From Berberis thunbergii (Eukaryota; Streptophyta; Magnoliopsida; Ranunculales; Berberidaceae), in contig QNQO01005810.1 of the NCBI GenBank assembly GCA_003290165.1, positions 269,852 through 333,851 of the forward strand: a DNA stretch of 64,000 bases. Direction: 5' to 3'. This document shows, piece after piece, positions 1 to 64,000 of the stretch. A model generated the notes under the pieces. The model saw nothing but the letters and a program-made list of their open reading frames with translations. It was not told the DNA's origin and did no database searches. The position numbers and the translations under genes were made by a program. Position 1 is the stretch's first letter, and each line of letters starts with the position of its first letter.

Positions 1-127
1 TAGGTTAATTGTAGAGATCCTAAATTGATATAGTTTCCTAGAATAACCTCAATAGTTTGTATATAAATACATGCTATATTCTCAATACGAGATATCAAAT
101 AAAGTATTCTCATAAACTCTGTTTACA
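1..127 (+). repeat. 5' LTR of the Copia element (truncated by window edge)
   Basis: Window base 1 corresponds to base 30 of the 3' LTR. The stretch matches 5043-5169 without a mismatch and ends in CA. A TATA-like GTATATAAATA lies at about 59-69, where the promoter of the genomic RNA would be expected. Confidence 0.95.
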
Positions 128-140
128 TGGTATCAGAGCC
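128..140 (+). other. Primer-binding site (tRNA-iMet type)
   Basis: TGGTATCAGAGCC directly follows the LTR. This is the usual primer site complementary to the 3' end of plant initiator-methionine tRNA, used to start minus-strand synthesis. Confidence 0.95.
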
Positions 141-229
141 ACTTAGGGTTAGAAGATTAAGATTCGAAGTTTGAACTTAGGGCTTAATATTCGAAGTTTG
201 AAGTTTGGTTCTCACCTTAGTTCGATCTC

Positions 230-700
230 CCAGCCATAGATCTATCTTCTCAGGCACCGTCCGACCTTCCCAGCAACAGATCGACTCTCACAGGCGTCGA
301 TCTCTCTTCCCCGGCGTCGTTCGCAGCCGTCCGACCGTCCTAGCCACAGATCGACCCTCCTAGAAGCCGGTCGACCCTCCGACAGGCGTCGACTTCGACC
401 CTCCAGTCATCGATCGAAGTCGATCGATCCTTCCAGCCGCCAAGCGACGTCGATCGACGCTGCTCTTCCAGTCGACGCTGCTCCTCCAGTCGCTTCTTCC
501 AGTCGACTCTTCAAGTCGACCCTTCTCTTCCGGTCGACTCTTGCGGTCGATTCTTCCAGCCGATTCTTCCAGTCGAAGCTTCTCTCCAGTCGACTCTTCA
601 AGTCGGTCGAAGCTGCTCTTCCAGCCGCCGTTCGAACCACCAGATTGCTCCATCCACTTCTCATCCACTGCTCTTCCAGCCGCCGTTCGAACCAGGAGGA
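230..700 (+). repeat. Degenerate short tandem repeats in the Copia leader
   Basis: The untranslated leader between the primer site and the gag start holds many imperfect copies of a roughly 15-base motif like TTCCAGTCGACTCTT, with TCGA recurring throughout. Open frames on both strands here are by-products of the repeat. The other parts of 141-923 show no recognisable gene. Confidence 0.8.
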
Positions 701-923
701 AGAGGGTTTGGGGAAGATTTCCACTGCTCATCCACTGCTCATCATCTGCTCATCATTTGTTGTGTTTCATCCCAGTTGAACCCAGTCTGGTCAAGAAGAT
801 TCTTCACAGCTCGTCCTCAAACGATCACTACTAGTAGGTGTTTGGTGTTTGGTGTTTGGATGCTCATTGCTCTGAATTGACTTATTTGACTTTGGAGGTC
901 TTCATTGACTTATTTGACTTGTT

Positions 924-3900
924 ATGGCTGAGACGAAGTCAGTAGTTGTATCTGATCTGATTCCTGTGATGTCTAAAATTACGGACCATAAGCTAAATGG
1001 TTCGAATTATCACGACTGGAGTAAGACTGTTCGTCTTTATTTACGAAGTATTGACAAAGATGACCATTTGACTAATGATCCTCCTGAGGATTCGCGGCAA
1101 ACCTGGCTTAGGGAAGATGCTCGCTTGTTCCTTCAGATTCGGAATTCTATTGATAGTGAGGTAATTGGCTTGATCAATCACTGTGAATTTGTTAAAGAAC
1201 TAATGGATTATTTGGAATTTTTGTACTCTGGGAAAGGGAATCTCTCTCGCATGTATGAGGTTTGCCAAGCATTCTATCGTGTGGAAAAACAAGATCAGTC
1301 CCTTATCAACTACTTTATGGCATTCAAGAAAACGTATGAGGAGCTTAATATGTTGTTGCCATTTAGCCCTGATGTGAAGGTTCAGCAACGCCAACGGGAG
1401 CAAATGGCTGTCATGAGCTTTCTCGCAGGGCTTTCTCCTGAATTTGATTCTGCTAAGGCCCAAATTCTTTCTGGGTCTGATATTTCCTCTTTACAAGATG
1501 TCTTTAGTCGTGTTCTCCGCACCGAGAGTACTCCCACTGTTCCGCTTAGTGGTGCTTTGATAAGTCGAAATAACAACTCTGCACCTGGGAGACCGTCTAA
1601 TCACAGTGGACACAAAGGAGGCAGCTCACACGGGGTTGATACTCGCATGCAGGATTCTGAAAGTATTATTTGCAACTATTGTAAGAAGCCGGGCCATACC
1701 AAGTTTGACTGTCGAAAGCTACAGTTTAAAAATCGGCAAAAACACTCAGCTCATGTTGCGATCACTAATGATGCCTCTGACAAATCAGTCCTTATCTCTG
1801 CTGATGAATTTGCCAAGTTCTCCAAGTATCAGGAATCACTCAAGTCTTCCTCTCCGTCTGTCACTGCTATTGCCGATTCAGGTAAACCCGATGTTTGTCT
1901 TCTTTCATCATCCTCCAAATGGGTCATTGATTCTGGTGCCACAGATCATATGACAGGTAATTCTAGTATATTTTCTTCTTTTCAATCCAATGCTTTTACT
2001 TCTACCGTCACTTTAGCCGATGGGTCACCATCTTGTGTTCGCGGGTCTGGCACCATCAATCCTACCCCCTCGCTATCTCTGTCCTCTGTCTTACATTTAC
2101 CTAATTTATCCTTTAATTTGCTCTCTGTAAGCCAGCTTACTCGTCATCTTAACTGTTGTGTCTCATTTTACCCTGATCATTGTTTATTTCAGGATCTTAT
2201 GACGAAGAAGATTATTGGTAAAGGACATGAGTCTGGAGGCCTCTACATTCTTGATACATCGGTTCCGAGTTCTATTGCTTGCTCCAGTGTCGCGTCTCCT
2301 TTCGAGGCTCATTGTAGGTTGGGTCATCCGTCTCTCCCTCTACTCAAAAAGCTTTGTCCTCAATATAATAAGGTGTCTTCATTAAATTGTGAGTCCTGTC
2401 AGTTTGCCAAACATCATCGTCTTAGTTCGAGTCCTCGAGTCAATAAACGTGCTAGTGTTCCTTTTGAATTAGTTCATTCTGATGTTTGGGGTCCTTGTCC
2501 TATTTTGTCTAAAACTGGATTTCGGTATTTTGTTACATTTGTGGATGATTATTCTCGAGTTACTTGGTTATATTTGATGAAAAAACGATCTGAGTTGTTT
2601 TCTCTGTTTTGTGCGTTTTGTGCTGAAGTTAAAACTCAATTTAATGTTTCCATTCGAACCTTGCGAAGTGATAACGCTAAAGAATATACACAAGCTTTAT
2701 TTCAGTCTTATATGACTCAGAATGGCATCCTTCATGAAACTTCGTGTGTTGATACACCATCCCAAAATGGTGTGGCAGAACGTAAAAACAGACATCTTCT
2801 TGAAACAGCACGAGCTCTCTTATTTCAAATGCATGTTCCTAAACCTTTTTGGGCCGATGCAGTGTCTACAGCATGTTTTCTCATTAATCGCATGCCATCC
2901 TCTGTTCTTCATGGTGAGATACCTTACAAAATCCTTTTTCCTGATAAGTCATTGTTTCCTGTTGACCCGAAGAAATTTGGTAGCACTTGTTTTGTTCGGG
3001 ATGTTCGTCCACATGTCACTAAACTAGATCCCAAGTCTTTGAAATGTGTTTTCCTCGGTTATTCTCGTCTTCAGAAAGGTTATCGGTGTTATTGTCCCCA
3101 TCTTAACAAATATCTGGTCTCCATTGATGTTACCTTCCTGGAAGACTCACCTTATTTTCCGTCTTCGCCCATTCCCACTCGCCAGGGGGAGGATGATGAT
3201 TTGTTGGTCTATTCTATCACATCCTCAGCACCTGTCTCCGCACCAGCTCCAGTCAAGCATCCTATTATTCAGGTTTACTCCAGGCGTCAACCTCTTGATT
3301 CTTGTCCTGCACCTGCTCCTTCGTCATCGGATCCAGTCCCGCGCGATGATCTTCCTATTGCATTACGCAAAGGTAAACGCCAGTGTGCTTATCCTATTTC
3401 TTCTTTTGTTTCTTATAATAATTTGTCGTCTTCCTCTTGTTCTTTTATTGCTTCCCTTGATTCTACCTCTATTCCTAAAACTGTTCGTGAAGCCATTTCT
3501 CATCCTGGTTGGCATAATGCAATGATAGAGGAGATGAATGCTTTAGATGACAATGGTACTTGGGACTTGGTCGATTTACCCTCAGGAAAAAGGGCTATAG
3601 GTTGCAAATGGGTCTTCGCAGTTAAGGTCAATCCGGATGGGTCAGTTGCCCGATTGAAAGCACGTCTTGTCGCTAAGGGCTATGCTCAAACCTATGGGGT
3701 GGATTACTCTGACACTTTCTCTCCTGTTGCAAAGTTGACCTCTGTTCGGTTATTTATTTCCATGGCGGCTTCCCATAATTGGCCTTTACATCAGCTTGAT
3801 ATCAAGAATGCTTTTCTTCATGGCGATCTTCAGGAGGAGGTGTATATGGCGCAACCTCCTGGTTTTGTTGCTCAGGGGGAGTCAGGGCGAGTTTGTCGTC

Positions 3901-5006
3901 TTCGAAAATCTTTATATGGTTTGAAACAGAGTCCTCGTGCTTGGTTTGGAAAGTTTAGTCAGGCTGTTGAGAAATTTGGTATGATGAAAAGCAAGTCTGA
4001 CCATTCTGTATTCTACAAACGATCAGCAGCTGGTATCATTCTGTTAGTTGTGTATGTGGATGACATTGTCATTACTGGGAATGATACTAGAGGAATCTCA
4101 TCTCTTAAATCTTTCCTTCATACTCAGTTTCACACGAAGGATTTGGGGGTGTTAAAGTATTTCTTAGGAGTTGAGGTCACTCGGAGTAAACGAGGTATCT
4201 TTCTATCTCAGAGAAAGTATGTTCTTGACTTATTAACTGAGACAGGAAAATTGGGAGCAAAGCCTTGTAGTGCTCCAATGACTCCAAATGTGCAACTTAC
4301 CGATGTTGGGGAACCATTTGCAGATCCTGAAAGATATCGTAGGTTGGTTGGGAAGTTGAATTACCTTACTGTGACTCGTCCAGATATTGCATACTCAGTC
4401 AGTGTTGTCAGTCAGTTTCTGTCATCTCCGACAATTCATCATTGGGCAGCGTTAAAGCAAATTTTGGGTTACTTGAAAGGAGCACCAGGACGAGGTATCG
4501 TGTATGAAAATCACGGGCACACTCATATTGAATGTTTCTCAGATGCTGATTGGGCAGGTTCCAAAATGGATAGAAGATCCACTTCAGGTTATTGTATCTT
4601 TGTTGGTGGGAATTTGGTCTCATGGAAGAGTAAGAAGCAATCCGTTGTGTCACGATCCAGTGCAGAGTCTGAATATAGGGCTATGGCCCAGTCTGTGTGT
4701 GAGATAATGTGGATATATCAGCTCTTGACTGAAATAGGACTTAAAGCTACAATACCAGCGAAATTGTGGTGTGATAACCAAGCTGCTCTTCATATTGCTT
4801 CTAATCCTGTGTTTCATGAACGGACTAAGCACATTGAAATTGATTGTCATTTTATTCGTGAGAAAATTCAACAAGGCTTGATTTCTACTGGATATGTGAA
4901 AACTGGAGCACAACTTGGGGACATCTTCACGAAAGCCTTAAATGGGGTTCGGGTTGACTATCTTTGTAACAAGCTGGGCATGATCAACATTTATGCTCCA
5001 GCTTGA
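924..5006 (+). CDS. Copia gag-pol polyprotein, 1360 aa
   Basis: This is the complete polyprotein of the retrotransposon, with no stop or frameshift. A Gag region (about residues 1-230) leads to a CCHC zinc knuckle, CNYCKKPGHTKFDC, at 250-263. The aspartic protease has its active-site DSGA at 336-339. A GAG-pre-integrase segment (HCRLGHPS) precedes the integrase core with D520, D583 and E619, the expected D,D(35)E spacing. Reverse transcriptase carries YVDD at 1044-1047, and RNase H starts around DADWAG at 1207 and runs to the C-terminus. Every catalytic motif I looked for is present. The start used is the first ATG giving the whole Gag, and the stop overlaps the polypurine tract. Confidence 0.95.
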   Translation: MAETKSVVVSDLIPVMSKITDHKLNGSNYHDWSKTVRLYLRSIDKDDHLTNDPPEDSRQTWLREDARLFLQIRNSIDSEVIGLINHCEFVKELMDYLEFLYSGKGNLSRMYEVCQAFYRVEKQDQSLINYFMAFKKTYEELNMLLPFSPDVKVQQRQREQMAVMSFLAGLSPEFDSAKAQILSGSDISSLQDVFSRVLRTESTPTVPLSGALISRNNNSAPGRPSNHSGHKGGSSHGVDTRMQDSESIICNYCKKPGHTKFDCRKLQFKNRQKHSAHVAITNDASDKSVLISADEFAKFSKYQESLKSSSPSVTAIADSGKPDVCLLSSSSKWVIDSGATDHMTGNSSIFSSFQSNAFTSTVTLADGSPSCVRGSGTINPTPSLSLSSVLHLPNLSFNLLSVSQLTRHLNCCVSFYPDHCLFQDLMTKKIIGKGHESGGLYILDTSVPSSIACSSVASPFEAHCRLGHPSLPLLKKLCPQYNKVSSLNCESCQFAKHHRLSSSPRVNKRASVPFELVHSDVWGPCPILSKTGFRYFVTFVDDYSRVTWLYLMKKRSELFSLFCAFCAEVKTQFNVSIRTLRSDNAKEYTQALFQSYMTQNGILHETSCVDTPSQNGVAERKNRHLLETARALLFQMHVPKPFWADAVSTACFLINRMPSSVLHGEIPYKILFPDKSLFPVDPKKFGSTCFVRDVRPHVTKLDPKSLKCVFLGYSRLQKGYRCYCPHLNKYLVSIDVTFLEDSPYFPSSPIPTRQGEDDDLLVYSITSSAPVSAPAPVKHPIIQVYSRRQPLDSCPAPAPSSSDPVPRDDLPIALRKGKRQCAYPISSFVSYNNLSSSSCSFIASLDSTSIPKTVREAISHPGWHNAMIEEMNALDDNGTWDLVDLPSGKRAIGCKWVFAVKVNPDGSVARLKARLVAKGYAQTYGVDYSDTFSPVAKLTSVRLFISMAASHNWPLHQLDIKNAFLHGDLQEEVYMAQPPGFVAQGESGRVCRLRKSLYGLKQSPRAWFGKFSQAVEKFGMMKSKSDHSVFYKRSAAGIILLVVYVDDIVITGNDTRGISSLKSFLHTQFHTKDLGVLKYFLGVEVTRSKRGIFLSQRKYVLDLLTETGKLGAKPCSAPMTPNVQLTDVGEPFADPERYRRLVGKLNYLTVTRPDIAYSVSVVSQFLSSPTIHHWAALKQILGYLKGAPGRGIVYENHGHTHIECFSDADWAGSKMDRRSTSGYCIFVGGNLVSWKSKKQSVVSRSSAESEYRAMAQSVCEIMWIYQLLTEIGLKATIPAKLWCDNQAALHIASNPVFHERTKHIEIDCHFIREKIQQGLISTGYVKTGAQLGDIFTKALNGVRVDYLCNKLGMINIYAPA

Positions 5007-5013
5007 GGGGGAG

Positions 5014-5169
5014 TGTTACAGTGTGTGTATATAGCTGTCAATTAGGTTAATTGTAGAGATCCTAAATTGATATAGTTTCCTAGAATAACCTCAATAGTTT
5101 GTATATAAATACATGCTATATTCTCAATACGAGATATCAAATAAAGTATTCTCATAAACTCTGTTTACA
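5014..5169 (+). repeat. 3' LTR of the Copia element
   Basis: The LTR is 156 bp, starting TGTTACA and ending TTTACA. It is preceded by the polypurine tract GAGGGGGAG at 5005-5013, which primes plus-strand synthesis and overlaps the gag-pol stop codon. It is identical to the visible 5' LTR. Confidence 0.95.
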
Positions 5170-5689
5170 AATAGTAATTAAATTTTGGTTAGAGTTCAAT
5201 TGGAAAGATGCCAACTTACGAGCAAACACATGCATTGATTCATGCAATTTATAAATTCTTTGTACTTAACATTCCCTTTTTTTTGGTGACGATCTGTCAT
5301 AGTTTTTGTGGTGCCGGTGCTGGTGGCTGTTGGAGACGTGGTTCGTAGTAAAGGAAGGGTGGTGAGAGGTGGGGGGTAGAGATATGAGGAAGTGCTGTGG
5401 TGGAGATAAAGCAGCCGGCACAATGATGAGGTGGTTGTTTCGGTAGGATGATGGTGGTTAACGAGATGGTTTTCTATCGAGCTCGACAGAAACGAATAGG
5501 AAGGCACTGAGAATTGAAACAACTTATGTAGTCAAAACCAAAAATAACAGGGCTACATTTCATTTCTAGACTGGTTAGGCCATTTGAATAGTGGACTGTG
5601 CGCAGCTTTTTGCTATTAAGCTCATTTGGAGGAAGTATAAGCTCATATCCAATGTTTATTGTTATTTGAAAGAATTTTTTTTATGGGAG

Positions 5690-6230
5690 GATTCAGCTTG
5701 GATTTGAATTGATCACGAGGATGGTTGGGTTAGGTTGTTCTTACTAGTTACTAGAACGCGCCTTTGGTTCGGACATTGACAGATGATTGTACACTTAAGG
5801 GTTTGGTTCAAGCAAAGTTTTTCTAAAAAAAATGCCAAAAGTGAGGAGGAAGAGATAATGAGGAATATGAATTTGATGATGATCTCCATCCTCTTGGTTT
5901 TCTATAGAATTATTGAAAAATGATTTCTTAGGAGGAAGCAAAGAATATTAATATAGTCATCTTCAACTTCAAGGTGGAATTTTTAGCTCCAATGAAGCCA
6001 AGGAGATTAGCAAGTTGCACCTAGGTCAGGATGTTTGGGATGGGAACTATTTTGAGTTGTAATCTTTTTTCGTTTCTGGTGGGGCCCATGGTTATCCTTG
6101 TGTCGTGGTGTGTTTATTCTCCACTTCTGTATTTTTCTTTCTTTTGTTTTGGTTGGGAGCTGCTCCAAACTTGCTCGGGCATCATAATTGTAACTACCAA
6201 TGATTTAAATGAATTTTCCTTAAAAAAAAT
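5690..6230 (+). mobile_element. Possible 3' remnant of a LINE
   Basis: The stretch ends in a TG-rich 3' UTR-like segment followed by AATGAATTTTCCTTAAAAAAAA, a form I associate with 3' ends of plant L1-type LINEs. No reverse transcriptase motif remains and I see no clear TSD. The flanks 5175-5690 and 6230-6983 show nothing else recognisable. Confidence 0.3.
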
Positions 6231-6983
6231 ACACATTTCATATTTAAGGGGAATCTATATCGTTTAAGTATAGGATCTAACTCAATAAGTGTTTGATTAG
6301 TTTTATATGGTTTTTTTTTAGTTTGTCAAACACACCCCGAGTCCCTTGTGATCTTAACATGGTTAGTCTGAAAGTTATCAAGGCTTAATGAAGATGTAAA
6401 CTTTAATGTTTTATTTGAAAGTGCAACAGCTCAAGTAACACACAATGATACAGTTAAATTTTGGTTACCCTAACCATCAAAATCTAGTCATTTCAGAGTG
6501 CTACATACCATTTAAGCCTACCCTAAGGCAAACGCTTCAGAGTCTCTTAAGTGTGACCCGAAACATTAGACCCTGGCAGTTTTGCCATTCTCCACATCCA
6601 TAGAAAATCTAGTTAGAAACGATAATCCATTACCGGCCGTCTTCTTTGGTTTTTTTCTTTTCTAATAGTGTGATTTATTTTATGTTTTTCTATCTTATAA
6701 GGAATAGTCTAAAAACTCTGATTGTTGCTGTAATTTTAATTTTATTTAAAAATTTGCTCTTTTCGCATCAAACATAATGAAACAGAGTAAACATAAAATT
6801 TCCAGCCTCTGTTCTTGATTGGAGGCGACATTTTCGACTAATCGTTGGGTTGATTTTGATAGTTTATAGTTTTACTAGATCTGTATAATGAAAAAAGCTG
6901 TGGCATTAAGCTATATGACTAAGCTACGCTCTTCATATTTCTGCTAATTGTATGATATTAACTTTTTGGCTTCTATCTAACAG

Positions 6984-7653
6984 CTTTGTGCAGCCTTAAA
7001 CATAGACAAGACAAGTGTAGATAGAGACCTAGATGTATACCGCAATCTGCTCTCCAAGTTGGTCCAAGGCAAGGAGCTACTGAGGGAGTATGTGGAGAGG
7101 TAAAAGTTATCCTTTGAACTTTCGTCTTCAATTTTTGGTGCTTTTGTGGTGGATCTTAGTTTTTATTTACAAAATATTGTGAAAAAGAAAAAACAACACA
7201 CATAGTTTTTTGACAGCCAGTACCTTAGCTATGTGGTATTTTTCAATTGTTAAAACGTATCTCTCATAGTATGACAAGTATAAAGATTTGAGGATTCAAA
7301 CAGTATTTCCATATCATTTGAAAATTTGGATCCTACAGATTATGATTACTCGCCCAAGCATCTATAGTATTACTTACCGATTCAGAAAGTTTACCTCTCG
7401 TATCTTTTTGTTAAGTAAACTTCTGTGCCAAAGATATCCCTGGAAAGGGTTAACCGTCTGGGATATTCTTGTACTCCTTGTTGCTTGCATATTTATGCAA
7501 TTCTTTGGTTTTATGTTAATGGGAAAAAATTTCTGACAACTTCATCTGATTTACAGAGAGAAAAAGAAAAGTGAAGAACGGGCAGCAGAATCTCAAAAAG
7601 CCAACGAGGCTGTTGCAAAATGTGTTGGGAACTTCAGTTATACAGGTTTATAG
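6984..7653 (+). CDS. THF1: THF1/PSB29-like protein, last two exons only
   Basis: Two exons are visible: 6984-7099 and 7557-7653. Together they encode the C-terminal coiled-coil part of THYLAKOID FORMATION 1 (PSB29), a plastid protein needed for thylakoid biogenesis and photosystem II upkeep. Exon 1 reads LCAALNIDKTSVDRDLDVYR and continues to KELLREYVER. Exon 2 continues with EKKKSEERAAESQKANEAVA and ends at TAG 7651-7653. The acceptor AACAG, donor G/GTAAAA and acceptor TTACAG keep the frame (phase 2 junction). The match to Arabidopsis THF1 is from memory. No upstream THF1 exon is seen between 5170 and 6983. The N-terminal exons therefore lie left of the window, with the Copia element in an intron, or they are lost and this is a truncated copy. 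Confidence 0.8.
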
Positions 7654-8199
7654 TTCTAGCAGTCCAGCATATTTTACTGTGCTAAGCATACTGAAAGAAG
7701 CTTCAGTCTCAACTCATTTACGTCTTCCAGCTGGTTTTAGAGTTACAGACACTAATCACGTAGGAGGGCTCATTTTGTATTTTGGAATTTATCATGTGCA
7801 GTATAGTTATCCAGATGTTATGTATCCTTTTTTTTTTCCTTTCCAATTTTACCTTATATAATTCAAATGTACTCGCCCTAATCGGTGACATGCAAGTTGC
7901 AAATGGATTGAGATTCTTCACTGAGCTGATGTTTGGAGCATTCCATCACTCAATTGCCTTGCAAATTTTAATTTCCTTCAGGACAAGTAGAATTGCACAC
8001 TAAAATATGAACATTAAGTGACCTGAACTCAAGTAAAGATGAGCTCAAAGGTGTGCATTTCCATGGTGTCCAATGGGCGAGGTATATCTGCAGCAATCAG
8101 ATTTTATGGTAATTTCCTTGAAACTGTGTCAATCTCAAGTCTAAATGCTCTTTCAGGTGCATCTCCATATTGAGCAACTTTATTGGGCATGAATTTTTT

Positions 8200-8255
8200 T
8201 TAGACATTCCACGGACCATGGGTATTGTCGAATGCGAGCCTTCCTGTTTTTGCTG
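8200..8255 (-). CDS. DGK5: Candidate alternative last coding exon of DGK5 (calmodulin-binding-type tail)
   Basis: An alternative splice from a GT at 8799-8798, inside the usual last exon, to the AG ending at 8256 would join KFG-codon phase 1 to this exon. It would replace the acidic C-terminus with AAKTGRLAFDNTHGPWNV followed by TAA at 8202-8200. The tail has basic residues and a tryptophan. Tomato is known to make a calmodulin-binding DGK form (LeCBDGK) by alternative splicing at the C-terminus, and Arabidopsis DGK5 has a comparable isoform. Phase and splice signals are seen in the sequence; the assignment to that isoform is inference. Confidence 0.5.
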
Positions 8256-8452
8256 CTGCAGGTTGTTCTCATGCATTGTTAAAACGAGCAGTCCCATTCT
8301 GTTTCAGTCTTTAGAACATTGCACATTGAACAAAAAGAAAACCTATTTCTCATGCAAAACCAATCAGCTTTTGAACAATTGAACAAAGATTAGGAAAAAT
8401 GGCACCATCCTTCACCCGACAATTATTCAGAGTCATATATATATATATATTT

Positions 8453-8613
8453 TTGGAAGGTGAGCTGGGTTTTTAAGGATCTCACAACCTATCAATAAGG
8501 TGCGACCTACAGGTCAACAACCATAAGAAATAAACCATGCCACAAGTGGGTCTCGAACCTAGAATGTGGGGGACAAACCCACACAACCCTAACCATTAGA
8601 CCATAACACCATT
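8453..8613 (-). mobile_element. tRNA-derived SINE
   Basis: Read on the minus strand from 8613, the sequence opens with a tRNA-like head. It has an A-box-like TGGTCTAATGGTTAGGG, and further on GGTTCGAGACCC, which fits the RNA polymerase III B-box. The body ends in CCTTAAAAACCCAGCTCACC and an AT-repeat tail near 8440-8452. It lies in the same orientation as DGK5, downstream of its main stop codon and inside the candidate alternative intron. I see no clear TSD. The 3' tail resembles the end of the ORF1-bearing element at 59593-61690. Confidence 0.7.
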
Positions 8614-8743
8614 TGACAAGCAAACAATAAAAATCAAAACTTACAGCCAAACCATAACCACGTTTTACTTTCAGCCGACTCGAGTTTAATTAGTTGACAC
8701 TGACAAACAAGGATTGCACCAACACAAGGACATGATCTATATT

Positions 8744-11700
8744 TTAGCTAAGTCGGGTAAAGTCAGTATCTTCAGGAAGTTTGAAAGTATCTGCAGCACC
8801 GAACTTCCTCCGCTCTTCCTCTGCCTCCTCGTCACTGTCTTCCTCGTTGTGAGGACTGGATTCTGACAACGGGTCCTGAACACTCTTGGACTTGCACTCT
8901 GCAGTGGCAAGCATGTTCACTTGCCCAAGGTGCGATATTTCGACAACAACAGTATCATCATCTACTGGGAGGGGCTGTTTCCATGGTTCACCATCAATTC
9001 TCATGAATGTACTGTCAGCTGCACCCTTGTGAAACTCAAAGCGAATTCGGTGTGCCTATCCAGGAAAAAAAATCCAATTATAGAAATAATAAAATCCACT
9101 GCACGTAACACAAAAGATAGAATTGGTCTACTAGAAACAAAGGTGTTTATAGACCATTTGTCAGACTTGTATAAGTTACTGGGTCAAAGGATTAGGTATC
9201 ATTTGAGTGATTAACCAGGTCAAATCCAATTTCCAGCATATTAATAGAACCACAATTAAAGAAAGTGCAAAGGAAAAAAATAAAAAAAATAATCAATTAA
9301 AAAAAAAAGAAAAGAAAGATGGGAACACAAGGAGAGTTCCACAAATGGCATAATCTCAACTTTTGGTCCGTCTCCGTCTAAGCCTAGAACAGACCCACTA
9401 TGACACAAAATCATTATTCAATAAATAATGTAGGTTGCTACGTGAACTTCACCCTCTTGGATTAACTTCTCCTCAAAGCTTAGTTCAACAGGATGCTCAG
9501 AACTTCTCACCGATCTTTGTGAAATTCAGATATCTAAGAACACTCCTTGCTCACATGGAAGGATGACTATGCTGGTGGAGTGAGTGGAAGTTAAAAACTA
9601 TTCTTGTAGAAAGGACGAGAAGGATGGATCTTGTATAGACAAGAAAACCAAGAAAAGAGTTTACTATTTGCAAACCCGTAAGGAGCCTTGTTTGAATGCA
9701 AATAGATATTAATTTGTGCATACCCAGTCCTTAAAAGAAAAAGATCTAGGGTCCAAAAAGGGGGGAAAAACCCTTTTATAATTGGAATATACCGGCATAG
9801 ATCAGGCATCAAATTCCCTTTGGAAGGTTTAACTTTTCAAGACTTCGACAGTTGATCAGCCAATAAAATGTCACTTGGGACATTCAACCGGTGGACTCTT
9901 GTAGGTTGAATTCTAACCTACTGGTTGGGCTAACTATGGGAAACTCTTTGTTCCTTTTGTTTTTCAAACTATTTTAGTATTCTAAATGAATTTAAAAAGA
10001 AGAATGACAAATGTTCCAAAGCGTGCCCCCGGATCCTCTAGATCAATTCACCAATTTTGTTCTTAAATTATGGCATGGACTAATAGCAATGTAGAGATTC
10101 GTTTTCAGTTGTTAAGGCACCATCTTCGTCTCATTACACTACCAGTTTGACTCTTAACTAGGACAACTAACTGTATTTTTGAATTCGAAATGACAAACTA
10201 ATCTAGGGTGTTCTGTAGCTTTATCATGTAAATGACCTAAAGTCTATACTGACCTGGACGAGGACGAAACGGGCCAATAAATCCATGTAGTTGTTGCATA
10301 AAGACCTCTTCAGAGATATGTCATGTCTTACAATTAGTTGTGAATCATTCATCTCTGGAAATGGTTATGTTTGTTTTTTGGCTGTCATTTTATAGCAGTA
10401 GACCTATGTTAATATTTTGTGTATTTTTTTTAGCGAATTAATTAGAAAGGTTAGAAAACCTTTAAGTTGTGTGAACTGGCCAAGTAATTCGGATACTTCC
10501 CAAGTAACTTGATGACATGCCACTTTTGGATATATCTAAAACTATGCATAACAAAATGTGGAATCACTTTAGCAGGCTCAATAATCACCAGGGTACTGAG
10601 GAAATCAAATTGTTTCGTTAATTTTGGTAACCTTCAGGCTTCAGCTCAACAAAAGTCATTATCTTGTGAATGCAAATATGGCCATTCACCTTCTTGACCT
10701 CAAAACAAATATGTATCACTGAAGAGTTTTCTAAAAATAAAAATGATGCAATGGTTCTTTAATAAAATGGCTAATTTGAATATTAAACATGAATAATACG
10801 GGAAATTACTGACTGATAACAACAACACAAACACAAGTATCGATATCGTATACGGATACGAGGTGTCAGACATGTCATCCAAAAGAATACGACACGGGAT
10901 ACCTTGGAGACACGTTGTACATTTTAGTATTATTTACCTATTAGCAATAAGTTTTGAATTATTAGTCATATTCGTTCAATGTTACTACTCATGTACTACT
11001 AATTTCCCATAATATTCTAGTAACATTTGTAAATAATGGAAGCTTTTTAAAGATATGTGAAAAAGATTATTTAAGCAAAGAGTGTCGGATGGGGCTATAT
11101 CCGGGAGTGCCGACATGCCTTTTTTAGGTATAAATAGAGTCGTTGTTACATCGGACATGAGGATACCTAGTACCTTCCTAGGTCATAAATAATGTGGCAT
11201 CTCATAATAACAATGAAAACAGTATTGGTAGAATAGAAAGTCACTTGACTTATCGTGTTTGAATTATAATATTTTGCAGTACCCATTAATATTTGACTTT
11301 GATTCAGAAAGGAATACTATGAAAGTTTTCTGTGGTAGAAATAGTGACTGAATTTTCTCTCTGAATTATGGCATGCCATCATTTTTACATGTATGCACGT
11401 GTGACAAAGAAAGCTCCAAAAAATCCAGCAGATAATTAGTATGGCAGGTAAGTCAGACCTGTGCAAGACGAGTCCCATGTCCCTTTGGAGCAAGCAAAAC
11501 AAGCCCATGCCAAGCATCTCTAAATCCGACAACTTCAAGTAGACCATCATCAACATACGGAGGGGTCAAGTCTCTCTGTATAACCACACCAACCACGAGA
11601 TATTCAGTCAATGAGTGTTCAAATCTATGAGCTTTACTGTAGGAAGCATTTCAATCGCAAACCCTGATAAATGAGGGTCATGAAACAAAAACTTGTAATA

Positions 11701-14700
11701 TTGAACAGCACGGGGCAACTTAGTTGCAGTACAACATTTATTCCCCATTATTGTGTCACGTAATAGAACATTAAAACTTCCCAAAGATAACTTACATCTC
11801 TCTCCTTCCTCTGATTTGGTGTACCCCATGGATTGAGTCCTCCGGAGAAGCTAGGCAAGTTAAGACAAACAATGGATCGAATGCTGTGTATATATAAGGA
11901 GAGAGTTAGCAACATTTCCTAGTATTATTTAAAGTGTTATATCCAGAGAGAATGTAGGAGAGCAGTTAAGGATTGTCAAGGACTGCATTCATTGTTCTAC
12001 AATATTATTTTAGATTCAGGAAGGTTCATAATTGCACAAGTAACAACCAGGAAAGTAACAACCATATGAGAAATGGGCTTCCATGAAAGTTTAAACTAAA
12101 ACCCACAGGTCTCATCGGATTCTCATCATCAAACACACAAGTTCTTCAGAAAAAACCATGGGTTCCGGAGGTATTTTAAACTGGAACTGTGTTTCGCGAA
12201 TCATCATCATTAAAACAAGTGATCTTAAATTTTAACAATTGAAGGACAGAAGAAACCCACGAAGAAGAATATCAAAGAATAAGAAAGGAGTACAGATAAG
12301 ATCAGGAAAGAAGGGAGAAGATCAGATAAGGGTAGGAGAGCCTACCATTAGCAATCTCACATGGCGGATGTACACCAGTAAAACTTGATGAGGCCAGGGC
12401 ACTGGACCTAAAAACACCCCCACTGTACTACAACCTGGTTTTCAATATGTTTATTTGAACAATTCTATGACAAGAAAAATTAAAAAGGGTGTACATTAGG
12501 TTGGAAGAGAAATATACACAAATCATTTCCAAATTATAAATGGAAATGATGGTATCACAAGTCCAGGGTTTGTACCTGCCAAAGCCATTTAATGGTTCAT
12601 GTATCCAATTACAAACCATTTTCACCCTTCAAAAAATTAGATTATAACTGAAACTCCTATTTTATGGATCCACCTCACATCAATTTTGGACAAGTTTCCT
12701 ATGCAGTGGATACCTGAATGAAGTATGGTTCATATTCATCAATACATCAGACTCCATCTTTCCAACGTGATTCTCAGAATAGGGTTTATGCCAGTGTAAC
12801 TCACCAAAGAATAATCCAGAGAAGAATCAGAAACATAGATTGATAGATGCTTCCTAAAGCCCTTGTGTTCTAAATTTCACTGAGTGGCTTAGTTTACCAG
12901 TTCATTGACAAGTACGTGTTATAGAATCTGTTGGCAGGAAAAAGCCCCTATTAGTTTGTGGATAGATGTTTCCTAAAGCCTTGCGTTTAAAATTTTACAG
13001 AGTGGATTTGTTATTATTAGATATCAGAATCAGGACAGAGGACTGTTACAACATTATAGGCTGATTGTGAGAATTTTTTTCTTAAATTAGTGACCATATA
13101 TAGAGAGCATTAGTGGTCCAATACATCATACTGTTTAAACAAACTTTCCTTGAACAAAACCACAATGCAGACTCTATGTTTATCCAAAATAAAAAAATAG
13201 TTGAACCTACTCAAATTCAAATGAGTTTGCATAGAAATCCCATTGAGATGAAAGATTAGCACAAACAATTATCTAGATTAGTGATGCCCAATACTTTCTT
13301 TACGTTTCAGGAGCCAAAATGATTAGCATAAGAATGTAACACGGGGATATGAAATATAAACAGTAATGAGAATGAGGTTAGGGAGGCCATTGAATTCACC
13401 TGGGAGGTATGTTGAGGTCCATCCAATTACCTTGTTTTTTCATTATCTTTACCTTGCAAAGCTGAGCTATGTTCCTGTCATTTTTAAGTATATCAATTAT
13501 CAGGAAGAAAAAAAAACCCATACTATGTGTGCGTGTGCTGCAGGAAGGAATATTGGATAATTGCTCCCACATTAGAATTAGATGACAGCGTACATTTTGA
13601 CTTGCACAGTTCACGTTGTAGTTAAAAAAATCCTTCTTATTCTCAGCATAACTTCAAGGCAATCAAAGTAACAGAGTAACTTTACAAAACAAGAGTAAAA
13701 TAGCATCACAATGTTTTCAGAAATAGGTACTTGAGATAAAAAAAAAATTCATATGAGCTCTTTTAGGGAATAAAGGGATATCATAATCAGGATGCCAGCA
13801 AGTATGGAATATGTCTGTTAGATATTTCTAGCTCAGTTCAAGTCATGACATCTTATGAATCACAAGTATTTCCTGTTATCCTATCTAATTGGTAAAATAC
13901 ATATATGACATTGTGCAAAATTTACAACCAGCATTTTCATGTATCTCCATGACATAAATACTGAATTATGGAGTTATGATATCAAATGATATACTAACCG
14001 CGAGGAAGGGTGGAAAAGAGGGGCCATAAACCATCCTTGTGTGCATCCAAGCTTTGCATAGGTACTCTGATCAAAATGAAAAATGTCAGTAGAACTGTAT
14101 AACCTCTTTCTCATAAGCAAATCTTTGATTTCACCTACATTATTTGAAAAAGTTTAACAGTCACTTTTAAAAAAAATTCATACACAAAGAAAATTAGAAT
14201 AATATCTCATTCCAATGTTTAAAAAGCCGTGTGAGGTATACACCTTAAGGTGAGGCGGTGGGGAGAGGATCCAAGGCTCTTATGTTTTTTGCATGCATAG
14301 TAAGGCTTATGACTTTTACAGTTGAGGAGTATGCATTGAAGCTAAAGCCTTGAATCTACAAGCTGAGCCATAAAAGCATTGACCTATAATTGTATATTAC
14401 CACCCCGACCATTGAACCCTTTTTGAATTTCTAAAACTCGTTTCTCTTGCAAATCAAACAGCTGTTAAGAAATTTTTTTTTCCAACACATGAATTATGTG
14501 ATTTTGCATTCATTTGTAATAGGATTTGAAATCTGATAGACTAGGATCTTCTTAGGAGAGATCTCATCATATAGAACATAAAAATCACAAGTTTCAATCT
14601 TATTTCAGGTATGCAGCCCTTGAGGTAAACCCATAGCCTTACTGACTTTTATGTACTAATCGTGGGTTAAATACATCAGTATCATAAGAACGTTAAAATA

Positions 14701-17700
14701 TTCATTTTATACAAACTGAAAGACTACCTGATTGACTAACTGATTCTTGAATTTTTCTGGATGCAGCTTGCGCTCAGAATGAAATGCATATGATACTTGA
14801 GCATCCATTCCTGTTGAAAAAAATGCATAGTAAGATTTCCATAAGGTGCTTCCATGTAAAACATTATCATTTATCTCTTCCATTTTACATGCTATAATTT
14901 TTTCCGAAGAAATTATCTATTTAAATTCTTTGAAAAAATAATGTGAACGATTATCTTTGAAATGTTTAAAAGTTCTGTGCACCACAATATCCGTGAATAG
15001 TTTATGCGATGAAACGGGTAAATATCCTGGTCCGATAAATATATATTGCACATGTAAACATGTTTACATATTTACGTGAATCATGAGTGTAGATTATTAT
15101 AATGATGCTGCTAAATGAAGCTTAATAAAAAAAATAGCCTTGCTTCAGGTGCAGTGGCATACTTAATTTTCATTTTACGTTGAATTATTTAGGTCTAAAC
15201 TAGCAGAGAAGATGAAGGATAACACGGGACTAGACGAATCGAGATGAAAAGAAGAGTTAGGCCTGAGTGGCTGACAGTAGGTTCAACCTCCCACATCCTA
15301 TAATTAGATTGTATGCAATAGTTAGTAAAAAATGAAATCAGAATAATCCATCAATCCCTTCTACAGCAGTTGTGATAAAAACGTTGCATCAATGTGGTTA
15401 TGTTTTGCCAAGTAGAATTTAACAATAGCATGCCTATGCAGTTATGCCATTGAGTTAGCCAGGGTGAACAATGAGCATAAATAAAAGATAAATTCATCTT
15501 CGGTTGAAATTCAAAAATAACATTAGAAATTGTTTGGTTAGGTGAAAATTAAGTTGTCTCCAGGTGTGATTAAACGGAAAGCATCTTAGTGAGAATCGTG
15601 TAGCTACACCACAATACATATACATAATATTACTAATCAAGTAATTATTTGACAAGAGCGATTCTTACCCATGCTGAAGTAGTTCCAAAATCCACCCCGA
15701 AATGTGTGGCAACCTTCCTGAGAAGCAGTCAAGACGAATTGGGCGAATTAGCAAATAGTGCAACACTGTAATAGGTGGAGCTGGACTATTCATACTATGC
15801 TTGTCAAATTGTTTAACTCAATTGAAGGCCTGAAGGTCGAAAAGAAAAGGTCTTGGGCAACATAGTTATATCAAAATCATGTCAATGGGGCGAATTAGCA
15901 AATAGTGCAACACTGTAATAGGTGGAGCTGGACTATTCATACTATGCTTGTCAAATTGTTTAACTCAATTGAAGGCCTGAAGGTCGAAAAGAAAAGGTCT
16001 TGGGCAACATAGTTATATCAAAATCATGTCAATGGGTGCAGTTCTTGTCCACATATTCATGAACAAATTAAAAGGGCACATGTGATTTTTACAATGAAAG
16101 AAAGATAAGTTGAGAATGAAAGTCCATAGATAGGAAGTGATTGGTATTTAGCAACTTTCTGTATGTCGTAGTCTTAGACATTGAACTATACTTTGGGTGT
16201 CTAAGATCAGTCATTTTCTTTTGGAATGAATGGATGGATGGATGATGAAAACATGTGATGTGTCAATGAAAATGTTTTTTGAACTTCCTTGCTTGAATAA
16301 TTCTTATTTATGACGCTTATATGCTTTTATACTTATATATGGATCAAGTAATATGATAGCCCCATAGAAAGAGCAGGGATTCACATCAACGTGCAGAAGC
16401 TCGATTCTATATTCTCTTTCTTGTTCTGGTTGAAACAGAAATTCATGTCAATAGTTCTGATATGATCGCTGAATGTTAAAACAGATTTGATGTTCATATA
16501 AATACATGAATCTGCGAAACTTATAAATGAACAATGGTTTTACTAGGGAAATATCATAAAGAAGATTGATGTACAAGTGAAAGAAATGCAATCAAACTTA
16601 GCAACTATATATTTACATTGATGTCCAGAAACTCAATTGTTTCACTTGTGAAGAAAGTATAATATATACTTCATAGATAGTGGAAATAACTGTGTCACAT
16701 ACCATGTGTTGAGTGTCAGTGTGGGAGACACGATGAAACGCATGCAAAGAATGAGGCAACTCGAGAGGTGCAATGGGATCACATGCTTCTCCTTTGGGGA
16801 TTCTCATTCTCATGAGAATATGCCAGCTGGAGTAGATGGGACAAGAAGTGGTCAAAGAGTTGTTTTTATGCATACAAGAACATTAATAACATGTTAAACA
16901 CAATTGAGTTTTCCATACCAAACTAAAATTGGTATCTTATTCACAGATGTGTTTCAACACATTAATATCCAATACAACAACTTCATGCCAATAGATATCT
17001 CTGAACATTTGAAAATTGTGCTGAACAAAAACATAAACAAGCTCATACTCTGAACCTTTATGTCATGTAAATCAAACTATACAAGAGCAGATGCCCATAG
17101 ATCAGTTGTCACTTTGCTCAGATGATAGTACCATGCTAATGACAACCTTACCTCAAGGATGACAGAAGCGTGAGAAGTCAGATATAAAGTAATAAAAAAA
17201 TGAACTTCCATAAGTTTTATATGGTGATAATTTTGCGAAGTTGGGAAATTCGCCTTGCAAGGTAGCATCCAGTTAATCAAAATTCTAAATGAAAATTTGA
17301 AATCTATTGTTTTTAGCTTCTCTCAAAAGAAAACAGTAGTCCAAATCATGTAACTATCATCTCATAAAAATCAATGATTTTATTTTATTCTAGAACTATC
17401 AAATTAACAGTTCCTTGTTACATACTTTTTAGATAAAACACAATCATCTGCAGGGTAATTTCTTTCAGGAACTATTCATTGTCTAAGGGTGCATTCGGAT
17501 CAGTTCATAGTGACTACCCTGAGAAAGCTTCTACAGATTAAAGAGCACTGTTAATATTGTCATCTCGAGTTAACAAAACATGGAACTCTATGCGGGCTCC
17601 TGTATGATGAAGCATATTCTTTTCCTTTTGGCTCCAGTATCAATTTAAAAAGAAATGAGTATGTCATAGTAAAACAAAGATGGATGATGTGTAAATGCAT

Positions 17701-19324
17701 GATTATAACATGACATTCTGAATCCACTAAACAGTATGCTTGCCTTTTACTAACTTGCAACAGAGCTGAGTCATTTGCAATACCTGTCTATTTTCATTTC
17801 CTTTGCTTTCATTACTTCAACTAAAAAGGATTTGACTGATTGGTGATCTGTACCAGGATTCTTCTTTCCCTGTGAATAAGTAAATTACATGTCATAAAAA
17901 TCTTTATTTCATATTAATCAACAAATTTAGTACTAACACAGAAACCATATGAGAAAACCTTTTACTGATCTATAAGAGTAGCTACTCATTCTAAATGTAT
18001 GAATTCATTCCCCAAGATTGACAACAACAATGAGGATTCACATAACTATCAAAAAATAATTAGCGGACCTAAAATTTGTGGTGATCCTAGAATAGTAGAT
18101 GATCTATATAAAATAAAAGAATAAAACAAGTCAGTTAAAGGAGTGACTCAACAACACTGTTTTAAAAGGCGATCACATCAATGTGCGCATTGATGCGAAG
18201 TGGCAAAAAATTGTGTCAGTGCATATGAGTTGACTGTTTGGTATAATGCGACGATGATTGTTCTTATTTGTTAACACCTCAATTGGCCATGTTATTTCTT
18301 TCATTGATGATTGTTTCATTTTTTATTTTTTTTAATATTTTTTCATCATTTTTCTTTTTCCTGAAAAGTCGAGGTGTACGCCTTGTTACACATCAATGCG
18401 ACGTGCTTTGCATTGAGAAAAGCCTAATCCCCTCAGTACTGAAAACCGTTTTTTAAAACATTGCCTAACAGAGACACAAGATATCTGACATCTAATGAAA
18501 TGTATGCAATCTCTTTATTTAATTTATGACAAAGTAAGAGAACATTCTGGAGATTAAGAAATTAAGAAGTTAAGAATCAAGATGTAGATAATAACTAGTA
18601 ATTTGATATCCCATACCCAGCCAAATGAAAATGGAAGGTTGTTTCCAGTTCCCAAGGGTACAGTTGCAATTGGAGGAGCAGGAGATAATTTGAGATCTGA
18701 AACAACTCCGAGCAACCAACTAGCTGTACCGTCCCCACCTGCAACCTAATCAACAAATTCACAAACTATTAATCAAGGCATTGACTACAAAGTGATTGCA
18801 GTTGCTCGTAGGCATTCTGTGAGATCACAGTGTCCACATGGTACTGTTTTCAGAGTCAACTCACTATTAATCTCAATTTACTCAGAATGTCCTGTGCAAA
18901 CCCATCGGCACTAAACTTGAGCTTTTCTAAAGTGAGATAAATCCTGCTCAGCACCTTATCAGGAGCTTCTTCTCCTAAATCGTACACCTAAAAATTGGCG
19001 ACACTGAAATAAGTCCTAGGCAAAGGGGAAAAACTCAAAGTAGAAGCTAAAAATACAGGGTATATAATTCAGTTTTGAATGTAAGCAGTAAAGATTATGC
19101 AAGTCCCTTGTGCAGAGTACCTGATTTTTGTTGAGAAGTTCACGATATGTTTTAAGCAAATCTCCACCAAGCTGCCCACCACTTTTAGAGTTGATGAAGA
19201 CGAGCACAGGGCATGCTGGCTGCCAGGGAACAGTTTCAACCTCACAGGGAGGTACAAGTATGTAATTCGGGATATAGAACTCCCTTAAGAGCTGGAAAGT
19301 AGGTTCAATGCCAGTATCACTCAT
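8744..19324 (-). CDS. DGK5: Diacylglycerol kinase, DGK5-like (12 coding exons, 485 aa)
   Basis: This kinase phosphorylates diacylglycerol to phosphatidic acid in plant lipid signalling. Coding exons (- strand) are 19324-19121, 18987-18865, 18745-18617, 17869-17784, 16826-16703, 15717-15669, 14810-14728, 14066-13999, 13474-13400, 11883-11796, 11575-11459 and 9055-8744. All junctions use GT-AG and keep frame for 1458 bases. The catalytic domain (about 38-190) contains FINSKSGG (43-50), the ATP-binding GGDGT (112-116) and PLGTGNN (139-145). The accessory domain begins near 223 ([14 protein letters not shown]). The C-terminus is acidic and ends [11 protein letters not shown]. No C1 domains are present, as in the small plant DGKs. 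The ATG at 19324 gives the usual short N-terminus before REFYIPN. At position 118 Ser occurs where I recall Gly in Arabidopsis. The first coding exon begins at 19337 after an acceptor CAG. Confidence 0.93.
9056..11458 (-). other. Largest DGK5 intron, no gene seen
   Basis: This 2.4-kb intron separates the last two coding exons of DGK5. It is AT-rich, and the short open frames on either strand show no recognisable domain. Other long introns (11884-13399, 16035-16702, 17870-18616) likewise hold no gene I recognise, apart from the duplication and the small element listed separately. Confidence 0.6.
15741..16036. repeat. Exact 147-bp tandem duplication in a DGK5 intron
   Basis: Two consecutive copies of a 147-base unit starting GGGCGAATTAGCAAATAGTG lie in the intron between the exons at 16826-16703 and 15717-15669. 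By eye they are identical along their whole length. The duplication ends 24 bases from the acceptor side of the 15717 exon and does not touch coding sequence. Confidence 0.95.
18158..18460. mobile_element. Small MITE-like element in a DGK5 intron
   Basis: The segment has inverted ends of the form TGTTTTAAAA...CG at left and CG...TTTTAAAACA at right, and no coding capacity. I could not confirm a TSD, so the family is unassigned. Confidence 0.4.
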
Positions 19325-20336
19325 CCTTACGTCCAAACTGCATCATGACAGCATGAAAAATGAAGTTTTTTTTTTTTTTTTTCTAATTGTCACCAAAACC
19401 AGTAAAGCAGAAATGCACATTAAGGCACTTAAGCTAATAAGATATCTGAGTTTTTGTGAAATATAACATGTTCTCAAAAGATGCAGACCTTTAACACACA
19501 TAATTAGAAGGAAAATAATTTTTCTTCAAGGTTAGAAAAATTTCGTTTCATCCCTGACCTAGTCTACAACACTAAGCAACAGAGGCCATATTAAAAGACA
19601 GATTGATATAAAATCAAGACATAAAGGAACTATAAGTTATAACAAAGTTAAGAATTTTTTTTTATATTGAGCATCGGACATAAATCTTCACCTTGGAAAA
19701 TGTATTCTGCCAGTATTGAGAAAATTAAGGGTTTTTTTTTTTTTTTTCTTAATCTATCATTCTAACTGGAGGTCAGAATTTTAGGAGATAAGCATAAAAA
19801 ATCTTGTCCACTTTCATTTTGTGATGAACCATATTAACCCTTCTATGAAATTGTTGCATACAGGTTTTGAAGTTGAATTGTGATTGTAATAAACAAAACA
19901 GAGAAATGAGTAGTGTGAGATTTCATCATCCAATTAACAAACGAGAACCCTAATATTAACGGTGAAATTCGAAATCAAAATCATTGCTAAAGCCATACAA
20001 AGGAGAACACAAATTGAGTTACCACGGATCTCGAAATCAAATCACGTTAGCATTCAACATTTATGTGTAAAGAATTGTCTCTATAGTCAACACAAGCTCT
20101 GCTTCATCTAACACATTATGAGAATGATTGATTGGCAAAATTTTACAAAATGAATCAACTTAACTTTACAATCTCTTGGACAGTGACATACTATTTCTCG
20201 ATCTGATTCTTGATTCTACAACTTTTAAACCCATCATTCTGCCTTTACAAACACGTCAAGCTGTATCTCGAATGAATCCCGAAAAGCAAATTCGATGAGA
20301 GAAAGCGAATAAAACAGAGGAGGAAAGGAGAATTAC

Positions 20337-20470
20337 CAGAAGAATCGAATCGAATCGTATCGTTCAACAACAACAGTTGTGTTGCTGCATGAATGAGTGA
20401 CTGCTTCCTCTTCAGACCTAACAAGAAGAGAGAAAATGAAAAGGCAAGAAAGAGAGATTGGACATATTTT
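20337..20470 (-). other. DGK5: DGK5 5' UTR exon with a short upstream ORF
   Basis: The minus strand shows a pyrimidine-rich leader ending at donor TCTG/GTAATT (exon end 20337). The next exon starts at 19337 after CTGCAG, 13 bases before the ATG. The leader contains a 9-codon upstream ORF (ATG at 20390, stop at 20364; MQQHNCCC), which could reduce translation of the main frame. The upstream limit is uncertain; a TATA-like ACAATATAATTG lies near 20488-20502. Confidence 0.55.
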
Positions 20471-20479
20471 TGAAGAGCG

Positions 20480-20780
20480 AAGCTATGCAATTATATTGTC
20501 TTGTGTAATGTGTTGTGTTGAAGTAATAAAGATGATGGCTGGCAAGTTGGAAGGATTATATGGAAATGCCAATTACAGCTGAATTGAATGTTTCCAAATC
20601 CATTTCTAATATCTATTGTTTTGTCAATGATCCAACGAAGGTGGGAGGGAGGGGATCAGGCTGTCTTGTCTTACCCAATAATTTTTATTTCAAATTTAAT
20701 ATTCCTTAAAGAGATTATTTTTAAAAAGACTATAGGTCAGACCCATGGTATGGTATGGTATGGTATGGTATGGTATGCAT
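20480..20780 (-). promoter_or_regulatory. Presumed DGK5 promoter region with a GTATG microsatellite
   Basis: Two TATA-like AT stretches (about 20488-20502 and 20555-20563) lie upstream of the 5' UTR exon. A run of about six GGTAT/GTATG units occupies 20746-20777. No cis-element beyond these is claimed. Confidence 0.4.
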
Positions 20781-21020
20781 GACCAACCAAATTCTTTCTT
20801 GGTGCTTGCGCACCACCATGGTCTCTGCAATCATTATACGTCTCTACACAAATCTGATTGTGTTTCCTTGCAAGTTGGGAGGGGATCGGAGATCGGAGGT
20901 AGCTTGAACAAGGAAAAAACTATCTTGTAACTCTTATTCATGGTCTCTTTCAAAACGATAAAATCAACCAAGAAAACATGACTTTACGAGTTAGATTTGA
21001 AGATAGGATGACTTCCATAA

Positions 21021-21060
<40 letters not shown>

Positions 21061-21507
21061 ACACCCACACACACAATAGCTCCGAAGATAAAAGAAAAAG
21101 AAATTTCTCTTTTTTTATTTTTATTTTTTTATTTTTACTTTGATTCAAAAGGGTTTGATATGTACCATCATCATTATCATCAAAGTTCATTTTCGATACT
21201 TTTGGAGTCGACTACATGTATTTTGGTTCTTTCAAGCAATTTGATCTTCCTACATGTCCTCGCCTAATTTAAGCTCAATGATGTTTTACTTCACCACCTT
21301 CATCCAAGTTTTCAATGGTCGTCCCCTCCGTCTACACATTTCACTAACTTGTCATTTTAGACATTTTCTAATTGGTGTCGTGCTTGCTCTCCTCCGTACA
21401 TAACCAAACCACGTTAAACGCATTTATCTAATTTTGTCCTCCATGGGCGCTACCCCTAAGTGTCTCTTAATTCTTTAATTCCTAATTTTATCCTTACGAG
21501 TTTTACC
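20781..21507. other. Intergenic, A-tract, no gene
   Basis: A run of about 28 A lies around 21030-21059, followed by CA-rich sequence. Part of 21190-21480 (containing GGAGTCGACTACATG) resembles a dispersed plant repeat I cannot name. No coding region is visible. Confidence 0.5.
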
Positions 21508-21512
21508 ACCCA

Positions 21513-21752
21513 TGTGAGACCCTGAGTGAGCGGACCTGAGGTGAGGGTGAGGGTTGGAGCCCAATAGGCCGAGAGGGGTTGAACGAGCTACAAGGGGAAT
21601 CATAATCCCATATCGCCTGGGTAGGGGAGGAGGATGATCCTTGTATGTGCGGGATCAGCTCCCCATTGTATCGACGCGTTTTAAAGCCGTGAGGGTCGGA
21701 TGGTAGCCCAAAGCGGACAATATCGGTACAATGCGGGAGGGGGGTCGTCACA
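21513..21752. mobile_element. Solo LTR (240 bp) flanked by 5-bp TSD ACCCA
   Basis: The unit begins TGTGAGACC and ends GTCGTCACA. It is bounded by ACCCA at 21508-21512 and again at 21753-21757, as expected after recombination between two LTRs. It contains ACGCGTTTTAAAGCCGTGAG and AAAGCGGACAATATCG, motifs I recall from a widespread plant TRIM or LTR family; the family name is uncertain. Confidence 0.75.
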
Positions 21753-21757
21753 ACCCA

Positions 21758-22568
21758 TCTTTGATTTGTAACATAAAAATAAAAACTAAAAAATTGAAGG
21801 AAAATCTAATGGAGCAAAAAAAAAAAAAATCTTCAGTTTTGAACCTTTTATACCTTGTGGTGTCACAAGTTAAGTTTCCATCCACAATTTTTATTGTACA
21901 ATACGGTGGGACACAATGAAATATGTGTTTACACATAACAACGCCTTTTTTTTTGGTAAGTGAAATCGACTAAGCCCGTATACCCTTCATCTTGACCTCA
22001 CCCAAATTCTTATCGAGGAGGGCTATAGAAGGGTTTCTAAATGAGCAGTGTGACACTTTTATTATAAAGAAATGGAAGTCGCGACACTTGAAGGGGCACA
22101 CTAAATACGTTCAAAGGTCGTGACACTTGAAGGGTCACACCATTCACCTATTTATTTTTATTCTTTCTATTATTAATCTCTCTATCCCACTACCACTTAA
22201 AAAGCTAAAAATCATGCGCCCTTTGAAGGGTTACGATGACCTAGTCAACCCTAAAAAATAAGCTAAACCTCTTCTCTCTTATCTTGTTTGAAAAATTTTA
22301 AAAGGATAAAATTTTAGGAGACTACTGTGGATGCTCCAATGTCCATACCCATGCTTCAAACCTTCAATCCGAGTGTTTTGTCATGTATACAGGGAGAAGA
22401 TGATAGTTTTATGAATTTAATTAGTTGGTGGAGTACAATTGGGTTTTTAAATTTATGTGTATGCTAGAAACACTAATTAAGATAGGCTAACACTAAACTT
22501 GAGTGTCCCGAGTACTTAACTTAGATGCGCAAAGTGACTCAATTGGATTGTGGGCCCATATTGTTTCT
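21758..22568. other. Intergenic, no gene seen
   Basis: Nothing coding is recognisable. Near 22078-22142 the phrase GACACTTGAAGGG...CACAC occurs twice about 50 bases apart, a short direct repeat of unknown meaning. Confidence 0.5.
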
Positions 22569-22799
22569 TAGGGTTATTTTTCATTTGCCCCCATTAGTTT
22601 ATAACAATTTATGTTTGACCCTATTAGTTCTTGTATTCTTATTTAACCCCCATGACCGTGATTTCAACTACGCTAATTCACAACTTCATCCAAAATTTTC
22701 AAAATGACCAATTTATCCTTATGCACGTGGTTTGCACATATTTTTAAAATGACAAATTTTTTTAACAAATATGGGGCTAATTAGGAATTATATACAAAC

Positions 22800-23915
22800 T
22801 GATGCGATCGATTTATACTCCTTGCCTTGACCTGCTGACCTGCACAATGAACGCACGTGAGCCACGAACCATCGTTGTGGTGGTCGATGACACTCTGATG
22901 CTAAAGTCAGATAGGGATCTGAGAAAGGCGTAATGTTGTAAACAAGGAATTTTTAGTGTACTTTAGCTTACCAACCGCATGTCTTATTTATAGTGACAGA
23001 GTCATGGTTTGATCAGACCATCGATGGCGTAGTTTAGGGAAGAAGATCTTCATGGAGATCCTTCTCTAATTAGGAGTTATGCTGTGAAAAGAGGTTTCAC
23101 TGTTAAACTTGTGTTCTTCTAGATATGCAGGAGATAGTTCATAATCAGAGTGTAGTCTATAGATAGAAGTTTCCATTTGTGACTTATACTCAGGTATTTG
23201 CTTCCAACTTAGAAGCAAAATGTTGTTATCTTGCCTGTCCAAAGTTGATCCCCGAGATACTTGCCTCAACAGGACTTACGAGTATTGAGGATAGCTATGA
23301 GGCGCATGGGCTTAGCAGGTTGTAATGATTTGAGTCCGTCTAGTAGATTGCATTGTGCGGGCTTGGAACCGCTTGGGCTAAGTCAATGTTAGGGCTGAAC
23401 AAAAAACCGATCATAGCGATTAAACCAACCGAACCGATCTAAACCGAACCGATTGGTTCGGTTTAAATTCGGTTCGAATCGGTTTCGGTTTAAAAAAATT
23501 CAAAACCGAAGTGGTCGGTTCGATTTTCGGTTTCTATGTGATTTTAACCGACCAAACTGAACCGACCGAATATATATACTAAATAATATATATTTTATAT
23601 ATAAATAATATAATATGTTTAAAATAATCGGTCAGTTCGGTTTTATTTCGGTTTTGGTTCGATTTTAGTCGGTTCGGTTTGGTTCGGTTACGGTTTGCAT
23701 AAATTAGAATCGGTTCAGTTTTGTTAATGGTCATTTCGGTTTGAAAATTTTAAAATCGACCTAAGTCGGTTTGGTTCATGGTTTAGGTGAAAAACCGAAT
23801 CGTCGGTTCGATTTTCAGCCCTAGTCAATGTTGGGCCGACGTTTGGGCCTGTTATGTCTCGAGATCATCGTGACATGTGTACGCGTAGAAGAGAGGACAT
23901 TTCGATGTATCATCA
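22800..23915 (-). repeat. 3' LTR of Tat element 1 (with nested hAT)
   Basis: It aligns with 41960-43832 from TGATG to CATCA. Without the hAT insertion it is about 675 bp. A purine-rich CTCAGAGGGAATAG on the minus strand directly precedes it (23916-23929), fitting a polypurine tract. The two LTRs differ at many sites, so the insertion is old compared with the chromovirus inside it. Confidence 0.85.
23390..23823. mobile_element. Non-autonomous hAT element (434 bp)
   Basis: Terminal inverted repeats are TAGGGCTGAA and TTCAGCCCTA, flanked by the 8-bp TSD GTCAATGT (23382-23389, 23824-23831). The interior is AT-rich in the middle with many CCGAACCGA/TCGGTTCGG subterminal repeats on both sides. No ORF is present. 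It is the same family as 27363-27821. Confidence 0.9.
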
Positions 23916-24175
23916 ACTATTCCCTCTGAGTTAGTGGAGCATCTAGTCGGTCCACTGAATCTCTGAAAAGTAATTGTACCATTGTAATGATTAAACCCGA
24001 AGCGTTGTCTCGAGCGGCGCATAACATTAATGGATATGTGATTGCTCAAGGAGAAGTACGGTTTACATTATCTATAAATAGTCATCGTTTCGAGGAAGAT
24101 CTCTCTTGTTCTTTCCTGCGTTGTTCTTTTGTGCGATTGTGTTTCTGTAGAGCTCGATTTGCACTTTCTATCGAT

Positions 24176-24316
24176 GACGGATAATGTTGAACTCACTTCC
24201 AAGCAGTTGTTGTCTTTTACGTGCCTCAAACTTTTCGAGGATAGCCTGGTTGACGAAACCGAGTTAATCAGACTTCGGTGCTTGTATCATATTCTAGAGG
24301 ATCTGGAAATCGCTCC
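24176..24316 (+). pseudogene. Antisense ORF of Tat element 1, N-terminal part
   Basis: An ATG-initiated frame, antisense to the Tat genes, reads MTDNVELTSKQLLSFTCLKL and continues to EDLEIAP. It is broken off at 24317 by an X-family insertion. The C-terminal part resumes near 25119. Tat elements often carry such an antisense ORF between pol and the 3' LTR; its function is not established. Confidence 0.5.
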
Positions 24317-25060
24317 TTGATATTCACATAATATACCTCATAATTTATATTTGTTAGTGTTTCAAATAGTGTATTTTAGTTTAATTATTTTATTTTTGTA
24401 TTTTTGCAGGATTTGGAGTTTAAATGACAAAAGTGCATTAGCGTGGCGAATTTGGAAATTCATAGACAAATTGACGAAGTGGAGCAGGAGACACTCAAGC
24501 CAAAGATTAATAAAGAGAACCAAAGAAAAAAATAAAGGAAATTAGTTTTGAATTTTGGTGAAACAAAAAAGTGATATGGATGAACATAGCTAAACCCACC
24601 TTTGCTGTTATTAGAACAGAATATAAACAAAGGGGTGGACGCCTTTGTTTTTTTTTTTTTTTGGTTTCCAATTGTATTTGGCTTGAGATCCGCCAACAAG
24701 GTGGAGTTATTTAATAAATAGAAACCAAGGAGCTGGTTGAGGGGGGGGAGAGAGGGAGAATAACCCCACGTGAATAAGGAGTTGTTTTTTTTTACCATAA
24801 ATACAACAACACACAGGAGGGAACATGCATCGCTAATCCACCACGCGCCGTCATGCAGATGAAGCTCCACACTGTTGTTGTTGTCATCACCTTCACCATG
24901 CATCACTGAACTCCACGCAAGGCGAAGAGATGAACTCCTAGATGGAACGCACTTAATTGGTATTTGGTTCGTTTTATGCTTTCACGACAACCACCTCCTT
25001 TTATGCAGCCCTCTAATCATGCAACTTCTTCTTCCAAGTCGTCATCATTGCCATAAAAGG
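24317..25060 (+). mobile_element. X-family element, copy 1 (right end approximate)
   Basis: It begins TTGATATTCACATAATATAC, followed by TTAGTGTTTC and a T-rich run ending TTTTTGCAGG. The reverse complement of the 30247 end begins almost identically. The right boundary is uncertain. Open frames within are low complexity. It interrupts the Tat antisense ORF. Confidence 0.5.
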
Positions 25061-25118
25061 AGGTGGTTGTTGCGAGTCAAGAATTACCATCCTCTGCTCA
25101 GGAAGGGATCGTCATCTC

Positions 25119-25799
25119 TTGCTTGATATTGTTATCCCCACTGCTGACTCAGAAGGGGAGCGCATTGGACCAAGTGTTGACGTTGTGAGTCACCATGGGT
25201 CCATGGCGGAGGCTCGGGCTCTTGAGTCACACAACTTCGTTATGATGCACCCTGATGCTCACGGGAGAGTTCTTGCTTTGGAGAAAGCCTTCGCAGACCT
25301 ACAGGTGTCATATTCGGATGCTCTCCACCAGGTGGATTCCTTGATTGGTCAACTGCAGGATTATGGTGCTGTTGTGAACTTGGGGGCCATGCGAGCCGCA
25401 GTGTTTTCATCTGAAGCAGAATTTGCAACCATAAGGGCTCAACTGAGGTCAGTTGAATCCATTTTGGCTTCCACGCATGCAGAATTGGGACGGGTTCGTG
25501 ATGAGTTGGGGCGCTTAAAAGTTGTTGTGGACAAGTGGTCGTCCGATCTGCAAACTCAGATTGGCAAGAGGAAGCTAGCCGAGACTGAATGAGCTGTTAC
25601 GCAACGACATCTCGAGTCTGAAGTTGCCGAGGGACTCTGTCGCGTTCGTGAGGTAGAACACTTACTGTTGGAAGAGCATTTGCACTATACTGCCTTAGTA
25701 GGTGTGGTAGATTTCGGTGCTTCCAGACGGAGGTTGCAAATCTCGTCGGAGGTTGTTCGAGGCAGGTTAGAGCTTTTGGAGCTTATCAGCGAAGAGTAA
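25119..25799 (+). pseudogene. Antisense ORF of Tat element 1, coiled-coil C-terminal part
   Basis: The frame is open from 25119 to a TGA at 25590-25592 and then continues without another stop to TAA at about 25799. It is rich in heptad-like Leu/Ala/Glu patterns (LRSVESILASTHAELGRVRD), predicting a long coiled coil. The in-frame TGA breaks it. A coiled-coil ORF is also antisense in Tat element 2 (53189-53788). Confidence 0.6.
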
Positions 25800-26129
25800 C
25801 TCGGTATTGACCTCGACTTTGCCCATTATAGGAGGGCTGTTTTTGGAACCATTGTGTAGGAAGAGGGTCTTGGCTCTTCGGGACAAGATGTTGAGGAAGT
25901 TGTTCTACCCCCTTCTGTTTTAAAATAGTTGTAATGTCCTTGTAGGGACAAGGGAAGACAAAATTTTAATGAAATCCATGTTTTGTAACTTTGCTTCTTG
26001 TCTTTTATTGTCGTGCCATTGTGTCTTCTTTAGAAGTTTTGCCGGTCGTGGAATTAGTACTTTTGGACCTTACATGCTGGCAGATTGTCCATGTTTGTTA
26101 GTTTTGTCGTGTCAAAATTGACTGCTTTT

Positions 26130-28212
26130 AGCTACTTTCGCTTATGGCTGAGTTGCTGTGATCCTTGACGAGCCATGGCATGACCGAATATATTTCTAGC
26201 AGTTGTCATCCGTGCAATGCAGGCTAGGCACTGAGGTGCTTCATAAGTTGTTGGGTTCCAGAGATCGTTGGTTGTTTGGCAAGTCGTCGTCATCAGGCGT
26301 AGGGGCGTTGATCGGGTTTTGATTGAATTTGGTGACCACGAACAATAAAGGAGTGGTGATCCCATGGCAAGCCGTCAGCATTAGTCGGAGTCAATCAAGC
26401 TTCCACCATCCAAATCATTTACACATGCACAATGCGAGCTACAGATTTGGGTGTTAATCAGAAGCCGCAGTTCATCAGTCATCACTAACTAGGCTTTTGT
26501 TTGATAGGTTTTGGCAGCCCTTGTCTGTAAAGAATAATGACCCCTTGGCGAGTCATAGTCATTAGCGTGAGAGCGCTGACTAAACTCCCACTTCCTCAGC
26601 CGTCGTCACCCGCACGCAGCGGACTAGGCGTTGGACACCAGAAGTCATCGTCATCAGTCGCGTACTGACTAAGCTTACCTGATAAGTTCGGCGATCATTG
26701 TTTGTAGAAGAGTAATGATCCCTTGGTGAGTCATCGTCATCAAGCGTAAGAGCACTGACTAGACTCCCACTTCCTCGGCCATCGTCATCTGCGTGCAACA
26801 GACTAGTATTGGGCACCAGAAGTCGTCATCAGTCACGAACTGACTAAGCTTACCTGGCAAGTTTGGCGATCATTGTCTGTAGAAGAGCAATGATTACTTG
26901 GCGAGTCATCGTCATCAGACGTGAGAATGCTGACTAGACTCCCACTTCCTCGGCCATCGTCATCCGCGCGCAGCGGACTAGGCGTTAGGCACTAGAAGTT
27001 GTCGTCATCAGTCGTGAAAGCATTGACTGGACTCCCACTTATTCGATCGTCGTCATCCGCTAGCAGCGGACTAGGCATTGGGCACCAAAAGTCATCATCA
27101 TCAGTCGTGAACTGACTGAGTGTACCTAGAAAGTTTGATGTTCATTGTCTGTAGAAGAGCAATGATCCCTTGGCGAGTCATCGTCATTAGGCATGAGAGT
27201 GCTGACTAGACTCCCACTTCCTCGGCCATCATCATCTGCGTGCAACGGACCGGGCATTGGGCACCATAATCTGTCATCATTAGTAGCGAACTAACTAAGC
27301 ATACCTGGCAAGTTTGGTGATCAATGAAGAGCAATGATCCATTGGCGAGTCATCGTCATCAGTAGGGCTGAACAAAAAACCGATCAAACCGACCGAACCG
27401 ATCAAAACCGAACCAATCGGTTCGGTTTAAATTCGGTTCGGATCGGTTTCGGTTTAAAAAAATGCAAAACCGAAGTGGTCGGTTCGATTTTCGGTTTCTA
27501 TGTGATTTAAACCGACCAAACCGAACCGAACCGAATATTTAAATATAATATATTATTTATATATAAAAATATAATATATTTTATTTATAAATAATATAAT
27601 ATGTTTAAATATTCGGTTCGGTTCGGTTTTATTTCGGTTTTGGTTCGATTTTAGTCGGTTCGGTTCGGTTACGGTTTGCATAAATTGGAATCGGTTCGGT
27701 TTCGGATCGGTTTTGTTAATGGTCGGTTCGGTTTCGGTTTGAAAATTTTAAAACCGATATAAGTCCGTTCGGTTCACGGTTTAGGTAAAAAACCGAACCG
27801 TCGGTTCGGTTTTCAGCCCTAGTCATCAGGCATGAGAGCGTTGATTAGACTCCCACTTCCTCAGCCGTCGTCATCCACATACATCAGACTAGGCGGTGAG
27901 CACCAGAAGTCGTTGTCATAAGTCGCGAACTGATTAAGCTTACCTGACAAGTTCGACAATCGTTGTCTGTAATGATCCATTGGCGAGTCATTGTCATTAG
28001 GCGTGAGAGTACTGATTAGACTCCCACTTCCTTAGCCGTCATCATCTGCGATCAACGGACTAGGCGTTAGGAACTAGAACCTGTCGTCATCAGTCGCAAA
28101 CTGACTAAGCTTACCTGACAAGTTCGGCGACCATTGTCTGTAGAAGAGCAATGATCCCTTGGCGAGTCATTGTCATCAGGTGTGAGAGCGCTGAATAGAC
28201 TCCCACTTCTTG
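26130..28212 (-). repeat. Tandem repeat array of Tat element 1 (~178-bp unit)
   Basis: The phrase ACTCCCACTTCCTC recurs at about 26584, 26763, 26938, 27031, 27210, 27849, 28020 and 28198. Spacing is mostly 171-179 bp, with one short unit of 93 bp and one interval enlarged by the hAT at 27363-27821. Each unit contains several GTCATCGTCATC motifs. A last partial unit resumes at 30248-30285 after an X element. Open frames inside are meaningless repeats. The 25800-26130 stretch is non-repetitive, without a gene. Confidence 0.9.
27363..27821. mobile_element. Non-autonomous hAT element (459 bp)
   Basis: It has the same ends as 23390-23823 (TAGGGCTGAAC, TTTTCAGCCCTA) and the same CCGAACCGA-rich interior. 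It is flanked by the 8-bp TSD GTCATCAG (27355-27362, 27822-27829), within the Tat tandem repeats. The two copies are similar throughout. Confidence 0.92.
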
Positions 28213-30247
28213 GCTGTTGATGCGAGTTTTATTAACCTAAATTAATAAGCTAATAAATCCACTTGTAATAACCGCAAGTGCATGGTGTCTAACTGGTAGA
28301 CAACGACAAGTACAGGTCGATCCCACGAGGAAAGTGGATGCAATTGAATTTAATAATTTAATTAAACTAATTTGGAGGAAAATGGGGTTACAACATTTTT
28401 TTAAAACTAAGCTAAAAAAAAATTAAAAATAATAAAAATAAAATAAAATAAAAGATGGATGTTGTGGGCTTGGACTCACCAATGAGTTAGCAAAAATATT
28501 TAAATCTAAATTACTGAAATTATAAACGAGAAGCTTTGGGGATGAGAATCCCTTGCTTACACCGAAGATGTGATCATTAAAATTCAATTCCAATTTCTGT
28601 CAAACATAAACAATTTATTTCAAGCAAATACACTCTTACCAAACATTAAGTGTCTTTTTAAGGCACACTTAATCAAAGTCTAAGCTTAATACTTTTTAGC
28701 ACATGCTTTGAATATTGATAAAATGTTAATCTAACTACCAAACATATCAATTTTTTTATCGAACATGAAAGGTGAAAGCAATTTATCAATTTTCAGAAAT
28801 AAATTGTTTATCAATTAAGCATTAAAGTCAGTAAAATAAATTAAAAAGAATTATGCAATCCCTTTGGTTTGTCGCAAACTCGATGTGGTGGTACTCAGCA
28901 GTTAGTCCGAATACGAATCCTGAGAAAAAGCTGTAAATTGCAATGTGGCTGCTCAAAGAAATGCTCAGGGTGCCAATAACATAACTGTTTGAAAAATAGT
29001 TATTTCCCGCCAAATTTTTCTGCAACTCTCCTGCGTCTTTGTCTCCAGCGAGTAGCGCCGCTCGCGCGGCTCGTTTTCGCTCCTCGCGAGCGTCCTCCGT
29101 CCTCAAACTGTCTCCCGAACCTGCAAAAGAGAGAGAGGGATGGAAGATCAGTGAGAGAGATGTGATAAGAACACAAAAAAAGAAAAAATAGAGAGAGGGA
29201 TGGTGCGCGACCCTATTCTGCTCCTATGGCAGTGGTGGTGCTCGGGTGATGATCGCTTGCGATGGTCACCGTGAGAGAGGGAGACAGGAAAGAGAGCCGA
29301 GACGAAGAGAGGCTGAGAGCGGGCGAATGAATCAGGCGATGCTCCCTGTTTCTGCTGCGTGGCTGCTGGTGGTGGCTGGGTAATGGCGCTTGCGATGGTG
29401 ACCGTGAGAGAGGGAGAAGCAGGAAGGAGGGCCGAGATGAAGAGAGGGCGGTGATGGCGGCTCGAACGGTTTGTTTGGCTCTGTCGCTAGGCGGAACAAA
29501 GTCGCGGTGATGATGGTGGCTCTGTTTCGCGGCGATGATGGTGGCTCGCGATGTGCTGTCCGGAGGTGGTGGTGGTGATCGGATGATGGTGGTTGATGGA
29601 TGATGGACATGGAGAGGGACATGGACGGTGGCGGAGTAAAGGTTTGACGAGAAACAGGGTTGTCAAGCCCCTGTTTCGTGGTGGTGGCAGATGTGTTGTC
29701 CGGAGGTGGTGGTGGTGCTTGGGTGATGGTGGTGGCTCGGTGGCGGAGTGATCTGGACAGAGACGGGGTGAGAGATGGATAGGTGGTGATGGTGATGAGA
29801 ATCACTATGTGAGGAAGAGGGTTTGATTTTGGCTATTGATGTTTGATTCCCTTCTCCTCCTCCCATTTTCTCACAATTTTTCTCTTTTATTTGTAGAGAA
29901 TGATCAAAATGAATAGAGATGAGATAAATGGATGATTCATGGAGAGAATCAAGGGATAATTGGGAGAATATTCGTTGGATTGGATTGGGATTGGGATTGG
30001 CATTGGGTTTGGATTTATGGGTTAAGTTTTGGGTTTAAGGGTTTAGATATGTGACCCTCTACTTTGTACCACCACTCGAATCGACCAATTGTCATTCCTT
30101 AAATTGTCTCCTTAATATGATTTCATCGTTCACGCTCAAATTCCTACAAAGACATGAAAACGAAATAATTACTATAAAATATAATAATCGAAACACTAAC
30201 ATATATAAATTAAGGGATATATTATGTAATAATTATGTGAATATCAA
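28213..30247 (-). mobile_element. X-family element, copy 2 (unclassified, ~2.0 kb)
   Basis: It interrupts the tandem array between GGCTGT and CTGTCATC. On the minus strand it starts TTGATATTCACATAATTATT and ends in AAAACTCGCATCAA. Near the 3' end it carries GGGATCGACCTGTACTTG, a stretch of a kind I have seen in dispersed plant repeats but cannot classify. The middle (29150-29800) is purine-rich with a duplicated GTGAGAGAGGGAGA block. The open frames there are low-complexity His/Pro/Ser strings, not genes. Confidence 0.55.
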
Positions 30248-30289
30248 CTGTCATCATCCACGCGCAGCGGACTAGGCGTTGGGCATGAT

Positions 30290-31070
30290 CCCTCGGATTT
30301 GGTCATAGAGGGGATGATTGGAGGTCGCATTGGTCGTAAAGGACAATAGTGAAAGTTTAGTAAAGCCAAATATTTTTACTGATAATATTTTTTGAGGTGT
30401 TCTATATTCCATGGTTGTTTAAGTTCGTCCCATTTATGTCTTCTAACCAGTATGTCCCCGGCTTGTTGACATTCGTCACCCTGTAAGGTCCTTCCTAGTT
30501 CGGGTTCAACTTTCCTGTGCCAACTTCTTTGGTGTTATGTTGGTTTTTTCTGAGTACCTAGTCTCCCACTCTGAATTCGCGTGGCTTTACCTTCTTGTTG
30601 TAGTATTGCACTATTTGTTGGTGGTAGGCAGCTATCTTGTTGGAGGCTAGATCCTGCTTTTATTCGAGGATGTCTAGTTTGATGCACAAGGCTTCATCGT
30701 TACCATTTGGTCTGAATTCTTCCATTCGGAAGGTTGGCACTTCGAGTTCTACCAGAACCATGGCTTCTGACCCGTATGCAGAGCGAAGGGTGTTTCTCCG
30801 GTAGGGATTCTTTTGGTTATCCTTTACGTTTAAAGTATTTCTGGTAGCGATGGAACGCATTCCTTTTGGATGCGTCAAACTTCCTTTTGATTGCCTCCAG
30901 GATTGTTCAGTTGGTAACCTCCTCTTGGTTGTTGGCTTGTGGGTGCACTGGGAGAAATGGTGATTGATGTTCAAATTTTTGCATAGTGTTTTAACCTTAA
31001 TACCTTCAAATTGAGTATGTTGTCTGACCAATACTCTGGGGATGCAAAATCTGTAGATGATGGTTGCTAA
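30290..31070 (-). pseudogene. Tat element 1 integrase, C-terminal remnant
   Basis: On the minus strand the segment contains AYGSEAMVLVELEVPTF, the conserved stretch after the integrase core of Tat-type Gypsy elements, with upstream pieces such as CKNLNINHHFS. The frame is broken and the catalytic region is unreadable. It is separated from the rest of integrase by the hAT element at 31071-32567. Confidence 0.75.
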
Positions 31071-32567
31071 TAGGGGTGGGCAAACGGGTCGAGGATTCGC
31101 GGGTTCAACTCGAACCAGACCGTTTTGCTCTAAACGGTCCGGATTTTAATTATGTGTTTTTAGATACGGTTCGGATCGGTCCGGGTCCGTTATAAAATGG
31201 TCCGGTCCCGATTCCTATTTTAAAAAAACAAACGGTCCGGGTTGGATCCGTTTCAAATCACAATTACAATTTCCCTTACAATTTACATTACATTACACTA
31301 AAGACTAAACCTAACATAAATAGGAAGTTAGGGATTTGGACGAAAGCCGAGTCTCCAACGCCATACACAATCGCAAGCTCAAGGAGCTTTCCTTACTCGA
31401 ATCCTCTTCACCTCTTTTCCAATATCCCATCAACAGCCATAGCCAACGAGCTCTTCAACTTCTTCGAGTCCAAACTCGGCAAAGGCTCAGTCTTTGCCTG
31501 CGACATCTTCACAGAGCGGAAGAATTGGAAGTCCAGAGGCTTCGACCGGGTTCAATTCGAGACAATCGAAGCCATAACCACTGTAAATCTCCTTTCTCAA
31601 CAAAGAAAACTCGTTTTCTAGAATTCCCATTTGTCAGTCTCACCCTCATTTGAAGATATCATCATCAGACCCATTCACCCCAAAAATCGGTTTAGTGAAG
31701 GAGGGGTTCTGCATGTTGGATTCTTAGTTGAGAGAGATTGCTTGAATGTCTTGGAGTCATGGAAGGTTTTCAAGGCTGAGATTATACCGGAGAGGAAAAG
31801 GGTTGATTTTTGGGTGGGTTATAGTGGGGAGAGTTATAGGTTGGAGATTGGATTTGGAAATGTTTTTTAGACTTTTGGGTGTTGTTTGGGTGGAAAGGAA
31901 TCAAATGCACTTCTTCTCAAAGTATTTTATTTGTGTGAAATTTACTACTTTTTTTCCTTTATGGGTTTTAATTTCAAATGCACTTCATTTGCTGCCTGCA
32001 ATTTTTAGTTGGTGTTTTATCATTTATGCAAATCTAGGGTTGTGGGTTTTGTGTGAATAGAATGTTTCTTGAACAATACCTGTCAAAGCTGTGATCTTGA
32101 TGCTAAAGTCATTATTGTCCATTGTTTGTGATTTTATTAGGTAAACATTTGTGATGTGTTGTAAATAAATAACATGTAAGCTGGTTCTGCTTGGTAGATA
32201 GAAAAATGATTCATTTTGTAGATTAACAAATTTGCATAGTTTCCATATGCATTAGTTTTGCATTGCATTACTTTATAGTTGCTTGTTAGTAATTAAAGAA
32301 ATCAATGCAAGGTTCGAGTATTTGGTTTATCTATATGTCTTATCCTATCTTCCTTGTTTCTAATGTTGCTACAAGCACAATTGATTATGTCAAAAGCTTC
32401 CTAGATTTGAAACCGTTTGGAACCGTAGGAACCAGACCGTTCCAAACGGTTCGAGTTAGGTTCGGTTCAAAATGAGGGGATCCGGACCGAACCAGATCTG
32501 TTAATTTTAAACTATTCGAGTTAGGTTCCTCCAAATTTGGAACCGATCAGGACCGTGCCCACCTCTA
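31071..32567. mobile_element. Gene-carrying hAT element (1.5 kb) with RDR2 fragment
   Basis: The ends are TAGGGGTGGGCAAACGG and CCGTGCCCACCTCTA. The flanking 8-mers GTTGCTAA (31063-31070) and GTTGCCCA (32568-32575) match at 6 of 8 bases, fitting an aged hAT TSD. Both subterminal regions hold repeats of AACGGTCCGG/TTCGGATCGG type. The element is inserted in the Tat integrase remnant. Its outer ~190 bp at each end are shared with 57469-59101, but the interior differs. Confidence 0.85.
31346..31935 (+). pseudogene. RDR2: RDR2-like RNA-dependent RNA polymerase fragment inside a hAT element
   Basis: One continuous frame reads SNIPSTAIANELFNFFESKL, then GSVFACDIFTERKNWKSRGF, then DIIIRPIHPKNRFSEG and ERKRVDFWVGYSGESYRLEI. 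This follows the N-terminal region of plant RDR2 in order and spacing, as recalled from Arabidopsis RDR2 (VPQTIVADELLRFLE, TTRDNWKPRDFARVQF, KRRVEFWVWESGDCYKIEV). RDR2 makes double-stranded RNA for 24-nt siRNAs. Only about 190 codons are present, with in-frame TAG at 31619-31621 and 31868-31870; similarity fades after about 31935. No polymerase active site is included, so no enzyme can be made. Confidence 0.72.
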
Positions 32568-32760
32568 GTTGCCCATGTAAATTTTTCTATCTGGACTTGC
32601 CCTATCTTGGATAGGAGCTCCGCTTCGACCCACTTGGTGAAGTAGTTGACTGCCATAAGAAGGAACTTTTTGTCGGCTGATGCTGGGAGCGGTCCAAAGA
32701 TGTCCATCCCCATTGTGTGAATGGCCACAGACTTATCATTGGTGTCGGTGGTTGGGCAGG
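32568..32760 (-). pseudogene. Tat element 1 integrase, core remnant
   Basis: Minus-strand residues MGMDIFGPLPASADKKFLLM and YFTKWVEAE match the start of the Gypsy integrase core. It is cut on one side by the hAT element and on the other by the chromovirus, whose TSD GCAGG is at 32756-32760 and 38383-38387. The upstream part continues at 38388. Confidence 0.8.
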
Positions 32761-33240
32761 TGTCATGAACTAGCAATCCATGCGGCACTAGCTATCCACT
32801 TCACTAGTAAGCCTATGAGTAGTTACTTTGACGAGCACAAATATTAACTTGAGAATGCACAATATCAATCTGTAGACAATATAACAATGCACAACAGTTA
32901 ACAAAAGCTTTCATTAACATTCAATAGATTATAATGGGGAGGAACGTTTGAAAGGACGTTGCTCAAGACTAGTTCGATGCTATCGATCGATGGAAATACA
33001 ATTTTGAAGTTGAAAAACAATGCAAAGAAAACAATAAAAATGCTAGCGGTACAATCTTGCCCGACTATGCAATGGAGGCAACACGTCCTCACAGTCAAGA
33101 GCTCAAACCTTCCCCCTATAATATAGATGCTAAGCATTTTGGGCACTTTTCAAAAGGGAACATTGAATTTTGAGACCATTAGGAAAGTCTTGAAAGGCCT
33201 CTGACGTTGATTTCCCTGACCAACGGTACTAGTCATGACA
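32761..33240 (-). repeat. 3' LTR of the chromovirus
   Basis: The sequence runs TGTCATGAAC to AGTCATGACA (480 bp) and aligns along its full length with 37904-38382. Confidence 0.93.
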
Positions 33241-33251
33241 TTGTCCCACAC

Positions 33252-36250
33252 TCAATTCGCTGACGCCCTCGCAACGAACTTTTCCAAGTACTCTTCCAGC
33301 TTTGAGAGGTACGACAACAGATGCTCGACTGGGTCCCAACTGATCTCTGAAGGAGGCTCATCCTGCCACTTGACCAAATACTCTCTATCCGAGCCTGTGT
33401 TGTTGATGAGGCGGTCAGCTAAGATTTCTTCCACTTCTCGATCTGGCTTAGTAGGATGCTTAGGCAATGCTCGGATAGATACATTTCTTGTGGGATCAGT
33501 AGCATCTGCATGGTAGGACTTCAAGTTACTTGCATGGAAGATATGATGGGTGAAACGGAGCCAATGTGGTAACTTGACGCGATATGAGACTTTGCCTACT
33601 TTCTCAATAATCTGTACCGGTCCCTCATACTTGTGAAACAGATTGTTGTGTGCTCTAGCTGTCCGTTTATACTTGTTGAACATATCTAGCTTCACCAATA
33701 CCAAGTCCCCAACTTCAAAAGGATCAATCCGTCGTTTCTTGTCGACCCATTTCTTCATGTGACGGGAGGCTTTATCAAGATAGGCTTGAGAACCTTCAAT
33801 ATTTTTCTGCCAGGCTTTGACAAATTCAAGAGCTCTTGGGCTGGGTCCTTGATATTCGGTAAGCACTGTATGTGGTGTCAATGGTTGCTGACCATTGACT
33901 AACTGAAAGGGGCTGGAGTGAGTAGCTGAGCTCTTTTGTAAGTTGAAACAGAATTGTACAACATCAAGTAGTCCCACCCAATTTTTCTGATTTGCACTTA
34001 CAAAATGACGAAGGTATTCTTCGAGCATAGAGTTAAAACGCTCAGTCTGTCCGTCAGATTGGGGATGTTGGCTTGTCGACATATTAAGTTTGGATCCCAA
34101 GAGCTTAAACAACTCCTTCCAGAACTTTCCTGTGAAGCGAGCATCACGGTCGTTAACAATGTTTTCGGACAGTCCCCAATACTTCACTACATGCTTGAGG
34201 AACAATTGCGCGGTATCTTCGGATGTGCAAGTCAGTCCGGTCGGCACAAAGGTAACATATTTTGAGAATCGGTCAACAACTACAAGGATACACTTGAAAT
34301 CCTCCACTTTCGGTAACCCAGCAATGAAGTCCATGTAAACACTTTCCCAAGGACGAGTTGGAACATGCAGGGGCTCTAGTAAGCCTACTGGTCAATCTCT
34401 TTCAACCTTATCTTGCTGGCAAATAAGACATGTTCAAACATAGGCCATTACATCCTCCTGTATCTGTGGCCAATAGTACCCCGTCTCTAGCAATGCAAGT
34501 GTTTGTCTCCAACCTGGATGTCCCGCCCAATGGGTGTCATGAAATTATCTCAAAAGTTCTTTCCTCAAACCAGAAGTTCTTGGAACATAGAGGTGATTAC
34601 CAGTTGTGAGTATTGCTCCATCTTTTATCCAGAACCGTCGAGTTTTGCCCTGCTTGATCAACTCTGTAATTGCCTTCGCTTGTGGGTCTGTCTGTAGGCC
34701 TGCTTTGATCTTCTCCAAGATGGTGTGACTCGGACTGGTATGGGTTAGCACTGCAAGGTTAGCTCTTCTACTGAGTGCATCAGCTACATTGTTAGTGCAC
34801 CATGGCTTGTATTCCAATACTAAGTCAAATTCTGCTAATTTTTCCCGCCATCGAGATTGCTTGGAGGTTAGCATCTTCTGATTAAGGAAATGGCTTGCTG
34901 CAGCATTTTCTGTTTTAACAAGAACTTGAGATCCCAAGAGGTAGTGTCTCCACACCCGTAAACAATGTACAATGGCTAGCAATTCCTTTTCATGAGCTGA
35001 GTAACGAGACTCTGTATCATTCAGCTTTCGACTCTCATATGCTACCGGGTGACCATCTTGAAGCAAAATTCCCCCTAAGGCATAATCAGATGCATCTGTT
35101 TGTACTTCAAAGGGCTTGGTGATGTCTGGCAAGTCCAATACTGGATCTTTCATCACGACTAGTTTCAAGTCTTGGAATGAAGCTTCACACTGCCTATCCC
35201 ATTCCCATGTTCGGTCTTGTTTCAACAAATTTGTCAATGCAACAATTCTCTTGGAGTAGTCCCTTATGAAGCGACGATAATAGTTTGCGAGTCCAAGGAA
35301 AGAACGTAGTTGAGACACGTTCTTAGGAGTGTTCCAATCATGGATTGCCTTGACTTTCTCCATGTCCATTCGAATCTTGCCATTGCCAATAACATGACCC
35401 AAGAAATTGATCTGGGTCTAGCCGAATGAGCACTTCTCCTTCTTGACAAAGAGATGATTATCCCTAAGGATTTGGAACACTTCTCGCAAATGATGTAGGT
35501 GTTCTTCTATAGTCCCACTATAAACCACAATATCGTCAAGATAGATAACCACGAACTTGTCCAGAAGGTGACGGAACATGCCATTCATTAAGGGTGCAAA
35601 ACGTAGCTGGAGCATTGATCAAGCCGAAGGGCATTACTAGGAACTCATATGACCCATATCTAGTAGAACAAGCAGTTTTGGATTCGTCACCAGCAACAAT
35701 GCGGACCTGATGGTAACCTGATCTCAAGTCAAGTTTTGTGAAGTATCTGGCAGATCCAAGTTGGTCGAATAAGTCTGCAATGAGCGATAACGGGTATTTG
35801 TTATTTATAGTGACTTTGTTCAAGGCTCTATAATCAACACAAAGGCGAAGACTGCCATCATGTTTCCGCTGAAAAAGAACAGGTGCCCCATAAGGTGCTT
35901 TAGAGGGTCGAATGAATCCCGACTCCAACAAGCCATCTAGTTGTTTTCTCAATTCGGTCAACTCTGGAGGGCTCATGCGATATGGACTACGTGCGGGTGG
36001 CTTGGCACCAGGCACTAACTCAATTTCGTGATTAATGAGCTTTCTGGGAGGTAGATTCTTTGGCAATTCATTCGACATCACTTCTCTAAAGTCAACAATA
36101 ACTTGGGCAACTTCCTAAGGGATTTTGCTAGTATCATCTTCCATCTCTAGCTTTGCCACATCTAAGTATGTATCTTCTCCTTTGGCTAAGCCTCTCTTGA
36201 CTTGGAGCACCGACAATATTCTATCATGAGTTGTGGGTCGAATTGATGTT
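33252..36250 (-). pseudogene. Chromovirus pol (RT, RNase H, integrase, chromodomain-like tail), broken
   Basis: On the minus strand, RT shows [29 protein letters not shown] and YLDDIVVYS, with a frameshift near 35600 between the APATFC and YLDD blocks. RNase H shows [10 protein letters not shown] and LADALSRR-like NVADALSRR. Integrase (34334-33252) has DFIAGLP, NDRDARFTGKFW and SDGQTERFNSMLEEY, so D, D and E are all kept. The C-terminus, REVEEILADRLINN then EYLVKWQDEP, is chromodomain-like. Stops lie near 36116, 35416, 34546, 34437 and 34393. Confidence 0.9.
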
Positions 36251-36330
36251 GGTACAATGCGTAGTCTGGGTCCGAAAAAGGCCAAGGAGTCCATGAAAGG
36301 TAGTAGTCCTGTTGCAGCTTCTCGGAAGAA

Positions 36331-37638
36331 TTATTGGCCAAGAATCACCTTAAAATCATCAAGTGGGATGACCAAGAAGTTTGATCTTCCTTCCCATGGA
36401 CCAACTCTAGCCATACCATTAATAGAGATTGCCTCAGAATTGACAGCTTTCAACTTACCCACATCTCCTTCTAAGTTCAGTCCCACACGTCTAGCTTCAT
36501 CTGGGGCAATAAAATTGTATGTCGCCCCTGAATCCAACAATGCTTGGGAAGGGAACCCATTGATAGTGATGTCGAGGTATTGCAAAGCCTTCTTGTGTGG
36601 GTGCTCATACATTTCTCCTTTGACAGCATTGAGCTTGCGTAAAGCTCCCATCTGGGAGGTCTCACTGTTGGTGGGGTTTGAGCTCGATGCGGTCGAGTTA
36701 GAAGGTTCTGTTTGAAGCAAGGACATCAATGAATGTAGGGCTGGTTTGGATGGACATTTGCCTGTTGGGTGATCCCTACTATTGCAAAGAATGCATGGGG
36801 CAGGTGTAGATGGTCTCCACTGCCCAGAGTAGTTTTTCCCTCCTTCGTTGTTGTAATTTGAGTTGCTAGGGCTAGCATTCCAATCTCTGTTGGAACTCCA
36901 ATTCTGGTTCGACGGCTGAGAATTGTAGTTTCCTCGGTTCTGACTTGAGTTCCCCCAGTTTTGGTGAGGTGATCGAGCATTCGACCCTGAGCTTGAATTG
37001 GTACTGCCAGTTCTAGCTGTGGAGTGATTGAGCGAAGTGGATCCAGCCATGGGCATATAATCGCTAAACCTTTCTGCTGCTGCAATAGCACTTGTAATAT
37101 CTGTCACCTTCTGCCTTTGCAATTCTGCTTGCAGAAATGGCTGAGCTTGTCCCATGAAACAAAAAACTTTGTCCTTTTCAGACATGTCTCGAATATCTAG
37201 CAAGCAAGTTGAGAACTGCCTGACATAGTCTCGAATATTGCCTGTCTGTTTGATGGTATGGAGCTTCCTCCTTGCTAAGAAATCAGTGTTCTCAGGCAAG
37301 AATTGATTTCTGAGTTCCTTCTTGAGGTCTGCCCAAGTTCTAATAAGGATGCGACCTTCTTCCATATCTGCATATTTGGTTCTCCACCATAGTTTCGCAT
37401 CATCTGCTAAGTACATGGTCGCCATGGTGACCTTCGCTTCTTCTGATTCGGGGTTCACCGCCCGAAAATACTGCTCCAGATCAAACAAGAAGTTCTCTAG
37501 CTCCTTCCCATCTCGTACCCCAGCATATGACTTTGGCTCAAGCACTTTCATCCTAGGGTGATCAGTCGTCCCTGTGGCCTTGGTCAGCAAGCCAACCATT
37601 GCAAATATGTCCTCCAGCTGTAATTGGAAGTCACTCAT
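36331..37638 (-). pseudogene. Chromovirus gag and protease
   Basis: A 436-codon frame encodes Gag (WWRTKYADMEE, LRNQFLPENTDFLARRKLH) and a zinc knuckle with CILCNSRDHPTGKC. The protease follows with LLDSGATYNFIA. It stops at TAA 36333-36331, where the frame should run on into pol (next residues FFREAATGLLPF), so the polyprotein is interrupted by a nonsense change. Confidence 0.9.
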
Positions 37639-37903
37639 CACTTGAGTTGTGGATGATGCGACTCTTCCATAGCGATTGTCCGTCCTTCTAAATTATCGAC
37701 GTGTTCAGCCAGCGAATCCACTCTGTCTGCCAAGTGAAAGAGTCCATCAAGCCGACTGATCTGTTCTCCCAAACTGCTCAATTGGTCCATTCTGTTTTCT
37801 AGTCTCTGCATTCGACTAGCCTATCGTTCCTCCATAGCGCTAACGCGCTCGTTAGTTCCTGCATCCTGGTTTGCATTCAACAAGCTCTGGCTCTGATACC
37901 AAC

Positions 37904-38382
37904 TATCACGAACTAGCAATCCGTGCGGCACTAGCTATCCAATTCACTAGTAAGTCTATGAGTAGTTACTTTGAAGAGTACAAATATTAACTTGAGAATG
38001 CACAATATCAATCTGTAGACAATATAACGATGCACAATAGTCAGCAAAAGCTTTCATTAACATTCAATAGATTACAATGGGGAGGAACATTTGAATGGAC
38101 GTTGCTCAAGACTAGTTCGATGATATCGATCGATGAAAATACAAGTTTGAAGTTGAAAAACAATGCAAAGAAAACACTAAAAATGCTAGCGGTACAGCCT
38201 GGCCCGACTATGCAATGGAGGCAACACGTCCTCACAGTCAAGAGCTCAAACCTTTCCCCTATAATATAGATGCTAAGCATTTGGGCATTTTTCAAAAGGG
38301 AACATTGAGCTTTGAGACCATTAGGAAAGTCTTGAAAGGCCTCTGACGTTGATTTCCCTGACCAACGGTACTAGTCCTGACA
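37904..38382 (-). repeat. 5' LTR of the chromovirus with adjacent primer site
   Basis: This LTR lies at the 5' side on the minus strand. Its inner end is mutated (TATCACG in place of TGTCATG on the + strand). Two bases further in, TGGTATCAGAGCC (37901-37889 on -) is an initiator-Met primer site. Confidence 0.9.
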
Positions 38383-38387
38383 GCAGG

Positions 38388-40480
38388 CATGTGTGTGTAC
38401 GACGTGAACCTCTGAAATTTGTCGCATTTACGAACATATCTTTGGCGTCTCATTGCATCGTCGGTCAATAGTACCCTAGGTTAAAGCTTTTTGGGCGAGG
38501 GTTCTCCCACTCGAATGATTTTCGCATATCTCGTCGTGGATCCTTCCTAGGACCTGATCTGCCTTAGGAGGTGACAAACATCAGAGCAAGGGTCCTATCA
38601 CTGATCTCCTGTATAACTTGTTGTTTAGAAGAGTGTACCGCGCTGCTCTGTTTTTTAGTCTTCTGGCCTATACTTTCTTGTTCGGCAGGGCTCCAGTTGC
38701 AATATAAGAGTCATTCAATTCGACAATGTGCTTGTAGCACAAATATCTCTAGGATCTTCTTCGTCAAGGCTTGGTTGCTCTTGGTATTCGATGAGACCGT
38801 TAGAGACTTTGGCGAAGATTGAGGCTTCCCTGGCTAGTACATCAACTTTTTATCGTCTTCTCGGGGGCTTTGTAAGAGCTCGCACCTTTTGAACCCGCTT
38901 ATTGCGTTGAATACCTTTTCGTGGTAGGCTATCTTGCAGGGTCCTTGTTGTTGAAATCTTTTTTGACCTGCTTGACTACCAGCCTTGAGTCATTATATGC
39001 CGTAAGGTGATTTATCCCGATCCCCAAGGCTAGCTTCAGGCCAAACAGAAGGGCCTCATATTCGTCTTCGTTGTTTGAAGTGGAAAAGTCGAACCTGACG
39101 ACTTTTTTCAGAAGTGAAGCAGCGAAGCCGCTTGGAGAGTGGAGTGTGATCCCAGCTTCGTTTTATTTTCCTTATCGACGATCCATTGCAACACAATATC
39201 CATCCTTGAATGCTTGAATCCAGGGCTGGAAGGTTCATTTTTGGTTCTTCCCTGCCAGTGAACTCGGCGATGAAGTCTGCCAGCACTTGGGCTTTGATGG
39301 TGGTTCTTGAAGCATAGCTTATGTCAAACTGCCCGAGTTCTACTGACCATTTCACCATCATGCCGGATAACTCTAGTTTGTGCAGTAATGTACGAAACGG
39401 GTGCTTGGTTATAATTGTTATAGAGTGGGCCTGAAAATAAGACTCAATTTTCTTGAGGATATAACTAGTACCATGGCTAATTTCTCCAGGTCCGGGTAGT
39501 GTGCCTTTTTTCCACGAAGGTTTTGCTGGCGTAGTATACTGATTTTTGGATTCATCGGTCATCTCATATAAGGGCTGAGCTGATTGCGTGCTTGGAAACC
39601 GATAGGTACAAATAGAGTGTTTCCCCTATTGCCGGTTTTGATGGTAGCTCGAGGCTCCCCATGTATGCTTTCAGGCTCTGAAAGGCTTGTTCGCACTCTT
39701 TGTCCCATAAGAATCTTTTGCTTCCTCTTAGTATTTTAAAGAAATGAAGGCATTTGTCAGATGATTTATATATAACCTGTTAAGTGCTACCACCCTCCTA
39801 GTCAGACTCTGAACGTCTCTGATATTGGCAGGGCTTTCATGTCGAGAAGGGCCTAAATCTGTTTTGAATTAGCTTCGATTCCCCTCTTATTCACTATGTA
39901 GCCTAAGAATTTTCCAGACTCAACTTCGAATGTACATTTCTGTGGATTGAGTTTCATCTGATATTTTCTGAGCTAGTTGATTGCTTCGGTGAGGTCTCCT
40001 ATGTGGTCGGGGTTACAGAGGCTCTTGACCCGCATATCGTCAATGTAGACCTCGATATTCCTACCGATTTGTTATTTGAACATTCGGTTTACCAGTTGTT
40101 GATATGTAGCACCTGCATTCTTTAAACCAAATGACATCACTCTGTAACGGTATATTCCTCTCTCAGTTGTGAAAGAAGTTTTTTCTTGATCTGGGGGTGC
40201 ATTAATATCTGGTTGTAGCTAAGTAGGCGTCCATGAAGCTTAGTAAATTGTGTCCAGATGTGGCATCCACAATTTGATCCGTGTAGTCTACGCATACTCT
40301 CCACTTCCCATTTTTCTTTTTCACCAAAATGATGTTTGCCATCCAGTCTGGGTATCGTGCTTCCTTGATCATTCCCGCATTGAGTAATAACTGCACCTCC
40401 TCATTTATGATCGTATTTCTCTCAGGCGCCACAAGCATCTTATTATGTCGTATGGTTTTCCTCGTGCGGTCCACCTCTAG
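38388..40480 (-). pseudogene. Tat element 1 RT, RNase H and integrase N-terminus remnants
   Basis: Minus-strand pieces include RT (VKKKNGKWRVCVDYT then DQIVDATSGHNLLSFMDAY, lacking the ~16 residues that normally join these blocks) and a YIDDMRVKS-type catalytic block near 40040. RNase H-like ITKHPFRTLLHKLELSGMMV and VLADFIAEFTG also appear. Stops and frameshifts are frequent, and no part can be functional. Confidence 0.8.
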
Positions 40481-41940
40481 GTGATGAATGATTATTGATG
40501 AGTGTTTTGCATGGTCCAGGCGAATATGTCTTAGTTTCGCTGCAGCAGCTCTGTCAGCTGTTCCGCCAATTCTTTGCTCAAGCAGGACCTATTTGAATGG
40601 CCTTACAGTTGAAAGGACTGTCAAGGTAGACCGTGATGGTTTCTTCCTCTAGTTGACCGGCACTGGGCCTGCCCTAGGGGCTTACAAGAGCTTCGTTGTC
40701 TGGGATGGGTTGCTCTATTTCAGCTTATCGGGCAAGATTGAGAGACATCTTGGCCGCGATACTAGCTGTTAATTGAGAGTCACTTGGTAGCAGTGTCGTC
40801 CTGTACTGGCATTCTCTGGCAACTGCATGGTTGCCTCATGATGTATCAACTGTTTGGTTTATCGGGTATTTGATGGATTGGTGCAGAGTGGAGACTGCTG
40901 CTCCCATTTGGTGTATCTAGGGTTTCCCCAGGACAATGTTATATGTGGAAGGTGCATCGATCACTATGAATTCTTAAAACAGAGTTTTTTTGAGTCGGTG
41001 GCTCTTCCGTGACTACTGTTAGTTGTACTTTTCTCACTGGAAATCGATCATCGGACTGTTATCAGAGGTTAGGGCTTCTTTCTTTAGCTGCATGTTGTGG
41101 AACGTGCGAAGAAATAGAACGTTCAACGAGCTTTCAGTGTCCACCAAGGATCTCCTTACTTCCCAACTTGCCAGGGAGATCGTTATCACCAGATAGTCAT
41201 TATGTGAGGGTTGGACATCCTGGAGGTCTTCGTATTTAAAAGGCTAGCGACATAGGAAGATCATGTTTTTGCGTGTGCGACATTGTCACTCCCGACATAT
41301 CGCTTGGACCCTCATATCTCTGAGAGCCCTTTTTCTGGATCTGCTTGATAATTCAAACTCGGAATGAGCCCCATGAAGCATGTGTATTGTGCCTGCCGAT
41401 TCACCTCTTACCCTTTTTGTCGGGGGATTTTTCCTCGGGCTCAGTTTTTCTCCTAGTGGTATGTTCCTCATTTAGGGCGATGCAATTCTATTCTTCTTTC
41501 ACCAAGTCCAACATATTTGCTGGTGGGTCCAGAGTTAGAAAGTTGTAGAATTTTTCGTTTCTCAGACTATCGGTGAAGGCTGCGACGACTGTTGCATCGT
41601 TGCACACGTTGACGGATGTTAGATTGCTACTGAAGCGCATGATGTACGCTCTCAATGTCTCGTCAAGCTTTTGTTACATCGACTTGAGAGTCCTCATTGT
41701 TAGCAGGATTTGTTGTATACAAGATGATCTTAGATCCGTCTCGGGGTCCGTCACCGCTGTTGCTGTTACGGGTGTGTGAGTTTGTTGCCCATGCGTTATT
41801 GGCCCCACTAGAAGTGGTGGAGTAGTGTCAGAGCTTTTGACGTGTCCCCTTGTTCTCCATTGTTGTGTGATCTGATGGTCATCATCTTCTTGTATTCTGA
41901 AGGGAAATGATGTTAGTAAAAAGTTAGGAACTATTTTGTT
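40481..41940 (-). pseudogene. Tat element 1 gag and protease region, heavily decayed
   Basis: From position and weak residual similarity this is the gag-protease part between the primer site and RT. Both strands show only short open frames. No intact motif is readable. Confidence 0.5.
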
Positions 41941-41959
41941 CCCACAAACGGCGCCAAAC
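41940..41959 (-). other. Primer-binding site of Tat element 1
   Basis: Read on the minus strand directly after the LTR end CATCA, the sequence is GTTTGGCGCCGTTTGTGGGA. The GGCGCC-type site is shared with Tat element 2 at 48139-48158. Confidence 0.85.
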
Positions 41960-43832
41960 TGATGTGGTCAATTTTCGTTCCCTGCTTTGATCTTGACCTG
42001 CTAGCCTGTTGACCTGCACAAGAAACCCACGTGAGCCATGAACCACCGTTGTGGTGGCCGATGACACTCTGATGCTAAAGTCAGACAGAGATATGAAGAA
42101 GACGTAATGTTGTAAACATGGAATTTTTAGCGTACTTTAGCTTACCAACCTCATGTCTTATTTATAGTGCTTGAGTCCTGGTTCGACAAGGCCTATAGGT
42201 AGCGTAGTTTAGGGAAGAAAATCTCCGTGGAGATCCTTATCTAATTAGGAGTTGTACTGTGAAGGGAAGTTTCTCTGTTAGACTTGTGCTCCTAGATACG
42301 CGGGAGATAGTTCCCAATCAAAGTTTAGTCCATAAATAGAAGTTTTCATATGCGATGTATACTCTGGTATTTGCTTCCTAGTTGGAAGCAAAGTACTACT
42401 GTCTTGCTTGTCCGACGCTGATCTTTGAGATATTTGACTTAGCAAGGCTTACGGGTATTGAGGATAGCTGTGAGACGCATGGGCTTAGCAAGCTGTAATG
42501 ATTTAAGTTCATCTGGCGGACTGTATTGTGCGGTAGGAATGGAAGTGAGGCGGATTTTCACGGATATCCGCCCCACTCGCCCCGTTTGGAGGGGATTTGG
42601 TAAAGGGTCCCTGAATTTTGGGGTGGATACAGATTTGGCCATATCTGCCCCACGGATATCTATTTAACCGGTAAATTTACAAAATATCCTTAAGCTATAT
42701 AAAGGGATTAACCCTTTCACTCACACACATTCGCTCCCTCACACCGCCCCTCCCTCCATCCCACAGAGATATCAATCTCTCTCCCTCCCCTCCCTCATCC
42801 CACAGAGAGATCGATCTCTCTCCCTCCCTCCTCCCCCCCTCACACCGCCTCTCCCTCCCACAGAGACATCTATCTCCCTCCCACAGAGAGATCTCGCTCC
42901 CTCACACCGCCTCTCCCTCCCACAGATCTCCCTCCCGTGAGTCCCGTCTCACAGAGAGATCTCCCTCCCTCACACCAGAGCCTCTCCCTCTCACACACAC
43001 CAGACGCAGAGAGATCTCCCTTCGCCTTTCCCTCTCACACACAAATCCTCACTCGAAAAGGAAGGTCGAAGCCTCTCACAGTCAAGGGTTTCGCCTTTCA
43101 CGACCAAGATCAAATTCTCACAGTCAAAATCGAAGTTTCCCACCTCCATATCCGCATTCCTCTCCCCATCAGAGATCAGATCTGAGATCTCAGAAATCAG
43201 ATCTGATCAAATTTTTTTAGATCAAATGTTTTTTTTTTGTAATTTGTTGTAATTTTTTTTAGATCTAAACTTTTTTTGTTGTAATTTATTGTAATTTTTT
43301 TAGATCTAAACTTTTTTTTTGTTGTAATTGTTTTTTGTAGATTTTAGATCGAATTTTTTTTTGTAATTGGTTTAATTTTTTTTTAGATCTTAGATCAGAG
43401 ATCTAAACTTTAGATTGATTTTTTTTGTAATTTGTTGTAATTTTTTAGATCAGTGATCTCAAATTTGACCTTTAAATCAATTTTTTTTGTAATTTTTTGT
43501 ATTTATAAATGATCTTTTTTTTACTGTATGTATGAATGAATGTAATTTTTAATGGATATTTTTGGGCGGGGCGGATATCCGTCAATCCGTGTGGGCGGAG
43601 GCGATTTTTTTAATAAATTTATAAACGGATTGGCAGGGCGGATTTGAGGATCCATTATTCTTGATGGATCGGTGATGAATTTGCTCAAATCCGTCCTGTT
43701 GTCATCCCTATTATGTGGGTTTGGAAACGCTTGGGCCAGATCAGTGTTGGGTTGACACTTGGGCATGTTATTCCTCGAGATCATCGTGACACGCGTAAGG
43801 CGTGTGAGAGAGGATGTTTCGATGTTTCATCA
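41960..43832 (-). repeat. 5' LTR of Tat element 1 (with nested hAT-like element)
   Basis: It aligns to 22800-23915 on both sides of the insertion at 42534-43710. Without it the LTR is about 690 bp. It shares GTAATGTTGTAAACA and GTCTTATTTATAGTG with the other LTR. Confidence 0.85.
42534..43710. mobile_element. hAT-like element inside the Tat 5' LTR (1.18 kb)
   Basis: The ends TAGGAATGGAAGTGAGG and the inverted CTGTTGTCATCCCTA correspond imperfectly. The flanking 8-mers TTGTGCGG and TTATGTGG match at 6 of 8. Subterminal GCGGATATCCG motifs occur on both sides. The interior has a TATA-like CTATATAAAGG at 42694, a CT-rich run with repeated TCTCCCTCCC and CACAGAGAGAT (42720-43020), and then AGATCTAAACTTT/TTTGTAATTTGTTG repeats (43205-43520). 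The first part resembles a captured plant promoter and leader; no gene is recognised. Confidence 0.7.
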
Positions 43833-44366
43833 CAAACTAACGAGACTTGCAAACTCCGTCCAAAAATTTTAAATTGACCAACTCACCTTTATGCAATTGG
43901 TTTGCACATGTTTTTAAAACGACTAATGTTTCTTTAAAAGATGAGTGCCAATTAGAAATTATATACAAACTAATGGAGGCCAATAAGGAATTAGTTGGTA
44001 TATAATTCCTAATTGGCCCCCATCTTTGTTTTAAAAAAAATCATTTTAAAAAATGTGCAAATCACGTGCATAAGGGTACGCTGGTCATTTTGAAAATATT
44101 GAATGGAGTTTGTGAGTCTCATTAGTTTGTATATAATTCTTAATTGGCCCCATCTTTGTTTTTAAAAAATTCTAGTCATTTTAAAAACATGTGCAAACCA
44201 CGTACATAAGGATAATTTGGTTATTTTGAAAGTTTTGGATGGAGTTTATGAGTCAACGTAGATGAACTCATGGTCATGAGGGTTGAACTGGAATAAAAGA
44301 ATTAATGAAGGTTAAACATGAATAGTCATAAACTAATGAAGGCCAAATGAGAAATAATTCTTTTTT

Positions 44367-47300
44367 TATGTCACAATCTATGTATTTTATTGGGCTTACA
44401 TGATTTTTGGGCTTAAGTGACTACAGGCCCATGAGTGTGATGAACAGAAGAATTGTGCCAAATGAGTCCACGTACATCATGCTCAATTTAAATAGAAAAA
44501 ATCCTATTTTTTTTTGGGTATTTTTGTATATTTATAATTGTTGGTTAAAAAGGAAAGAAAGAAAGAAAAATACTTTGAACTAGTCTTAGTATGAAAATTG
44601 TTTTGGTGTGTAAAAATTGTCAAATGTTAAACACCTACCTTGTACCAAGGTCCGTTTGTAAAAAGTATGTGAAATTTATGTGATTAAAATTTTCATTTTG
44701 AAATAGAATACCGGGCCGGGCTGGACTCAAATGAATTTCTCATTGCAGTTTGATCAGTTCTATTCCCAACAATGTGAAAGCTCATGTTTTAGGCCAGGCC
44801 GAAAACCTCATTAGTTTCTGATGTTCAAGTTTAATGAATTTGCTTGATCAAAACATAAAAGGCCAGAGTGAAAATTTGGATACACAAGGAGTTAATAAAG
44901 AGAAGGGAGGAAATTATGATGCAAAAACCTGTCAGAAAATATTTTCTGTAAAAACTAACAAAATCTCCCCACATGCACAAACAAACCCATTCCTGTATTT
45001 TAGTTTAATATACTCAGCTCAGCCGTCATTTCATTCAAGAGTCCATGGAGCTAAACTCCTCTCGACTTCATGTTCTCAAATTCCAAAATGGTAAGTAAGG
45101 CCTTCGATATCTTACTGCTATACTCAGATGCTTTCATAGCTGCACAAAAGATTGAGCATCATATACAATTCAATGTTAGCATATCCTTTAGGTGTCTTCA
45201 ACTGAACTTTTGAAAATCCAAAAGAAATCTATATTCTTAACTATAGTTGCAAAAATAATTGGTACACGCATAAGGATTATGAAGGATGCAGGAGTAGATC
45301 AACCTTAAGTTTGGCCTAGGTGTTCAAGAAAATTAAATGTTTATTACATTCAACTGTTTATGTTAAAGGGATTTTGGAGATTGGAAGATTGCTTGATGTT
45401 TTGGAAAATAACAAAAGCAGACTTAATGTCCAACACCAGTATCGTAGTTATGTCTCGGCCTTCACACCTATTTAAGGAGTATTCAATGACTTAATTTCCA
45501 ATACAGGTATCAAACATGGACCCATGACAATCCCATTGAGAGTCAATGCTTCAAAGCCAAATTGTCACTTAAATTCTTTTTCAGAGCAGTGCAAATCGAC
45601 TGTTGTCTTTCCCTTAGTTAGGGTTGGCACGTAAATCGACTGTTGGTTTATTTTGTCTTGTTCATTCATTTTTCATATCTAGTCTCAAACTATGCAAATT
45701 CCAAACAATTTCACAAGGTTAAAATTGTGAAAATATGATAAGGAGCAAGTATATGATGCTAGTAGAAGGAAACAAAAGCACTTTGGGAGCTTGTAGTTAA
45801 AAAAAAAAAAAAAAAAAAAAAAAACCCTGCTCAGTTCTAAAGGAAGTTCATCTTCAATCGGAGGTATGCTTTGCAATCAAAATCCTAAAGTTGTAGGATT
45901 CATTGGTCAAAATGCACTCGTTTTCACACTATTAAAAGTTCAAAACCTACAAGCTTTTGACCTTAAATCTGGGTGTGAAGCCACATGCATTCTTCATGTC
46001 CTAATACACAATCTAGAAACCACTATTTTGCATGTCCACCTTGAAAAAGTGTAGGATATTTCTTTGAAAGGGAAATAACTATTTACTTACATAAAAACAT
46101 GACTGACTCATCTCGCGAGTGATGGAGCCAAGATTTTTGTTAAAGGACGGCGGAGTGATGAGTCATAGCTCAATTAATGAATCCCCTTTTCCCCATTTTA
46201 GAATTAGACAACTTTAGCATAAAATTATCAACAAAATAACAAATTTATGCAAAATATACCTCAATTAATGAAGCACCACCATAGAATTATCGTCACTAGG
46301 GGGCCAATACCCACACCATTTTCTTCACAAATCATTCTTAAATCAAAATGCTTTTATAAAGGAAGATTCCAATAATAGAACACGCAAAGTTGACGATTTT
46401 CAAAGCTGCAATTGACACACAAGACATTAAAACACCGACACAATGTATGCATTACTTGACTTTATCCTTAAAGCAATGTATGCATTCACTTTCTAAGAAG
46501 CAAAAACTAAGACACTTAAGAAGGAAATGTTTTCTGATCATAAGTTGAATATAACGAGATCATCCACCAAGGTTATGATGGGTAATTACACTATTCTTAT
46601 AAGTATCCCCACCAATCTACATCTACTGCAAGAAGCAAAAATTAATACACGATGTTGACTGAAGGGAATTCTATCTCTAAGGAATAAGGATAGTGTAAAC
46701 TTGCAATGGTCCATAGATAAGATGATCTCATGACATACTCTGATATCTGGATTGAGATCATCCACCAATAAACATTTTAACCTAAATACGATTCAAGTTT
46801 GATCACAACTTAGTATGAGATGACAAGTAGGAAGAATCACATGTCTTTACTCAACAACCCAAGTTGCCTACTGAATTCACTTACCAAATATAATACTCTG
46901 AACCTCACACATGCAAACTTCCAATTTTCAACCAAATGAGTGACGTGGTTTGCTCATCAGCTTTGTCTTTTTAGTTCCTTCCAAGTGTGTACATGAGGGG
47001 TCTCTCTTAAAATAATGGTAATGGTAAATTCTGAAGTAGATTAAAACCAAGCCTTAAGGTTAGGTACATTGTTTTGATGGAGAGTACTGGTAAACTTTGA
47101 AATGACTACATTCAGTAACTCAAATAGATGCAGTTCAAATGATATCATTCTTTCAAAGGAGGGCAATGGTCTCTTACTGCATCTGTGTTTTGTTTTAGTT
47201 GAGCAAATTTCAAGCAGTTGATATAACAATACAGTTGAAAAGAGCAGTGTATCCCTATTTCTTTGGGGATAAACCGAAATTATCCCAAGAATCCTCCATT

Positions 47301-47575
47301 ATAGACAACATCTATCAGAACATAAACAAGTAGCTAGAAAACCTCATTTTGTTTCCCTCACCTTACCACATCAATATCAATAACTACAACTAACAATGAC
47401 ACACAAAAAAAAAAGTGATTTTTAAGTGTAGATTGAAAAACCAAAAGAGGCAATGCAGTTTGGAGAACAGGAAAGTAATTGGAAATAGATCGAGAAAAAG
47501 AGAGGGTCCCTGAAAAAGAACTTCAACAAGGAATTTGTGAAATCAAATAAGAAACTTTGCTTCAGTCGAACCTGA
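44367..47575. other. Intergenic, no recognisable gene
   Basis: Short open frames at 44834, 45866 and 47041 match nothing I know. A run of 25 A lies at 45800-45824. At 45045-45090 an ATG-started stretch (MELNSSRLHVLKFQN) ends at a good donor, ATG/GTAAGTAA, but no partner exon was found. Confidence 0.5.
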
Positions 47576-48137
47576 TGATACATCAAAATAGACTGAGCAT
47601 CAAGATCGTATACATGGCATAAAACCTCATCATGAGAATACATCGCCCGATCCATTGAGCCAGCTCATAAAGCCTAGAAGGATTGAGATCGATTATAGAG
47701 GCCCGAACTAGACCCACATCTAGGAAGGCATAAACAAGATCCAAATTCAGGCCTAGACGAATCGAAACACAAATCCAAGCCCGTCACACATTCTCTCATT
47801 AAGAAGAAGAACGTTGCACCAAGAAAGAGTCGTGGACCTACGCTTCCACAAATGCATTTCCATTAAGGATGAGACTGTTACAAAAACAACTCATTTCGTT
47901 GCGCCTCACATGCTTAAGTAATGTAGAGAGTTAACTACGACCATTATAAAAGGTAAAGGGGACTTTCGACAAAGATATGCAACTTTATCTGAGTTTTGTT
48001 CAGATTTACTTTATTCTTCCAACAAAGTTACTGACTTAAGCATTGGAATGCCTTCAACCACTAAAAAAGCGGTCTTTGGCAGTCTAACAGTGGTTTTGTA
48101 GGTCAAAATAACAGGAGGACGAATTTTGGATGCATCG
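47576..48137 (+). repeat. 5' LTR of Tat element 2
   Basis: It starts TGATACATCAAAATAGACTGAGC and ends just before TTTGGCGCCGTCCGTGGGGA (primer site, 48139-48158). The first ~60 bp recur at 55704-55763 with a few substitutions. A TATA-like CATTATAAAAGG is at about 47941. Confidence 0.8.
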
Positions 48138-48195
48138 GTTTGGCGCCGTCCGTGGGGAACAACGAGTTTCCTTTTTTCCCTGAAAATAATATTCA

Positions 48196-48855
48196 GTGAC
48201 AAATCTCACACAACATGTCAAAAGATCAATGGAGTACTCCACAAATCTTCGGTATGACAATGACATATACAACAAGCTGCCCAATCTTGACCCAAAGACA
48301 ACCATCGAGACAATTATACCTACTGATAGAAAACTCCAGCAGGTAACAGTTCAGACATCTCTGACGTCATGGGGAATCCCCTCGAATCCCTGAGTGGAGA
48401 CACTTATGGCTCAGATGGACAACATGATCGAAATGATAGATATGATCATCCAAAACTTACAAGGCAGTAGCTTTCAAGATGAAATCGTCCAACTTAAAAA
48501 ACATCAGGCTAACAACAGCTCCAAATGCAATCAGGGAATACCCAAATATGAAAGAACATTTTCGGCTTTGACATCAAGTCGAAGCGAGATCCTCGAGGTG
48601 ATGGCGAGAAGAAAATATCTCAAATGATCGCCAAAGATGAGAGGAAATTCGGAGAAGTGGAACAAAGGTAGACATTGTCTCTTCCACAATGACTACGACC
48701 ACGATACTGAAGATTGTCGCAGCCTAAGAGACAAAATTGAACGCCATATCAGACAGGGACGACTCAAAGAGTTCGCCAAACTTAAGAATGAAGCAGTCGT
48801 TTCAAAGGAGGAAGCAAATGAAACAATCTACGTCTTGCATGGCACAGGAGGATAA
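48196..48855 (+). pseudogene. Tat element 2 gag remnants
   Basis: Three fragments in different frames are visible. The last contains CLFHNDYDHDTEDCRSLRDK, matching the zinc-knuckle region of Tat-type Gag, and GRLKEFAKLKNE. The large central Gag domain seems to be missing, pointing to an internal deletion. Confidence 0.7.
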
Positions 48856-49017
48856 AAGAAGCAATCCAATCAATCTAGAAAGCACATAGTCAGGGACTTA
48901 TGCACAAAGATCGGATTCCAAGAACCATTCGTACAGCGCGCAAAGAAAATGCAGAGGACTCTAACCTTCTAAAACAAATATGGTGATGTAGTTAATTTCC
49001 CACACAATGATGCTTTA

Positions 49018-49467
49018 GTGATTTCGATCATGATAGCAAAATGGGAAATAAAAAAAGTATTGATTGATACCGACAACTCAACAAACCTATTAAACCTAAC
49101 AGCTTTCAGAAGGATGCAGTTCACCATTGAGATGCTCTCACCAAGCGATCAGCCTATGGTAGAATTCAGTGGGGAACAGTGTAACCCACTAGGAATGATT
49201 CGATTACCAGTCGAAAAGGGAGAACCAGGGAAGCAGCGAGTGCTAATGACAGACTTTCTCATCGTCGATGCTCCCGCTGCATACAACATGCTACTCGGGA
49301 GACCATGGATACACAAAATGGGTGCAGTATCCTCCATAATGCACCAATGCGTGAAGTACCACACCGATAATGACATTAGAAGAATAAAAAGGGACCAATT
49401 AGCAGCCCGGGAGTGTCATTTTGCTGCCATAAAACTCCTCACAAATAGCAATTATTGCAACGACTAG
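49018..49467 (+). pseudogene. Tat element 2 aspartic protease
   Basis: A 149-codon frame matches Gypsy retropepsin: KVLIDTDNSTNLLNLTAFRR, then APAAYNMLLGRPWIHKMGAV. The active-site motif normally DTGSS reads DTDNS, so the catalytic Gly is lost. About 150 bases of non-matching sequence separate it from RT. Confidence 0.75.
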
Positions 49468-49607
49468 AAGAGTTGTCACAACGATCCGATGGAATAAAAT
49501 CAGATTCTCAAAATGACAAAATGGCTCCAACCAGTCCGTGAGATCGACCCAACACCGGGCAACCGGAAGAAGAAACGATCGAGGTCTATTTAGACAATGA
49601 AGCTAAA

Positions 49608-51440
49608 ATGACAGTTCGAATCGGCACACAAATTCAACCTGAACTCGCCATGAAACTGATCAAACTGCTAAAAATAAACCAATATGTTTTCGCGTGGTCA
49701 AGGCAAGATATGGTGGGAGTAGATCCATCCATCATTTCTAACAAATTACAAGTGAATCAAAACAAGAAACTGATTAGACAAAAAAGAAGATTGGTGGCCC
49801 CGGAGCACAATCAGGCGATAAACGAAGAACTACATCGACCGCTCAACGCAAGAATGATAAGGGAAGCTCACTATCTGAATTTGCTGGAAAAAATGGTGCT
49901 AGTAAAGAAGAAAAATGGGAAATGGTGTGCATGGATTACGCCGACTTAAATAAGGCATGTCCCAAATACAGATTCCCACTCTCGCGAATAGACCAAATAG
50001 TAGATGCAACTGCTGGACACGAGATGTTCAGCTTTATGGATGCGTACTCCAAGTATAACCAAATGCAAATATACCTCATCGACCAAGAAAAACATCTTTC
50101 ATAACGGAAAGGGGGACATACTGTTATCGAATAATGCCATTTGGGTTGAAGAACGCAGGAGCAACATATCAACGACTAGTAAACAAAATGTTCAGAGATC
50201 AAATCGACAAACCAATGGAGGTTAACATCGACGATATGCTCGTCAAAAGCTCACGCAGAACAGACCATGTTGCGGGCCTCGAACAGACTTTTGCACAACT
50301 TCGAAAATACAAGATGAAGCTAAATCCAGAGAAATGCACCTTTGCAGTGAAATCAGGGAAGTTCATCGAGTATATGGTCAAGCAGAGAGGAATTGAAGCC
50401 GATCAAAAGCAGATACAAGCGCTTCTCAACATGCAATCGTCGACAAACATCAAAGGTGTTCAAAGTCTTAAAGGGGGGGGGGGGATAACAACTCTAAACA
50501 GATTTATTTCCAGGTCATCAGACAAATGTATGTCTTTCTTCAAGATTCTTGAAGGGGAACAAGACATTCGAATGGAATGACGAATGCGAAAAAGCCTTTT
50601 AAAACCTTAAGACATACATGGGAAGTACGAAGCTGCTAACAAAACCAAACACAGGAGAAACATTGTATCTGTACCAGTCTGTGTCGAATCACACAGTGAG
50701 TTCAACACTAATACAATAAGAAAAGGGGTACAGAAACCAGTGTACTACATTAGTGTTGCAAAAATCAACTATCCGGCCTTAGAGAAGCTGGCACTCGCTC
50801 TGATTGTGTCATCAAGAAAATTGCGACCATACTTCTAGGCACACCCGATCAGCGTCATGACCGAACATCCTCTTCGGTTAGTATTACACAAGTCAGACTT
50901 TCCGAAAAGAATGGTAAAATGGGCAATAGAACTTAGACACTTTGACATTACTTATTCCCCTAGAACTACGATCAAAGCTCAAACATTAGTAGATTTCATC
51001 GCCGAGTTCACAGGAATCAAACCAACCCGAGGACAAGGAAAACAAAACAGAACAACCTGAATCGATTTCTAAAGGATGGATCCTCTGTTGTGACGGAGCA
51101 TCTAACGAATCAGGAAGCAGAGCTGAAATAGTCTTATACAACTCGGAAGGCATCGAATTGAAAAAAGTGATAAAATTTAGTTCCTAGTGATAGAAGGACT
51201 ACAGTAAGCAAAACACTTGGGAATAAAAGACATTAACATCTTACGAATTCCAAGCTGGTGGTCAATCAACTAAGCGGTGAGTTCCAAGTGAAAGATGCTC
51301 GAATGAAAGCCTACCACCAGAGAACCACAAAACTAATAGAAGACTTCTGAAACGCCACCATCCGACAATGTGCAAGAGTAGAAAACAAAAGAGCAGACGA
51401 GCTTGCTAAAGAAGCCTCAACGACAAAGGATAATGGCAAT
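49608..51440 (+). pseudogene. Tat element 2 reverse transcriptase and RNase H
   Basis: Fragments in several frames follow the Gypsy RT order: VLVKKKNGKW, MDYADLNKACPKYRFPLSRI, MPFGLKNAGATYQRLVNKMF and NIDDMLVKS. The catalytic Y(I/V)DD motif reads NIDD. RNase H-like pieces run TEHPLRLVLHKSDFPKRMVK and TLVDFIAEFTG. A run of 10 G at 50474-50483 may be one frameshift site. Confidence 0.85.
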
Positions 51441-51479
51441 CCACTCGTCATGACGAAAGGTAGCTCCATATTGGAAAAT

Positions 51480-52790
51480 CAGCCAGAAGAAGCATGCACC
51501 GTAAACCAAGGTGTTAATTGGATGACTCCAATCCTGGCGTACATTTTAAATGGAGAACTCCCAACAAACAAGATGGAAGCCAAGAAATTTCGGAACCGGG
51601 CATCCAGATATACAATGATAAATGACAAATTATACAGAAGGTCTGCCACGAACCCATTGTTGAGATGCCTTACACCAAGAGATGTCTAATATGTCCTAGA
51701 GGAAATCACAACCACACATGCGGGAATCACCTGGGGGAAAGAACATTGGCCCATAAAGCTCTAACATTAGGCTATTGCTGGCCAACGATGCAGGAAAACT
51801 CTCAAAAACTAGTTCATAGATTTGAAAAGTGCCAAAGATTCGCCCCATACACTCACACGTCAAGACAAAATCTGACTCCAATGAGCAGCCCATGGCTGTT
51901 CGCACAATGGGGAACAAACATTGTAGGACCACTCCAAGCGTCTGACAAAAAAAAAATTTCTCCTCGTAGCACTATATTACTTTACCAAATGGGTTGAAGT
52001 AGAACCTCTTACAAAAATAGGGGAAGTGAAAGTCGAGAAATTTCTCTGGAGATACATCATTTGCAGACTCAAAATCCTAAGAGTAATCGTTACGGACAAT
52101 GGGAAGCAGTTTGAAAGCAAAAGGGTCAGGGAGTTATGCAAAAGCATGAATATCCAACACTTCTCTGCACCAGCTCACCCGCAAGCAAACGGGCAAGCCA
52201 AAGTCACTAGCAACAATTTTGGAGGCAATCAAAAGAAGACTCGAGGCAGTGAAAAGATTGTGGACATCCGAATTACCTGGTGTCCTTTGGGCATACAGGA
52301 CAACAAAGCAAATTCCAACAGGAGAAACACCTTTCGTACTTGCTTACGGGTTAGAAGCGATGATTCTCGTGGAGGTAGGGATGCCAACATTTTGAACCGA
52401 AGAATTTCGCGCCGAGGACAATGTCGAAGCATTAAGAGTCAGGCTAGATCTCCTCAAAGAAAAATGAGAAGCATCCTCGATTAAAACAACAACATACTGA
52501 CAGCGCATGGCAGTGTACTATAATAAGAAGGTACTGATCTGAAACATCAACGTTGGAGATTGTGTTATGAAAGGTTCAACTAAACATAAAAGAGCCAGAC
52601 GCTGGCAAACTTAACCCAAATTGGGAATGACCCTATCGAGTGACAAAAATCAACAGACCAGGAACATACTGGTTGGAAGACAAAGAGGGCGAAACGATAC
52701 CTCAACTATGGAATTTAGAGAACTTGAAAAGATATTATCAATAGTCCGTCGCTTTCAATTTCGAAACAAACTAATACGATCAGGACAAAA
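51480..52790 (+). pseudogene. Tat element 2 integrase
   Basis: The zinc-binding part shows CGNHLGERTLAHKALTLGYC and FEKCQRFAPYTH. The core shows FAQWGTNIVGPL and RVIVTDNGKQFES, then HPQANGQAKVT. The catalytic Glu expected in GQAEVT is Lys. Later pieces (52540-52740) match the usual C-terminal region (GDCVM, LEDKEGETIPQLWNLENLKR-type). Frameshifts split the gene. Confidence 0.8.
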
Positions 52791-53188
52791 AGTCAGATAA
52801 AAAACATACTCGAGAGAACACTCAGCATGGCTAGGGTATTGAGCAAACAAATATGCCGGACAAACTAGTCAGACCTAAAAATTTCTAGCCTGATCAACCA
52901 CGAAGTAATAAAGTACCAGGACAGAAGAGCCGAACTTTTACGTCGACTGTAATGTACGACATTATAATTCGAATGAGAAATAAGATTCTGTAAACCAAAG
53001 CTTCTGTACGACTAGAATGTCGAGTGTCGAAGCCACCGAAACCCGGATAACAGAAGTTGAAGTTCTCTCATAAATGTCATAAGTAAAAGTTAAACAAGCT
53101 AGACATATGAGACACAAAAATGTGAAATAACAAATTTCCATTTATTTTCTAAAAAAGGAGATTACAAAAAGAAAAAAGAAAATGACAA

Positions 53189-55377
53189 CTAAGAGAAATC
53201 ACTATCATGAAACACATCTTCAGGAAGTATATGGTCAACAGGTTCCTCGACATTCGGATCAACCATCGAATCTGGAGCAACTTCCTCGACCTCAACGAAC
53301 TCCTGCTCAGCAAGGTTGCGGTAGGAAGACGTGTTCAAACCTTGCGTTTCTATAAAATCTAGAAAATCATGGCGAGCCTTGACCACTCTCTTAAAATCCG
53401 CGGCCTCTGCTTCCTTCAACTTCTCTTTAACAGTCGACAGCTCGGCTTGAGTAGATGCTAATTCTTTGTCAACATCGGCAAGTTTAGCAGCGACCACCGA
53501 CTTGGTCTAAACAAACTTGAAATTCAGCTCAATATTACGGGCGGTAGCAGCCTTCAACTTGTCAGAACATTCATTGGCGGAGCGAACAACCTCGTCACGT
53601 TCAGCCTTTCGATCATATAACTCTTTCTCAACAACAACCAAATGGGAAAGCAACTGGCCCAATTCCACCTCGGATGTCTCGAGGTTGGAAGCAAATGCAT
53701 TACGCGTAGCCTCGAGTTCCCTAAGCACCACCTGCGTAAAATCCACAACCCTCTCATGTTTCTCGTTCTGCGCCTTTGAAAAATCCATTCAATGAACAAC
53801 ATGAGAGAGAACCAAAATGTGTCACGACAGCTTCTGCTCGACATGAGTAGCTTGATCATGAGACGTCTTATTGTCTGACCCCATAACGACCGCATAAGTA
53901 AGATGTGTCGTCCCTTCTATAAGATGTTGAATGCCATCGTCAATATGACGATGTGGTTGATGCACGGGCATATGAGCTTTATTAGCCAACCGCTAACAAG
54001 GTTGCGAGCACTATCTTGAACATCAGCCTCGAAAAGCCAAAAGGTCTCGCCAAGAACAGAAGGAGAAGGGCAAAAACTGGAAGGAGCAAGACAAGAACAA
54101 GAACAAGAACAAGAAGAAGGGCGAGAAGCAGAAGGAGCAACACGAGCTCCAGAAGCGCCAGGCACAACAGAAGAAACGACAAGCTTGTGATCTCAAGAAC
54201 GAGCAGCAAGTTGATCTTCTACTGACAGATCATAATCAAAATCATCCAAAGTCTTAGTACCCTTTGGATTAGTCGACAGTCAAATGCCCATTTGAAGCAT
54301 TTTATTTTCGATGATACGTGAATCATCAATCGAAAGGCCGACAAATTCTAGCAAGCCATAAGAAGCAACAAGTTTTTTCTCATGATCATCCAAAGGGCAT
54401 AAAATTTGCTTTTTTACTTACCTCGAGGACTCGGTTTACCTCTTCGTCCTCACGATCAGAAAAATCATCACCCGAATCACTATCTCCCTTTTGAAGAGAG
54501 GCAAGATAAGAAGTGGTCCTAGCAGATTTAAGGGCAAAAGAAGCAAGTTTTTTCCTATTTGAAACACGGTATCTTAAGGAGGCTTAGGAACTTTCTTTTT
54601 TCTTAACAATGGGACCAATGTTCCTAGGACCTCGAGCAGAAGCAGAAGCAGGGACTCCTACGTCGCCAACGCGTGCAACATTAACCTCATAAGCAATGCC
54701 TGCCCTACCCGGCGAAAATAGACCACTACGGACAACAACGTCGAAAGAAAGGAAATCTTTTACCGATACTCGGGGAAGATCACAAAACCAACGACGAAAA
54801 TCCTGTTTTTCCAAAGACAGTGACAACTCAACCTTCTTAGGCTCCCTGAATGATCACAAAATCTGATCCCCAAGGAACCTAATGGTTAAAAGAAAGAGAG
54901 GTGTAAAACCAGGACCTCGACCAACCCACATACTCCTCTCGCAGGTCCTCGAAACAGGAAGGAGAACGCAAGTGACAAGTGTAACTAGGGTCCACACTAA
55001 ACCCTACTAGGGAATGCAAAACTCTAACATTCATATGGATGCGAGCAGTAGCAGCCCTCGCTAAGGTCAAAGTCAATACCTTCTAACCGTTAGGAACAAG
55101 TTAAGCAAGAACAATTCCAACCAAATCCAAATACTCCAGATCATAGATGGAGCCAGAAGCCTGAAACCAGCATGGAACATACTTGGATACAAAACAATGT
55201 ACCCAGGCCGAGGACAACAAAGACTGTCATCATCCCCGGGAGAACAATATCCAAATCATTAGGCAACGAGTAGTCTTGACGGATGTTGTCTAGAGTCACA
55301 CGTGTCGCCCTCTTGGGCATAAAGAAAGCTTCGCAAACGAAAAAAACATCACCACTCAAAATTCTAGATTTAGACAT
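53189..55377 (-). pseudogene. Antisense ORF region of Tat element 2
   Basis: On the strand opposite to pol, successive open stretches run from 55377 (MSKSRILSGDVFFVCEAFFM) through 55076-54584 to two coiled-coil frames at 53788-53507 and 53497-53189, the last ending in EDVFHDSDFS. The coiled-coil part is rich in Glu, Lys, Ala and Leu. Together they look like one antisense gene broken by frameshifts. I recall the 'putative gypsy type transposon' domain family in such positions; that assignment is tentative. The stretch 52800-53188 shows no gene. Confidence 0.55.
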
Positions 55378-55703
55378 AACTACGGGACAGATTCAAAAAA
55401 TCAAAAGGTTAACAGCCAGAAAATGATAAAATGCAGAAGGAAGAAGAGCATAAACAAAACCCCCCTTTTAAATAGGAATAGGAAACGAAGGGACCACACT
55501 TGGAGAACGTGCAGAGTGTGACAACCGCATGAAATCCCAAAAATCGTGCCAAAATGAACAGGCGGATGGAACAACGAAGAGAAACAGCGGTGACAGATAG
55601 CAAGGGCACTAACCAAGCCGTAATGTTGTGATAAAAAAGTGAAATCGTGACACAGTTAGTGGGTACTTGAACATACCAACTAACTAAGGGGGGAAGTAGC
55701 TAA

Positions 55704-55763
55704 CGATACATCAAAATAGACCGAGCATCACGGCCGTACACGTGGCATAAAATCTCATCATGA
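55704..55763 (+). repeat. Truncated 3' LTR of Tat element 2
   Basis: About 60 bp starting GATACATCAAAATAGACCGAGC match the start of the 5' LTR, then similarity ends at CATCATGAC. The bases just before it are the polypurine tract. Confidence 0.8.
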
Positions 55764-55934
55764 CTCCCTTCCCCAATTCGATGAAGAAGTGATACTTCGT
55801 ACAAATTAGTGGAGTTTGGAGAGATTTAGGGGTTTTGATATCTGCGAAGGAGTGGCTATTGGAGCGGAAGTGGGAGATATGGGCAGAGGGCAAATACAAT
55901 TTTTTTTTTTGAAAAATTCAGTGGAGACAAGTGC

Positions 55935-56338
55935 TCACACTTGCCCCCACGTAAATCTGTCCCTGCACCGCAAGTAGTCACTCCCATAGTCATTTGTATT
56001 TCTTGGAAGATCTTGCACATAACTCACAAAATAATGATTAAGTTCAATGAAATCAATGCTCTTTACCAATGTCGAGTTATTCTTTGTGAACGACGATAAT
56101 AAAGATCTGTAAATATTTCTCATAGTAGCAGGTGAGTTTCCATACACAAGAGTGTCCAAGAACCTAGTTTAGAAACAAAAACTACCGTGAGACACTGACA
56201 GTCACTTTTCGTGTTACCCAATGAGGCAAAAACGAAAAACATAATAAATTAAGTGCAAATGGAAAATCTTAACTATAGAGTATAATCCAACTTACCATCC
56301 AAGTTGAAAATCTCATGCTCTTTGTGCTGCAGCAATGT
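55935..56338 (-). pseudogene. Beta-glucosidase (glycoside hydrolase family 1) pseudogene, two exons
   Basis: On the minus strand one exon (about 56338-56299) reads AQRA, stop, DFQLGW. It ends TG/GTAAGT and joins in frame to an exon starting at about 56166, reading FLDTLVYGNSPATMRNIY, later LVKSIDFIELNHYFVSYVQD. This follows plant GH1 enzymes (…AQRAxDFQLGWFLDPLIYG…VKGSIDFVGINHYTxxYV, from memory). An in-frame TGA and the loss of all other exons show it is dead. The intron is kept, so it is a genomic and not a retrocopied fragment. Confidence 0.65.
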
Positions 56339-57468
56339 CAAACCAAAATCCCAAAAGTGTTAATACTATTTGATCTCCTTACTTTTCTGATCAATAAGTT
56401 TAACATCAAATTCCTACATTGCTATGTAATAATTACACTTTATGTTCACAGAAATATTTCATGTCAGATGCACTATTTCACTAGCACACAACTCAATACC
56501 ATGCTTCGGTAGTCGTAGTAAAGAATAAGTAACAAAACAAAACTAAGGGGATCGTTCTGACGAAGATTAGAAGGCTCGTTAACTAACACTAAGGGTAACT
56601 TAAAGACAACTAACAAACTAAATAAGAAAATAGTGGGGATTGGTTTTTCTAATGTCAAGTAAAAAATTACTAAGAAGATTATTGTAAGACTAATAAAACT
56701 TAAAGGAAGTAGATGACGAAAAAATTAGCTATGGGTTCTATCTCTACACACCAAACATATGCTCATGAACTAAAATCCATAATTCCTTAACTAACTCGTG
56801 AATGACAATGCTCAAAAGATTAACCTTGACCGCACTACATTAACCTTATTATTTCCCCAAATTCGTTGAATCAAACTATTAATTTTCATGTTATCTAATC
56901 AGGAATCACAAGTTAGATAGACAATCCAAGATCATAATATAAGAAATATGAATACTGACTAGGCAATTACAAGTATGAACAACATCTTGTTCTTAACCTA
57001 GGTTTTTACTAAATCTTACCAACATTCTTTGGTATTTACTACTTGTGAATATATGATTATAACTATTAGATGAAATTCTCTTATGCTCTAGCACTAGATC
57101 CAAACATGCTTACTAAGTTTGCCCACCTTAACAACATACAAAGATAAGTTCTCTATAAAGCAGTTAAACAAAACACATTCACTAATTAGCAAAGAATGGT
57201 TGAATCTAATTAATCCATAAACATATGTTTGGGGCTTCAAATTCTCCCCTAGCTAAAAAGAGGTTTAACTAGAATAGTAATCATGTTTGAACATCAACCC
57301 ATAAATCAATGTCAAACTAAAAATAAGAGAGCGTAACCGAAAATAGAGCACTATCGCTTGTGGTGCTGGTGAATGGAAGTGTGGTGCGCATAACGTTAAT
57401 AAGAGAATTAAATCTCTTTTTCTTCACGATCTGAACTTCGATCTGCTTCTGCTCTTACTGGCTGTGAC

Positions 57469-59101
57469 TAGGGGTGGGCAAACGGTTCGAGGATCTGCGG
57501 GTTCAACTCGAACTGGACTGTTTTGCTCTAAACGGTCTGAATTTTAATTATGAGTTTTATATACGGTTCGGATCGATCCGAGTCCGATATAAGACGGTCC
57601 GATCCCGATTCCTATTTTTAAAAAAGAAACGGTTCGGGTTGGACCTGTTTCAAAAAAAAAAGACTATTTACTCTTCCAAGCCAAAGTAACCTAACTAAGT
57701 GTAAGACTCTTTAGTCTTTAGAGGAGAAAAACTCTTCTCTTTATCAACATCCATCCCTTTCGCAGGCCGCCTCCCCCTTTAGTTAGAAGAGAGGTGAGCA
57801 GTGAGCACCCGCAGGCCGCCTCCCCTTCTCACATCCTCCGCTAATGGCTGCTAAAGAAGGTAAGAGATCATTCAAGAAAGAAGAATCGATCATTACCAGA
57901 CAGACCGAGTTGCAAACTAAGAAAAATCATTCAAGGTTAGATCTCTTCCTCATCCTCTAATTACAATTTTGAACTTTGATCCATCCATCCAACATGTTTG
58001 TGTCTAGGTTATATTTTTATTCGATTAATTCATTATTTGGGTTGGTTGGGTTTTCATTTAATTTTAATTTTAATTTTAATTGGTATTTGGTCTTTCACTT
58101 TCAAAGAGAAAAAAGAAGGGCGAATCAATCGACGAACGACGAAGATGTCATGTCTGAGGATGTGCGATACCGAGGGAAGGGAGATGGTTTGAACAAAGAT
58201 ACCTACTACGGCGATGAAAAAGAAAAAAGTTGGTTGAGGAGGGAGAAGCTTTCATCTTCATGGAAGAGACGATTAGAGCTAACACTTGTTATTCTTTACG
58301 CCCTTTCTTTCTACTCATTATAATCCCTCGATCTATTCAACTCTCTAACGGTACCTACTCCCCACTAAGCTACCCTTATTTCATTTTTTTTTTCACTTTC
58401 TAACTCCCTCTCCCTCTCTCTTTAGTTAACAAAGATAAATTACGCCTGGATATATGGGCCCTGGATGGATGGGAAAAGATACCCTCAATGTAAGTATACA
58501 AATTTATTTTCTTTCTTTCTTTTTCGTATTTTGCACTTCAAATTGCTTCAACTCTCAATTTCCTTCTTTATTAGTTAAGGTTTTGTTTCTTGATTATGGT
58601 TTTCAGCTTATTGAGTGGATGTCAGTGCAAATAGCAATGCCATACTAGTACATTCTTCATAATTCATCATCATCTATTTTTCCCTAGAAATGATTAGTTC
58701 ATTCCAACATGAGATATGGTTTGTTCGTTCTGATTATAAACTATAACACTAGCATCTCCCCAAAACGTAGGTCGTAATCAGATGAGATTATATACATTCT
58801 GTAATTTGCAGCAACACGGTGTTAGGTCATTTCCTTTTCTTAGTTTTCCTTGGAATTAGAAGCATAAAATCTCAACCATTACTTTATTTGGGGAGATATT
58901 TGGTTATATACTTTCTTTAAAGAAGATCCCCTCATTTTGAACATTGGAACCGTAGGAACCAGATCGTTCCAAACGGTTCGAGTTAGGTTCGGTTCCAATG
59001 TTCAAAATGAGGGATCCGAACCGGACCGGATCCGTTATTTTTAAACGGTTCGAGTTAGGTTCCTCCAAATTTGGAACCGATCCGGACCGTGCCCACCCCT
59101 A
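57469..59101. mobile_element. Gene-carrying hAT element (1.63 kb), TSD GCTGTGAC
   Basis: The ends TAGGGGTGGGCAAACGG and CCGTGCCCACCCCTA are bounded by perfect 8-bp copies of GCTGTGAC at 57461-57468 and 59102-59109. Both ends are close to those of 31071-32567. The interior is different and holds spliced-gene-like sequence. Confidence 0.95.
57844..58323 (+). CDS. Candidate two-exon ORF carried in the hAT element (102 aa)
   Basis: Exon 1 (57844-57935) starts MAAKEGKRSFKKEESIIT and ends AG/GTTAGA. Exon 2 (58107-58323) starts after TTTCAAAG, stays in frame and ends at TAA with a hydrophobic C-terminus LELTLVILYALSFYSL. One base shifted, the following bases read IIPRSIQLSN before GT, resembling the N-terminal IIRRSLQLSH stretch I recall from plant MBOAT (GUP1-like) acyltransferases. 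A later piece near 58443-58490 (GPGWMGKDTLN before GTAAGT) fits the same idea. It is most likely a captured gene fragment; any product is unproven. Confidence 0.35.
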
Positions 59102-60199
59102 GCTGTGACTGAAGAAGAATGTTGTGAGAAGAGGGTCAGGTGATCAGAGATAGTGACAGTGATTGTGAAGTGTCTGAATGCTGCGAGGGAGAAGGATCTG
59201 ATGGTGACGAAGAAAAAGAGAGATGGCGAGACTGAGGTGTGTCTGTTTGTTATGAGAGAAGGATGGCGAGGAAAAATAAGATCTGATAGCAAGGTGCTAT
59301 CCGATGGAAGAAGGTGATGGCTGCAAAGAGGATGACTGTGAAGGGCAGTTGTGAGAAGGCAGGTGTTGGCTATGATTGGAGAAAGAAAGATGGAGCAGGT
59401 GATAAAGTGTTGGTTTGGTGAAGGAGAGGTCTGATGGTGGTGATGGATGATGGCGATGGCGAAAAAGATGGATGGACTATGAAGTATTGAACTCGAGCAG
59501 GGGTGGTGATCTCTCGAGAGCCAGGTATTTTCCCTTTGTAGATGTTTTCTCAGGTTTACCTATTTGTGCAGTTTCCTTTTGCTAGAACTCTTATTTAAAA
59601 TTTTTATTTTTTGGGAAAGCAAGCTGGGTTTTAAGGACCCCAAACCTTTATACAAAAGTAAAAAACAAAAATAAAAAAAGAAACAAACTCTCATAGGAAA
59701 GAAAATTCTAGTGAGAGTGAACATGGTTACTAGGCTTATAGAAATCTTCAACTGGCATCGGCCAAAAAAAGAAAAAGGGCAGAGACTAAAATCTTTAGTG
59801 CAAGATTTTGAAAAGAAATTGCTTGCAACCTCTTCACTAGAAGGATCTTGCTCATGTTCCTCGTTACTACGCTGCTCATCTGTTGTGGTGTTTTCTTTGT
59901 CCTGAAGTCGGTGTGTGTTCACTTGCATCCACATTAGCACTACGCTCAAGCATTGGTTGATAAGAATCAATGGTTGTGGACTTGGCGTTATGGCATCACT
60001 CTGGTTATCATTTATGTTATGCTCTGCCACATTGGCAGCCTCTATACTGGTCACATTCCCTACTTTTCCTATGGTAGGCCCTGGACTCCCCTCTAAACTG
60101 GGTGGAGTCTTTGACTTGAATGTATGTCTACCCTTGGCGATCGTCCAACCATCAAAGTTTGTCTTTCTAGTGGTAGGGTCCTACCCGTAGCTTGCCATA

Positions 60200-60998
60200 C
60201 CATATGGTCTGGAGTATTAATTTCTTTGCTCTTTGAACACTGCTGTTTTGTATGGCCAAAACTGCACAAGAGCTGCATTTAGCAGGAATCCCATGCATAT
60301 TCAACTTCAACTATTTTTTTCTTATCTCCATTGATAACCACAGGGATATCTTTGGGTAATTGGTTGTTTACATCCACTTTCACACACCCTCGCATACGCT
60401 AATCTTGTCTTTTCTTCAATAGCTTTGTCAAGCATGATAGGCACTCCAATAAAACTAGCAATCATTTGATACCCTCTGAATTCCATAGGAATAAAGGAAT
60501 TTTCTTCAGTGTAACCCAAATAGGTATCGAGGTAAGCACCTCTGCATCCTCGTCCATAGAAGGTGACCGCCCTGAGGATGAACAACCTGCTTGCAATATG
60601 CAGAGGTCCCATTTCCAATACCTTAGTTCTATCTTCTTCCTTCTTGAATTTGAATACAAATTCTTATCTCCGTGTATGCTCATATCAAAATCTCGAATTC
60701 CCCACGTCCTTATCAGCCACTCTTTGACATAACCATATGCCAAGCGCTTGCCCACAAAGCTGCCAATAATCAACCTTTCACATTCTTCTATCCTATTCGC
60801 AAAGTCAGCAGTTTGCACTTGTACTATTTTCCTTCCTTCAACAGTAGCTGGAGGTTCATACCTAAGTTTTGTAGAGCCCGTATGCTTGCTTTGCTTAAGC
60901 TTTGATGCCCAACTCATCCTCGCTGGTGCAACGGTAGGGTTTGTTGTCGTTGCTTCTTGAATTTTGCTAGGGCCAGAGGATGTAACACTGGTTGGCAT
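60200..60998 (-). pseudogene. LINE ORF1-type protein with DUF4283 domain, frameshifted
   Basis: The frame from 60998 carries ERLIIGSFVGKRLAYGYVKE, WGIRDFDMSIHGDKNLY, then shifts near 60615 to a frame reading IEEKTRLAYARVCE. These match DUF4283 proteins of plant LINEs (VGKRP…WG…, RLSYARVCVEVD, from memory). A second shift follows near 60390, and a CCHC-like knuckle piece (CSFGHTKQQC) lies near 60260. The domain is thought to bind RNA, like other ORF1 proteins. Further minus-strand frame to 59600 is Ser/Glu-rich, then hydrophobic, then ends in the shared tail. Confidence 0.7.
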
Positions 60999-61491
60999 TG
61001 TACATTCATCTGCTTATGCAGAACCTCTTCATTCCTTTGCGGTGCAGCTTGCTCTTGACTAGCTGACCACCTTTGCAGTTAGCATTGTCCAGTTTTTTAG
61101 AGTTTATCATCATTTCCAGTCCTTCTACACCTAGTTTATCTCCAATTTTTACAGCCACTTGATATTCATGTGTGAGTAATTGTAGCAATCCATCGCCATG
61201 AATGTTGTACTTCTCCTCAAAAGCCATGAACACTCCTGTGCAAACACGTTTGCACTGACGGCGTCTCCACCATTTGTTCCTGTCATTCCATAGACCGGAG
61301 ATGGGGTATCAGATTACGAGATCCACAACAGATGTTTCAGCTGCTTTCAAAAGAACTCAATGCTCTGTGCGAGAGAAAGCATGTCTCAGATCTTAACGAG
61401 AGCCACCAGATCTGTTTGCAAAGGAGGCAAGAGGAGAATCAGATCTAGAAGATCAGATCTGTCTTCCCTCTCCCTCGACGAGTCTAGCTGC

Positions 61492-61632
61492 GACGAGCCC
61501 CTCCCTGCTCCCTGCAACGAGCACCTCCTCAGATCTATGACGAGCCCCTCCCTGCTCCCTGCAACGAACACCTCCTCAGATCTGCGACGAGCCCCTCCCC
61601 TGCTCCCTCAGATCTGCGACGAGCCCTCAGGC
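61492..61632. repeat. 47-bp minisatellite in the 5' part of the LINE-like unit
   Basis: GACGAGCCCCTCCCTGCTCC recurs at 61492, 61539 and 61586 (47-bp spacing), with a shortened fourth unit at 61618. GC-rich tandem repeats are common in LINE 5' UTRs with promoter activity; that role here is inference. Confidence 0.85.
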
Positions 61633-61855
61633 TCGTATTTGTCGTTAGCTTAGGCTTACAAATGCTCTTATGTTTAGTGCTCTTTTCCCTTTTGCCAGAA
61701 CTCATTCAAACCAATTTGCATTATTTTAGCTTATATTTTAGAAATTCTTGCTATGCAACCTACCACAAACATAAAATACTACAAAAATAACACACACTAA
61801 CTAAGAAAGTATGGAGAAATACAATAATAAAATTGCATAAATATGTTCTTATCAA

Positions 61856-63064
61856 ATTCATCCACACTTATCTTTGCTAGTCCGTTTGAGAAAATCAAAG
61901 AAACAAAAATAAAAACTTAATGACTCAACCTAAACTTTTCATTTGTCTCAGAGATTTCCAGTGGGGTCATGACATGATAAGGTTCTAAAAAACAATATTA
62001 AATCCACATTATTTTGAAACTAATACACATTCATAACAATGACATGAAAACCACAATTAAATTTAACATGCAACAGGTGGAAAACTCAAACACATGCCAA
62101 AAAAGAATTAACCCTAAAATCTCACTGGATGCACTTTATTTATTTATTATTTATTTATCATTGATTAAAAAACCTGGGGATCCAACTACAAGGAGACATG
62201 TAATCTGATAACATTGATCTGATGTGGTATCTTTCGCTTCTATTGGGTTTTAATTTATTTATTTCACTTTTTATTAGTTAAACCACTCTTCATATTCTAG
62301 CTATATGTGAGCGGATTGTTATAAAAAGAAACAAATACTTCCATATGATATAACAAGAAATAAATGCATTTCTGGACATTGTTTTATTTTTTATTATAAT
62401 TTTTTTTTTCAGATATATGATTTCAAGGAATGGAATGCACTACTTGAATGCAAGAACTAGTTGACACCATATGCTCAACCTCATTCCAAATCTCCACATA
62501 GTGACATTCCACAACACACTCAATCAAAAGGCCGTAATGGGGCCAAGGGATCAAAGGAAGAGAAAGAATGGGATAAATAAATACAAAGGGCTAAAAAGGA
62601 AATGGTGAATGCATGCAATGAAATTGGAGCATTTGTAAGGAATCACATGGTTAAGACATACAACGTAAATGCAACACGATACATCAACTCATGTAAGAAA
62701 GGAAGAGGTGGTCTATTGATAATGAGGTGTTTTCGCCATTATTTTGTATGGTATTGAAAATGAAAAGAACTAGGACTTTTTTTATAGTACATAAATACTG
62801 AATGAGTATAGACAAGGGCTTGTATCCCTTATGTTGCTTTGTACCATTTTTTTTTTTTTTTGTTAAACCTTTTTCTTTGACAAGCTCTTTCTTTTTTAAC
62901 TATCTACCATAAGGGCCTTCCCCACACTTGTTTTTCAACATACTGAACCACAATAAAGTCTCTGCAAATCAAATTATGCTTCACTCTTCTGATTAGGTTA
63001 GGTATCGAAAATGATGGCAATGAACAAAAGGCTTAATAACAGGCTCAACGAGGGTTAACTCAGG
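61856..63064. other. Intergenic, no gene seen
   Basis: The stretch is AT-rich with homopolymer T runs (62400, 62850). Short open frames show no recognisable domain. Confidence 0.5.
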
Positions 63065-64000
63065 GATGGCAACGTGGCAGTTTGGAAAAATGTATCCCAC
63101 ACGCTGGAGATCGTGGATCCCAAATCTGCTCCGAATATCCATTATAAATTCTTAAAAAACCATCCCCGCTCTAGAAAATTTACGGATATCTGCCCCACTC
63201 GAATATCCGTAAAAAAAAACTTCATTCATACTTGATTAACTAGAACATGAACATATTCATTTAAAAAAAGCATAAGATCCATTTTAAAAAACACGATGGT
63301 ATTCATTAACAAAGAATCAATGGGGGAGAGCATGAATGAATCTTTGTTGCAGAGATCTGATTCAGACACTCAAATGGACTACTTGTACTTTGATGTAATA
63401 GAAGAGTTGCTTGGTCAGGAGAAGGAAGTGCCTTGTGAATGGTGGGCTTTGTTATTTGGTTGGGAGTTGTGACAACTATGGACTGTTTATGTGAGTTCCA
63501 TACTTGTTTCATTTCAGTTTCATTTTCGCAATGTTTGTTGGGCGTCTGGGTGCTTCGGAACTAGTTGGTGCATCCATTGCTAGTATTGAATCTCAAGGCC
63601 TTGCTACGATGATGGCAGATTTGTGATAGAGAGGAGATGAGAAGAAGAAGAAGAGAAGAGGAAGAGAAGATGATGATGAAGATGATGGATGATGGAAATG
63701 ATGACAGATATGTCATGGAAAAGATGACAAGGACTGATTTGTGATGGAGAGGATGATGATGACATATCTGTAACAAATCTGTGATGGAGAGGATGATAGC
63801 GAATTTTGATGGAGAAGATGATGATGATAGATCTGTGATGGAGAAGATGATGACAAATATGTGATGAAGAAGAAAATGATGGCAGATCTGTGATGGAGAA
63901 GATGATGATGATGAAGAAAAAAAAGACGACGATGATGTGATGGAGACGAGAACATGATGATGATGGAGAGGATATGTGATGAAGAAAAAGATAGGGTCTC
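63065..64000. mobile_element. Possible start of a further hAT-like element (runs off the window)
   Basis: CAGGGATGGCAACG at 63065 and nearby GATATCTGCCCCACTCGAATATCCG resemble the end of the element at 42534-43710. No matching right end is in view. The region from about 63600 onward is purine-rich, with many imperfect copies of GATCTGTGATGGAGAAGATG, whose open frames are low complexity. Confidence 0.4.

Follow-up and report, generated by a model that had tools for sequence, protein, structure and literature searches.

An RDR2 exon fragment within a non-autonomous hAT-like element of Berberis thunbergii

Gene-carrying hAT elements in plants

Plant DNA transposons are well known to capture genes, and the mechanism considered here is not new. 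The matched passages of PMC8903248 count hAT members with 8-bp TSDs among the Pack-TYPE elements and report local maize hAT pairs, of which 12 of 15 share their orientation and are no more than 100 kb apart. The gene-bearing Ds elements of maize, as portrayed in the matched text of PMC3260210, are likewise non-autonomous hAT elements with captured exons and intron sequence, read there as captures of genomic DNA; the same text calls gene capture a rare feature in hAT transposons. For grapevine, the passages of PMC2528002 describe Hatvine-6 as a hAT family with shared ends and a variable interior that matches genic introns and exons, and its members share transposase coding sequence.

Here we analyze a 64-kb stretch of DNA (the window) that contains an element of this general type, designated element 1. 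It is a Pack-TYPE-like hAT, a kind already known, and the account given in the first-pass annotation was right in kind. Like the Pack-hAT elements in the portion of PMC8903248 available to us, element 1 is non-autonomous, has TIRs and an 8-bp TSD, holds coding DNA of a host gene, and has a nearby relative in the same orientation (element 2). In contrast to them, the captured gene is RDR2, known here from the captured fragment. The donors also differ from those in the maize Ds passages of PMC3260210 (e.g., the ILR1-like3 gene and ZmMybst1), whose loci are located there. The comparison with Hatvine-6 breaks down at the transposase: a Pfam scan of the longer reading frames, seven in element 1 and 12 in element 2, found no transposase domain.

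The product of RDR2 helps plants to silence transposons. The unusual point is therefore the cargo, a core gene of the transposon-silencing pathway. Among the matches listed from the open-access literature, none describes a transposon that has captured RDR2. In the passages at hand, PMC2773423, a maize paper that covers both RDR2 and gene fragments, brings up RDR2 in connection with small-RNA libraries of mop1 and in a reference, but not as a captured gene.

Ends, insertion site, and a second family member

Element 1 and its immediate surroundings comprise the following features:

31071–32567: element 1, hAT-like, non-autonomous, 1,497 bp
31071–31082, plus strand: left TIR TAGGGGTGGGCA, located by pattern scan, 11/12 match to the opposite end
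32556–32567, minus strand: right TIR TAGAGGTGGGCA, located by pattern scan
31063–31070: left TSD GTTGCTAA, 6/8 match with 32568–32575
32568–32575: right TSD GTTGCCCA, 6/8 match with the left copy
30663–31070, minus strand: host site, downstream portion of a degenerate gypsy-type integrase frame (joined frame)
32576–32791, minus strand: host site, upstream portion of the same degenerate integrase frame (joined frame)

When up to one mismatch is allowed, TAGRGGTGGGCA occurs at four sites in the 64-kb window, all without mismatch, where 0.37 are expected; none of 100 shuffled windows reaches four sites. The four sites are both ends of element 1 and both ends of element 2. A chance origin of the hAT-like ends is rejected on this count, and together with the 11/12 TIR match it bears out the 1.5-kb element with hAT-type ends proposed in the first-pass annotation. 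Two random 8-mers would agree at least as well as the TSD copies of element 1 with a probability of about 0.004 (binomial, calculated by hand). The TAGGGG- ends resemble known plant hAT ends, and it is the TSD length and these ends that suggest membership in the hAT superfamily. A literature search with the TIR letters returned a single, unrelated paper.

Joining the flanks of element 1 after removal of one TSD copy restores a single frame on the minus strand, with no interruption at the join. The joined frame aligns to an in-window control frame at 51927–52481 with 42% identity over 134 aa (E 8e-26), and none of the nine gaps in the alignment falls at the join, which corresponds to residue 75 of the translated frame. 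The control frame itself is a Pfam integrase core (rve) scoring 35.2 bits against a cutoff of 32.6. Taken separately, the two flank frames match no Pfam family at E values up to 1, so the host site is recognized only via this control. The 6/8 match agrees with the earlier description of the 8-bp TSD as aged. Taken together, the TIRs, the TSD, and the joined integrase frame provide good support for the boundaries of element 1 and for the 8-bp duplication.

A degenerate gypsy-type element also occupies 33255–37692 on the minus strand. Pfam detects a Tf2-1 SH3 domain, a chromodomain, and a sub-cutoff integrase core in its frame at 33252–34391, and a reverse transcriptase at 35536–36114.

The second member of the family, about 25 kb away and overlooked in the first-pass annotation, shares its ends with element 1:

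57469–59101, plus strand: element 2, same hAT-like family, 1,633 bp, 8/8 TSD GCTGTGAC, interior unrelated to element 1
57461–57468 and 59102–59109: TSD copies of element 2, GCTGTGAC, 8/8 match
31071–31281, plus strand: left end common to both elements, 85.4% identity over 212 columns to 57469–57679
32417–32567, plus strand: right end common to both elements, 88.1% identity over 159 columns to 58944–59101

The TIRs of element 2 match at all 12 positions over 12 bp. The common sequence covers the first 211 bp of each element; at the other end it takes in 151 bp of element 1 and 158 bp of element 2. The interiors yield no mutual match better than E 0.18. That of element 2 gives sub-threshold matches or none in Pfam, and a short exon-like stretch within it has no match among solved structures. 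The combination of shared ends and different cargo indicates a cargo-swapping, Pack-TYPE-like hAT family. With the same orientation and a spacing within 100 kb, the two elements are arranged as in the maize pairs of the PMC8903248 passages.

The RDR2 exon, its edges, and its decay

Between the shared ends, the interior of element 1 divides into three parts:

31282–31414: interior before the exon, 133 bp, no ATG, not recognizably RDR2
31415–31921, plus strand: captured RDR2 N-terminal exon, 507 bp, 169 codons, stops at 31619 and 31868, ending in NALLLK codons
31922–32416, plus strand: intron-like sequence, starting with a GT donor, no exon-2 similarity found

The fragment contains two in-frame stops, as previously described, no frameshift, and a one-codon insertion compared to aligned relatives. 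We compared the two open pieces of its frame separately with the sequences of solved structures. Both halves match best to 7eu0_M, a chain named RNA-dependent RNA polymerase 2, the Arabidopsis protein; its residues 14–81 align with the first half (E 1e-14) and residues 85–163 with the second (E 3.3e-10). A second chain, 7w84, named RNA-dependent RNA polymerase, follows with E values of 2.5e-8 and 2.6e-4 for the first and second halves, respectively. The next structures matched by the first half after the RDR chains are the RRMs of hnRNP A1, at E 0.007. The alignments to the RDR2 structures 7eu0_M and 7roz_A preserve the order and frame of the two residue ranges. Unlike RDR2 in these structures, element 1 has the N-terminal exon only, interrupted by the two stops and lacking a polymerase core.

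A search of 5.8 billion proteins identified eight relatives at E ≤ 0.001 among 19 candidates. They are 45–63% identical to the fragment in the alignment, and up to 64% by local alignment; two of them, P0004 and P0005, bear the name RNA-dependent RNA polymerase. Searching again with the alignment yielded 30 relatives among 2,094 candidates, including P0020 from Henckelia pumila, named RNA-dependent RNA polymerase 2-like. A profile built from seven of the eight first-round relatives (P0007 omitted) recovers the fragment from the six frames of the window at E 5.5e-76, and an overlapping chunk again at 8.2e-9. Its best match elsewhere in those frames is at E 0.89, leaving no other piece of RDR2 exon 1 and a single RDR2-bearing element copy within the 64-kb window. 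In Pfam, the second half alone matches PF24823 (PH_RDR2) at E 3.4e-4 with 21 bits, below the 27-bit cutoff, and the first half matches no RDR2 family; all eight first-round relatives carry PF26250, and seven of them also PF24823. P0030, a relative that bears the RdRP catalytic core, matches element 1 only through its exon-1 part (E 3.6e-19), and the rest of it at E values of at least 1.1, so the core is absent from element 1. Since only the exon-1 part is present, element 1 holds a fragment of RDR2 and not an RDR2 gene.

The structure matches, the relatives, and the profile uphold the RDR2 assignment of the first-pass annotation, and as far as it could be tested the best matches belong to RDR2 and not to another family. 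The order and frame of the RDR2 codons stand as first described, while their number falls from about 190 to 169. The sequence from 31330 to ~31400 is not recognizably RDR2, and one relative aligns weakly from ~31400, upstream of 31415.

We counted exon edges and conserved columns in 27 of the 30 relatives, dropping P0007, P0028, and P0030 as partial or fused. In 20 of the 27, the reading frame starts 9–13 codons upstream of the point equivalent to 31415; no ATG is found in the 133 bp that precede the exon in element 1. At the other edge, element 1 reads CTC AAA, then GTATTTT. A valine, always encoded by a GT codon, directly follows the LLK-type motif in 23 of the 27 relatives and also in the fragment. 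Where these relatives continue past the valine, their sequences differ among themselves, as expected for read-through into an intron. The exceptions are P0008 (A), P0019 (G), P0020 (E), and P0017, which reads on past the edge into LKFAPKIYQ: LKFAPKIYQKISGP. Searching element 1 with exon 2 of P0017 gives an E value of 0.47 at best. That the match ends at a GT donor and has no start codon points to genomic DNA, not mRNA, as what was most likely captured, and the sequence after the exon would then be, at least in its first part, RDR2 intron.

Decay of the fragment is present but modest. Of the single-base changes possible in its sense codons, 4.8% create a stop. Two stops would then correspond to ~42 changes over the 507 bp, a hand estimate of close to 8% with broad limits of ~1–30%. 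The fragment differs from its relatives at 3/37, 3/32, and 0/13 columns conserved in at least 90%, at least 95%, and 100% of them, respectively; relatives reach 7/37, 7/35, and 4/17 at the same levels. At the ≥90% level, P0014 is altered at 7/37 and P0029 at 4/38 columns, against 3/37 in the fragment, a value that suggests ~4% divergence by hand. In a protein tree, for which P0007 was restored, the fragment has a branch of 0.36, twice the median of 0.17 but exceeded by those of three relatives, and groups with P0007 and Ensete ventricosum with support of 91/90. Some relatives are altered at least as much as the fragment, so the counts do not establish strong decay, and with decay so modest a late effect of the fragment is possible.

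Probable origin of the fragment and its possible link to silencing

We consider it very probable that a non-autonomous Pack-TYPE hAT captured a genomic piece of RDR2, inserted into an old gypsy element, and then decayed, most likely without making a protein. A hAT transposase supplied in trans would recognize the ends and move element 1. The element would have taken up plant RDR2 genomic DNA, comprising nearly the whole first coding exon without its start codon and, most likely, the beginning of intron 1, before moving into the gypsy retrotransposon, where the two stops and the worn TSD would reflect later decay. We assume that the cargo derives from the host's own RDR2; nothing found speaks for or against a horizontal origin of the piece. 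The capture route may have involved tandem insertion and re-mobilization across neighbors, as proposed in passages of PMC8903248 and PMC13317346, or replication errors in repair after excision, the alternative given in the matched text of PMC3260210. The same-family, same-orientation pair 25 kb apart merely fits the re-mobilization route.

Other origins of the RDR2 sequence carry little weight. Capture of a processed, mRNA-derived copy is very unlikely: no point in its favor was found, and an mRNA copy would run into exon 2, which the P0017 search does not recover, unless cut exactly at the GT donor where 23 of the 27 relatives turn to valine. We rejected a processed origin on the position of this edge and the absence of exon 2. 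A local RDR2 gene or pseudogene flanked by hAT-like ends that arose by chance has next to no probability. Nothing was found to favor it, and it would have to accommodate ends beyond chance together with a TSD, an integrase frame that is open across the joined flanks, a second element with the same ends, and six frames of the window without another exon-1 piece. With integrase on both sides and no further exon-1 piece in the window, this candidate was also discarded; as far as the window allows a test, no full-length RDR2 spans the locus, and the joined flanks are integrase. A domesticated fragment that still makes a short RDR2-like protein, such as a decoy of the N-terminal domain, would be in keeping with the few altered columns and the intact frame, but the in-frame stops and the upstream stretch without a start codon make it extremely improbable.

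The captured exon could instead act through RNA, giving rise to siRNAs that match and dampen the parental RDR2, so that the transposon family gains from weaker silencing. We regard this as unlikely. In its favor, from 37.5% down to 10.4% of the 24-nt windows would remain perfect matches at 4–9% divergence, given random substitution and a divergence estimated by hand, which makes siRNA cross-talk possible on sequence grounds. Moreover, the matched text of PMC13317346, citing Muyle et al. 2021, presents captured fragments in maize as siRNA reservoirs that affect donor genes; passages of PMC11986588 report raised donor-gene methylation for Helitron captures in Brassica napus; and those of PMC2773423 propose that gene fragments in transposable elements may contribute siRNAs and regulate the genes they came from. 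The general form of the idea is thus already in print, at least in the part of PMC2773423 concerned. Against it, donor genes in B. napus have a lower siRNA abundance than free genes (PMC11986588, same passages), and the window holds one copy, whose TSD is worn and whose exon carries two stops. The stronger statement, that a hAT family with RDR2 exon 1 feeds siRNAs matching the parental gene and so modulates its own silencing enzyme, is more doubtful still. By contrast with both, we favor capture followed by decay, with the RDR2 fragment now most likely an inert, pseudogenized passenger.

If siRNA cross-talk between captured pieces and their donors is general, RDR2 would be a donor that feeds back on the pathway itself, and such feedback, if true, would amount to a self-referential epigenetic conflict. 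The capture of RDR2 offers a good natural test of whether pieces of this kind affect the genome's own defenses.

The window contains several other repetitive features. An open copia polyprotein frame of 1,362 codons spans 918–5003; its best named relative, from Xanthoceras sorbifolium, reaches 88%. Long tandem repeats with ~93–272-bp units and 77–82% matches form blocks in 26521–28209, and a 147-bp unit at 15737–16036 is present as an apparently recent tandem duplicate with a 99% match. Two short arrays of a AGTTCGGTTTT-like unit lie at 23634–23674 and 27621–27660; at a guess, these could be subterminal repeats belonging to another transposon family.
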